A stretch of 64,000 nucleotides of DNA, taken from NCBI GenBank assembly GCA_950295325.1, contig OX485803.1:62509554-62573553 (forward strand), in the 5' to 3' direction. The notes below the pieces were generated by a model that made no database searches, was not told the origin of the DNA, and worked only from the letters and a program-made list of their open reading frames with translations. Within the stretch, counting starts at the first letter, position 1. Each line of letters begins with the position of its first letter. This stretch comes from Polytrichum commune. Taxonomy: Eukaryota > Streptophyta > Polytrichopsida > Polytrichales > Polytrichaceae. A program made the position numbers and the translations under genes. Shown one piece after another: positions 1 through 64,000 of this stretch.

Positions 1-782
1 TGTTCATATGTCAACATGACCTAGCAAACGTGACCCGATCGACTTCAAATTTTCACAAGAAGAATATATGGTAGTCTAGTTCACATCCATACGGTTGGAT
101 TAAAAAACAAACAGAGCGTAATTTGCTACATAACATAAATTTTCCAGCAGTAGTGCTGGAGGTGCCCGAAAATGGAATGTGAAGGCGTTTTGTGAGGTTA
201 AATCAGATACGTTAGTGTAATGCAGGATGCATGAGTTCCCATGGACGAAAAGAAGCCCCAGCAGCAGTGAAGACTACACTAGATAGGACCAGCAGCAAAA
301 GCACGTACTTACTGTACCCTATCCTGCTTGCCAGTACTGATTGTACAAATTCAAGGGAATAGTATATATATATAGATATAGATACGGTGCACGCCTTCTT
401 CTACTACTGTTTGTCTCCTGCATAAGCTTTTCTAATTTGCAAAGATAGCAATGACTCAGCAGAGTGAACCTTACCTTCTTCCACTTGTCACTCGCCTGCT
501 TGAAGGGCCGTTTACACACAACCATCTAGTACTTGAGTTGGTTGTGGGTCGGCCCCACTTTCACCCTCAACTATGATATTTCTTTCTTTCTTTCTTTCTT
601 TTATCGACACACAAGGTGTATGTAGGGTGGGTACACCCAATGTGGAGAGTGGCAAGGGGCCTACCATGATTTTTAGAGTTTAGGCAAGGTATCGATGCTT
701 AAAAGTAACACCGGTCTTTTGGCGACCTCGTTTATTTATCTTTAAACTGTTAACAAGTGAAAGTACCGATGTCGTCAACTAA
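1..782. other. Non-coding flank with TTTC microsatellite
   Basis: No supported gene. A short (TTTC)n tract lies near 579-601. The open frames here are short and show no recognisable motif. Confidence 0.6.
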
Positions 783-2007
783 GGGGCGGTTTACACTATG
801 GACCATGAAGTTGGACTAGGGCTCTGCAAGGCAGCTGATTGGCTTTTGAAGTTGTCCCGGGACAACTTCGGTTTACAGTAAGGAAAAAATGGCAGTGGGA
901 CCATGGAGGTTGAGGTCCCCAAAATATAAATTTTAAGGCCTAATAAATGCACTGACATGGTCCAACGGGTTTTGCGTTGAGAGAGGCAAGAGAGGTGGTC
1001 TGGTAGGAAAAGGCAAGGGCCCATGTCAGAGAAATGCCATTTCAAGAATGTTTTTAATGAATCTACCTTTTATTTTCCTTAATTATATTATAGCCCATGA
1101 GACATGCCAGCACTACCTTGCCCTACCCCTTAAACCGGCTTACACGTGTTTCATCAAACAATGCGGGACATCTAGAACTCAAGAATTCAAGTGCAGATTT
1201 GTTTTTTTGGCCTACCAGCTGCAATGTTTGGAATTTGGGGGCGTGTAACATACCGTTGGAAAGGTCTTGAAAATACCTTTCCAACGGTATATTACATGCC
1301 CCAAAATTATAAAAAAATAAAGTTGCAAAACAATAAAGAAAAATACATAGTCGTTTAGTGACTGTAGATCAGGGTGGTCAAAAGAAGCGCAATGGGAAAT
1401 CTTCTAACATTAATTATCAAAGAATTGAAATTTAGTGTTGAGCTAGGTTGGGTGGTAACAACATTAGATATAATCAAACACTAAATATCCTATTTAGTGT
1501 AGTGACAACACAAGGTACATGTCACATGTAAATTACATTGAACATGTACAAATTGAATCGCTCATTTTTTTTTCGTAAAAATTGTTGTGAGAAGATTTGC
1601 AAGCCACATCTTCGACACATTTAACAAGAAGCGAAGACAGTTGAAGCCCAAGAGATGACAGGAGAATGATCAAACTTTAAGGCGAAAAGAAGAAAAAACT
1701 AAGTGATAAGATAAGTGAAGGCATGTGTAGGCAAGTGAAGGCAAATTGAAGCCAACAAAATGGTCAAACTTCATTTTTTCCCAAAACTGCCCTTTTTGGG
1801 CTTATATTAAAAAAATCAGCGCATCCACTTCTTGCCACATGGTCATTCCTCTTGGTCCACATTCGGTTTACACCTAGTGAGGGGCCCAACGGCTTTGTAA
1901 TTCAATTTTTTAAGAACTCGGACCATGAAATGTAGACCATGAACTCGTACCGCGGAATAAGGCATCTTCCATGGGACGAGTTCATGGTCTATGGTGTAAA
2001 CCGCCCC
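783..2007. mobile_element. Harbinger/Tourist-like MITE split by a nested insertion
   Basis: The left end GGGGCGGTTTACACTATGGA and the right end (reverse complement of the same motif, ending at 2007) are terminal inverted repeats. A 3-bp TAA flanks both sides (780-782 and 2008-2010), as expected for PIF/Harbinger-type insertion. The left half (783 to about 1050) and right half (about 1835-2007) align to the left and right halves of the intact 445-bp copy at 5167-5611. The roughly 780 bp between them is extra DNA. The element encodes no protein. The superfamily is inferred from the target duplication and the GGG-start TIR. Confidence 0.8.
1050..1834. mobile_element. Insertion inside the 783-2007 MITE
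   Basis: This stretch has no counterpart in the intact MITE at 5167-5611. It is AT-rich and non-coding. It contains a strong hairpin at about 1245-1302, where ACATACCGTTGGAAAGGT pairs with ACCTTTCCAACGGTAT across a 9-nt loop. No clear termini or target duplication were found, so the type of inserted element is unknown. The exact boundaries are approximate because the MITE halves are diverged at the junction. Confidence 0.5.
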
Positions 2008-2159
2008 TAAGGCGTTGTTCACACACAAAATAATGTGTTGTTACCGTTATAGTTGCAATAGGGTCATCCAAGTATAACTGTGTTTGTGAGGAACACAATT
2101 TGCATTACAGTTACAAGTTTAAATTCATAATTTGTCCTACACACAAACCAATAGCGGTT

Positions 2160-2440
2160 TTTTTTTCCTTTTTTTTCCTTCTCCCCCCCCCCCCCCCTTT
2201 TATGTGAGTTCTTTTGGAAGTTCTCATTCTTGTGGATAGAAAGAGATGCAAAAGTGATGGGAGCCAATTGTATGATATTGTAATTACCATAGGACTGTCA
2301 CAACGGCACTTGAAATTCCCGTTGTCAAGGTGGATGACAACTTGGATGCAACAACAAAGTAAGGTGCTTCTTCTTCGAAGCAAGCACCCCCCCCCCCCAA
2401 AAAAAAAAAGGAAAAAAGAAAGAAAAGAAAGAGAAGATCT
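2160..2440. repeat. Low-complexity poly-T/C and poly-C/A tracts
   Basis: A T-rich run followed by a run of C (about 2159-2198), and a C-run followed by an A-run (about 2388-2412) continuing into purine-rich sequence. The open frames here are by-products of low complexity. From 2440 to 3970 I see no gene. Confidence 0.7.
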
Positions 2441-3970
2441 CTACTCACTAGTTGCACATAGAGTCCACCATTGAAAAGGGGAAGTAGTTCTTGGGCATGA
2501 AGAGACTCTCCATTCACGCTTGCCTCCCTAGGAAGTTGGTGTTAATGTTTATCTACCTTCATGTAGATTTAGTTTTGTATTGAACCTTTCCATATGTTAG
2601 AACGTTCAAAGAGTGCGCAATAGGAGCACTTACCTTAGTTGTAGTTGAAGTGTGGATTTAACCTCAACTATCGTCCCACTTATTGGTGCAATCCGTAGAC
2701 CCCCTCATCAACATTACGGCGGGAGTTAAAACACGTCCATAATAGTTCTTGAACAAACAGACATACCAAAATCTGAAATCATATGTCTAATGAAGCAAGT
2801 ACACAAAATAGCCATCAAACACCTCATGTATTTAGTGCTCAACAAAAGATGACTAGACAATAGACCACCCCCAGTGGAACAACCTTAATAACAACATCCA
2901 CCCAATGATAACTTCCATGACACAACTTAAGGGTGTTCGTATGGTGAACGAACACTGAAAGGAGGGAAGTACCCCACGTTGATGCTTGGTTAAACATGAT
3001 TCCTGCAAGAGAGAACAATCACCCATTCACATTGGAGGCAAAGCACCCCGATGTTTATTTTACTCTATTTTATCATTAATGCACTCCAGAGAGTGGAGAT
3101 AAACAATGTATGAATCATGTTGTACATGTTATAAACGATTAATTGCCGCCTATACATCTTCTACCATGTGTTGGCTCTAAATTACTTTCCATGTGCTACA
3201 TAGTTTCTGCAAACAAAGCCAAAATACAATAATTACAACTACTTCCAACTACACCTTATATTGTCGTTGAATGAGTATAATTACTGGAAATTGTGGTTGT
3301 CATCAAATCATCCTTATTGTTCGAAATTAGAGCCAAAGAAAGCAAACTACAACCATCAACCACTAATACGGTGGTTGTTTGTGAACGTCCCTTGAGTTTG
3401 TCATCGTCATTTTGTAACTTAGTAAGAACAAGCCTCTCTCAAGCTTAAAAAGAAATGGCACCCTACATATATACAGGTGTCTCAAGTCCTAAGTCCAAGT
3501 CACTTGAGGTCAATCCGTGCAATCTCAGCCATTGAGAGCATGGAAGTTGGGACTTCCCACTTCACATGGGGTCTCAAGTATGACATGGATGCCTACATGA
3601 CAACACTTTTTGGAGGTGGGGCTTGGGGCTTGTGATGAGAGTTGGGTTGATCACAAAGCTACACCCAACTCTTAACACAAGACCTGCAAATATGTGTGCA
3701 TAAAATAATCAAGATCCAATTTTCATGATAATTAACCACATTTTAATGGTGTCTCCAAGCTCAAAAAAGTTGGGACTTACTAACATGAGTGGGACTTGGC
3801 TCTTGGGACTTGGGAGCACATGTGAACCAACCCTAAGGTTGTGTTTCCATTGCGAAGTGCGAACAAAATGATGATGGATGTCTTGAACCATTTTCTCCAA
3901 GTAGATGATGTATTTTAAAGGATCCAAAATCAAACCTTCATGATCTTTCCGCTTTGTACAACCTGTATTA

Positions 3971-4330
3971 AGGGCCCCGAGCTAGACCGCATCTTCATTC
4001 GGCTGGGTCCTGTCCCTCCTACGCCTCCTTCAGTGTCCGGTCTTCTTGCCTGCACCTGCATGTGAACTCTTCCTCGTTGGCAACCAATGTGACAATACCC
4101 GGCCATTTGAGCCATTAAGCTCCTTTGGCATGTGGAGGGACTCCATCAATCCACTTGAGAATAATGAAAACGATGATAACTTGAATATTTGTAATTTTGA
4201 CCGGGTATTGTCACATTGGTTCCCAATGGGGAAGAGTTCCCACGCAGGTGCAGGCAGGAAGACCGGGTAATGAAGGAGGCGTGGGAGAGGTGTGGCCTAG
4301 CCGAATGAAAATGTAATCTAGCCCGGGGCG
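3971..4330. mobile_element. Fold-back element with ~130-bp inverted arms
   Basis: The arm at about 3971-4104 is the imperfect inverted complement of about 4199-4330. Shared blocks include ACCAATGTGACAATACCCGG / CCGGGTATTGTCACATTGGT, the CTGCACCTGC block and the CATTCGGCT block. The spacer is about 95 bp. The flanks TATTA (3966-3970) and TATTG (4331-4335) could be an imperfect 5-bp target duplication. The element is non-coding. The superfamily is uncertain. Confidence 0.7.
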
Positions 4331-5166
4331 TATTGAGGTGGGAAGTCTATCCAAACTGGCTATTCATGAAGAAAAAAGCTGGGCCATGGATTCTTGATGA
4401 CATCAACGTTCCATTCCCGCTTCCCAATGAAGGAGATCCACCCTAAGTGTAGGGAAGGCCTGGAGTAGAAAAACATTTTGAGCTACTCACTTGCACTCAA
4501 TGCTGCATGGCACACAATTTGACACGAGAACCCTTTTCATGTATAATGCTCTAGAAGAAATTTCGTCACTTTGCATTGCATGAAGTATGGTGGACCAGTG
4601 CTTTCCAGCGAGTTAAAATGTAATAGCACAGTAATGTCGGGTGAATATTCCATCAGAAAAATACAGTGTAGATATTGTGAGCATCTTTTTGTGGTGCGAG
4701 TTTTGTCTTGCAGGCATGCATTGGGAAAACATATGTGGAATGCATGTGTTTGTTTTGAGACATTAAATTCTGTAACCTCAACTTTACATTTGCGTATACC
4801 TTACTTCAGGATATGAGTTTATGTCAGCTCTGAATTGGCAATCAATAGAAGCATGACCAAATTAAAGTGTGACTCGTACACTTGCCACACGTTATCAAGG
4901 TTAACATGACAAGTGTAAAGAGGCGTGGTAGCTAGAGTGCGACATTGAAGACTATTCAGCTGGTCCTCCCACCCGAGTCACCTTGAGCTTTCATCATTAT
5001 TTCTTTATAAATGTAGGCAAAATCATAGTATCATAGGTAGCAGACTTGGGAAAATTGGTGCATATATGACACCATAGTAACGCTATGTGGAATTTCTTAG
5101 TACTAGATAACTCAGAACCTGGACTTTCTCGCACTGGTGAGGTCTCCTGGTGATTTTATATACTTA
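4331..5166. other. Non-coding, nothing recognised
   Basis: An 81-codon open frame at 4571-4816 has no recognisable motif and no supporting splice or promoter context. It is treated as chance. Confidence 0.5.
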
Positions 5167-5611
5167 GGGGCGGTTTACACTATGGACCATGAAGTCGTCC
5201 CATGGCCGTCTAAGCGATGTGATTGGACGTTGAAGTCGTCCCGGGACGACTTGGGTTTACACCAAGGAAAAAATGGCAGAGTGACCACGGAGGTTGAGGT
5301 CCACAAAATATTATTTTTTAAGCCTACTCTATCCACTGCCATGGTCCAACGGGTTTTCCGTTGGGACAAACAAAAGAGGTGGTATGGGAAAAAGAGCAAG
5401 GGCCCATGTCAGAAAAATGCCGTTTTAAGCCTTTTTGGTGCATGGTCATTCTTCATGGTCCACATTCGGTTTACACCTAGTGAAGGGCCCATGAACCATG
5501 AAAACTAATATTTTAGTAACTCGGACCATGGAAGTCGTCCCATGAAGTCGTCCCACGCAAAATAGGCCTCTTACGTGGGACGACTTCATGGTCCATAGTG
5601 TAAACCGCCCC
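5167..5611. mobile_element. Intact Harbinger/Tourist-like MITE (445 bp)
   Basis: Perfect terminal inverted repeats of about 36 bp start GGGGCGGTTTACACTATGGA and continue through CCATGAAGTCGTCCCA. The target duplication is TTA (5164-5166 and 5612-5614). The internal part repeats the GAAGTCGTCCC motif in both orientations, so the whole unit can fold. There is no coding capacity. It is the reference copy for the split element at 783-2007. Confidence 0.88.
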
Positions 5612-5614
5612 TTA

Positions 5615-7090
5615 ATACGTGGATGATTATGAAGTTGGACTCATCAGAGGCTGGAAGTTAGTTGGACTAGGGCTGAAATACTGGTGTAAAGCTTTCAAAA
5701 TGTTTCAATTTCACGGAGATTACCGCACTCTCTCGCTCTAGAGAATTGGTTGGTTTGAAACCATCTTGAAACCATCCCATTAGCTTTTTTGGTAACCTAA
5801 ATTTTAAAATCTTATTCATTACATTTCATTGCATGTGTCACTTCATATGGGTCTTGTATGGTCATTTCTTTTATTCATAGACCTATTGTTGTGTAGTCAA
5901 ATATGACAACTCTGAATGAACACCAAAAGACACATGTTATAATGAGAGTGGATGATGTGTCCAAAATAAATCAATCATCATGGGTTCAATAGTTAACACT
6001 TGAATTGGGAGTTACCTCAGTATGAAGTCCCAACCTACTCGTTGCTTTGACCTTTCTCTCATCAACTTTTGCATAAAAACTTGAAATGACAGTCTTTGTG
6101 ATATGCAATCGCTAACTAGATGAGACTAATCATGATATGATCTGAGGGTCAACATTGCATGGGGAGTTGGACGTGCCCACAATAAGGCCACATACCTTAT
6201 ATAGACTAAAGATAGAGCTCACGGAATGATTTTGCAAAATGTTATATCCGTCCACTTGGAAAGAAGGGATATTCACCACTATTTAAATTTTGACTAGTCC
6301 ATGAGATTCGCTCATTTCCTCATGGGCAAGCCTGGAAACGGGCATTGAATCAGCATTGTTTCCAGGAGTTCTCTACTGAGGCCCTCATTTGTATCACATC
6401 GGATAAGGCTGGGCCTACCGCCACTCTATCTCCACATGTGAACCCATTAGTGTTCTTCAATAATTTATGAGCTGTGGGCATCCTGTCTCTATGTATCTCT
6501 TTCGTCCATGATTGTGGAGTCATGGGCCCGAAGGCGACGAGCCTAGTGTAACTTCTACCATGCTTGTCACGCTTCACCCTCGTGAATGTGACCTCATTCG
6601 GACTATACACATGGCCTTCAAACGTGAAAGTGAGACTAAAGGCCGGTTTAGGCTATGGTGGAGAAGTGTACTGGTCGGTCAAGAATTTCTAGTTCAAGAC
6701 AAGGTTATTGGTGGCAATGGTTGGTATGGCGGACAAGATGGAAAAATTATAAAAATAAAAGGTCTCAAGGTGGAGTTCTCTAGAGGCCAAGTCTCTTGTC
6801 CGAGGGCTTGAGGCTGCCCAAGAAATTTGACCTTTAGAGAACCCCCCTAGCAAAAAGTGTGTGCTCTGTTAGTAGCTATGTCATTTTTTCATCCATGCTT
6901 GATGTTCTACATTAGAGAAGTCTTGGCTACGGTGTAACCCCCGGCCTGTGAAGGACCCATTTCGTAGCTGATCATATTGCACCATTCCCCTAAAATTCTT
7001 GACCATTGCAATTCTTCACCGTAGTTTAAATTGGCCCTAAGTTGGGAAGTGGTTCCAAAATATACACTCAAATAGCTTGTACTAGCACCT
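5615..7090. other. Non-coding, nothing recognised
   Basis: There are only short open frames without recognisable motifs and no splice-supported exon. Confidence 0.5.
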
Positions 7091-7251
7091 GGGGGTGTAG
7101 TCATTGGCCGGAGTAGTAATATAGGGTCGAACAAATGATAGGGTATTTTGAAATCATTTGGTCAAAAATTTATAAAAGAGTTTAGAATAATATAGGATAT
7201 AGAAAATGGCATTGGACGTCTTTAAAGTACTATAGGGTATGGAATAATAGG
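7091..7251 (+). repeat. Fragment of MITE family also present at 35157
   Basis: This segment aligns to about 35157-35318. Shared blocks include GTAGTCATTGG, AACAAATGATAGGGTATTTT and AAGTACTATAGGGTATGGAA. Only the left part of the element is recognisable here. From 7252 to 9500 I see no gene. Confidence 0.65.
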
Positions 7252-9639
7252 CCCCCATTAGAAAATGCAGTAGTCCTAAAATAGCCCCCTTTATATTAAT
7301 TGTTTTGGCCAAAAGTCTAAAATTGCTACTTTCTTGGCTACTTTGAGAGTGACATATTGGTCAAGATGAAAAAATTAAATTTGCTATTACTATGAATATA
7401 GTATTTTACTATAAGAAATATACTTCTTAGTTCCTTTATTTTTCTCGGATTCTTATAGTGACTTAACTACTCTTACAACTCAGTTAAACACTATATACAT
7501 CACAGAATTTACTGACTGATTACTGTAAGTTAGTACTCTTTTTTGCATCATATAGTGCTTACGTCTTGCTGGATTTAACTTAGTGTTAGTTGGATTGAAT
7601 TTTTTTTGGCAATCTAGTTTATGAATACTGTATGGTTTGGAAAAAAACGAATAAGTAAATGAATGAATGAAGATCTAGGCAAAAGAAGGCCTATCACCAA
7701 TCGAATACTCATCTACCAAGTTATTCTTACAACTAATCTAACATTCGATATTTGAGGGGTTTGTGGATTCTCTACCCATCCAATTAAAAAAAAAAATTGT
7801 CCATCCAAGGTTAGAATGGACGAGTTGGTGTTATAGGCGGTCAAGAATTAGAGTGGAGATCGACGTTCATGGCTTGGAGTAGGGGTTCCGCACCGACCAT
7901 CGCCAAGCCAAGATGAGAGTCAACCGGTAAACTCTCTAGCCCTACACTCTTCAATTTAAGAATAGAGGGAACACGACGAACGTAAAAACTCTAATCCAAT
8001 CCAACTATTCATGTAAGGCTAGGGAGTCAGTGCCCACCTAGTCGCCGAAAGAGATTTCAACTTTCATGTGTGCGGAGCCTTTCGGTTAAGTATTATAGTA
8101 GTAACTTTTCCGTTTATAGCTCGTTTGTGTTTGATAAAGTCGGGTTAATTATCGGCATGACCTCTCTACGTGTTGTAGGTGGTAAGGTCGAGGCACCTAA
8201 AACCGACCAGTTAAGAGATTTCCCACTGAGATTGGAGGTGTATAAGTCGAGGGAGATTTTTCCTTGAAGGGGAAATAAGTTTAAGGAGGAATGCAACTTT
8301 AAATTTCATGTTTACTTCAATATTTAATTTACTATGAATTTTGAAAGCCATTTTTTTTGTAATACATATAACCAATATGTAGGCCCACCTAAAACCGACC
8401 ACAGAAAAACTAACTTCTAACCACTAATTTTTTCAAAACGGCTAACGAATACTGCTACTATTCCGTTAATGTAGTGCTTGCATGCCAACCATCACTTCAC
8501 TAAAAGTCGACCATCTCTAAGACTAGTAACTGCTAAGGGATTGTTCATGCACCCAACCCACTAAGAGTTCAATCCAATTTGTGAGAAAAATGAGGCCCAT
8601 GCCCAATGGTCATTGGTAAGTTAACGCATGCGGTCATTTCCACATGCAACATGCGGTCACCATTTAAGGTCATTCCATGTACCCATACACGGCCGTCAAG
8701 CTGCCCCATTACCAGCCACTTGTTCACAGATTTCAAACCAAGCCGCCTCCTTATTCCGGGAGGGAGCCAACATGTAACCACGTTCATTTATTATTAATCA
8801 AAGTTGCGAATTCACAACTGACATAGTACAAAGTTGGCCACAGATCAAACCCGTGACCGGGTTTAGCCATAGTCTATAGGCTGGTTTTGGGAACCTGGTC
8901 GGCTATGGGTGCCTTGACCTTAAGGTGAGAGTAATGACCCACGAAACCTTCATCATGTTGTTGGCCCCAAAGATTGAAGGTAATGGCCTCAATTCTTGAA
9001 AATTATGTAATAGGTTGAACATACAAGTTGTCTTATTCTCTGGTCCCATTAAGTTGAAAATTTGTGATCAAACTGTATTAAATTAACTAACAACCAATAA
9101 AATTTGTACAATCTCCATGAACAAAAAACCAATCGGAAATTTAACTCAGAGGGTTGACACTACTTCCCCCTGGTACCAAAGATCGGAGGGTGCAAGTGTC
9201 AATCAACTTTCAAGAGACTCATACAGGGCCTTGAAGAGTTTGGATTAAGGTGTGCACCAAACATGTAGGTGGTGATACCATACTTTATGAACTTAGTAAT
9301 GGGGGCATTCATGGTTGAGGTACTACTTTTGGGACAAAGGACTTAAGGACTAGTGGATTTCCATGTTTATCATGATTTACTATTATTTGATCAATTAATT
9401 TTAAAGAAATAAGTAGATAGTTTATAGGCTATATCAAGAAAGATATTATTTCTTATTAAGTAATCACCAATAATAGAGAAATTCCCTATGAAATAAGTAG
9501 ATAAGTCATAAAACTTGAAAAGGGGTCAAATGACTTGTTTGGGCCACATCAATGGCATTTTTTGCTATTTAGGTGTGCATTGGTGGTCAATTATTTCCTG
9601 TTTTGCATCTTGGTACCTTGGTATAAGTGTCATGTGTCC

Positions 9640-10065
9640 ATTCATATCACGGGGAGGTCACTTCATTGTCAAGTTGACACCACGTGCGGACAAAGTTTGC
9701 TACCCCTATATTACATGTCATATATAATTTTAAAATTTATGATATTTTTTCTACATATACAAAACCATTGATAATATCTTTTGTATATTTTTTTGAAATT
9801 TTTAGTCATCTTTATTATTTTTAGTAAATTTTTAAGTTCAATTATGTGTCATTCTAGTTAGAAATGGTATGTTTTATGAAAAAAAACAAATCATCAAATT
9901 TAGTTACCACTTTTGACTATGTCATAGGTACTGTGTATATCTACCCATGAAAAAAATATGATAAAATTTTGATCCATTTTGGTGGTGCAACTTACCAAAA
10001 GAAGATTTTTTTTGGTCGCACGTGGTGTTCAACTTGACAATGGAGTGATCTACCCGTGATTAATA
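9640..10065. repeat. Inverted-repeat element (about 50-bp arms)
   Basis: TCACTTCATTGTCAAGTTGA followed by CACCACGTGCG at about 9658-9690 is the inverted complement of a block at about 10017-10052. The roughly 330-bp spacer is AT-rich and non-coding. This probably represents the paired subterminal parts of a MITE, but no target duplication could be fixed. Confidence 0.5.
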
Positions 10066-11908
10066 TAATTTTTTTTGTCCAATTCTAATACTAGATACAT
10101 TTCCTTTTAGGTGTGGCCGTGATTATATGTATTTTTGGCCATGTTTGGTGCCACATGTAAAGTTGGGCAATTGGTATTCAATACATTTTTGGTTTTATTG
10201 GTACACACTTGAACGATGATTGTGAGGAAAAAAATTGGGATCGTTTCGATTAATTCTTGTTGTCCTTTTCATTCCTTGATCCTAAGGTGAACAATTAAGA
10301 CAACACTCCTAAATGTCCTTTAAGGAATCAAAATGATATCTTAGATGACCCCATTCCTTCTAAATTAACTTTGTCGGTGTACTCAATATGGAGTATGAAT
10401 TGTAGGTATGATCCAAAATATGCTTTACAATACAAATCTAAGCATACCAAGCATGTGAAGTTATCTAAAAAAGTCCTTTTTCCGTTAGACACCCAAAAGT
10501 AGTACCCCAACCGTGAATGCCCCCTAATATAGGCTCTAATCAATCAACCATGAATTAAAAAGAAAGATTGAGATGGTGGGACTTAACTAAGGTCCCCCCG
10601 TTTAGAGAAATTAATCTATAAGAGGTAAGAAATTAGATGTGATCCAGCTGATTAAGCAAGTCCACTTGTTATCCCGTCAACTCGAGTAAGGAATAATTAA
10701 AAGCCACACATAAAGGATGTAAGCTAGGTTATTTCATTCATTAGGGTTAGGTTGTTTTGATCCTAAAGCTGAAGCGTCTGCGATTAGACTAGGATAGATT
10801 AGACATTAGGTTAGAAAAATTGATGTAGCTTAATAAATACCTTAGGTACTTAACCCCTAAGTGCCCAAGCCTTTCGGAATGCACTTTTCCTAAGAAATAT
10901 GTGCATGGCTTTAATACAATCCCCAATGGAGGAATTTGTCTTTTATCCAAAATCTAACCGTATAGATGTTTAAAGAACTTGTTTATTAGTGTGCATACCA
11001 ATTTTGAGACCAAGATTGCATAAGAGTTGTGAGATTCAAACAAGAGAAATGTATACATTCTTTTTTTTGTATGCCGCCCCTCCCCACAATGTTGGTATGA
11101 TTTGCTCATAAGTATTTTTAGGAGTTTGAGGTGACATGAACAACTCCAACATGTGAAAGAATACGAAAATGTGATTCCAAAGACCCTATGTATGCATATA
11201 GAGCTATCCCAATCATTTCGCAATCCTCCTTGCAATTCTTGAAATGCATTTTCTTTATTTTAACACTTGACGGTTTGATATTGCAAATTACTTCACATTG
11301 GTAATTGTGAATACTAATATTCGACGGTCAAAAATACGGAGCTTTTTTACTCTTTCCACTACGACACTTTTCAAAAGAAATAAATAATGAGAACTCTTTG
11401 GATATCAAAAACAAGTACAATAGTCCAATTAGCTGAAACATTGAGGAAATAGTAAAGCACTTTCTCCACCCATTCCCTACATCGCGGACATATATGCCTT
11501 TGCAACCTTCTCTAAAATCGAATATTTACTCTTTTTGGTAAAAAATGCCTCAATCCAAAAGTTGCCCTTCCATACTGCCCGCCAAAAAAAATTACGTGGT
11601 CAAAGGAATTTACCTGCCCACACACAAACGAGCCGAAAATTTTGGTCAACCATATATGGTTGCTCGGGCACTTAGGGGTTAAGATCTAGGTACAACTTAC
11701 CGAAGGATATGATATGATTACCAAATCTCTTCACAAACCGAAGCATTCATGAAATATCATAACATCCGGGTTTGGCTTGGGCACTTGCCAAGGCAAGCCA
11801 TCCTCACCGAAGGGCTTGTACAGTATTTTTTGGCTCCTTTAGAGGGGGTGCCCAAAAGCACCGCAGAGAGCATTTTTCGTTGTTTGCTGATGTGGTTGAC
11901 ATTTACAG
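10066..11908. other. Non-coding, nothing recognised
   Basis: AT-rich sequence with short open frames only. No family signal was recognised on either strand. Confidence 0.45.
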
Positions 11909-12185
11909 GAGGCCAAAGCGAATCATAGAGTGGAAGGACTTGTTCCAGTTATCTTGGCTAAAGACGAGACAAAAGTCAAGGCTCATATATCTTGGGACGC
12001 CCGGTCTTATGGATTGGTGGACTTCAGTGGACTGAAGAAAAATCATTTGTGCATATCCACTTTCAGGCCACATGTGGAGAATGGTGAGAGTGGATATACA
12101 ACCATAGTAGATTCTTTCCAACAGACTGACAAGGGGAGCTCTGCTCGGGTCATTATGGTGAATCCTTTGCATGTTTTGTTTCCAG
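11909..12185 (+). pseudogene. Isolated coding exon of unknown multi-copy gene
   Basis: An open frame runs from an acceptor (ATTTACAG, ending 11908) to a donor (G|GTACAC after 12185). The peptide is gene-like, with LAKDETKVKAHISWD near the start and SSARVIMVNPLHVLFPG at the end. I do not recognise a named family. The spacing of conserved-looking residues and clean splice borders argue that it is, or was, a real internal exon. No partner exons were found within 2 kb, so it is probably a gene or transposon remnant. The function is unknown. Confidence 0.45.
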
Positions 12186-12836
12186 GTACACAACTCCCGT
12201 ATTATATGGTCCTAATTATAATCACTTATAATGCGTTTTAGTCCAATATTGAGTGATACAATTTGTTTTAATGTAGGAAACCCTTGTAGCCCTTCTAACA
12301 AGGAATCCAAAAATGTAATTATATATAGGAAATGAATATATTTTGAAGCATATAATTGCATTAAAAACCTAATTATATGATTTTTTTTAATACAGGTACC
12401 ATAGGTCAAACTACCCAACTTTTTGGACTTTTTAATAAAAGTTTAACATTGTGAATGAATTATAATTTTAATGGGAGGCTTAATAAATATGCAACCCAAC
12501 TTCTTTTTCATCTCATTTTTTTTTAATTTGGTCTTTACCCAAAATTTTTTTCATCTCATTTTATTTAATTTGGTCTTCACCCAACTTTTTGATCATTTTA
12601 ATTTGATATAATTTGATATAATTTTTACAAAAGCCGTCCTCTAAGCCGTTTTAAGTACGATGCCCCCTGCGTATAATATGGGAGTTGCGTACCCGGGGTT
12701 TTGTTGCCTAGACTTGTACTTGTTGTGTCCTATACTTGCACTTGTTGTGTCCTATACTTGCAATCGCCTCAATTCTGATTGAGTCCGTAATCAATGAAAG
12801 ACTATTGACACGCTTGGGCAAGACAGTTGTGGGCTT

Positions 12837-14176
12837 GTAGAGTAGAGGCGTCCATAACCTATCACTTAAGAGATTCTACACCAAATTTGGAGAAGTATAA
12901 GGCTGAGTAACTTTTTCCCGTGTAGGAAGATAGAAATTAGGAGGATCATGAATTTTTTGGTAATTTTATTCCTTAAATTGAATTTTTTGTAAATTTTTGA
13001 AGCCAAAAGTTGGTCCAAAGATTTTACCAATATCTAGAGTTTTCCATAATCGCTCACCCCTCGTCATTTTAACACTCAAAACCAAGCTATGTGTCATGGC
13101 ATTATTGGTTCTGGCTCGATCAAAATCCAATCCCAGTCCGCTATCCCGGGGGGGGGGGCACTCCCTCTTATATTTTGCATATACGTGCGCTCATGACTTA
13201 TTTATTGGGGGGCTATTTACCTTGCATAAAATATTATAAGGTATGATATTTTTCAAAATAAAGGTAAATGCTTGTATTTTAATACACCCTATCAATAATT
13301 ATGATTTTTTGGGGGATATCATTTAAAAATACTCTATTTTACTTATACTATATTTTTTTCCTTACTCGGGGAGTGCACTTAAAGCTAAGACTAGGAATCA
13401 CGTGAGTACGTACTTTTGACCCCCCTATGTATGTACTAAAAAATCATCTAAAAATTGTAAAAAAAATATGAAGTTGTTAAACACAATCTAAAGTTCTTGT
13501 TGTATAAATTTAAAAAAAATCAATTGTAAATATTTTTAAATTGATTTTTGAAGCAAAAAACAACGCATTTTAGTTCAAACTTCTATCATTTTTTAAAATA
13601 AAATTTAAAAACTTTTCGTTCTGAAATTCATACCAAGTGATAGATATATACGTAATGATTTGGCACTTAAAAAGTCTTAATTAAAAAACTATTTAAGGCC
13701 GATTATTGTAGGGGGTATGCCATTAAAACGCACTCACGTGTATTCCTAATCTTAACTTTAAGTGCACTCCCCAGGTTAATTTGTAGTCGTCTTTAATTAT
13801 AGTAAAGATTTTCCTAATCAAGACCCCATCATCAATCTATAGGGAACCAAATTTTTGATCAGGTTGGGATTGAATTTTTTATCAGGCCAGAACCAATAGT
13901 GCCATGACACATGGCTTGGTTTTGAGTGCTAAAATAACAAGGAATGAATGATTAGAATGAGCGGTTATGGCATACTCTAGACATTGTTAATATCATAGGG
14001 CCAACTTTTGGATTGAAAAATTCACAGTATATTCTATGCAAGAAATAAAATTACTAAAAAATTCACAATCGTCCCAATTTCTATCTTCCTTCATGGGAAA
14101 AATTTGAACCACCTTCTACTTCTCCAAATTTGGCGCAAAATCTCTTAAGTGATTGGTTATGGGCACCTCTACTCTA
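12837..14176. mobile_element. Large fold-back element with ~305-bp inverted arms
   Basis: The left arm (12837-13140) and right arm (about 13867-14176) are inverted copies. Shared blocks in opposite orientation include TAGAGTAGAGG, CACTTAAGAGATT, CCAAATTTGG and GTGTCATGGCA. The spacer of about 700 bp contains a second inverted-repeat element at 13368-13772. The element is non-coding. Arm length suggests a fold-back or Mutator-type non-autonomous element, but no target duplication was confirmed. Confidence 0.65.
13368..13772. mobile_element. Small TIR element nested in the fold-back spacer
   Basis: The ends are GGGGAGTGCACTTAAAG and its inverse CTTTAAGTGCACTCCCC. The inverted similarity continues for about 40 bp (AAGACTAGGAATCACGTGAG against CTCACGTGTATTCCTAATCTT). 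It is about 405 bp, AT-rich and non-coding. No clear target duplication is visible. Confidence 0.6.
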
Positions 14177-14616
14177 GTTACACTAAACATGATCCTAGCT
14201 GTTTAGGTAACCGGGTTTGAGATTAATGTTCTAGAGATTTCAAGATTTTTAACATGTGTTTAATAGACTGAATCTGTTTTTAATTTTTGATTATGATTTT
14301 AATTAAGTAATTGATTAATTAATTTTGGGTGACTTTAGAGTTATCTGGGATAGGGATGGGGCTTAATATTAGGAGTGCTTGAGTAATATTTAACATTTTA
14401 TGAAAGTGTGGTGGGGTATGTGGTTGGCTGCAAATTTAAAATGTTTCTCAAAATTGGCTATTTGTCTTTGGAACTTCAATGCAAAATTTTGCATTTTGGA
14501 ATTATGTTGATCTTCTGGTGGCATTAATTTCATACTAGCATAATGAAAGGTGTTATCACCCTTTCGAATTTCGAACATGCACTATTAGGTCACCCTCACT
14601 AAATGGGATAATCAGT

Positions 14617-17600
14617 CACTACTAGGGAAGTGGTCCTCTGCGACAGGGAGGCCTGACAGAGGCAGCCCTCTGTGTGGGAGACATGCACAGAGGCAGGGAA
14701 TTGCTCCCAAAATTTTTTGAACCCTGCCCACTCCACAGCAGAACCGCATTCAATAATTGCGCCTGTCAAAGGCATGTCCATGCTGGTCAATTTAGTGCTC
14801 AATTGAAATCGGCGTTGCCCATTGAATGGGCCCATGCCCCAAAATTATGCACAGCGTCCCACCCGCGGCATTTACTATTACACAATTGCATACATAAATA
14901 CACATAAAGTTTTGCGTTTCATTGGCTTTTGGTTTCATTTTCGTCATTCCTTTTGCGTATTTGCCAGTCTGTACTTCGTATAGCTACCTTGAGCTTTTGG
15001 ATGTATTCGTTCTTGTTAAACAATGGAGCTTGTATTTGGTGGCATGTATTTAGTACCTCCACAAAGTATTCATTTTCTGTGCTGCTACAGTGCGGGGGTC
15101 CAATCTGCAGGTGCGAACGCATTGGAAATCGTGCAATGTGAGGATACAATTGTGCATTGGTTATTGGATAGGGAGCATACATTGTTTTCTCCCACCGTTG
15201 TTGCAATTTACAATTTTCGTTGTTTCGAATTTCATTGCATATCATTTTAATGTTTGTGTACATTATTGTTTTTGTTTCCTCTCCTATCCCTCATGCTTTG
15301 TTACACCCCTATACCAATATTTGCCTCTTGCCTCTACCTTTGCTGTCTGCAACTGCAACAACCCTAAACCCCTGCCAGCTGTAGGGCGCATGGAGGAATG
15401 TCTACATGTGCTGCTTGCATATCTCTGCACTTTGCCGTGATTGTTGTCGTGTTGCACACGCCTGCTTTGCTGCAGCATCCTTGCGCTCGTGCTCCAAGTA
15501 AGCTGCGCTCCAAGTAGGCGCCCCTCCATTGCGCGCATCCCCCCCTTTGTGCTCATATGCGCTGCCCACTTTGCTCTGTGTGGTTTTGGACTGCATTCGC
15601 GCATTGCACTCCTTCCAGCAACAACCCGTCTGTTCTTTCCGAGCTATTCCTAGAACAAAACTCTGGGGATTCCTGCACAAACTTATTTGTCGTGCCCCCT
15701 TTTTATCAGGCCATTTCTGTGCTTTGCAGCTGCAGTTGTTGGTTTTTGTTCCATTCATTTCGCGCATTTGTTTGGGATATCGCCCTCAGTGTGGGCTTCC
15801 TCGCTGCGCTTGTGTGTGTCTGTGCTGTTTGGGGGGGGGGGGTTCTTCTCTTCTAGGTGCAGTTTGCGGCCTGGCTGTGTTTCATGCACTGCGGCCAGTC
15901 CATGTTTTTTTCCAGGTCCATGCTCCCGGTTGTCTTCTCCCCTGTCCACTTCCGTGCCTCCACAAAGGTCGCATGTGCTTCGGAGTCTCTGCCCCCCATT
16001 GTTTCCTGTTTCGCAGGTTCTGCATGCCGTTCATTTCGGCTATGCCGAACATGTGTATCTCCATTGCCTACAGCACGGCTCGGTCCCCACATGACTCCTC
16101 TTGCCCCAGGCCGTGCTCCATGTCTGTGCAGCTTATTCTGCGTCCCCGGGCCTCCGTTTTGAGAACAACACACCAGCCTGGCATGGAAGCAAATAGAGGA
16201 CCGCAGACGAGGACTGCTGAAGCAATGGAACATGCCACTTTAAATTTGAATTTGCCCCCGGGAAGGCCCACAGGGGCAGATGCAATGCGGGGGACGGGAG
16301 GGGGTGCAGGGAACAATGAGAGCGTTGCAAACATCGCAGGTACCAGCAGGGGATCAGGACGAGGGACGGACGAGGCATAGGACGCGTAAGGAAGCCACCA
16401 GCAGTGGATCCACGAGTCCTCTCATCGGCAAGCACTTGGACCGAAATCCCCCTCCGCACGTGTCCATTGCTATGCAGTTGTATTTACGTGGATGGCCAAT
16501 CAAAGATTTGACTGTTTAAATTGCTGCTAAATATATTTATGGACGAAATGGATGCGGGAGCTGGTGCGATGCGGGGCCAATACATGACAATGGGGGAGGC
16601 ATCTCATGGACCCTGTTAATGGAATTGTGCGAGGATGGCAAACAATTGGTGAAGGTCACGAAGGTGCACAAAAAGAACGTTGAACTCATGTACCCAGAAC
16701 TGAATGTAGGCTTGAAACACCTGGAACACTACACAACTCCACCTGCACCAAAGAACACATGGGTGACGTGGTGAACGCGGTACCTCGTGGAGAAGGCAAC
16801 ATACACATAATAGGCAAAAACATGGCCACAATGTAGCACAACGTACAAGGGGAAGGGCAAAGGGGAAAGAATAATGGAAGACCACAACAGTGAAGACATG
16901 GTTGCTCTATTGTAAATAGACACATGCAAAAAAACTGGAAGTCTGCGGGCACAGACGTTTTGCGGTGGCTTGTGTGCTTGGAGTCAGCAAAGAAGGCACA
17001 CAATGCATGCACTTGGACAGACCCGAACAACATTGCAACAACATATTTTGTGGGGGGCCTTGTGGGGGAGCGGGAGGCTGCATGCGCTGGCAGTTGCCGG
17101 ATAACGGTGGGACATTTAAAAGCAACGGTGCATTGTTGTTGCAGTGTTGCAAAACCGTGAACGGGCAGATGCGCACACGATAGCCGCAACATATACCATC
17201 ATTCCAGCGAGGGAGGAGGGTGAAACCCCAGCGGGGAATGCAATAGGCGGGGGATACGCAGTCCAACCACAACAACGCGTGCAAGTATATATGGCAGGCA
17301 GACACTCCGAATGGAAAGGAAATTGCAAGGGCGGATGGCGTGCAGGACGACGGATGGCAAACACAAACGATCACGTTGTAGCACACGAACCATCGTTGCC
17401 ACGAGCGGCAGTGAATTTGCAACGAAATGAACTCTGACGCATATTGTAAATATTTATACTATGAATTTATTGTGCACATTGTACCTAAATATGCAACACA
17501 CACAGAGTTATGCAATGGTCAGAAACGCACATACCATTGTGAGTCCATGCTATTTGCAGTGTGTATACGGTGTACATTGCAATATCACATTTACAAGAAA

Positions 17601-18018
17601 CATTTGTATTCCGCACAGACGAATACGTTTTGGGAAAAACAGTGTACAACGATGCAGGTCAATACACGTATAAAGCTCGTCTGCAAAATATACTCTGTAC
17701 ATACCACAACCAGTATAACAACGCATGATGGCTGGCATATGAATACTAACCGCGTATGAAGTATACATGTACATGCAATTAATGCGCGGGGTCGATTGTG
17801 GTTCTCAAACACACGACACACTTGCAACACTCTGTGGCCCCGAAAATTTCAACACAGTTTGGGCACCCTGTTTGCTAATAATAGGACTGTTCCAGGTTGA
17901 CACTGCGTCCACAGTCGCTGGCACCACCTGTGCACTCTCTGACATGTGTGCCGCACTCTGCACAGTGTCAGTGTACTGTGGGTTTTCGTGTGTAAATGGA
18001 CCCTGTTTCCTAGTAGTG
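14617..18018. mobile_element. Non-autonomous CACTA (EnSpm) transposon, 3.4 kb
   Basis: The left end starts CACTACTAGGGAAGTGG and the right end is the reverse complement of CACTACTAGGAAACAGGG. Both match the CACTA terminal signature. The 3-bp target duplication AGT is at 14614-14616 and 18019-18021. The subterminal zones are rich in short direct and inverted repeats of the CTCTGTG/CACAGAG type. No TNPD-type transposase or DUF4216 motif is seen inside. The interior (about 15.3-17.4 kb) is more GC-rich than its surroundings and has long overlapping open frames on both strands, the longest 283 codons at 15529-16380. I could not assign any of them to a family. They may be captured DNA or merely stop-poor sequence. 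Confidence 0.8.
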
Positions 18019-18021
18019 AGT

Positions 18022-19110
18022 GTAGTGAGTTCATCCATTCATTACCCTTACCCAAGAGTGCTCAAACCATTCCATTTGCTTATGACAAGGAGAGACATTT
18101 GGCAGACCTACGGAAAAAAAATCAGATGGATGTGCACAGAGTCCAGCATTCAGTATTGAATATTTGAAGATAAATTTCACCCATTCTGATGCTCTGAATT
18201 TTGCGTATTCCTACAAGGGACCTCACCTTTCAAAATGCGCTCTCTCATCTGAATCCTTAAGGTTCCAAATTTCAGACTCTGAATGTTTTGAAACGCAAAA
18301 GGAGTTTCTTGGATGATATGATAAACATCCGATCATTAAACCCCTTCAACACTACTCCCAGGCACGTCTCGGAAAAGCTTGATGGAGACATTGAGAGCTC
18401 CAGTGGAAAGCGGTCATATAAGAAATTTATATTTTTGCAGACACACGTGTAATTTTTCTTGATGGGAGCCTGAAGTCCTTGTGTATACCAATATATGGCA
18501 AACTCATTAAAGAAAGGTTGACGAGCAAGGCAGCCTTTAGGGAAAATCATCAACCCACCAACTGACCTACCTACAGTGGGTAATTAAGAGAGTTGATTGT
18601 TTTTGACATGAATTGTAGTTCACGAGAAAATTGAATGTGGAGTCAAAGACAGGAGAGTGATATTTTCAGTATGAGCTCCACTGGTTAAAGGACCTGTGAC
18701 ACTATAACCTTTTCAAGAACTTTTCACAACGTAGATTCCTAGGCCTAATCAAATTCATCGCAAGGAGGTCTAAGTTAGAGCTTAGAAGGCGGGTTGATTA
18801 CAAGCACAGAGTCAACACAGTAAGAATGTGCATAGGACTTGACACTCAGGAGAAACTTTGGCACACAAGTGTCCAAAAATTGAGTGTCTTGAGCATCCCC
18901 GGTATTCTTTTTTACCCTGTCAAATGCATTTCGGTTTGCAGGGCCGTTTTTTCCCCCCAAGCTTTTGGAAGCCTAAAATTTGGTGACTTCTTTGAAAATT
19001 ACACCAGCGTTTTAGCAAATAACGAGCTTCTCAAGGTCGTTGGAATATGATGAATATTCCCCCCCACCAAAAACAAAAAAAAACAAAACTCGAAGAAGCT
19101 GCAGGAAACC
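18022..19110. other. Intergenic; possible small exon remnant at ~18.29-18.45 kb
   Basis: A plus-strand frame at about 18294-18453 reads like protein (RSFLDDMINIRSLNPFNTTP... ESSSGKRSYKK), but there is no family match or clear splice border on both sides. The rest shows no gene. Confidence 0.25.
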
Positions 19111-21172
19111 TGAGATGCCGAGCTTCACCAGAAACACATTCTCCTGATCGCACAGCCTCACAACAACATTGTAGTATTTCATCTCGTTCATGTATTCTTC
19201 GGTTACTTGAAAACTCGAAGCTGCAGATTTAGGGAATGTGGCAGTAACGAAAGTCCCTTGTGAAATTGCGCTCGTGGACCCACCAGTTGCCGTTTCCATC
19301 TGGTTTGCAGTTCTTTGACTTCACGTGAGGCATCGGTGGCACAACGCCGTCGAGCTCCACCAAAAATACATTACTGTTTCTCACCATTTTCCGATTACAT
19401 AACCTTCCCACAGTGTAGAAATCCTTCTCATTTGCAATGCCTTTTTTAGGGTTTCGAAGCTGTTGATCACTCAATCCCGCAGTTTCGGTGCCACTTATGA
19501 TGTCGTCCAGAGATAACCCGAAATTGCTCGGCCTGCCTTTTGTTGGCTTCTCCTGCACGGGCTTCTTTGAGATTGCCACCGTCATACCCGAGTCTACATT
19601 GATCTCAGTTTTCACACCTCTTGATTCCGCTTTCTTGTTGTCGTTGTTGTCTTGAAGAGTACTCGTAAAATTTCGCGGACTTTTTGGCGGTGGGCCGAGT
19701 TCCGAATCCACAAACGATTTTCGTTCGATGGGCGCGATGAGGTAACTGCTGTCGTCGGGGACGCAATTGTGAGGGCAAATGTGGGAATCCCACGCCGTTT
19801 GACCCGCTGGGATGCCGGCGACGCGGAAAATGTGGACCATCATCGTGAAGTTTTCACGGGTGTGCTCGAGAATCTCAAAAACACACGCGTCGTCTTCTTC
19901 GAGGCAATGCTCGAGTGCGAAGCTCCGCCACTCGCGCCCGCTAATGTGGTGGTACAAGGGGTTCCACCAACACGACCATGCATTCCACTCGGAGTCGCAC
20001 ACCCGGACCACTCTGGTTTCGTGCGGCATTCGTTGTGACGCGAATTTCGTCGGAAACCTCTGGGATGCATCACAAGTAAACTGGTGGTACAGAAAAAAGT
20101 TCTGAAAAATAAATTTTCTTGAGCGAAAGGTTGACAATGTTGAATCCAAATGTTGGACTGGTATATAGGTGAATGCATGGTACGAATACATAATATTAAG
20201 AATAATATCAAAGAACCCACTCGACTAGTATCAAAATTGTAACACTAGTCTGATGGTGATACTTGGTGGGTATCACAAGATGAGAGAATCTTTATATACC
20301 CAAGTCATTATTAGGGTCAACATGATCCTGATACCACTTCGATGCTAGAGTAAATTTTCCTATGTATGAAGGTCTTTGGATGGTATATAGACCCAAATGA
20401 TATAAAAAACAGTAGTATCCTCAAATACCCATACCTTACTTGTATAAAAAAATGCAATATTTTCATATTCTACACCCCAGTTCTAACCACATTCAGAGAG
20501 ACGACGCCAACTGCTCGTGTTGGCGTGAATGAGGGATACTTCACCTGGATCATAGCCTCGAGCTCATATGTAAACCCGAAACGGGTTTACGGAGCAGGAA
20601 AAACAACAACACATTCATATATATTATCAAGAATGGTAAGTAGTAAGAGTGACGTACACACACAAAGAAGTTAGCAATCGGGAAAAATAGTATGCTTACG
20701 AGTGCAAAATTTTTGTACACAGAAGAGGGCTTGAGGACGAAGACAATGCAGGGGCTTTGCATCCGTGCGGCTGCGGAATACGCAGCTGCGACTGCGTCAT
20801 CTTTCTCCGACTCTGTCACCGGCCGCCGTTGCGACACAAAAATTATCCGATCCTGCCGCACGGAGGATGTCGTCCCTGCTTGCCGCCACTCTTGCTTGTG
20901 GTGAATGGGTGGTCTCCCACGTTTCCGCTTGGCTGGCTTTGCGACCTCCTCAACGGGAATCGTTTCTCGTTCTGGCTCCTCGACCTCCTCAATGGGAGTG
21001 GTTTCCCGTTCTGGGTCCTCGACCTCCTCAACGGGAGTGGTTTCCCGGTCCACTCTCCGAAACCCGGGAGTCAGCACTTTGGGTTTTATCGCAGGCTCAT
21101 CATGCACTGGACATTTCCTCGGTCTCCCTCTCCCTCTCTTTGCCGGCGTCCCTGCAACGTCTGCAGTGGCCA
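19111..21172 (-). pseudogene. B3-domain / AT-hook transcription factor-like gene, frameshifted
   Basis: The first visible exon (about 21172-20700) has an AT-hook core (AKRGRGRPRK), a second RKRGRPP hook and three diverged repeats of the ERETTPxEEVE type. It ends with SPCIVFVLKPSSVYKNFAL just before a GTAAGC donor. That is the start of a B3 fold. The B3 domain resumes in the next exon (about 20059 downwards; RFPTKFASQ, then GREWRSFALEHCLEEDDACVFEIL). A second B3-like domain begins near 19330. Its frame breaks at about 19255 within ACAAGGGACTT and resumes one frame over (TFVTATFPKSAASSFQVTEEYM...). B3 proteins of the REM type are nuclear DNA-binding factors. No ATG is in frame at the start, so an upstream exon is missing from this model. 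The frameshift could be real decay or a sequence error. Confidence 0.65.
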
Positions 21173-21933
21173 CTAAAACATTAACCCTTAAAGGGCCAGT
21201 ATAGTGGGCTCAATGCACAATTTCCATGAGCCCTCACTAAGCTTATAAACAATACTTTCATACATTTGGGTTTTATTGTTATACATTACCTTACGTCAAA
21301 CGAGAAAATGAAAATGTACTCCTGTGATCAAAATACCAATGTATTTGCATCCAAGGGCACAGAAACTGTGTATCCGAATCTTCAATAACATTAAGCTAGT
21401 ATACCGGCTTCAAAAGTTTACAAGAAGAACGAGTTCATGTTGGATAGGGTCACTTTTGACACAGTTGGCTGAGAAATGGAAGTATGTAGCTCGATGCAAG
21501 TTTGTGTGCATGAAGAGGCCTGACTCGACTTGGGCCTATTAGACAGATAGAGGTGAAGTCTTAAGTGAGAGAGGGGCTCAATGTAAGACGTATTTCCACA
21601 AATTTTATGAGCCTCACCATGTCTTAGAATGGCATTTTATTTATTTATGGGTTTGAAACTTTATTTAGTACATTATCTTATGTCAAGGAGAAAATTGAAA
21701 AACACTCATATGTGACATCAGGATGATGAAAATTTTAAGTATGTATTTGTATCCAAGAACACCCAGGCTACGTATTTGAAACCAAATCTTCAATAGCTTT
21801 AAGGTATGGAACCGAATCCTTACATGTCGCCCTTGAAGAATGAGCTAATTGTAGATAGGGTTGCAAAAGTGGGAATGTGTAGCTCAAATACATGTTTTTA
21901 TGCAAAGGAGAGAGGCTACGGGTCAAGCTGACT
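21173..21933. other. Intergenic between the two B3 genes
   Basis: No gene was recognised. There are two loosely related blocks at about 21230-21530 and 21590-21900 (tracts such as GTATTTGCATCCAAGG/GTATTTGTATCCAAGA and TTCAATA-ACATTAAG/TTCAATAGCTTTAAG). They look like an old local duplication of about 400 bp. Confidence 0.45.
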
Positions 21934-24900
21934 TCAAGTACCTTGATGCCGATTTTCAGAGTTGTTCGGGGCGTCGATGTTAGTGGACTTCCATTTTGTG
22001 ACAACAATCTTGGTGATGTCTGGCTTCATTTCAACCGACATGTCACACTCAGGTCTCTCGGATGTTCCTCCTGCACAGGGGTTTACGGTTTGACCTGAAG
22101 TGCTGAGGTTTCTTTTATCCTCTGAAAGTCTGCTAATTTTTGCGGCCTTTACTTGCTCGATGAAGTCTTTGCTGCAAGAGCCCTGAGTCTCACTGGCCGA
22201 TTCGCGAGTGGTTCTATTTATATTATCTGCACTCTGTTCAGCATGCTCATCAGTGCTCTCTGGAGTAATTCGTGGTAAAAATTTAGCCAACTTCAATAAT
22301 CTCCTTTTGTACTCCAACCAGCTCACATGGGGCTTCATTTGCACTCGCAGATTCATTGTCCTCTTCGCCCTCTCTATAAACCCTTTGGCGAGCATCTGAG
22401 ATGTTGAAGGAAATTGTCTCCACATGAAATGCGACACTTGCTTTCCTTTGACATGGTGGTGATCTCTCTGAAAACCATACAAATATTGTCATGTTAACCC
22501 TAGTTTGAAAACATGTTCGTTCTTTAAAAATTTAATTTAAAAAATAAAATGAAGCAAGTTTTATTTCATTGCCCAAGAAACATTATTACAAGGCCATCAG
22601 GGTGGCAACTCTCCCCTTTATAACAGGTGTTTCTACATCATTATGAATGCTTTAAATGAATTAATGATTTGTTGTCTCACAAAGAGTGCTCAACATGCTT
22701 GGAAAAAGGGAGCTATTGAGAGGTAACCATTAATAACATCAAATGTGTCTGAATCAGAGAAGGTTTATACACTTACACTCTCCCATGTCAATGTTTCAAG
22801 AGCTATTTAGAAGCATTTAAAGTATTCTAAAGTAGGGGCCTGCATCCAGACCCGAGCCCTTGGTATTTGTTTTCACTTCTAAGAATTGCTTTGATATATT
22901 TTTGTCATGAAAATGCTTAATATATTATGAAAGCAGCTCAAAACTAATGTTTTTTAAGAATGTTTGAGCAACTCCAAACCTTGTGTTTTCAAGACTCTGA
23001 TCCTTGTGGATGCTACAGAAAAATATAGTTGCAATCGCCCGGGGAGCTGACTTTGCACCAATGTATGCATTTCTCATTTTGTAATGGTAGCCAAAGTGGT
23101 GCTCACTGTCATAGTAAGATTCCTATGCCATGGCATTGCTCAGATAGAATGTCACATTCACCCATCAATTTACTACAAAAATTGAATAGGTTTTTGGCAA
23201 CTTCATCCATTGGTGATATTATAATGAAGTAGGTCGGCAGGGAAAAATATTTCTTTTTGACACATAGGTAAACTCCTTTGCAATTTGAGATTTGAGATTG
23301 GAACCTCCTTTGCAAAAAACTTAATAATACACACAGGTTAGTACGCTTCTTACCTTGCATCTCATGCTGTATCTGACGGCAGCTTGGTGTTCAATATCAT
23401 TATGGGAACGCCCAAAATCAGCACCCGTTGTTACTCTGCTTTTTGGTGCTACCGGCAGCATGCTATTAATTCTTCTTCTCTGCTGGTGCTTCACAATTAT
23501 TGCTGCCATAAATTTCTCATCAACCTTTCCTCTGATGTTCAGAGTTTGCAATGGCAATTCTCTCTTGACAATGCAGTCTTGAGATCCACCTGAATTACAA
23601 GCAGAAACCGAGCGACTCCGTGACTCAAAGAATCCCTCAGGCTTATAATGATCATCCATGTTCCTGAGAGAAAAATACTTTGGCCTCATTTTGGTAGACT
23701 CCAGCTCCGGTCCTGCATAATTACAGCAGGGAGGCACTGGTAAAATAAGGCTCTGGAAATTAATAATAAGCTCATAGCTGTAAAGCATGAAATTGCTATA
23801 ATTATAACAATTTTTTTCCAATCTAAGAATAGGGTATAATAAGGCACATTCTTAATTCAATAAGGATTGTAGAATCCTACAAAACATCCATGATAGTTTC
23901 CTTAATATACTCTATGATTTTGGCGCAAAGCCCTTAAGCCCTATACTGATATGTGCAATTAGGTTGCCCCACGCTAATTTATCGACATTCCACACTACTT
24001 TGAATATTTATTACCACAGTAACAAAATGCAGGAATTGGTACAATACTTTCCATGTTTGGTAAGTTTTGGTGCATGGTTGGAGTCGGTGTGGAGGTTTAA
24101 ATGAAGCTTTCAAACCTCCACACTGACTCCAACCATGTGCCAAAAACTCACCAATCATGGAAAGTTTTTGTATGCAAAACAACCAACTCCTAACAAAAAC
24201 TCTATTGCGTGTTATAATATTAAATCAACCAAAATAAGAGGAAAGAACACATCAGTGTACCCTCGGATGCAGCTGTAGCATGGTGCCACATCCACGTCTT
24301 AGAGGCCCCCACATCAAAGCAACTGAACTTCTCACACCCGAACTTGTTGTAAACTTGGACCGTGAACCGAAACTCGACCTTGAGCTGAAACCTGATCAAG
24401 TCTCCGCTCCCCAGGTCGTAGTCCATCGAAAACACCTGCCACCCTTCCTCGAAGCTCTCATTTGTATACGTCACCTGCCATTCCCAGCCGCTGGCAAAGC
24501 TTTCCAGGACCATGGTTTGTGAACCCTCAATGTTCGCCAAGTATGTCCTCACAAATGTGCTTGGCAAAACCTGTTGTATATTAATTACAGCAGTACCACT
24601 CACAATTAAATAAACCATGTGGGCAGAGCTGATAAGATTGATATGTAGTTAGTGACACAAGTGCCAGGCCCTACTCTATGCTCTAATCACAAGTCGACAT
24701 CCTCTGTTTTGATATGTTGCCAGGTTGTGCTCAATTAATAGATTTGGAGCTGCTCTAACAATTTCTAAGCATGGGTTAAGCATGAGAAAATATTTTGGAT
24801 ATGTTTTTGTACTACAAGCATTTCTAAGACGACAGGTTCTAAGAGAAATTATTAATTTTCTCAGAAGTGAACACAAAGTACTTCAGGGGTTTGGAGAAAT

Positions 24901-26483
24901 TGCTTGTCGTTGGTTCAAAGAACATTGACATTTGAGAGTGCAAGCCAAGTTTTCAAGTTCAGATACAAATGGTATTAGCAATGGAGTCCTCTAAGTGGCT
25001 TCTAATTTCCAAGCGTGTTGGTCGTCTTTGAGAAATAACAAAGGGAGTATTTCATTAGAAGCATTAGAAGTCAGTTAGAAAGCACTGTACTGAACGTGAG
25101 AGTTGCCACACCGAGTCACCAATATTGCCCATGTGCAATTAATACTGATGCATAACTAAGCCTGTAATTTAACTCTTTATAGTTCCAGCAGCTACAGCAA
25201 TTCAAACTATTATGGACTTGCAAGCCAGAATGTGAAAATATAATTTCATGGAGATATAGTGTACTGGGACCTGGCAAACTGAAGAAATTCACAGGACCAC
25301 AGCACAAGAGCCTACCATCACGCAAAGTATCGAGTGCATGTCAAACTACTTCTGATGGAAGATACTACCGAAATTGAAGGTTTATAGGGGTGGTTAAGGA
25401 TCTAATAAGAAATGCAACATACCATCTTACATTTTGGTAGGGTGTCCTGCACCATGCAGGGCGTTACAAACTTTGTTCAATCGTAAACATACTCCATTCA
25501 TTCATCCACTCTAATTTTTCTTCCTTCGAATAGTAGTGTTGAACTTTATACAAATACTTTCAAGTTAACTCCCAATAAACCTTTAATTCCATTCTTTCTA
25601 CCTCCAGTAGCTACAGCAATGAAAACTACTATGGGCTTGCAACCCAAACTGTGGAAAGATAATTGCAAAGAGGTACAGTGTAATGGGACCGAAGCTGAAG
25701 GAATTCACAGGACCAAAGCACATGAGCCTATCATCAAGCAAGAGTATTGAGTTCATATAAAAACACCTCTTTGATAGAAGAGACTTCCATAATTGAATCA
25801 AGTTATAGGAGTGATTCATTACCAACTAAGAAATGCATCATACCATCTTGCAATTTGGCATGATGGCATCTTGCACCATGTAGGGCGTTACAATCTTGTA
25901 GAAACGTGGATACTCGACCATTGATTCCTCTACACTAATTTTGTTTCCTTCGAGTAGTAGTGTTCAACTTTACACAAATACTTTCAAGTTAACTCCCATT
26001 CAACCTTTAATTCCATTCTTTCTACGTCCAGCAGCTACATTATGGACTTGCAAGCTAAACTTTGAGAAGCAGGGAGAGATATTGTAGTGGGACCGAAGCT
26101 GAAGAAATTCACAGGACCGCAGCACACGAGCCTATATTCTTTCATTTGTCTCAAAAAAAAGTAATTGATTAACTGTTTTAAACAATGCAAAAGAGCCTGT
26201 AAACAAGCAAGAGTACTGAGTGCATGTTAAACTACTTCTTGACGCAAGATACTACCATTATCGAAGCTTATAGGAGTGGTTAAGGATCTGGCAAGGAATT
26301 TATGCATCATACCATCTTGCAGTTGGGTATGGCATTTTGCACCATGCAGGGCGTTACAATCTTGTAGAAACGTGGATACTCCATCGATTCATTCACGCTA
26401 CTGGTCTCCTTCCTCCGAGTAGTAGTATCGCAAAATTTTCCCGCTGACCGACTAATCCCTTTCTCATGCTCCATCTTCAGCAT
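21934..26483 (-). CDS. B3-domain transcription factor (REM-like), four exons
   Basis: Model: exons 26483-26313, 24570-24261, 23736-23354 and 22467-21934, each bounded by GT-AG and joining in phase to give about 465 codons with no internal stop. Exon 1 ends YPRFYKIVTPCMVQNAIPNCKM, the classic opening of a B3 fold (FFKIV.P). Exon 2 carries the rest of the domain: VLPSTFVRTYL, WQVTYTNESFEEGWQVF, DLGSGDLIRFQL and FTVQVYNKFGCEK. Exons 3 and 4 are basic, low-complexity and unassigned. Likely role: nuclear DNA-binding regulator, from family knowledge. The ATG at 26483 is chosen because it precedes the in-frame B3 start (a second in-frame ATG follows at 26474). The final stop at 21936 could instead be read as a donor (AAG|GTACTT), so a further exon is possible. 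Two additional copies of exon 1 lie in intron 1. Confidence 0.75.
24046..24165. repeat. Long near-perfect hairpin in B3 gene intron 2
   Basis: ACTTTCCATG...GGAGGTTT on the left pairs with AAACCTCC...CATGGAAAGT on the right. The arms are about 54 bp with few mismatches and the loop is about 12 nt. It could be a small fold-back MITE. If transcribed with the intron it would make a long dsRNA stem. Confidence 0.7.
25423..26483 (-). repeat. Tandem triplication of the B3 gene's first exon
   Basis: The exon-1 end plus its donor recurs at 26313, 25844 and 25423 (spacings 469 and 421 bp), together with surrounding intron sequence. The middle copy (25921-25844) keeps an open frame MVEYPRFYKIVTPYMVQDA and a good donor, so it could act as an alternative first exon. 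The copy at 25496-25423 has a TGA in the domain start. A further partial flanking repeat lies at about 25180-25330. Confidence 0.75.
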
Positions 26484-26489
26484 AATGCA

Positions 26490-29400
26490 GCTCTAATTCT
26501 CCCCCACAAACTTGATGCAAAGTGTTGACGACTCAAGAGGGCCCTGTGCAACTATTTTCAAAGACTACTGACTAATTTCAACTTTCCGTGGTGACCTACT
26601 TATCCCTCACTCATACTCCATCCTCAAACTAACTGAGCTCCAATTCCCCAACATAAACTTTATGCAAACTGATGAAGAACCAAGAGCTTATGCAACTGTT
26701 TCCAAGACTTATACGTCTGCACCAGCTCCTTCGAGGTGGAGGCTTGACTAAACTGTACTAGCTAACTCCATCGATGAGTACAAATTAAATAAATTGCAGA
26801 AATTGCAACTTGGCATGCGCCTGAATGGCCAATCACCTCCCCATCTAAATCATGATTATGAGCTCTTGGGTACAGAGGCAACGGGTGATGGATGTGGATG
26901 TGGGAGGGGACAAAAGCATCAACTGCATGAGGAGCCCAAAATTGTGATCTGATGGCATGTCCCCGCCCCTCTAATACGGCATGCCAACTAAGTTAATTAC
27001 TCTGTTAACCCCTTCAAAGCAGGCTTTTGAATTTACTAATGAATTTTCTTGAAGTTCAAGAAATTTTGGAATTTTGGATGTTTTTGCTTCCTCTCTTTTG
27101 GGGAATGATGTGCAAATGGGGTGAAACATATTCATGATCATGCAAAGTTTGGCTGAATCTGAGCTTACTAGATGGGGCGTAGATGGTTACTTTTTGTTAA
27201 ACTCGATACCTTAATACTAGATGTCTCTTGAGTTTCACGAGGTTGAAACTTTTGTGCGTAATATGCAAACTTGTACCTCAAGACGCCGTGATGGATCCCA
27301 ACAAGTTTTGGAGTTCATCTTGAATTGTTGTGAATTTTCATCTACCTACAGTGATTGGCCATAAGAAGGCCACATGACACTATATTAGGTAATTTGAGAC
27401 TTTCTTAAATTAATGTATGAATGACAATAACATGAAGTCGCCCTAAACATAGGCTACAATTTAGTAGCAAGAAATATATTATTAGTCCCATCCCAAAGTT
27501 AATGCTTGGCTAATATAAGCTCATTGTGTAGAGCACTTGAAACCTACTTCATCAATAGTATCAAAGGAAGGTAAGTTATTTTTTAAGCGTATAGAATAAA
27601 CCCTTATCCATTCATGCTACAAATCCATAGTTATGAATCCATACAAAACCATTAGCATCCATACCAATGAACTTGAGAAGCAACTCTTAGTAACAATCTA
27701 AAGGGTCCAATCTTTCGATTTCCCGCTCTAATGAGATCTACTCATGAGATTCTTGGTTGCCTGGGCCCATGGGCAAAAATCAAATTAATAAGCATTTCAT
27801 TTTCACTCACTAGTTGAAGGTCCTCCGAGGCCTATTTGACCCCCCTTTCCTCTTCTAATAGGGACAATTACTAGCATGCCCAATGTAATGGTCGTCCTCG
27901 TCGAACCCCTCACGAACCTCCCCATTCCCCAAAAGCCTAGCCTTTGAAGCAAGAACATGCATACAACTTTGTGGCCAAAAACCATGCCTCAACATAAATG
28001 GCCTATCTTGGTGAAGGTCTATCAAATAAGAACAAACACGTGTCCAATGGGTCCATTTGTCAGCCATAAACCCCCACCCTTATGCGTCGTAGTCCGGGTG
28101 AGAGCCCATGGCTCACATGTACTTAACTAACCTTACTTCACCGTCGGACTTGGCCCCAATGCTCCAACAATATAAATGCCACACACACAATTTTACTCCC
28201 AAGGAACAACTGCCAGTAGCTGCACTGTTTTCTCCCCTCCGAGGAACACGTCCCTACCTGCTGATTGTGTTACGCTCCTCACAAGCTCATGTCTGCCATA
28301 GTCTGAAGAACCTTCAAGGCATCATAGCCTCTCAAGGCCTTAGGCTTCGATTCAGAGCCTTGAAGCTCCTGATCCTGGCGATCGGAAGTGAGTCTGCCCC
28401 GGTTACCGAAATCCTCTTGGTAGCAGACTCCTCTCCCCGCATTCGGATTCGCCATCCGCTTCATGCGGCTGCAAGCACCGCGCCCTCTCATTTTGGGATT
28501 CGCATTACCTTCGAGCTGAAGCCTTTTCTACTGTGGCAGCATTCAGCTCCTCATGACACTAACCGCTGTGAGCTTCACTGTAGCCTCATCCAGCATTGAG
28601 CTCTTCCCCTCATGTGACCCTTTCGCCAGCCTCCTCCTAGCGGGGAATCGAGCGGCCTGCTTCAAAGGCAGTTACATCGAAATGCTTCCTCACCTCTGTC
28701 TAACACGCCGCTCCAGCAACCAGTGTGTGCCGCATGCACTGAACGGAATCTCCCAATGCCCAGGGATATTTTACAACCCTATACTAGCAAGCATAGCAAT
28801 CTTTCCCAAGCTTCAGCGCTCCTCACCACCGCCCCCTGATTCTCTCTGCCGCATGCCTTCACACCGAGAGCCTCCCTCCTCAGAAGCTCTTTGGACTTGG
28901 AGAGAGAGAGTGCAGCGCTATGCCGAACATTCCCCTGGGACCCCTCCCTGGATCCGAGGATCAAGGTCCTAATCCTCAAATGGGAAGAGCCCCCCCCCCC
29001 CTTTAAACGAACAACAACAAAGGCCTAAACCAACAATATACTTAGCCTTAAGCCACTCAAGCTTAACATCGCCTACTCTAATTTAAACCACTTTCATTAA
29101 TTTCTAGTTTTTTCCCTTCCAATGACTCAACCTCAACACCTAACTAACCCAATCTAAACTAACTCAACTCAATCTAAACTCTAACACATCACTCTTTTTA
29201 TTTTTTCTTCTCAACTCAAGCAAACATCACTTCTAAGGTTTTAATAATTTTTAGAATTAACGTGACATGTGGGCGCAATTTTGGGCTCACACCGTTCATA
29301 CTAAAACGACCCACCCAATGTGTAACCACTACTTAATTTGGATAATAATTCACTTATTAAATTGTGTGGTATGGTGAAAACTATAAATTATTTGCATTAA

Positions 29401-31265
29401 AAGTTCTAACACATGTTTCTTTTACTTTATCAAAGGTCTCATACGATAATTATAAGAGGCTCTTGATAGTAAAAATCACTAACTAGTTGTAAGTAATCCT
29501 TTTTGCAAATTAAATAACTCCTTTTCCACGATGTGTAATTATACAAAAAATGCTATGATCATTGCATATATCATACAATGTTTCATAACTTGAGGAACAA
29601 ACAATGTATGTTCAAGCATAAATTATTTTGTACATTTCCTAGGTATCATGGTGTTCACTTCAAGTGACTACCTTAATGGATCAAACTTCATCATATATGC
29701 ATATTATTTTATTTTATTTTGGGTGCAGTTTTATTCAACATGAAGAGAATCATTACTATATCATGTTCACTTTTACTTTTGAGAAAAATATGTTCATCTA
29801 AATGAAAATTAAAGATGTATTAGATATATGCATCTTGGAAATTGCCTGATTTTTTTGCTTGTACAATAGTACATGGGATGTAGGATTTTTGAGAGTCAAC
29901 ATTTATTAAATTTACACTTTGGAAGCTAAAACTTATCCACTTCTACATTGTCGAGTTCTCACTTGCTTATCAACTCTCCTCGTCATTACATAGGACCATT
30001 TGCATCCCCGACTTCAAACTCGGTGTTGTAAGCAACATCTACAGTGGAAGTTGAGCTCATCTTGGATTTTGTTAATAGTTGACACCTAGGGCAGTGACAA
30101 ACAAATGTGTTAATAATGTGCAGGCAATGAACACATATACTGAAATGAATTCGATGAAAGGATGAAATAAAAATTCAAAAATTAATATAATTCAAAAATG
30201 CAAATTGTGTGTAGTTTAGATAGTACATTGGTCAACAGTGGAACTTTGTTTGGAAGATTGTCCACCCTAGTGTGTGGAAGCCACTAGGAAAGTAAGTCCT
30301 AGCAAGGAGGGACCTTGGTAATGGCTTGGGAGTGGCACTTAGAAAATGCTCCTACAAATTCTTCAATTGGTGAACTATATGAGCACAGTGTTTCTCTAAC
30401 CTAAATTTAGCTCTAGGTGTGCACAAAAATTGTATTGATGAGCATTTACTTAACTCTAGAGTATGATCTTCTAATACTAGAGACGTGGGAGATTGAGAGT
30501 GGGGTGTAAAAGAATTCTTCCCCATTGTCATGGGCTTACTCCTCATCCCACACAAAATCGCGCAAGAAGGTTTGCCAAACAAGAGTGTCTAGCCTTGCTA
30601 GAATGAGCATCATTACCATTGGTGTTTGCCATGAGTGCCCAACATTGGCAAGCAACTCTTCCCATTACCCTCTTGCAAAGCTCAAACATAATCTCAAAAT
30701 TCCCTCACCTTTCCAGACTATGGGTGACAAAGGATGTGCTTGTCCAATTTGTGAAGGAGAGAGAAATGCAATGGCAACTTTCTGATCCACATTGGAGCGT
30801 TTCCACCACCTTATCACCTAGCTTAGAACACTACAACAAAACACGTCTTTTATTCCAACACCCACTTCACTACATGCCTTTTGTTATTATTAACAGTGAA
30901 TTGGTGAAATGATCGTTGTCCACCTTTACTCATGGTATGTCCGAGTTAACTTTGTAATGAAATGTTAGTGAAGTGGGACATAAATTCACTTGGGAACATA
31001 CTTGAGAATGTATTTGGGAACGTCTTTGAAAATGTGCATGACTATGGATAGTGAAGTGGTAGATTTGATCTAGTCAATTCAGACATGTCATAATTCTGGA
31101 TGTGCACTGAATACTCACAAAAAAATTCCCATTTGTAATGGATTAATAATGAATTGTGCATATAAATACACAAAATGGCACGTCTAAGCACTAAGCATAT
31201 TCTAATTTAATCTACTAAAATATTTTCATCATCTTCAATTCCAAATTCATCTTCATCTTTGTAAG
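26490..31265. other. Long region without a supported gene
   Basis: The 163-codon frame at 28108-28599 and the 139-codon frame at 28553-28972 overlap in different frames, lie in locally GC-richer sequence and have no recognisable domain. Neither has supporting splice or promoter signals. The minus-strand stretch at 30350-30790 is weakly protein-like but was not identified. It may belong to the transposon remnant that follows at 31.3-32.0 kb. Confidence 0.4.
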
Positions 31266-31368
31266 ATGGTTCATCCTCATTTGTATTCAAAGCTACAACC
31301 ACTTTATCACTGCTTAAAATCACAACCTCATCTAATTTTGGATCACTTGGTGTTGCATCATTGTCCAA

Positions 31369-32002
31369 TTATTGTGGTACTAATCCACAATGCTCTTCAA
31401 CATTGCCTAAAGCTAGGGTTGCTATGCGTGGCATGGAATCTTTGCCAGAAACAACTCTTGCTCCCCTTGGCTCTTTTCGAAGAACCATCTTCCATCCAAG
31501 ATTACTCAAGTCATCCGCAAAAAAAAACTTGTTCAACATGGAGTGGAAATGCAAAAGATTTGGCTCATTATGATACTAATTTGTTGAACTTCACGAGGCT
31601 AAAACCATAATCATCTCGCTTCATAGTAGCATTTTGCCCAATCCTGTTTGTCATCACCCAATTACAATACAACACAACCAACTCATATCGACTATAATCC
31701 TTGGGCTCACATTCACACCAGTACTTTGATATGGGTGTTATTTTTTTAATTTTTTTGCCACCATAGTCCACGGCCAATATTTCCTCCATCCATTCAACAT
31801 ACTCCAAGTTTGCCGCCTTCAAATTTCCATCATGTACACTTAAGCGACAATGTTGAGAGAATGTGATGGCCACACAAAAGTCGACCATTGTCAAAGTCCC
31901 TTCCACACTAAACATGAATATGGTTTCCGAAAGCATACATGGAACGGTACGATGTTGCTTGGCTATAATGTGGAAGCGACAAGACCAACACATCATCGCC
32001 AA
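31369..32002 (-). pseudogene. CACTA transposon protein remnant (DUF4216-like)
   Basis: Minus-strand frames contain VEGTLTMVDFCVAITFSQHC, then YVEWMEEILAVDYGGKKI, ELVVLYCNWV and DDYGFSLVKFNKLVS. This is the characteristic order of the DUF4216 domain found downstream of Tnp2-type transposases of plant CACTA elements (YGVIEDIWELDYG, VFKCKWV, GFTLVDLNR). A second frame (31554-31369; ADDLSNLGWKMVLRKEPRG) fits the C-terminal side (W.VVL..KPR). The frames are broken and no TIRs were found, so this is a fragment. It is not obviously related to the CACTA element at 14.6-18.0 kb. Confidence 0.65.
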
Positions 32003-32807
32003 TCTCTTATCTCACTTCTTTGGCATATTAAACCTGTAATTTGAACCATTTGGGAAAATGTTGATCTTGGAAATTTTAGGGTGTGCAATCATGCCACCTC
32101 GTTGTCTTCTTCAAAAGTCTTCATGATCTAATTTGCTTTGTGCCATAGTTGCAGTAATTAATTAAGTGTTCAATATTATATCTATTTGTACACTACTTGC
32201 ACTGACTTCTAAAAGATGTAGACTTTTATTGAAAAAACTTGTTAACATATGTGGGAGCCCAAAAATCCACGGAAGTCCGGATTGGCTTCCAAACCGGATT
32301 AATACCTGGATAATACCTTGAGAATGGTATTAAAGTAGGGTTTCCTAGGGTAGGTTAGTTGTTTTAAGAAATAAGGTTCTAGGCATCTACCTTATGTGTT
32401 AAAATGGTTAAAACGGATACTTTGGCCGGATCGGATATTAACCGGGGAAGACCGTTTAAGAACGGTCCGGTCTGGAGCGTCCGGACCGGGAGACGGTTAC
32501 AACGGCATCCGAACGGTTGCGGGGGAACAGTTACGGAACCAGACCCGTTAGAAGAGAGAGAGAAAGAGGGAGAGAGTACTTAAGGGAATTTTTCCTCTTC
32601 TCCGAGCCATTTGCGCGAGCGGCATTGTTGAGAGAACGAGTGGTGAGTTGTTTTTTTGAGTCACCAGCAGTTGGTTTGCTGGGATTCCATACTAGTTAGC
32701 AGGTAGAATTCCGGAGGGGAGAAACCGGGTATTGTTGAAGGTTTGAAGTCGCGAAGCAAATGCCGGAAGCGTGAGAGGAAGATGAGACGGAGCAGGTCCC
32801 GATTCCA

Positions 32808-33011
32808 GTGAAACCCGTATCGCCTGCCATCCCAAAGAGAGAATCTGAGTTGAAGGAGCTCATAGAGAATCTTAGCCGGATGGGTTGCGAGGGACTACTC
32901 GCCAAGCCTTGGAATCTCCAGGTGGAGGCCACATTGCGCGAGTTCCTATTCAAGAGAGGCAATCAGTGGTTTAGGACGATTAGGCAGAATCCGGAAAAAT
33001 GGACAGCATAA
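32808..33011 (+). CDS. Short ORF of the 32.2-37.2 kb element
   Basis: The frame encodes 67 residues (starting MKPVSPAIPKRESELKELIE, with KPWNLQVEATLREFLFKRG). It is open upstream of the ATG. It looks like a small helical gag-like piece, but no family was recognised. It is followed by about 200 bp with stops before the longer ORF at 33222. Confidence 0.35.
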   Translation: MKPVSPAIPKRESELKELIENLSRMGCEGLLAKPWNLQVEATLREFLFKRGNQWFRTIRQNPEKWTA

Positions 33012-34014
33012 GTATGGGTTGGGGTTTACGGATTTCCGTGAGGAAAGGGCGAGGGCTGGGCTAGCCGCCGGGATAATTTTTATGTAGGAAAATTCCGAAC
33101 GGATCCTGATCCGAAAGACGAATTCCATCCCGGGAATTGCCTGAACCCTAGAGAGCGGAGAGTAATAGAATTCATCCTCCCCATACTTAGTCCGGAAAAG
33201 CCCAAGCAGCTTAGCATTACCATGGCCAACACCCTGTTTGGAGCGATGTCCGGAGTCCAGCCCGTCAATTGGGGTAGGATAATTCAGGAGTATGTGGAGA
33301 AATCTCTCCCCCACATTGGCCGGGAAGTTCCCTGGAGGGACATCGACCTATCGACATTTGAGTTTCCGGAAGCCCCCTTCAAGCGCGTCCAGGAGGAGTT
33401 GACGGAACTCCAGAACCAGTATTTCCGGATGGAGCATATGACTCGCGGGGTGAATCGGGCCTTAGACAACTGTGGACTCGGAAATATCCTCCGGAAATTG
33501 GCCAAGCGGACAGACCAGAAGCAGGTAGAGACCTTAGAGATGGAAAAGGCGCAGCTCGCAGCACAAGTGGCCGCCATGACGCAGGAGCTCACCCAGAAGA
33601 GCGAGGAGATCCGGAAGTACTAGGCGGAACAAGCGGTAGTCCTAAGCCGGGTCTGGGAATTAGTGGGCCATCTGGGAGAAGTCATCAACAAGGCGCACCT
33701 CTACGACCAATTAATGGAGTCAGCGGATTCGTCTTCCGCCCGACAAACGCTCCAGATCCTGGTGAAGTACTCCCGCTCGATGAAGGATCTGCTCAAGGAG
33801 ATCCAGAAGCTCCTGCCTCCGAGTGGTACCCCCAGACGGATGCTCTATCCGGGTCCACCCGGGTCTCCAACGGGCACGCTATATGAGGTTATAGGGGAGG
33901 TAGAGTTAGTTCCGGCCTCTCAGGCGGGTGCGGGGCCCAGTCAACCAACAGGAACTTCCAAGCCACCGGAATCCGGAAAATTTCCGGATCGGGAGAAGAC
34001 TCTTGTTCCTGAAC

Positions 34015-34949
34015 TGTCGCGCACCTCTCCATGAGGAGTGCCCGTAACACCATGGGCACAAGGGGGACCCCGGAGTGACACCCGGGACTTGTGGCGCCAT
34101 TGGTGAGAGGGCCCAAGTACTCTTAGTGTGGGTGAGGGCCCCGGGCGTTGAGAACGCCTCTCACCCACGGGGACTAAGAGTCATGAGGGTAAGGCCATAA
34201 GTTATGAGTAGCTTATGGCGGTGGAATTCTAGAATGCTAAGGAACACCTCAATCGGAGGTGTTAGCTAGGAGATATGGCAATTTGAGTGGGGCGCTGTCC
34301 CGGGACAGCACCCTGGGACAGCAGTGACCTGGGAGTGGTGCCCGGGACTGCCAAGGTTTGAAGAGCCATAACTTCCTCAATACTTGCCCAAATGGGGCAA
34401 GTGAGGGGTCCATCGGCATCTACGCAAAGAGTAGGTGACAATAGAGTGGTTGCTTAATAGCATCAGACATTATATGTAGAAGTTATGGTGGTCTGAAGCT
34501 GCTGGAGGTTCTAGCCCAAACGGCTAAAGGAAAATGTCTACTTGGCCCAACCCTTGTAGAGAGACAAAAGGATACTTGACGGTGGGGTAGGGGCCCCGCC
34601 CAAAGTCCTAGAGGCTTATATGGGTGAGGCGGCTTAGCCGATCGACCCCCCTGGAGCACACTTGGCAATGTGCTCCGGGTAGTTGTAGTGTTGTTTTGGC
34701 AACACGATGATCAACTCAAGAGTGGACTTCCATGGATGGAAGTCCACCTTAGCCATTGGCTACCTACTAAGGGGAGTGTCCCAAATGCATGTGTAGGAGG
34801 GTTTGGTGACCAAGCCATGAGCTTGAAGGTCCGCGGTTTTGGGAGCTAACCATGCATGTGCATGGGATGTGTAGGTTAGCGCTCGTGGCACTTGCTAGGT
34901 TGGAAAGGCGGTCAAGCTAAGTGAAGGAAAACTAGCAAGGGTTGCGACA
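34015..34949 (+). mobile_element. Solo LTR (gypsy family of 55-63 kb) inside the 5-kb element
   Basis: It starts TGTCGCGCACCTCTCCATGA and ends AGCAAGGGTTGCGACA, 935 bp, clearly homologous to the 973-bp LTRs at 55248 and 62427. The target duplication is TGAAC (34010-34014) against CGAAC (34950-34954), with one mismatch. There is no internal sequence, so it is a solo LTR left by unequal recombination. Confidence 0.88.
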
Positions 34950-35156
34950 CGAACGGACCCGCTCATCCCAGGTTCGACGGAAGAACACAGAACGGTCAGC
35001 CAGATCCGGACGTGGGCAATCACCGAATCCGGATCGGGGCAGGGCATAAGAGCGGTCCAGAACTCCGGAAAGGATGAGGACACCGGATCGGACGAAGACT
35101 CCGGATCGGGGTAAGGCGCCGATGTCACAGGCCTCGCCAGCACCTGCTCCAGACTT

Positions 35157-35479
35157 GGGGGGGTAGTCATTGGTTGGAGTAGCAATATACGTGTGAACAA
35201 ATGATAGGGTATTTTAAAAACATGGGGGCTAAAAATTATAAATGGACTTAAGAGTAATATAGGGTATCAAAAATGGCACTGGACATCTTTAAAGTACTAT
35301 AGGGTATGGAATAATAGGTAATTTGGAATTATAAGTAATGCAAGCCATTTTTCTATTAACCCAAAGTAGAATTTTACATAATGATAGCATGTGAAAAAAA
35401 AAATTGAAAGTAATACCCCCCTATCAAATAGTGATTGTTCACACCTATATCCTTAACTTTTTAACACACTGCCCCCCCC
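35157..35479. mobile_element. MITE-like insertion with imperfect TIRs
   Basis: The left end GGGGGGGTAGT and the inverted right end GGGGGGGCAGT match. Further inside, GTGTGAACAAATGATAGGG matches the inverted right part, giving imperfect arms of about 50-60 bp. It interrupts the coding frame of the host element. The left portion recurs at 7091-7251. Confidence 0.55.
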
Positions 35480-36320
35480 GAGGCTCCGGATTGTATGATA
35501 TTGGAGCAGTGGGCGCCCCCACCCTCACACGCGATGTCAGCTAGGGATCCCCGGACGACTTCAGTTTCTTGTGGCCGAAACAGGGAGCGGACCCCCGGAG
35601 GTGATGCTTCACCCATCCGGAGCTCCCAGAAGGAGAAGAAGGCTTCCGGAACGGCGCGGTCCAGATCGGGTGACGGACTAAGAGAGGATCCGTCCGCTGC
35701 TAGCGACTCCGAGGAAGAGATCGCCCCCTCCCCAAACATGAGGAGGGTATTTACAAGGCTACAGGAACGACGGCTTTTGACCCCCGGAGGAAGCTCATCC
35801 GCCATCAGTGGGCCCGCGAGTCACTCTAAGGACGGGACGGCTTCGAAGAAGCATCGTACCACTTAGTTTAGACTTAGGCATGCAACTGTAGGTAGTTCAG
35901 AATTATGTAGGCAGAGTTTAGGACACTTTTGAATTTTTGGCAAAATTGTAAATTCAAATTTTTGTCAGCGCGAAAAGCGGATCGAGATCCGGGAATTCCG
36001 TGAAGGGCGAGTTCTTGGATTTCTCACTGCTGGGGTTTTTTGGGCGGCCAACTGGGCCGCCACCCGTAGTTAGGGATTACAGTCTCTACTTAAGGTTGAA
36101 TAAAGAGCAGTAGAAGGGTTCTCTTCTCCGATCATGTTGTATTTTGTTGCTCCCCACTCAATAAAACTCTAGTTCTCAATCTATTCTGATTTGTTTTGTG
36201 CACGGACTGTTAGGAGAATGTTGCAGATCTAGAGGGAATGAATGAGCAGGAAGTACGGATAGGACAAAGGATAGGAAACCCGGATCGGATCCGACTGTAG
36301 TACTATGGATCCTTTCTGAG

Positions 36321-36778
36321 TGTAGTGGGAAGAAAACCTCATTATTTTGGATGTTTGGGTAACGTCTATGTGAGATAGCCGTCGTTAGGACTGGGTAAGA
36401 TCAGGAAGGTGCCGGACTTACACCATCCGACCTTCTGAAGAGGTATCACGATCCCTGGGCGGGGCAATCCGGAAAGTGGTACGGATCGCCCAGTTAGCTC
36501 AAACTTAGTAGAGCCTAAGTTCGCTGTAGCCGGATCGGTGTGTCGGAAGGAGGAGAGAAACCGGAACGGTTAGGATTCCGGTCCGGAGGTCATTTCTGGT
36601 GTGTAGTGGGAAGGAAACCTCATTATTCCGGATGTCTGGGTAACATCCATGTCAGATAGCCATCGTTAGAATTAGGTAAGATCAGGGAGGTGCTGGACTT
36701 ACGCCATCCGACCTTCTGAAGAGGTCTAACAGTCTTTGGGCGGGGCAATCCGGAAAGTGGCACGGATCGCCCAGTTAT
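36321..36778 (+). repeat. Tandem duplication, period 281 bp
   Basis: About 177 bp starting TGTAGTGGGAAG at 36321 recurs at 36602 with about 90 percent identity, from TGTAGTGGGA through CCTTCTGAAGAGGT to CGGATCGCCCAGTTA. It lies near the right end of the 5-kb element. Confidence 0.75.
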
Positions 36779-37248
36779 CCCGGATTAACAGATCTCCGGG
36801 CGAATCTTGACCTTTCTGTCGTTGTAGTTCCAGGGAACCATCCGGATTCTCTGTGTGACCTGCCAAGAAAGATTAGGCTGATCCGGACTGGTTGTGAGAG
36901 AAATCCGGATTCTGACCATACAGGGACGTCTTCACCGGATGAACCAAATCATCATTGGAAGTAGGATGTAGATAGGTAGGTATTGAGGGAAGATGCACGT
37001 AGGAGTAAAACTTAATTATAGAGGTTCAATCCGGAAGGCAAATCCCGGAACAAAGGCTTCCAAAGGACCATCCGGATCCGGAAAGCCGATCCGGCCGGTG
37101 GTCAATTTTCAAGCAGGAAAAGAGGGTCCTTGACATCTTACACTTCACAGAATCCCTGGACAATACTCGGATCATCCGGACAGACTGGATTAGGCATTGG
37201 AAAACGCCTATCCGGAAACTTTTGGTGTTCGTGTGCTCCCACAACATA

Positions 37249-38576
37249 GATTGCTTGGCTTTGTAGATCAATGTGTTTTTCAAATGTTTATGGATTTTTC
37301 ATTCACATTTTCAAAGTTAATGTGTAGTTTTGAATCACTTTCACTTAAATTTATACATGGTAATGAAGCTATGTACTGGATTGTGCTTGTACTCCTTCAT
37401 TTGTTATGATTGTTTACATGTGTTCAAATTGAATTTGGGATGTGAAGGTGTCCAAGTCATGTAGAAAACACATGATTTTGTCTTCTAAAAGCTTACTTAC
37501 AATCTTCTTTTGAGAAAGTAAACTTTGGACATGGAATCCTCTTTGAATCAAGAATTTTGTGAATCCATTGTTGTCAACCACGTGGGTGTACAAAAGGGCA
37601 TTTGATTAAAATTTGACTTACAAAGTATACATATGGGAGGGATGTTGTTCCACCTAGTTTTTTACAAACACTATGAATTATGGGGTAGAGGTAAGTATAC
37701 CCTAGGGGTGCCTGCACACATGTAGCTCCGACTCAAAGAAAAGTCCCCCCCCCTCCCCCAAAACCCCACAACCTTCTACTAGTGAGAATCTTGTTATGGA
37801 GATCATGCTCAATACAAACAAATATACGTAGAATAGATATATATGTGAGAATATGTATTTCCAAATTTGGGCTCTTTCTAGTTCTAGAGGTGGTCAAAAT
37901 CCGGTGACTGAATGATGAGTGTTTCTCAAGTCTCAAGTCTCATAATGTGCTTGGCAACCATTTTTGAAGAACCATGACTTCTTTTGTAGCAAGCTTAAAT
38001 GTATGCCCCTTAAGGTTAAGCTACAAATAAAAGCTTAAGGGGTGATTAAATATATGCAAGAATCTAGCTCTACATTGTATTCATAAAATTTAAGATATAT
38101 AAATAGAAATGTTGGGTCTTGTGGAAGCAAGCATGAATGAAGAGTCTCCTCAATCAAAAGTTATTGGCTTCATGTGGTGGGATACAATACACATTCTACT
38201 TATAGATACAATTGTAGGTAACAAATATACAAAAAATAAAATATTGGGGATGATGAATATTTCTTGAAGGTATGCTACAATATTGAATTTATGAGCAGGC
38301 CCAGTGAGAACAATAAAAAAATGAAGAAACCCTAATATCTAATAACAATGAAGGCGATCACATTGAAATGATAAAATAGATTACAATAAGCAAGTTTCCG
38401 CGTCAAAAAAAAAACGAAAATATACGGTGTCAGTATATTTCAAAATAAATATTCTAATCAATAGAATAGAACCATGCATTAATAAGATTCAATATATATA
38501 TGTAGGAGTATGCACCAAACTTCGTATGAGTATTTTAGAAAGTGAGTTGTATAGTGTTTAGCATTTACTATCACAG
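37249..38576. other. Non-coding AT-rich flank
   Basis: Nothing was recognised apart from a C-rich tract near 37743-37765. Confidence 0.45.
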
Positions 38577-38977
38577 ATGCAAGAGGTAGATCAACATGAG
38601 ACTAATACACAATTGAGTGGAAGAAGGAAGAGACGAAAAATATTGTACTTTACAACAAACAAAGTTCGAGAACGAGCAAGCAGTATGAGGAAAAAATCTA
38701 ATATTGTAATGCAGAAATATATAGATGATTTAGTAGAAACACAAAAGAATATATAGATTTGAATGATTTGGACAAAGAAAGTGAAGAGGCAAGAGAAGAG
38801 ATTGATGGGAATATATACAATAATACTGCGGATAAGATTGGAGTCCACGATTATGGTGAAGAGGAAGAAAATGAGCAAATCAAGATGTATAAAGAAGATG
38901 ACAACAACTCCCCGCACGGAAACGAAGAAGATGAAGATGAAGATGGAGATGGAGATGGAGATAAAATTTATTGTGTA
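38577..38977 (+). pseudogene. Exon-like charged coding fragment
   Basis: A 58-codon frame from ATG 38577 (MQEVDQHETNTQLSGRRKRR... basic, ending in TAG) is followed one frame over by an acidic frame (DLDKESEEAREEIDGN ... NEEDEDEDGDGDGDKIYC) that stops at a GTAAGT donor after 38977. This looks like one exon with a frameshift. It lies 2.6 kb upstream of the plus-strand ParB/methyltransferase-like gene. It could be that gene's upstream exon, but no evidence joins them. Confidence 0.3.
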
Positions 38978-39487
38978 AGTATCTTCTGATCATCTCATAG
39001 AAAATAACACATACTTGACTTAACGCAAATGCTATTGGAGTTGCAATTTGATGAGAGCAATAGTCAGCCAGATGGTTGAGCAAGCGCATTAGTTTGTTGA
39101 AGGTAGATAATTTCATTAAAAAGTTGTTAAGAAGGATCTACGCACACTTGCATAGGAAAGTCTTTTATGTATCCAACCTATGTTATTTTCTGCCTAACCA
39201 CTAGCTCATTAAGGGATAGCACCAGTCAATGCAACCAACCGGATTCGAACCCCGGTTAGTGCAGACCGAAACATCAGTATCTTTAAACTATTCGCATCCA
39301 TAGGTGGATGTCTTAAATAATTTTCCACACAGTTATATTCAATTCGCGAAGGTATATGATCGCTTCTAGCTAGTCTACTATAACCAACGACAAATACGTT
39401 TAAAAGTCCAGAAGGTATTAACAGGACTGCAAATTTCATATCCCTTTCCCGGTGTATGAAAGTAGAAACACGTATGAGGACCGGATA

Positions 39488-40495
39488 GGATATTGGCGGC
39501 ACCGCCAATACCCTATCCGGTATGAGAGTGGAAATATGTAGGAGGGCCCCCAGGGTATTGGCGGTACCACCACAACCCCCCGTATATGATAGTAGATACA
39601 CGTATGAAAGCCCTAGGGGTATTGGCGGTACCCGCCACTATCCTTTTGGGTATGAGAGGGGAAATACGAAGGAGGTCCCGAAGGGTATTGGCGGTGCCGC
39701 CAATACCCCCCGGGTATTAAAATGAAAACATGTATAAAGAACCAACGGTATTGGTGGTGCCCCCAACACCCCCCCCCCCCCGGCCACCGTGGGTATGGAA
39801 ATAGATATACGTATGTGGTCTCACGGGTATTGGCGGCACCGCCAATACCCCTTCGGGTATGAAGGAAAAAATACGTATGTGGTCTAAGGGGTATTGGCAG
39901 CACCGCCAATACCCCCTCGGGTATAAAGGAGGAAATACGTATGGGGTCTAAGGGGTATTGGCGGCACCGCCAATACCCCCTCGGGTATAAAAGAGGAAAT
40001 ACGTATGGGGTCTAAGGGGTGTTGGCGGCACCGCCAATACCCCCTCGGGTATAAAAGAGGAAATACGTATGGGGTCTAAGGGGTGTTGGCGGCACCACCA
40101 ATACCCCTTCGGGTATGAAGGAAAAAATACGTATGTGGTCTAAGGGGTTTGGCGGCACCGCCAATACCCCCTCGGGTATAAAGGAGGAAATACGTATGGG
40201 GTCTAAGGGGTATTGGGGGCACCGCCAATACCCCCTCGGGTATAAAGGAAGAAATACGTATGTGGTCTAAGGGATATTGGCGGCACCGCCAATATCCTCT
40301 TGGGTATGAAAGAGGAAGCACGTACAAGAGTTTGGGAATATTGGCGGTGCCGCCAATACCCCTCAGGGCATGGGAGTGGTAATGCATTAGAAAATACCAA
40401 GGGTATTGGCGGTACCGCTAATGTTCCTAAGGCCTAAAGTTGCGATGTTTATGAAGATATTGGCGGTGCCGCCGATACCATCCGGGTAGGAAACT
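39488..40495. repeat. Minisatellite of hairpin units (62-64 bp period, ~16 units)
   Basis: Each unit carries an inverted repeat GGTATTGGCGG-(CA/TA/TG)-CCGCCAATACC and a spacer of the form CTCGGGTATAAAGGAGGAAA followed by TACGTATGGGGTCTAAGG. I count 16 units between 39.49 and 40.48 kb. Spacing is 64 bp in the most regular part (39955, 40019, 40083). Two isolated hairpins follow at about 40797 (GGTATTGGCGGTGCTGCCAATACC) and 40902. Several units carry changes in both arms. Open frames here arise from the repeat. Confidence 0.92.
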
Positions 40496-40978
40496 GAAAG
40501 TATTTTTGGGTAAGCACTATCCTCATCCAAATGTAAATTTTCATCGAATAAGATTCATTCGTCAAAAATTTCTGATAGACAAGGTAGGGTGGTGGAAGAA
40601 AATATTAGATGTTGCGGGTTGTCGGAAGGTCGGATGCAACAAAGTATGAGGTGATTATCTTCATTTGTGTATGTATGTATTGTGTATTCTGAAAATGCAT
40701 ATAAAAAGTTGTTTTCAAGCTTAAGAACGTGTGTTTGTGATCTGTACAAGTATATGTTATTATAATCTGTATAGATAAATAAATTTGTATTTGAGGGTAT
40801 TGGCGGTGCTGCCAATACCCCTGTATGAACCAAATATTGAAGGACTGAATGCTTTGATAGCATAATGAAGAACCAATTTTACTATGTATTAACAGTATGA
40901 GGATATTGGCGGCACAACCAATATACCAAAGACTATGTGCATGTGTATATTGGTGTGAATATGAGTGTATGAATGTAT

Positions 40979-41054
40979 GTGTTTTTGTGTGTGTGTGTGT
41001 TTGGGTTTGTGTGTGTATATGTATGTTTGTATGTATGTGTGTGTGTGTGTGTTT
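40979..41054 (+). repeat. TG/TATG microsatellite
   Basis: Dense GTGTGT and TATGTATG tracts. The 62-codon frame covering it is low complexity. Confidence 0.85.
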
Positions 41055-41543
41055 GAAATTGGTAGATTTAGATTTTAAGAGGTGAATTTTTTAAATTATT
41101 AAAACACCTTAGATTACGTTGAAAATAAATGAGTGTATACATTTAGATCATTCCAGTAGACATGATTTTTTGTGGAATTTAAAATTTGAATTTTCATTTT
41201 TAGGAATTTTCCAAAGTCTATTGTTTTTGTGGTGTTGAAGATTTGTAATCTAATGTACCCCCTCGGTACATTCTAGAATTTGTTTTATGTAGTGTTTCTT
41301 TCAACTAGGCAACTTTGAAGGTCCATAAAAATTAAAGATTGTGATGAAAAATTAAAAAATAAATACAATCAAATTCATTTTGTTTGGCTCTACTTCTTGT
41401 TCATATAATATTTTTTCATATGAATTCATTTTTTATGTTTAAAAATTTGTTGAACTTCTACATAAGAAGTTGTTTGTTGTTTTCAATTTGGTTGAAGTGA
41501 TCAACAATTTATGTTTTGACAAATTTCTTCATCTTTGTTGCAG

Positions 41544-44500
41544 ATGGAAACAAACGATACTTCAAAGCATTTGGCTTCTGATAACAAGCCAGATGATGAT
41601 TTGTGTGAAGTAACTTCTTCTCATGTGAAAGAAAATGCTATTTTGAGTGATCATTCGTTTGATTCTAACGCAGTGATTTAAAATTTGCAGTTTCAACCTA
41701 CTTCAAAGTCAAGATTTTTCATTCCGTTATGTCGTTTGCTTTTAATGCCTTTGGTTCGACCAACCTTGATGTCAGATGTTCTCAAGTTGGAACATGTATT
41801 TATTCATGGGTATGGATCTGGAAGTGCCATGTTCTATATCTCAGTTGTAAACAATGAAATGAAAACTGAAGATGTGATATCTGAATTGATAAATTTTTAG
41901 AATATACACTGGAAATATGCAAGTGCAAAATTCGATGAGTTTCTAAAAGAAGATATTCTCAACAAATTTATGGACAAGATGTTTTGGATGTGGGATGGGA
42001 ATCATCGTTTGCAAGCATGGAGGTTTGTTATCGATAAGCATTCTTTTGGAGATGCAACTTGGTACATTTCAATGGATTCTATTTTGTTGAATCCATCTCC
42101 TGATGTTGCGGTGTTGTTCACGGCAATGCACGATCTCAATAGGTAAGTTTTTTCCGTATAATTTGTATTTTGTTTTTTCATTTCTTAAGTTTTTAGTTTG
42201 TTTTTCATTCGTTTTTTATATTTTTTATTAAATTCATTTTGGTTGTTTTAGTCATGTTGAACATTCTCATGTGAAAACCAACCTTATGCATCAACTTTAT
42301 CGTGTGCAAGCTATCGGAAATTTACCCATTGAAAACTTCAAAAATCTATTGACACCTGACCAATACAAAAAGTGCACCACAAAGACAATTGTAACGTGGT
42401 ACTCGCTTACATGGGATCTCTTCTTAGATTATTTATATAATGTAAGTTTCATACTACTCTTCGTACTCTTCGTTTTTTCATTAGCTCTCTGGTTTTAATC
42501 GTATTTCTGTGTTTAACTGATTGTGTTATTTGTTCAGCGTGATATTGCTGATGTAGAAGATTTGGCCAAGAAAAAATATTTTGAGGTCACTCAAGAGCAT
42601 GAGAGGTCTGTCGAAGGAGTTACTGAATTTATGAATGTAGCAATAGATGCCAAACGTGTCAAACTAGACTTTAGTCTTGCAAAGCATTTACCCATTGCAA
42701 ATCCCAGTTTGGGACATGGTTTCTTGGCTCAAATCAAACGGCATTATGATTTGTGTTATGAAGAACCTCAAATGAATCAAGAAAAACTCTAGCATCTTAT
42801 GACCTCGAAAGTAGATGCCGCGCAGAAGGTTAAATGGTTGGAGCTGTGGAATTCAAGTCCTGCATTTCGTATGTTTTTGAAATTTCTAAAGACGCCTATT
42901 TCTTACTTGTTTTTTTTTCTTTCAACAGTTGGCTAAAGAAGCTTTTGCTCTCTATGAATCCACAATTTCTGAATTAAACATCACCATCAAGATCGCTCCT
43001 GAAACAATGGAACCTTTGCCACTTTTTGTTGATTATGTTGAATCTTGGAGGGTTACTTGTTGGGAAACGACATTTTTAAAATTGTTCAAATCGAATGACG
43101 GCATTATGAAAAACAAGACTTTTGATAAGCAGCTAGGGGGACTTCAAGCTATGAGGCGGGTTGTTTACATGTATATGTGATATTTGTCTTGACTATATTT
43201 GTTTGGCATTCTTCATTTTTTTTTTAAAAATTGAAATTCTTTTGACTTGAATCTAATTTTTTGGTTTACACAGATACTTTAAGCGTGTATTACTGCCTGC
43301 CAATGTTTTGGATAAGCTACCAACATTTTTTGACAGTTTTAAGGATGTTCAATCGGAGAATTCGATGTTCACTCCTGAAATATGCAAGGATTGGAATGAG
43401 GTCCATTGGTATGAATGCAGATGGTATTTGGATTGTCCTAAGAGTAAAACCCCACATTCCGAATTGGAATTGCGTAATCATCTTGAGCCAGCATTTGTTC
43501 CACCTACAGTGAAGGAAGATTTCCCACGTAGTGCACCCATTAAAGGCAAGAGGAAGAATAATGTTCAAGTGGCCGAACAACCCAAAGACAATGATCCAAT
43601 GAATGATGAACCTTCTGGCAAGAAGCTTAAGGTTTCTAAACCTTCAACTTCATCAAGTACCAACCCTGGTTGTTCTACAATTTTGGAGCCTTTTACTTCT
43701 TTGAGAATCAAGACTAAAGTTTCTCAAACTACACAACGTACTTATGACAATGACTCATTTGAGCTCATTTTGAATGATTTTTTTTTAACATATTGAATGT
43801 CAAAGAAAAAACCGACTCTTGGCCCCAATCTTTTCATGGCATCAATGCATTTCTTACTAAGGTATTTTTTTTTCCCGATTTTTGTAAACTTTATGTTAAA
43901 TAACAAATCCAATTTTGTTTTGCATTTTGCTGCTCAATAATATACTGAATTCTATTGATTGTACTTATGTTGTTCAGGTTGGTGCAAATCGCACATTCTA
44001 CTTTCGAGGTGTTCCAAAGGCAACACCAGCAGTTGATTTGGTTATTGCAGTTATTCCGGAGGGGTTTCCTGTGCCTGGAATTTTAACACTTTCGTTTTCC
44101 ATACCTTCTTGGAATGCAAAATCTGATAAATTTCTTCTTGTTCTTTTTTCATTTTGCATGCAATATCTTCACGACGATAGTGTTTTGTTGATATTTCATC
44201 CTGAAGATCCAAAATGGACGAAAGAATTGTCTATATATTTTTTCAATTACAATTTCAAGGTTGGTCATGGATCTTGGACTTGTGTGAACCCACTTCGTCT
44301 AGCCAATCCTCGCAATCCAAACAAAATGGTTAGTTTCACATCTCTTTTCATCATAATTTATTCTTTTCAATGAATTTTGTTGTTTCTAAATATTATAGTT
44401 TGATTAATTTGTTATTTTACTTATGTTACATTTGTTGTGCAGACCATCAAGTTCACTGCCATCTTGCTTGTACGCTCTTTCAGTGATACTACTCGATTGA

Positions 44501-45379
44501 AACACATGCCTTTGCCTTTTCAAATGAATATTGACAAAGATCTTTCAGAGAACGGTATGAATTTGGATGATGATGTTTTATACAACTTCACGGATGCTAG
44601 TTCTCAACTAATGAGAGATGATGGTATCACACCTTGGAGAGGCCCGCGAAAAAAATATCCATTGTTTTTCCAATGTTTGATTGACGCTTTCTCAAAACCC
44701 GAAGGCATTGTTGCAGACCTCATTGCTGGCACAGGTATAAAACATTTTCTTTTTGCTTTGAAATTATTTTATTACGTCTTTTTTACAAACTAACATGTTC
44801 TCATTTATTTATGTGTTGATAATTGTTTCTTATATCTTTGATAGGACCTTCCATACATGCTTGCCGCGCTTTGAAGCGTCACCTCTTGGCGTTGGAAGGT
44901 GATAAAGATGTTTTTGATTCCGTCTTGAAGCCTTTAATTCTACAATCTCCTTTACCTATTGGCAAAGATATCAATTTTGAAGACTCGGATGATTCTCCAA
45001 TTGTTAACCGTGAGGCCGTCAATTTATTTTGTGAGTAAGTTTTGTTTGTTTATCTTGTTTGAAATCTTCATATGGTTGATTGTATAATTTTTATTTGCAT
45101 TATATTGTATATGCATTTAGTTGGATTATTATGAATACTAACACATTTATGTTGTCATGTGCTAGCAATGTGATACCACAATGTCGCCGACGTTGGCGAC
45201 ATTTTTTTGAAGATCCAAATTTTGTAGCAAGTCCATCACCTCCATGAAGCCTACCTATCTATGCCGAGACCATGATTTCCGTTCTTGCTGCTCAATCTTC
45301 CCCTTCCTCTAACCATAGCAAATCTAAACGATATGATCGTCGGATTTTGGAGTTCATAGATTTAGAGGCCGAATCATAA
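41544..45379 (+). pseudogene. ParB-like / permuted DNA methyltransferase-like gene (nine exons, decayed)
   Basis: Exons by GT-AG and phase: 41544-42142, 42252-42441, 42538-42828, 42929-43170, 43274-43861, 43978-44328, 44443-44734, 44845-45034, 45166-45379; about 985 codons. The ATG directly follows an acceptor (TTTGTTGCAG|ATG), so a 5'UTR intron is likely. Residues about 145-160 read KMFWMWDGNHRLQAWRFVI, the DGNHR signature of ParB/sulfiredoxin-like folds. The C-terminal third has IPSWNAKSDKFL (motif IV region, degenerate), LLIFHPEDPKW, ILLVRS, WRGPRKKYPLFFQCLI and DLIAGTGPSIHACRALKRH with LALEGD (SAM-binding motif I). This is the order of beta-type (N4/N6) DNA methyltransferases. Damage: in-frame TAA at about 41679, TAG at 41898 and 42790, TGA at about 45238, and a -1 shift in a run of nine T (43778-43786). 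The catalytic motif looks lost. Domain names are my reading, not search results. Confidence 0.6.
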
Positions 45380-45920
45380 TCAACATCCATCACTTTAACT
45401 TATACTAATAATTATTTTTTGTAGGCACGTGTTTAACTCTCATATTTACACTTGGTATCAATAATTTACAATACATTAACTTATGATATACCTTGAAGGA
45501 CTTACACATGTTTTGTATCCAACTCTATCTTTTTTGCACTCTCTATATTTATGTTGTATAATGACCAATTACAAAATTTAGTATCATTGCACCATGTTTT
45601 GTTTTATTGTTCAATGTGTTCATATTATGAATATTAATGATCATCATTATCATTGTCCATTCCATTGTCATACGACATGCAATACAACTATGAAAATTTG
45701 TATATGATAAATATATATGCCCCTAGTCGTGTACATATTGGTCTTTTTCGTTGCTCGCTACTCACAATCTAGCATTCGTGTTGTTTGTCTTTCCCAATCT
45801 TCTTATTATTGAACCCTAAAAAATTATTTCTTTAGGCCACGGTTATAGGATACTAGGGGACCTATTACCAAATATTTTGTTTTCTTCACCGCTCACAAAT
45901 TACTGCTCATCGCTCACTGC
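45380..45920. other. Intergenic AT-rich
   Basis: 3' flank of the plus-strand gene. There are short tandem GCTCACTGCTCACCGCTCAC-type repeats at about 45888-45940. No gene was recognised. Confidence 0.5.
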
Positions 45921-46524
45921 TCACTGCTCACCGCTCACAAGATAGCACTCCCCGCCCGGGGGGTTGAGAACGCTCTTCGCCGGGCTGTCGTCAATGAGGA
46001 GTGTGTTCTCCGGAGTGGGCCAATAACCTTGGGGGACCCCCTCCAACATCGGGACGCCCACCCAAAGGTTCTTCCTCAACACCTTAAGGAATTGAGGTCC
46101 GCGGCCTCCTCCGACCTTGGGTACAATCTTGCCGCTACGGTCATAAAGGTCATCGCAGTGTTCTTGACCGAGAAGCAAGCACGGCATTGCGAGTTCTCGG
46201 AAAAGGAAACTGACAACGGCCTTCGTGTTGTCCATCAGCATGGAGCTCCAGATGATGACATGGGCCAAGCCGAGGACCTCACGAAGGAAAGCACCTCAAG
46301 CCGGGCCGGACGTGCACAACCTTCTTGTTAATTAGTGTATCGAAGCGCCCGCCGTAATCCATGTCTTGTGGAGTACGGTAGGGACCCTTGGACGCACTAT
46401 TGGAGATATGTGTGGATTGACAAAGCACGCCATTGAGATCAAATATTATGAAGTTTTTCCTCATGGGCTGGCTTGGTCTTTCGGCGGGGTTGCGACATAT
46501 CTCCGACGGACCCTGTGATGGCAC
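45921..46524 (-). pseudogene. HAD / FCP1-like (NIF domain) phosphatase fragment, frameshifted
   Basis: The first frame has MRKNFIIFDLNGVLC (a DxDGV-type HAD motif I with N replacing the second D) and HVRPGLRCF. After a frameshift near 46283-46290 the other frame continues LREVLGLAHVIIWSSMLMDN (motif II region, WSS), then the HCDDLYDR and LRKNLW regions and NTLLIDDSPAKSVLNPPG (motif III/IV region). This is the layout of small C-terminal-domain phosphatase-like (NIF/TIM50-type) proteins. Motif I is DLNG rather than DxDxT, so catalysis would be doubtful even without the frameshift. It lies between the two ParB/methyltransferase-like genes on the minus strand. No start codon is clear; the Met at about 46464 is the first in frame before the domain. 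Confidence 0.6.
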
Positions 46525-46808
46525 ATACTACCTAGGTGAATGGCACTACCCAGGAAAACCAAATGACAAGCATGCAAAAACGCAACAAAGAAATGCGAGG
46601 CAACAAGTATCCGAAGAACTATCCAGTTCAAAAATTTATATTAATGTGTTTGGTGATATACATTCCGCGAATAATTTACATTGTCACTAAAGGTCTCTCC
46701 TAAGATTAATTGAGCCTACACTAGCAAAATTGGATCCGCCGCCGCGGGCGAAGTCGAGATTCGAACTCGAAAATATGCACACGCCACGAAAGCTGGCTGA
46801 CTGGGAAC

Positions 46809-46940
46809 TTACGGACGCGCGTCCGTAAAGAGGGAGGCATGCTCAAAGGTTGATTACCTCTTCAGCGGTGAGTTCCTCGCCGGCAGTGCCTCCCTCACCA
46901 GGCCCAGTTGCGGGGCCAGGTTCCGGACGCGCGTCCGTAA
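46809..46940. repeat. Palindromic repeats (two copies) at the 3' end of the minus-strand gene
   Basis: Copy 46809-46828 contains TTACGGACGCGCGTCCGTAA (perfect). Copy 46921-46940 is TTCCGGACGCGCGTCCGTAA (one arm changed). The second copy lies within the last exon's open frame and encodes GEFTDARPEP. Confidence 0.92.
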
Positions 46941-48325
46941 ATTCGCCCTGCGTGTCTTCCACCACCAACAAATCGGCTCCACCTGCTTGCGACGCTTGCG
47001 TGCTGACGAAAGGTTGATCCTCATGCGAGGAGTCTTGGCCCCCCCGCATATGTACATCTTCATCGGCGAGGGGGGCGTCGCCGATGTTGACATCTTCATC
47101 GTCTCCTATGGCAGGAGGGGAGGGCTCTGGAGCGGCAGCAACCTAGGGAGGGGGCGGGACAACCAACGCGGGGGCCGTATAGGTGTGCTCCGGTATGTAC
47201 ACCGTGTGGCTGCTAGAAGGAGGGCGCACCAGAACGGGGGGCACGGACATGGCGGGCTCGGGAGCTGCATACACCACCTGGGATTTTGCCTGCAAGTTTG
47301 CCATCATGCTCATGAATTGTTGGCTTTGAGCCAAGAATTGTTGATTTTGAGCCATGAGGTCGGCGTGCCTCCGAGCAGACTCCAACCTAGCTTGCTCCAT
47401 CTCAGCTTGGATGGCGGCCATCTTCCTGGCGTGCTCTTCGTTGGCCTCCCGGAGCCGCATGTCAAGCTCTTCCTTCATCCTCTTCTCCATCTTCTCGTCC
47501 AGCTCGGAGACGGACATGGGCTCTCTCTTCACCTTGCCTGGCTCAGAAGGCAAGGCGGAGATGGAAGCGTACAGCCTCACCTCATCCTCGTCTTCATCTG
47601 AGAGTTCCAAGACGGCGCCTTCGGGGTATTCGTTGTAAGGCGTCTTGTTCCTTTGCCGCCGGCTTGCACGGTAGGAGTCGATATTGGGCCTCGATATCAA
47701 CTCTAGCATATCTCTACCTTCCATGGGCGGGAGTGCCGCCTGCTCACTGGGCTCTCCCCCACCAGAGGACGCCGTGCATCCGGTTTCTGCAGCAAGGTCC
47801 GCATCCCTCTCCGCCATAAGCCTTGCAGCACGAGATGGGCCCGCAGTGGAAGGAAGCCCAACTCGAGAAGTGGGAGTCCCAAAGGGTGATAGACTAGGCG
47901 TATTATGAGGCACCCGAATTGGAGTGACGTTGGGCTGCGCCTCCTCTGCATCCATGTCGTCTTCACCCAGGAGATATGCCACGCGATCCACTGGATGACG
48001 AGCAAGACCGCGCAAGTCTTCCTGCCTGGAGGGTTGTCCCCATGGAGACATTGGATCATCGTCTCCATCGCTGCCCCACCCGCCTGCATGAGAAGGCTCC
48101 TCTCTAGAGGCAAGAGGAACAATAGGATGTGGGGTAATGATATCCAAGAAGTCATTGAGATCCATTTTCTTTGCAAGCTTCCTGTGATCTTTGCACTCAT
48201 CCATGTCGCCAGCCCCCACAAACGAGTTAACATGCAACCCAAGCATCTGCACCAAATAAAAAAAGTTAGTGGATTGTTGGTATCAAGATTGAATTGACGG
48301 GGAAGATGGACATACAAACATGATG

Positions 48326-48525
48326 CAGTGTGCATTTTACGGACGTGCATCCGTAAAATGCACACTGGGTTAGGTTTGATAACTTTACGGCCGCGCGGCC
48401 GTAAATACGCACTGCAGCATGTGTGCCAAATTTACGGCCGCGCGGCCGTAAATATGCACTGCAGCGCAGCCGCAAAGTTGAAATGAACTAGGTGGTTACA
48501 CTTTACGGCCGCGCGGCCGTAAAGT
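48326..48525. repeat. Four palindromic repeats in the second intron
   Basis: 48326-48367 is a 42-bp near-perfect palindrome (arms CAGTGTGCATTTTACGGAyG). 48384-48405, 48431-48452 and 48502-48523 contain the variant core ACGGCCGCGCGGCCGT, in which A/T is replaced by C/G symmetrically in both arms so the palindrome stays perfect. All lie in the intron 48247-48565. Confidence 0.93.
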
Positions 48526-49950
48526 TGCATCATGTGGAGGCATGAAAGTTTTTTTAAGTACTTACCAATGCCGCATAAACAAATTTGGTCCCCCCGAAGA
48601 CGTTGTACACTGTCTCACTCATCACAGTCACAGCCTTCAATACTCCTATGTAAAAGTCCATTCGGAGCTCGGTTGCCGGGCAGATTGCGAACATCGCCTC
48701 GTCCATTAGCTCCTTGGGGTGTGGAGGCGGTAACTGGTAAATTTTCTTGAACACGCTCTTCGCCTTTACAGGCAAACGCCCACTTGGTGAAGACTTCCGT
48801 GTCAAGAAATAGAGACATATAGCGCCGACCTACTTTACCCCCCTTGCTTCTTCGACGACGGCGATGCCTTCCGTCTTCGCGGGGACATATGTGCTGTGGA
48901 AGATATTGTATTCGAGATCCATCGTCGAGTTGTATAGGTCGACGACCGCTGCGGATCTCTCTTGGTCCACAATCCACAGCCACACGTTTGGCTCCAGAAG
49001 TGCATGGGACCGAAAGCTCTTGAAAGCTTTCAGGAAGCTGTCGTAGAAAGGGGTCCCCGGAGGAGGTTGTTTCCAAGAATTTGGAAATGCACGGAAATCA
49101 AAGATAGCAAAAGGACAACCCCGGGGGTCATCTCTCACAGTGACCCGCGAAGCATAGGTGTCACACTTGCCGAACTTCAATATTTGTGATGTCACAGCGC
49201 AAAACCTCGCGACACCCTCGAATTTGGCATTCTTCTTTCTATCGAGGAAGTCTTTATACAAAGTTGTCTCCCTTTCGTCGATAGAACCTTTCTTCTTGTT
49301 CTTCCTTGAGCGCTGGGCCAAGAACGAAGATGTTGCTCTTATCAATGCCTTCATTGAGACGCCATTGATGTGGTATGCTATTTTCAATCCCCTCCAGTTG
49401 TCCCACACAATGTCACCATCTGCATCTGTAAGGTTGTAGGCGGGTACCAATTTGCCTATCTCCCTCATAGCCAATGTCTTCTTCTTCCTGTATTCGCACC
49501 ATTCCTTAATATGGTACGTTGAAGGCTTCATAAACCTTGGTCGTTTGAGGAAGATTTTTGGATACGGCGCTGTCCTTCTCGGAGTCTCCTTAAGAAGGTG
49601 TTCTGCCGCCTTGTAAAGCTCGGCATCGAGCAACCCTTGGAAGGGACGGAAGAACTCTCTGAGGATTGGAGGCACCTTAATCTTCAGGTCCTCTTTGTAC
49701 TTCTTCTCCGTCTCAAGGTTGATGAGTTCTCCGTTGCTGTGTGCATGGAAGACGCACATCCAGATAGCCCAGGTCCTATCCGACAAAGTGATGAGCTTCA
49801 GTTCGCCCTTCAGATCTTGCACTGTCTTCATGCCGCTTTGCTTCATGTCAATGCTTGAGAACTTCGTCACAATCGCACTGCTGAATGCCTGCAAGTAGAA
49901 AAACAAATGAGTTGTTGAAATGAGATCAAAAAATGGAATGAGAACAGTCT

Positions 49951-50026
49951 AGTTTACGGACGCGCGTCCGTAAACTTGGAGCACAAAAAGAGTGAAGGAG
50001 AATTTACGGACGCGCGTCCGTAAATT
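49951..50026. repeat. Two palindromic repeats in the first coding intron
   Basis: 49951-49976 is AG + TTTACGGACGCG/CGCGTCCGTAAA-type palindrome + CT. 50001-50026 is the same core flanked by AA and TT. Both are perfect palindromes of 26 bp within intron 49889-50042. Confidence 0.93.
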
Positions 50027-51373
50027 CATTTGGGAATATTACCTGCCATTTGGGATTCTTGACGACTGCGTTGTCCCTCTCTTTTGGTGGACAGCCGTGC
50101 TCCTCCCACAAGGTCCTACCAGCCACGATGTTGGCTGCCCATGACGCCTCAAACGCTTTGATTTTGTTTGTCTGGTTGAGGAAGGCAGATATGGCGATGA
50201 GCTGATTGGAGTCCTCTGAATGCACGAGAAGTGCCTTCCAATATCGGATTGTGGGTTTCAGAGGGCTCTTCCAATTATTGTCTGCGAGGAGAGCTTTTGC
50301 CGCTTCCACGCTATGCTAGCCGTCCACGATGTAGAATTCCCATTGCTTAATAATTGGCCAATGTTCTGCTGTGACCTCCACGATTGGATCCTTTGGGGTC
50401 ACACATATGGTCTGCCGGTCAGCTTTCGGGTTGTTCATGATATTGTTCATCTGCCACCAGACCCCGCTCTCTTCTTGCACCCGAGTATTCATACTCTCGA
50501 TGCCCTGGTGGCATTTATAAACATCCATGTCAAATGTGAAATACCTGCCCATTGGCCAGCAGGCTTTCGTTTTTTCGTCGAACTTTTGTTGAATTTTTGT
50601 TGATAGATCAGAGTTCGGGCGTTCTCCTTTCTTCAAAAGTGGTGCGACAGTAAGGGTGGAGCTGACATCTGGACCTTCGGTAAGTCCAGATGACTCCATC
50701 TGTGAATGGGAGCGTTTACTGGATGGTCTGCTCCCTCTCGATGCTCCACTTTGAGACGGTCTTGATCCTTCCGGGACTGTCTGTGGAACACGCGGTTGTC
50801 GTTCATAAACGACTTTCTTCTTCCCTTTCCCCTTTCTGGACTCCAGGACTGCCCCATTCACTCTCGTGACATTGTTGAGGAGTCTTCCAAGTCGCTTACC
50901 CATCCAAGGTGCATTGCATGCATAGTCTTGGAATTCAGTTGCCAGATTGAAGCAACCCGCATCCGGGCTGCCATTTTCGCATTCAGCCTTGTGGAATGGA
51001 TGTCTGTGCTCATGAAGAATAATTGTGACTCTGTCATCTTGTTTTTCAAGATCTATGACGACATAGTCACCTTGGGCCACTGCACACTCTACTGACCAAT
51101 TTTTAACTCTAATCCATTTATCTACATCTATATCTTTCGTCTTCATTTGATACCCAAATCTAAGTACGAATGTGTCATTCTCAAGTTTCTCTACGTAAAC
51201 TGTCCAGTTGTCTACTGTGTCTTCGACTGGCTTGTAGTGATCGTTGTGGCTTATATCTTTGATGGCGGGTGGAAGTGGAGGCGGAAGAAACTCAAATGCA
51301 TGGTCAATTGCAGGTCTTTTTGTAGATGCCATCTGCAAATGCAAAAACAATGCTTAGCATCATGATCAATGTC

Positions 51374-51903
51374 AAGTTTACGGACGCGCGTCCGTAAACT
51401 TTCCACAGGTTGTGTTGAATTATAGTGTCAGAATGAACTATCCGAAAAGATTTTGCATATGTCAATACGAAATTTCACATGTAGTTTACGGACGCGCGTC
51501 CGTAAACTATCAACGGGTAGTTGGGGATGAGAATCTCAACTATGAACAAAGATAAGATTTAATAAGAAAGTTCTAGTTTACGAATGCACGTCCGTAAACT
51601 AGTAGTTGGGTTTACGGGGTTAGCACTAATTTACGGACGTGCGTCCGGAAACTAGGAATGGGGTTTACTTGGATGTCACTAGTTTACGGACGCGCGTCCG
51701 TAAACTAGGAGTGGGGTTTACTTGGATGTCACTAGTTTACGGACGCGCGTCCATAAACTAGGAAAATATACTGTCCATTAGTAATAATGTTGTTTTTTAA
51801 ATATATCCAGAACTTACGGACGCGCGTCCGTAAGTTCTGGATATATGTTGCATGCTTCACCCACCTGGTGCGTCAAAGTTTACAAACGCGCGTCCGTAAA
51901 CTT
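51374..51903. repeat. Cluster of eight palindromic repeats upstream of the ATG
   Basis: Copies are at 51374-51401, 51482-51509, 51573-51602, 51630-51651, 51679-51708, 51732-51761, 51801-51846 and 51876-51903. The core is TACGGACGCGCGTCCGTA. The copy at 51801-51846 is a perfect 46-bp palindrome beginning ATATATCCAGAACTTACGG. A few copies have single-arm substitutions (51573 has GAATGCACGTCC; 51732 has CCATAA). They lie 40-570 bp upstream of the ATG, probably in a 5'UTR intron. Confidence 0.93.
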
Positions 51904-52019
51904 CAAGCCCTACATTGGTTAATCTGGTCCTTGTTGAGAGGGTTCTGGAATTTCAGGAAGGTGGTTTTGTATTTCCCAAGGATCTGCAGAATGCAATTGC
52001 AGTGTTCTAGAAATCTTTC

Positions 52020-52970
52020 ATGATGCATATGATGCAAAATACAAGCAAACCAGCAAAGAACAAAAAAAACCAAGCAATCAAACAATCCAGCAATCAAACA
52101 ATCAAACCAGCAAGTAAAAAAGCAAGAAATAAACTAAAACACAATCAAACAAGCAATCTATGTACTTATGCAAGAGGCCAGCAAGTAAACAAGCAACCAC
52201 GCCAGCAAGTAAAGCAAAGCAAAGCAGCAAGCACAAGCAAATCAAACAACTGTAAGCAAGCAAACACACAAGCAAAAGAGAGAAAAAACAATCACAAGCA
52301 AGCACATAAATAAAAGATAAAAAAACAATCACAAGTAAGCACAAGCAAGCACAACCAGCTAGCAAGCACAAACAATGACACAAGCAGCAGGCAATCAAAC
52401 AATTAAACAAGCAAGTAAAAGCAAGAAATTAACTAAAACACAATCAAACAAGCAACCTATGTCATTATGCAAGAGGCCAGCAATCAAACAAGCAACCAAG
52501 CCAGCACAACAAAGCACAAGCAAGCACAACCAGCAAGCACAAGCAAAGAAAAGCAAAGCAAATCAGCAAAGCAAAGTAAAGCACAAGCAAAGAAAACACA
52601 AGCAAAGCAAAGCAAAGCACAAGCACAAAGCAAAGCAAAGCAAACCAGCAAGCACAAGAACAAACACAAACACAAACAACAAACAACCTTGTGAGGTGAC
52701 CAGGAGCGCCAATAGCAAAAGGAGCAACGCCACCAGCAAGAGGAGCGCGGAGAGCAAGAGGAGCGCCAACAGCAAGAGGAGAGCAAGAGGAGAGCAAGAG
52801 GTACGCCAACAGCAAGAGGAGAGGAGCGCGGAGAGAAGCGCCAACAACAAAAGGAACGCAGGGAGGAGAGGGTTTAGGGTGACAACAACAAACCCTAGAG
52901 AAGCAAGAGAGGAGCGTGAGAAGAATGTGAGGAAGGAGAGCGAGAGAGGGGAGGCGGAGAAATGAGAGGG
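52020..52970. repeat. AGCAA-rich low-complexity tract and purine-rich leader
   Basis: About 52025-52680 is dominated by irregular (A)AGCAA/CAAGC repeats. About 52700-52850 has repeats of the AGCAAGAGGAGCGC type. On the minus strand these are pyrimidine-rich (TTGCT, CTCCTC), consistent with a plant 5' leader. The 196- to 199-codon frames here are low complexity and are not called as genes. Confidence 0.75.
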
Positions 52971-53080
52971 TGAAAATGGGCGAATGAAACCCTAAAACCC
53001 TTAAGTACTCAAGAGGAGCCCCCCAAACGCCCCGACTCCCAACGTCCCATCCACCCCGCACCACATCGCCACGTGGCAGA
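52880..53080 (-). promoter_or_regulatory. Probable promoter/leader of the minus-strand ParB-like gene
   Basis: Minus-strand order from 53080: G-box CACGTG (53072-53077), then GAGTACTTAAGGG (TATA-like) with TTTTAGGGTTTC near 52986-53008, then pyrimidine-rich sequence with CTAGGGTTTGTTG (telo-box) at about 52885-52900. This arrangement is typical of plant core promoters followed by a CT-rich leader. The link to the gene 1.5 kb downstream (51332) requires an intron across the palindrome cluster and is inferred. Confidence 0.4.
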
Positions 53081-53099
53081 ACCCTATAGGTTCATATTG

Positions 53100-53990
53100 G
53101 AGAGGTATGTGGCACACCTCTCCTTCTTTAGTAAGACACGTTTGGAAATTACAAAAAATGTCGTATTATCCACATGTTGTCTTCTCGTTAATATGACAAA
53201 CGCTGTAAAATTGTCGTACTATTGAGCGAATAAAAAAACAAAAGAAATATGAGCTTCAAAACACACACAACGGATGTAAGCAATTATTATATATATTGTA
53301 TGAAATAATAACGTATAACTTCAAACAAATAGAAGCGTTCTCAATAATTATTAAAATAAGAGTTCAGTGATCTGAGTCTAGTGTTGCCTACCTAAGTGAA
53401 ACAAGTTGTCTAATAAAAAATTAGACAACAATGATGCATAACGTTGACGCTTTAATATTGTACGTGAAAAAACATCATCCAAATGAACCAAATGCAAATT
53501 AACATTAAAATCAAAGCCTTCTGCATTATTGATTTCCAAAACGGCATCCACCAACTCAACAACCATTATACACACTTCTTGCTCAATATCATATGCATAT
53601 AAGTATTAGTTGACATGTCACCATCATCCAGTCGCAACATCCAATTACACTAAATATCACTAACCCTATGAAAGTAAGGTACTTTTAACTGTGAACTCAA
53701 ACACTAAATTTCAACTATTAATGGTAATAAATGGAAGTGACATATAATGTGTACCATTAATTATATGATTAAAATTTAACAATGACAAAAGGAGAAGGGA
53801 CATGGTAGTAACATAGCATGTAAGATACAAATTGTAAAAACATAGCACCAGTGACAATTGGGTTCTGCACCTTGTACTCGAATATAGTCTTTGTTTAAAA
53901 TAATCTCTTGAAACCCTTATTTTCATTAAATAGTGGCAGACTTTTGGTCTGAAACCTAAATATCACCCTTATTTCATTTTTTCCATGTTC
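53100..53990. other. Non-coding, nothing recognised
   Basis: AT-rich; only short frames without motifs. Confidence 0.5.
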
Positions 53991-54095
53991 TCGTGTAAAC
54001 TAAGATCGTTAAACACAACAGATCGAGTGTCGTTGTCAACATCAATTAGTAAAATAAAATAACAAACTAAAATGCTAAACAACCACCTCTTCAAG
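53991..54095 (+). repeat. 105-bp direct repeat, copy 1
   Basis: TCGTGTAAACTAAGATCGTT ... CCACCTCTTCAAG. It is identical to 63669-63773 except for one base. The two copies bracket all the nested LTR insertions. Confidence 0.9.
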
Positions 54096-54222
54096 ATGAG
54101 GGTTTCTCTCTCCAAGCTTAAGAAACTAAAATGTCTTCTTACAAAGCTTAAGAAACTCTGAAATTCACACACAAGAGTCAAGCTATCTCTCACTCCACGA
54201 AGGGAGAATCCAAGAATGCAAG

Positions 54223-55195
54223 TGTCGCGCACCTCTCCATGAGGAGTGGCCGAAACACCATGGGCACAAGGGGGACCCCGGAGTGACACCCGGGACTTGT
54301 GGCGCCGTTGGTGAGAGGGCCCAAGTGATCCTAGTGTGGGTGAGGGCCCCGGGCGTTGGGAACGCCTCCCACCCACGAAGATTAGGAGGCACAAGGGTAA
54401 GGCCATGAGTTATGCGTAGCTCATGGCGTGGTGATTCTAGAAAGCTCAAGAACACCTCAATCGGAGGTGTGAGCTAGGAGTTATGGCCATTTGAGTGGGG
54501 CGCTGTCCCGGGACAGCGCCCTGCTACAGCAGTGCCTGGGAGTGATTCCCGGGACTGCCAAGGTTCAAACAGGCATAACTTCCTCAAGACTTGCTCAAAT
54601 GGAGCAAGTGAGGAGTCCATCGGCATCTACGTAAAGCGTAGATGAACATGGAGTGGTTGGTTGTTATGATCAGACATCATACAAGGAAGTTATGATGGTC
54701 TGAAGCTGCTGGCGGGGTTCTAGGCCCAGCAGCTAAAGGAAAATGTCCACTTGGCCCCAACTCTTGGTAGAGAGACAAGAGGTTGGTTGACGGTGGGGTA
54801 GGGGCCCCGCGTGAAGTCCTAGAGGCTTATATGGGTGAGGTGGTGTGGCCTCACCCACCCGAGACCGAACGGCAAGGCCTCCATGGGCTTTGGCCTATTG
54901 TGAGGCCATAGTTGCCTAGTATGGTTCGGGTTGTTGTAGTGTTGCTCCGGCAACGCGATGATCAACATAGGATTGGACTTCCATGGATGGAAGTCCACAT
55001 TGGGGAAATGGGTTACTGATTAAGGGATGAGTCCCGAAAGCAAAGTAGGAAGGTTGGTTCCCTCCTATGAACTATTGGTCCGGGGTAAGAGGAGCTATCC
55101 ATTAGCATGGCGGAATGCGAAGGGTTAGCGCTCGTAACCTTTGCTAGAAATGAAAATTGGCAAGATTATTAAGGGACCTAGCAAGGGTTGCGAGA
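54223..55195 (+). mobile_element. Solo LTR with GCAAG target duplication
   Basis: It is 973 bp, beginning TGTCGCGCACCTCTCCATGA and ending GGGTTGCGAGA (the terminal CA is mutated to GA). Target duplication GCAAG is at 54218-54222 and 55196-55200. It is closely related to the LTRs of the adjacent complete element but carries more differences from them than they do from each other. Confidence 0.88.
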
Positions 55196-55247
55196 GCAAG
55201 TGGTGGAGAAAGAATGCAAAGACTTTACTCATAATCTACTACACCAT

Positions 55248-56220
55248 TGTCGCGCACCTCTCCATGAGGAGTGGCCGAAACACCATGGGCACAAGGGGGA
55301 CCCCGGAGTGACACCCGGGACTTGTGGCGCCGTTGGTGAGAGGGCCCAAGTGATCCTAGTGTGGGTGAGGGCCCCGGGCGTTGGGAACGCCTCCCACCCA
55401 CAAAGACTAGGAGGCATGAGGGTGAGGCCATGAGCTATGCGTAGCTCATGGCGTAGTGATTCTAGAATGCTCAAGAACACCTCAATCGGAGGTGTGAGCT
55501 AGGAGTTATGGCCATTTGAGTGGGGCGCTGTCCCAGGACAGCGCCCTGCTACAGCAGTGCCTGGGAGTGATTCCCGGGACTGCCAAGGTTCAAACAGGCA
55601 TAACTTCCTCAAGACTTGCCCGAATGGGGCAACTGAGGAGTCCATCGGCATCTACGTGAAGCGTAGATGAAGATGGAGTGGTTGGTTGCTGGAATAAGAC
55701 ATCATACAAGGAAGTTATGATGGTCTGAAGCTGCTGGGGGCTTCTAGGCCCAGCGGCTAAGGGGAAATGTCCACTTGGCCCCAACTCTTGGTAGAGAGAC
55801 AAGAGGTTGGTTGACGGTGGGGTAGGGGCCCCGCGTAGAGTCCTAGAGGCTTATATGGGTGAGGTGGTGTGGCCTCACCCACCCGAGGCCGAACGGCACG
55901 GCCTCCATGGGCTTTGGCCCATTGTGAGGCCATAGTTGCCTAGCATGGTTCGGGTTGTTGTAGTGTTGCTCCGGCAACGCGATGATCAACATAAGATTGG
56001 ACTTCCATGGATGGAAGTCCACATCTAAGGATAGGTTACCGATTAAAGGGGTGTGTCCCGAAAGCAAAGTAGGAGGGTTGGTTCCCTCCTATGAACTATT
56101 GGTCCGGGGTAAGAGGAGCTATCCATTAGCATGGCGGAATGCGAATGGTTAGCGCTCGTAACCTTTGCTAGAAACGAAAATTGGCAAGATTGTCAAGGGG
56201 GGCTAGCAAGGGTTGCGACA
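55248..56220 (+). repeat. 5' LTR
   Basis: TGTCGCGCAC...GGTTGCGACA, with TG/CA ends. It contains a TTATATGGG stretch that may serve as TATA element. Confidence 0.9.
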
Positions 56221-56222
56221 CT

Positions 56223-56242
56223 TGGTATCAGAGCAGGGTTCC
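56223..56242 (+). promoter_or_regulatory. Primer binding site, initiator-Met tRNA
   Basis: TGGTATCAGAGCAGGGTTCC starts 2 nt after the 5' LTR. TGGTATCAGAGC is complementary to the 3' end of plant initiator methionine tRNA, the usual primer of plant gypsy and copia elements. Confidence 0.88.
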
Positions 56243-56271
56243 AAGTTTTGAGCTCGCACTTTGAGGGAAAC

Positions 56272-57222
56272 ATGGGTATAAAAAATGCGGGTTATGATGG
56301 TGAGCCCGGGGTTTCCAAAAGGTTGTGAGGCTCAAATTGGAACAAGGATCATGTGCAAATGGAGTTTGACCATACCATTGATTTTAATGGTAATGGTGGG
56401 CATGAGGGTGGATTCGGTGAGGAAAATGGAGGAGTGCTTTGAAAAGGACTCCCGCAAACCTCAAAAAACATTTGGGGCCTAGAATACCGAAAGCACCCAA
56501 AACCTTGGAGGGCATTATTGTTGGATTGAAATTCCAATTCCAAATGCTTGGAAGGTATTGATGTTGGAATGAATTTGGTGGAAATGAGGCGTTCGGGCCT
56601 CTTAAGGCGTATATGCACGCATTTCACACCCAAATGAATTGTACATCTTAGATGAACGAGTTTTCTAAGAAATACATCGTTTTAGGTGGGTTTCAAAAGC
56701 GGGTCGTGAATACCAAGTTCAAATTTCCAAAGTTTATTGAGGTTGTGGCGGGGATCATCAAAATTGCCATGAGCATCAAGGCTGATGATCCCATTAAGCA
56801 ATTTGGCGGTGCGTTACAACAATGGACGTTGAGGGGAGATAGGTACCCCGCCAAATAATACTTGTGCCGCGAACCGAATGTAAGACGATGGCATTGTGGC
56901 CAAGGCTAGTAGCCTTAAGCCGAGGCCAAGTCTTTTGTACCTTGAGGCTCAAATGAATGGGAGAAATGTCTCATGTATTGATAAAGAGGCTACCACTTCT
57001 TCTTGAGCCCAAAATTCATAAGGGAGTTGGGGTTTGCCGATTGGTAGAGCGGCCAAGCCCACCAAGGTGCGGTTTGGAAAGGGCGATCCGCATGAGACAA
57101 AGGAGGCCGCGATGCATGTAACCTTTCAACGTGGGACATTGGATTTTTGTCAAAATTTCACACCAAGTGAAATAGATAAAATGCATGTCATTGTGAAGCC
57201 CCCTTCTTTGAAACTCACATGA
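56272..57222 (+). pseudogene. Gag region, degenerate
   Basis: The ATG at 56272 opens MGIKNAGYDGEP and then hits stops. Later fragments include MNEFSKKYIVLGGFQKR (56652) and RGTLDFCQNFTPSEIDK (about 57130-57180). There is no zinc knuckle. The frame is broken repeatedly. Confidence 0.5.
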
Positions 57223-57369
57223 TAGATGTGAGGTGCAAGCCGGTGTGCTTGCGGTGCATTATGATGTGTCATAATGGCAAAGAATTGAAGTTCAAATTAA
57301 CAATGACTCCTATGGTAGGAGGACCTAAGTTGAATTTGGTCTTAATGGACCGAATAAAAAAAAGGAAAA

Positions 57370-57694
57370 CATAATGGTCGTGGTTCAATTGGAGCAACTC
57401 CAAGGAACGTATGGGGAGGCTAGGAAAGATGGGCCTCCCCCAAATAATATTGGTGTGATGTTGGTGAAATACAAGGATGTATTCACCAATGTGTTGCCCA
57501 AAAAAAAATTACCGCCAAGAAGTGAAAAATAACTTTGCTCAACGAGAGATTGAGCTCTTGAGGTATGTGGTGATAAATGAAGTTGGTGGACGAACATGAA
57601 GAATGTCAAGGCAATCCAAAAGGAGAATTGGCCCTTGATTCAAAAGGGCTTAGGTCATTTGTTGGCCTAGCCAGTTAGTACCACAACTTCATTC
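57370..57694 (+). pseudogene. Reverse transcriptase remnant lacking the catalytic core
   Basis: KYKDVFTNVLPKKLPPRSEK (the gypsy 'KDVFPEELP..LPP' entry segment), with the N-terminal finger region following, is joined within about 120 nt to GLRSFVGLASYYHNFI (the 'FLGLASYYRRFI' thumb segment, here with a TAG). The palm, including the YxDD active site (about 150 residues), is absent. The segment ends where an inverted copy has been inserted. Confidence 0.7.
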
Positions 57695-57932
57695 GAGATG
57701 AAGTTTTTTACATTCAACAACACCTTTTGGCCCACCTCATACTCCACTTCGCGTCTTCCGGCATTGACTTGTTTTTCATAGCGTTTTTGGGCTTTCTCCA
57801 ACAACAACTTGGTCTTCTCCAAAACTTGTTCACGCTTTTTGGCTAAGTCCTCACCATCGTTACCCGCACGTTTGGTAGCCATCTCTCCTTCAAAGTGCTA
57901 GCTCAAAGACGAAACCCTGCTCTGATACCACG
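57692..57932 (-). pseudogene. Inverted gag-integrase fusion fragment with PBS
   Basis: On the minus strand, after the inverted LTR come a PBS (57930-57911) and an ORF MATKRAGNDGEDLAKKREQVLEKTK... GQKVLLNVKN (57882-57667). The first ten residues match the gag start of the main element (MGIKNAGYDGE). From DLAKKREQ onward it matches the integrase C-terminal region at about 61020-61180. The junction falls at GATGGTGAG, present in both places. Confidence 0.75.
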
Positions 57933-58874
57933 TGTCGCGACCCTTGCTAGTTTTTCTCCACTTAGCTCAATTGCTTTCCAACTCTAGCAAGTGTCCCGAG
58001 CGCTAACCTGCACATCCCACGCACATGCATGGTTAGCTCCCAAAACCGCGGACCTTCAATCCCATATTTGGTCACCAAACCCTCCTACACATGCATTCGG
58101 GACTCTTTCCCCTTAGTAGGTAACCCATCGCTAAGGTGGACTTCCATCCATGGAAGTCCACTCCCTACTTGGTCATAGTGTTGCTAGGACAACACTACAA
58201 CCACCCGGAGCACATTGCCAAGTATGCTCCGGGGGGGGGTCGGTCGGCAAAGCCGCCTCACCCATATAAGCCTCTAGGACTTTTGGCGGGGCCCCTCCCC
58301 CACCGTCAACATCCCTTTTGTCTCTCTACCAAGAGTTGGGGCCAAGTAGACATTTTCCCTTAGCCGCTGGGTCTAGAAGCCTCCCTGCAGCTTCAGACCT
58401 TCATAACTTCCACGTGCGGTCTCTGAATCTAACAACCAACCACTCTATCGTCATCTACATTTCACGTAGATCCCTATGGACACCTCACTTGCCCTATTCG
58501 GGCAAGTATTGAGGAAGTTATGCCTGTTTAAACCTTTGCAGTCCCGGGAGCCACTCCCAGGCCCCTGCTGTTCCAGGGCGCTGTCCCGGGACAGCATCCC
58601 ACTCAAAGTGCCATATCTCCTAGCTCACACCTCAGATTGAGGTGTTCTTTAGCATTCTAGAATCGGGACGCCATAAGCTACTCATAGCTTATGGCTTTAC
58701 CCTCATGACTCCTAGTCTTTGTGGGTGGGAGGCGTTCTAAACGCCCGGGGCCCTCACCCACCTTAGGATCACTTGGTCCCTCTCACCAATGGCGTCACAA
58801 GTCCCGGGTGTCACTCCGGGGTCCCCCTTGTGCCCATGGTGTTGCGGGCACTCCTCATGGAGAGGTGCGCGACA
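57933..58874 (-). mobile_element. Inverted LTR inside the complete element
   Basis: Reverse complement of the family LTR (minus strand TGTCGCGCACCTCTCCATGA at 58874 to TTGCGACA at 57933), 942 bp. It is linked to a PBS and a short internal piece on its downstream side, so it is a truncated element rather than a plain solo LTR. It separates the RT remnant (ending 57694) from the RNase H part (58890 on). Confidence 0.88.
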
Positions 58875-58910
58875 GTTTTCTAAGGTTGCTAGGACCTTAT
58901 TCAACTTATT

Positions 58911-59836
58911 GAAGAAAATGGCTATCCCAAGAGTGGGATGAGCCTTGTCACCAAGCCTTTGGGGGGCTCAAAAACAAGTTCTCTTCGCCGCCCGTGCTTA
59001 AGTTCGCGGACTTTGACAAACCTTTTGAGGTGCATACGGGGGCGAGTGACTTTAGCATTGGCGGATGTTGAGGCAAAATGGATGGCCATTGCATATAAGA
59101 GCATGAATCTCGATGGTTGTCCGACCTTGTCCAACTTATGCAAGAAATGGCTATCCCAAAAGTGGGATGAGCTTTGCCACCAAGTTTTTAAGGAGCTTAA
59201 GACCAAGTTTTCTTCGCCGCCCGTGCTCAAGTTTGCGAAATTTGACAAACCTTTTGAGGTGCATACGGGGGCGAGTAACTTTACCATTGGCGGATGTTGA
59301 TCCAAGATGGATGCCCATTGCATATGGGAGCATTAAGCTTAAAGGTTGTCAAACCTTGTGCGACTTGTGAAAGAAATGGCTATCCCAAGAGTGGGATGAG
59401 CCTTGCCACCAAGTCTTTGAGAAGCTTAAGAGCAAGTGACCTTCGCCGCCCGTGCTCAAGTTCGCGGAGTTTGACAAACCTTTTGAGGTGCATACGGGGG
59501 CGATTGACTTTACCATTGGCGGATGTTGAGGCAAGATGGATGGCCATGGCATATGAGAGCATGAAGCTCGATGGTTGTCCCACCTTGTGCGACTTGTGGA
59601 AGAAATGGCTATCCCAATAGTGGGATGATGTTTGTCACGAGTCTTTGGGGAGCTTAACACCAAGTTCTCTTCGCCGCCCGTGCTCAAGTTCGCGGAGCTT
59701 GACAAACCTTTCGAGGTGCATACGGGGGTGAGCGACTTTGCCAATGGTGGATTATGTGTAATTGGATGGCCATTGCATATGCGAGCATGAAGCTCGATGG
59801 TTGTCAAAGAAGACAACCAACTCATGACAAAGAATT
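58911..59836 (+). repeat. Four tandem copies of a 229-bp RT/RNase H segment
   Basis: The marker GCTATCCCAA occurs at 58921, 59150, 59379 and 59608, exactly 229 bp apart. Each copy encodes W-DE--CHQAF--LK-KFSSPPVLKF...FDKPFEVHTGAS, the gypsy RT-to-RNase H connection ending before the DASxxAIG segment. Because 229 is not a multiple of three, each repeat shifts frame and the region cannot be translated through. Confidence 0.9.
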
Positions 59837-59924
59837 TCTTTGCCGTAGTGCATTGCTTAAAGATGTGGCGACACTAGTTGGGGTCGCACAAAGTAAAGGT
59901 CTACAAGGACAATGTGTCCTAAAA

Positions 59925-60125
59925 GTATTTTGACATACAAGCGCAAGTGAGCGCCAAGTCATTGCGTTGGCATGATAGCTTGGCGCTTATGAAGGTGGAT
60001 TTAGTCCACAAACCGGACCGTGGAAATGTGGTGCCGGATGCGCTAAGTAGACGGGAAGAGTTCCAAGCAATGAGAACCATCCAAACCTTGTGGCTAATGT
60101 GTGCCGGCGAAGGAAACTTGTGATG
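59925..60125 (+). pseudogene. RNase H C-terminal part
   Basis: YFDIQAQVSAKSLRWHDSLA followed by HKPDRGNVVPDALSRREE matches the end of gypsy RNase H ('QARW.D.LA...YKPG..NVVADALSR'). Confidence 0.7.
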
Positions 60126-60149
60126 CAAGATACGGGAGGGGTAAATTAA

Positions 60150-61000
60150 TTACCCCAAAGCACAAAAGCTTTTAGGTGACCTTCGCAAGAGCAAGGTGCT
60201 CAAAGAGGTTAAGTTGGTGGACGGATTGTTCAAGTGCAAACAAAGTCGGGTATTTGTGCCACAAGGCAAGTTGAGGCTATCGGTTTTGAAGGAGGAATAT
60301 GATAGTCCTATTGTCGGCCATAGAGGAGAAAGAAAAAGCCGCCATAGAATGGTATCAAAGAGGTACCATTGGCGGTGCATAAAGGAAGATATAGCCCACT
60401 TTGTGAAGGCTTGAATCAAAGTGCCAAGTGAACCGAGCCTCTTACCAAAAGCAAGGCGGTTTCTTGCAACCGTTGCCTATCCCGTGGGCGCCATGGCATG
60501 GTATGTGCATGGACTTGATCACAAGTTTGCCGGAGTCACATGGGTATGATGCCATCTTGTTGATGGTAGAGCGGTTTGCCAAGTGGGCACACATGGTGCC
60601 GATTGTGGGAACCGCCACCGCGTTGGAGACCGCATAGCCTTTTCTCAAAGGATGGTTGAGGCACCACGGGTTGCCAAGAGTGATTGTGTGGGATCAAGAT
60701 CCAAAGTTCACAAGTGCATTTTCAATGCATTTCTCTAAGGAGGTCGGAATGAAACTAAGGTTTAGCACGACCTTGCATTCCCAAATGAATGGGAAATCGG
60801 AGCGTGTGAATGGAGTCTTGAAGCAATACTTGAGGAACTTGGTGGGGGCGGACCAAGGAGATTGGGCGGACTATGTGGGTCGAGCGGAGTGTAATTGCAA
60901 TGTAGCCACGCACTTGGCTACCAAGGGGTGGTCTTTGGTGGTGGCTTATGGAGTGGATGCGCTCCAACCTATTAACCTAGCTCTCGAGGGGGCACATTGA
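60150..61000 (+). pseudogene. Integrase core, degenerate
   Basis: Zinc-binding region: GHRGERK...RYHWRCIKEDIAHFVKA. Core: CMDLITSLPESHGYDAILLMVERFAKWAHMVP (first Asp), then RHHGLPRVIVWDQDPKFTSAF (second Asp), then LHSQMNGKSERVNGVLKQYLRNL (Glu). The D, D and E positions are visible. Stops occur (e.g. TGA at 60414, TAG at 60635) together with frame changes. Confidence 0.75.
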
Positions 61001-61612
61001 ACACTAGAGTTCAACCAAGATGGTGAGGACTTGGCCAAGAAGCGTGAACAAGTCTTGGAGATGACCAAGTTGTTGGTAGAGAAAGCCCGAAGGTGCTACG
61101 GAGTGCAAGTCAATGCCGGAAGACGCGAAGTGGAGAATGAGGTGGGCCAAAAGGCGTTGTTGAATGTGAACAACTTCACTTAGCCGGAAGGCCTCACTCC
61201 AAAGTTCATGTCCAAAATTGGAGCTCCGTTTCCCATTGTGGAACAAGTGGTCAAGGACATATATAAGTTGGAATTACCGCCGGAGATCAAAGTGCATCCG
61301 ACATTTCATGTCTCATTACAAAAGTCATTTTAGGACGACACCTTGTGGCCCGATCACAAGCAAGTGATTAGGCCACCTCCCGACCTTGTGGACGTCATTT
61401 GGAACATGAGGTAAGAGGGCATCCTCAAGTGTAGGAAGCCCAAGTGAAAAGGAAAGAAAAAGTACAAAGAAATACTTGGTGAAATGGTGAAGATACCATG
61501 AGAAAGAAACCGCTTGGGTGGCGGCAAGAGACATGGTGAACGACAAGGAATTCGTGAAGTACTTTGAGGAAACTAAGGCTAAGGATTCCAATAAAAAGAA
61601 GCGTAGGCATTG
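61001..61612 (+). pseudogene. Integrase C-terminal region
   Basis: DGEDLAKKREQVLEMTKLLV...GRREVENEVGQKALLNVNNFT, then KLELPPEIKVHPTFHVSLQKSF (the 'LP....IHPVFHVSLLK' segment found before chromo-type tails in gypsy elements). It is interrupted by TAG codons. No complete chromodomain was recognised. Confidence 0.65.
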
Positions 61613-62426
61613 ATGAGGACATCAATCTCCTTTAGTGGGGGAGAGACTCTAGTAGCAAACATAGCTTCGAGGTTAATTGCTCCACAACATGCACTTGTTC
61701 TTTGGCTTGAGGGAATAAAGTCCAAACTTTAGTGGTGCAAAGAGAAAAGTATGAGATGAGGTCCTAGTCTTGTACTTGTGCTTGGTTAATGGAAGAGGGG
61801 GAATAGACATGCCAAACTAGGTTGGGTAAGCCGACTAATTGGGGCCATGGCTTGGAGGGGCCTTGGATAAAACCAAGAAACTTCTTAGTTGTGGGCTTGT
61901 CCGGGCGGGGACAAGGTGATGGCGCGTGCTCATAAAAGTGCTACCCGCGAGCTAACGAGAGTTGGCGCATGGGAGTCATGAACCCATGTCTCGAAAGAGC
62001 AAAGTGGGAACCGAGTCGGGCGGGACTTGGCATCACCCCCGTGCGATGGAGGCGTGGCTTAACAATGGAAAGCCATCTCGGAGTTGCAACCGAGACAACT
62101 TAGTGGAAGCGTTGAGGTCTCGCCTAGATGTGTCATGTTAGGCTAGTGGAGCCTAACGGGGGAGGCCCCAAAGGAGGGGCAACCCAAGTGAGTCCCAAAG
62201 TAGGTGGGTCTAGTATAGGTTAGGTCCTTGGATGAGAGATCCAAGGTCGCTAACGGACCACCTAGGAACGACACCTTTGGGACCATGCCAAATTTGAAGA
62301 TGCATTGTGGGGGTCGCGCCCTAAGGTAAACACAATGCCGCACCATAGAGGATGGCAACTTGAGAATTGGTGTGCCGACTACAAGTATAGTCGATGAGGG
62401 CATCGACTCCGTTTGGTGGGGGTGAG
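61613..62426 (+). other. 3' internal region of the retrotransposon, with polypurine tract
   Basis: Non-coding, with no recognisable ORF. The last bases before the 3' LTR, TTTGGTGGGGGTGAG (62412-62426), are the likely polypurine tract for plus-strand priming. Confidence 0.6.
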
Positions 62427-63399
62427 TGTCGCGCACCTCTCCATGAGGAGTGGCCGAAACACCATGGGCAGAAGGGGGACCCCGGAGTGACACCCGGGAC
62501 TTGTGGCGCCGTTGGTGAGAGGGCCCAAGTGATCCTAGTGTGGGTGAGGGCCCCGGGCGTTGGGAACGCCTCCCACCCACAAAGACTAGGAGGCATGAGG
62601 GTGAGGCCATGAGCTATGCGTAGCTCATGGCGTAGTGATTCTAGAATGCTCAAGAACACCTCAATCGGAGGTGTGAGCTAGGAGTTATGGCCATTTGAGT
62701 GGGGCGCTGTCCCAGGACAGCGCCCTGCTACAGCAGTGCCTGGGAGTGATTCCCGGGACTGCCAAGGTTCAAACAGGCATAACTTCCTCAAGACTTGCCC
62801 GAATGGGGCAACTGAGGAGTCCATCGGCATCTACGTGAAGCGTAGATGAAGATGGAGTGGTTGGTTGCTGGAATAAGACATCATACAAGGAAGTTATGAT
62901 GGTCTGAAGCTGCTGGGGGCTTCTAGGCCCAGCGGCTAAGGGGAAATGTCCACTTGGCCCCAACTCTTGGTAGAGAGACAAGAGGTTGGTTGACGGTGGG
63001 GTAGGGGCCCCGCGTAGAGTCCTAGAGGCTTATATGGGTGAGGTGGTGTGGCCTCACCCACCCGAGGCCGAACGGCACGGCCTCCATGGGCTTTGGCCCA
63101 TTGTGAGGCCATAGTTGCCTAGCATGGTTCGGGTTGTTGTAGTGTTGCTCCGGCAACGCGATGATCAACATAAGATTGGACTTCCATGGATGGAAGTCCA
63201 CATCTAAGGATAGGTTACCGATTAAAGGGGTGTGTCCCGAAAGCAAAGTAGGAGGGTTGGTTCCCTCCTATGAACTATTGGTCCGGGGTAAGAGGAGCTA
63301 TCCATTAGCATGGCGGAATGCGAATGGTTAGCGCTCGTAACCTTTGCTAGAAACGAAAATTGGCAAGATTGTCAAGGGGGGCTAGCAAGGGTTGCGACA
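62427..63399 (+). repeat. 3' LTR
   Basis: 973 bp, same termini as the 5' LTR and nearly identical to it, followed directly by the ACCAT target duplication. Confidence 0.9.
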
Positions 63400-63474
63400 A
63401 CCATAGCCATGAGAAAGCAACAACAAGCTCTCTCTCTCTCTCAAAACACACTCACAAGACTTGACTTGACAACA

Positions 63475-63630
63475 ATGGCAAGTCAAGAGGCCTTCCTCTC
63501 CATACAACCCCAATCCTATGTGGAGTTCATCCATGGAGTGGATGAACAACTAACTAGGACTCCCAATGGAGTCCGTTACTCATCCCAACACACATGGACT
63601 CCCAATGGAGTCCATTTACTCCTAAATTGA
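63475..63630 (+). CDS. Short ORF of unknown function
   Basis: It starts MASQEAFLSIQPQSYVEFI, contains a duplicated TPNGV segment and ends LLLN. It follows a CT-rich stretch (63430-63445) that resembles a leader. It may be the 5' end of a host or retroelement gene truncated here. No family was recognised. Confidence 0.3.
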   Translation: MASQEAFLSIQPQSYVEFIHGVDEQLTRTPNGVRYSSQHTWTPNGVHLLLN

Positions 63631-63668
63631 CGTAACTTAGCCCCCGATGTCACCTCACGTGACAGCTG

Positions 63669-63773
63669 TCGTGTAAACTAAGATCGTTAAACACAACAGA
63701 TCGAGTGTCGTTGTCAACATCAATTAGTAAAATAAAATAGCAAACTAAAATGCTAAACAACCACCTCTTCAAG
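63669..63773 (+). repeat. 105-bp direct repeat, copy 2
   Basis: Matches 53991-54095 with one difference (AAATAGCAAAC against AAATAACAAAC). The surrounding sequences of the two copies are unrelated. Confidence 0.9.
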
Positions 63774-64000
63774 TGCCCCCACTAGCAGATAAGGAGCCCC
63801 TCCAATCGGCTAGGAACAAACACACTCATCGGTAGAGTTGTTGAACATGATGAAGTTGTTGCTACATCTATACATATTTAATTGGGTAGTAGTAATCAAA
63901 GGAATTAAACTCGTGATTGACAAAGTAATCCAAGAACTGTAGGCTAGGTGCAATGTGAGCCACATCCTTAATCGCCTTCAACAATTAATGTTATATTCTT
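63774..64000. other. Window end, non-coding
   Basis: Nothing recognised. Confidence 0.5.

Follow-up and report, generated by a model that had tools for sequence, protein, structure and literature searches.

ParB-like accessory genes of two adjoining DNA transposons in Polytrichum commune, and a palindrome linked to one of them

Two accessory genes at a transposon junction

The window, i.e. the whole stretch of 64,000 nucleotides of Polytrichum commune DNA that was analysed, carries two convergent genes, here called the plus and the minus gene. ParB/Srx denotes the ParB/sulfiredoxin superfamily.

38305..45953, plus strand: Mutator-like element (MULE), truncated on the left; its right end ...GCTCACAAGATAGCACTCCCC is at 45953
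41544..45036, plus strand: plus gene, the MULE accessory gene (ORFs and translation); eight exon pieces in the model, four in-frame stops in the window copy
41991..42020, plus strand: WDGNHRLQAW, ParB/Srx-like motif of the plus protein, within ORF 41901-42146
43984..45035, plus strand: permuted N6/N4 methyltransferase-like region of the plus gene; motif IV position AVIPEG, then motif I DLIAGTG...HLLALEGD
45954..53988, minus strand: fragment of a ~17 kb DUF7869 transposon, truncated at both ends, starting one base past the MULE end
45954..46527, minus strand: truncated and frame-shifted remnant of the NIF/FCP1-like phosphatase gene of the DUF7869 transposon, cut by the MULE junction
46843..48246, minus strand: minus gene, exon 3; MLGLHVNSFVGAGD, then an acidic/low-complexity and coiled-coil-like tail; one in-frame stop ahead of the terminal stop
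48566..49888, minus strand: minus gene, exon 2; conserved region with YNVFGGTKFVYAAL at its end; one in-frame stop in the window copy
50043..51332, minus strand: minus gene, exon 1; N-terminal beta domain and ParB/Srx domain with [IV]DGQHS (AF2 and fold searches); one in-frame stop in the window copy

The exon joins of the plus gene are predicted, read from GT..AG. Motif strings given in the earlier note were located in their ORFs. Beside WDGNHRLQAW these are DLIAGTG and GPSIHACRALKRHLLALEGD, which flank the 44733/44847 join of the plus gene, DG-stop-HS at the end of the minus-strand ORF 51353-50316 and, in the minus gene, VYNVFGGTKFVYAAL and, past the next intron, LGLHVNSFVGAGD. Both window copies carry in-frame stops and are decayed.

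The genome searched comprised 407.8 Mb in 64 contigs. The plus gene had at least 40 scored matches among 62 candidates, those other than the window being 68-96% identical (one copy was counted as two pieces). For the minus gene there were 293 candidates and at least 40 scored matches: beside the window copy, 26 at 96-98% and 13 at 75-77%.

The window MULE and the matches L033-L036 have a common right end. Copies E34 and E35 extend beyond the left limit of the window copy; both of their ends were found, together with the target site duplications (TSDs) GCATTAGGGG and GGTATGCGAC. In both of these two-ended copies the TSD measures 10 bp, which fits the range of Mutator-like elements (8-11 bp). 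A test for the MULE transposase yielded SWIM (E 0.004) and DUF6208 (E 0.0015), both below the cut-off, and no transposase domain at E 0.1 or better.

Around the minus gene, copies L009-L018 of the DUF7869 transposon are mostly at 92-98% in alignment and extend on both sides where read. Six right-end stretches were fetched and three contained an end. The full copies have 17001, 16861 and 16887 bp with the TSDs AAAG, ATTA and CAAA, thus 4 bp in 3/3 elements with both ends found. The DUF7869 ORF (E 2.2e-38) is on the strand opposite to the minus gene, and a 260-aa open frame in L010 matches PF03031 (E 1.9e-13), the phosphatase gene. A CACTA-like terminus suggested a classical CACTA element. CACTA/EnSpm transposons have a 3-bp TSD; the 4-bp TSD in all three elements and the DUF7869 ORF therefore ruled this out. 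PF02992 (Transposase_21) was without match in the two ORFs of the element that were tested, which returned DUF7869 or nothing credible. In the genome searched PF02992 has 150 scored matches. A TSD of 4 bp agrees with the length in Sola elements, which is also 4 bp.

The plus and the minus gene are accessory genes of two different DNA transposons, a MULE and a ~17 kb DUF7869 transposon, and their convergent arrangement marks the point where one element meets a fragment of the second. Apparently the MULE landed in the phosphatase gene of the DUF7869 element, which brought the two together, and a later rearrangement would have affected the region. The earlier note had seen here two paralogues and neighbouring genes of the host. 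For two ancient host paralogues side by side speak the intron-containing ORFs and a similar motif order. However, each gene is highly repeated, with at least about 40 matches, in a different transposon type with its own termini and TSDs, and homology was detected only at DGxH: hhalign aligned 12 columns around this motif (DGNHR in the plus, DGQHS in the minus protein) with a probability of 3.2%, and for the methyltransferase part 0.1%, i.e. nothing. For the window copies this explanation is refuted; we regard it as hardly credible.

Domains and conservation of the two proteins

Sequence comparison makes the proposed exon joins of the minus gene look genuine: GT/AG of both introns was kept in 14/14 fetched copies, with the exception of one donor (L013), and P0001 (a contig of 2686 bp) is continuous across the exon 1/exon 2 join. 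AF2 and fold searches predicted the anticipated ParB/Srx fold for the DGQHS segment. These predictions support a minus protein in which a beta domain at the N terminus precedes the ParB/Srx domain. With full-length P0001 and 3 sequences only, AF2 reached a pLDDT of 33.9; searches of PDB sequences with minus-protein profiles returned nothing relevant. Close known systems are bacterial ParB/Noc (7bm8, 7ng0, 7bnk) and sulfiredoxin. In contrast to these the minus protein has DGQHS, not the ParB motif GERR, and a helix-turn-helix as in bacterial ParB/Noc was not identified in it. DGQHS is present in P0001, P0003-P0007 and the aligned genome copies, except for the window copy with its stop. In all of these sequences the arginine of GERR/DGxHR, a conserved signature of the ParB/sulfiredoxin superfamily, is absent.

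The region after the ParB/Srx domain appears to keep a methyltransferase-like motif order without the canonical catalytic motif. At the motif IV position the genome copies shown have FDFR, one (L020) has FYFR and P0002 has LDFR. The minus protein had no methyltransferase profile match in Pfam, NCBIfam, PHROGs or PDB sequences, and FGGTKF as its motif I, a proposal of the earlier note, found no profile support. As a methyltransferase the minus protein is unproven. The permuted methyltransferase proposed for the plus protein fared better, since DLxAGTG matches N6/N4 methylases. PF01555 matched in 3/3 copies, over motif I and the C-terminal half (best E 1.8e-5; the member shown scored 20.8 bits, under the curated cut-off of 26.7), and the methyltransferase region also matched phrog_3008 (E 1.3e-4) and DpnA (PDB 5hek, E 0.0021). 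In beta-class N6/N4 DNA methyltransferases the catalytic motif IV is (D/N/S)PP(Y/F/W). This was absent from 7/7 distinct copies of the plus protein (9/9 rows kept; 7 distinct of 8 copies): the window has AVIPEG, others have DIPEG, NIPEG or DMPEG. The ParB/Srx-like motif reads DGNHR, DGNHC, DGNDH or NGNHN among copies. A search for homologues of the plus protein left none of 5752 candidates at E 0.01 or better. The sequence evidence supports a permuted N6/N4 methyltransferase remnant in the plus protein, and the link of ParB and methylase drawn earlier was judged right.

A precedent is Sola1-1_Ec32 of Ectocarpus, a 21.5 kb transposon with an accessory gene for a 1104-aa ParB + N4C/N6A methyltransferase (PMC12477816). 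Transposon ParB-methyltransferases were proposed to bind and modify their own element; the passages on them in PMC12477816 name no recognition site. Similarly, the present proteins might be catalytically active N6A/N4C DNA methyltransferases, binding and methylating the transposons that encode them. The Ectocarpus strand arrangement is the same (PMC12477816), and around motif I the plus protein shows matches to N6/N4 methylases. Yet the motif IV positions, DIPE, NIPE, DMPE or AVIPE in the plus and FDFR/FYFR/LDFR in the minus protein, and the missing profile match of the latter argue against this, and we consider it unlikely.

For the minus gene, Ka/Ks between subfamilies was 0.08-0.14 for exon 1, 0.13-0.15 for exon 2 and 0.26-0.29 for exon 3, with frame-problem pairs left out (L022 exon 3, L019 exons 1 and 3). 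Inside the young subfamily it was 0.33-1.11, and in 11/14 fetched copies at least one exon was affected by a stop, a frameshift, a truncation or a rearrangement. The two latter findings would fit DNA that was captured or hitch-hikes and has no role in the element. The low ratios of exons 1-2 between subfamilies (0.08-0.15) and relatives from other sources, which at 33-45% identity keep the same residues, stand against it and make it very improbable.

A palindrome linked to the minus gene

The palindrome TTACGG(A/C)CGCGCG(T/G)CCGTAA recurs around the minus gene.

46809..46828: a single palindrome past the 3' end of the minus gene
48384..48525: three palindromes in intron 2, C/G variant (at 48385, 48432 and 48503)
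49951..50027: two palindromes in intron 1 (at 49954 and 50004)
51374..51903: upstream array of five palindromes (at 51378, 51486, 51684, 51814 and 51880)

All matches in the window (11/11) are within the DUF7869-transposon fragment. Across the genome 878 exact sites were counted; the reversed control gave 0. Of 50 distinct sites listed, 49 were at most 10 kb from a listed minus-gene copy, compared with 0.42% of random C1 positions. This demonstrated linkage of the palindrome to the minus gene. The identical palindrome also accompanies copies with genes only 76-77% identical. Roughly 12-18 copies are present per DUF7869 element, upstream of and within its genes; none of 101 was located in a coding exon (15 related, non-independent gene copies). 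No such array was found in the MULE, where copies shared a single 16-mer palindrome and no 10-mer recurred. In more distant sequences palindromes can be read from read-through peptides only. Judged by their tails, P0005-P0007 would carry TTTGGGTCGNNCGACCCAAA at the corresponding intron. In P0003-P0007 at least 9 of 10 palindrome pairs were encodable in 18/157 tail vs 12/391 exon windows, and perfect palindromes in 5 tail vs 1 exon windows. The P0002 read-through tail has LRPRGRK, a frame of the palindrome; it exceeded the size limit and was uncounted.

The palindrome looks like a binding site, and the minus protein is a candidate to bind it. Alternatively, the palindromes are sites of the DUF7869 transposase, after the model of the TnpA/TnpD binding sites in En/Spm, and the ParB-like protein is an NTP-dependent nickase/nuclease which helps excision or replication. 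In addition to palindromes upstream of the DUF7869 ORF there is indeed one at L024:5246, which separates its two long open frames; however, palindromes also are in the introns and upstream of the ParB-like gene, not solely near the element ends. As to a nuclease, PMC5512222 reports nicking by the Bacillus cereus ParB-methylase Bce_0392 and regards DdrB-like ParB domains of this superfamily as probable DNases, yet the arginine described there for the latter is a serine in DGQHS by the present alignment. We consider this alternative less probable.

A possible role for the ParB-like proteins

We favour, at a probability of about 0.5, that the minus protein is a site-specific DNA-binding accessory factor acting on the palindromes of its own element. 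It would bind the arrays of 22-bp palindromes upstream of and inside the element's genes, as ParB does at parS, and this marking of the element's DNA would serve to regulate expression, silencing or transposition of the element. For the plus gene a related function in the MULE is plausible. Possibly, though we hold this tentatively, there is a transposon version of the ParB/parS pair: a ParB-fold protein, its methyltransferase partner decayed to a non-catalytic module, and cognate palindromes, with protein and palindrome changing together in distant relatives and the pair, by marking its DNA, letting the element recognise itself or escape silencing.

TnpA of En/Spm is an accessory transposon protein that acts on its own element. 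A VANDAL protein regulates its own silencing (PMC12730594). The favoured role of the minus protein resembles both as an accessory protein acting on its own element; by description the present sites differ, being long palindromes in introns and upstream regions. The DUF7869 element and Sola1-1_Ec32 are alike in being giant DNA transposons with a ParB-like accessory protein opposite to the transposase strand, and in size. Compared by description they differ: here, methyltransferase catalysis looks lost or unproven, a palindrome array comes with the gene and a gene with similar motifs is also found in a MULE. Similar ParB-methyltransferases are reported from green and red algal transposons (Iyer 2011 and Petroll 2025, as cited in PMC12477816), where, again by description, host group and element type differ from the present elements.

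In Polytrichum commune a transposon ParB-like gene comes with a candidate site, hundreds of exact copies of which are tied to the gene. Therefore, what transposon ParB-like proteins bind is directly testable. The data hint that transposons took over a bacterial fold for DNA marking, with a methyltransferase part whose catalysis may be lost.

Two transposon genes and their elements

An earlier note had described ParB-like and methyltransferase-like motifs in two convergent genes. In sequence and translation these motifs were found in both genes where it had placed them. Both are transposon genes.

Features in the window
41544-45036, plus strand: plus gene, our own exon model, four in-frame stops
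51332-50043, minus strand: minus gene exon 1, one in-frame stop
49888-48566, minus strand: minus gene exon 2, one in-frame stop
48246-46843, minus strand: minus gene exon 3, one in-frame stop besides the terminal stop
45954-46527, minus strand: NIF/FCP1-like phosphatase gene remnant, profile match of the open frame in copy L010

Within the same genome, minus exon 2 DNA had 293 candidates, of which 40 were scored. These comprise the window's own copy, 26 matches of 96-98% identity and 13 of 75-77%. Plus gene DNA likewise gave 40 scored matches among 62 candidates (68-96% outside the window), a count which includes partial matches and one copy entered as two pieces.

The element with the minus gene measured 17001, 16861 and 16887 bp in three copies. 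Its termini, derived by comparison of same-genome copies, were AACACTATATTCG...CGAATATAGTGTT, with 4-bp target duplications AAAG, ATTA and CAAA. The right end was located in three of six right-end stretches, each of the three with a duplication. The strand opposite the minus gene carries a DUF7869 ORF (E 2.2e-38); an NIF/FCP1-like phosphatase ORF (E 1.9e-13), open in L010, is a further accessory gene. For comparison, PMC12477816 reports that Sola1-1_Ec32 of Ectocarpus (21.5 kb) has an accessory ParB + methyltransferase gene opposite the transposase, and cites similar proteins of green and red algae. PMC5512222 describes ParB-methylases of bacteria and ParB domains of phages. At 34012-34629, 54217-55074, 55246-56098, 58253-58874 (minus strand) and 62427-63277 lie repeats that share 87-96% identity with a stretch close to copy L012 (L023:4272-5128).

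The plus gene belongs to a Mutator-like element (MULE). Two copies of it measured 9.6 and 13.2 kb and are flanked by the 10-bp target duplications GCATTAGGGG and GGTATGCGAC. Long ORFs on the opposite strand matched a SWIM finger weakly (E 0.004) and DUF6208 (E 0.0015), both sub-threshold; the profile search returned no MULE domain in them. An array of ~64-bp repeats at 39450-40600 inside the MULE fragment showed recurrent self-matches against MULE copies L033, L035 and L036. Left of a MULE copy lies a 1084-aa open frame (L037, E34:3541-6792, minus strand), which by eye we take to resemble a hAT transposase.

Junction of the two elements

The MULE right end is at 45953. The DUF7869-element fragment begins at 45954, within the phosphatase gene, and extends to 53988; copies read there carry on past it. 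Its portion left of the junction was not found in the window. The simplest reading is that the MULE inserted into the phosphatase gene and that left sides were then lost. Another right terminus of GAATATAGTGTT type adjoins a MULE copy at L033:560-700, thus the two element types are adjacent more than once.

The plus protein

The C-terminal part matched N6/N4 methylases: phrog_3008 (E 1.3e-4), PF01555 in 3/3 copies (best E 1.8e-5) and DpnA (5hek, E 0.0021). The window and eleven loci were aligned; three rows were removed for gaps. The nine kept amount to seven distinct copies, since L026 coincides with L033 and L028 with L035; the distinct copy L030 is absent. Motif IV read AVIPE, DIPE, NIPE or DMPE in all seven, which makes methyltransferase catalysis doubtful. 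Plus DGNHR against minus DGQHS matched over 12 columns only (hhalign probability 3.2%).

A palindrome array around the minus gene

Allowing up to 3 substitutions, the palindrome TTACGG(A/C)CGCGCG(T/G)CCGTAA occurs 11 times in the window, always within 45954-53988. Over 15 related, non-independent copies (window counted) there were 101 sites. All fall outside the coding exons, either upstream of the gene, in its two introns or 3' of it. None was present in the two MULE copies searched. The single right half examined (L024) held seven further palindromes, six upstream of long ORFs. Its palindrome at 5246 directly follows a stop dividing two long open frames and, on our reading, would sit in an intron.

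Exact 22-mers numbered 878 genome-wide; the reversed control gave 0. Among matches listed, all on contig C1, 49 of 50 distinct sites were within 10 kb of a listed gene copy (random C1 positions, 0.42%); the site at 30506057 touches the extreme edge of a listed exon match, and that at 25983578 is distant from every gene copy among those listed. DNA alignments between subfamilies stop at introns; the palindrome is identical in both. In the related protein P0002, the read-through tail includes LRPRGRK, one frame of the same palindrome. The tail peptides of P0003-P0007, where enrichment was modest, suggest that other palindromes may lie at the same intron.

Flanks are unlike between sites, yet symmetric within several, which suggests that a local copying process may act around the palindromes. 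A 46-bp perfect palindrome lies at 51801-51846, and further perfect ones with a TCCCGGGA core at 848, 5233 and 54498, outside the DUF7869 element.

In titles and abstract openings of mainly non-subscription literature, searched with queries that did not name palindromes, we found no report tying such an array to a ParB-methyltransferase transposon gene. Because the ParB-fold gene is linked to the array and both are retained across subfamilies, our best guess is that the protein, of predicted ParB fold, and the palindromes would form a cis-trans pair. The ParB-like protein and the transposase are both candidates for the binder.
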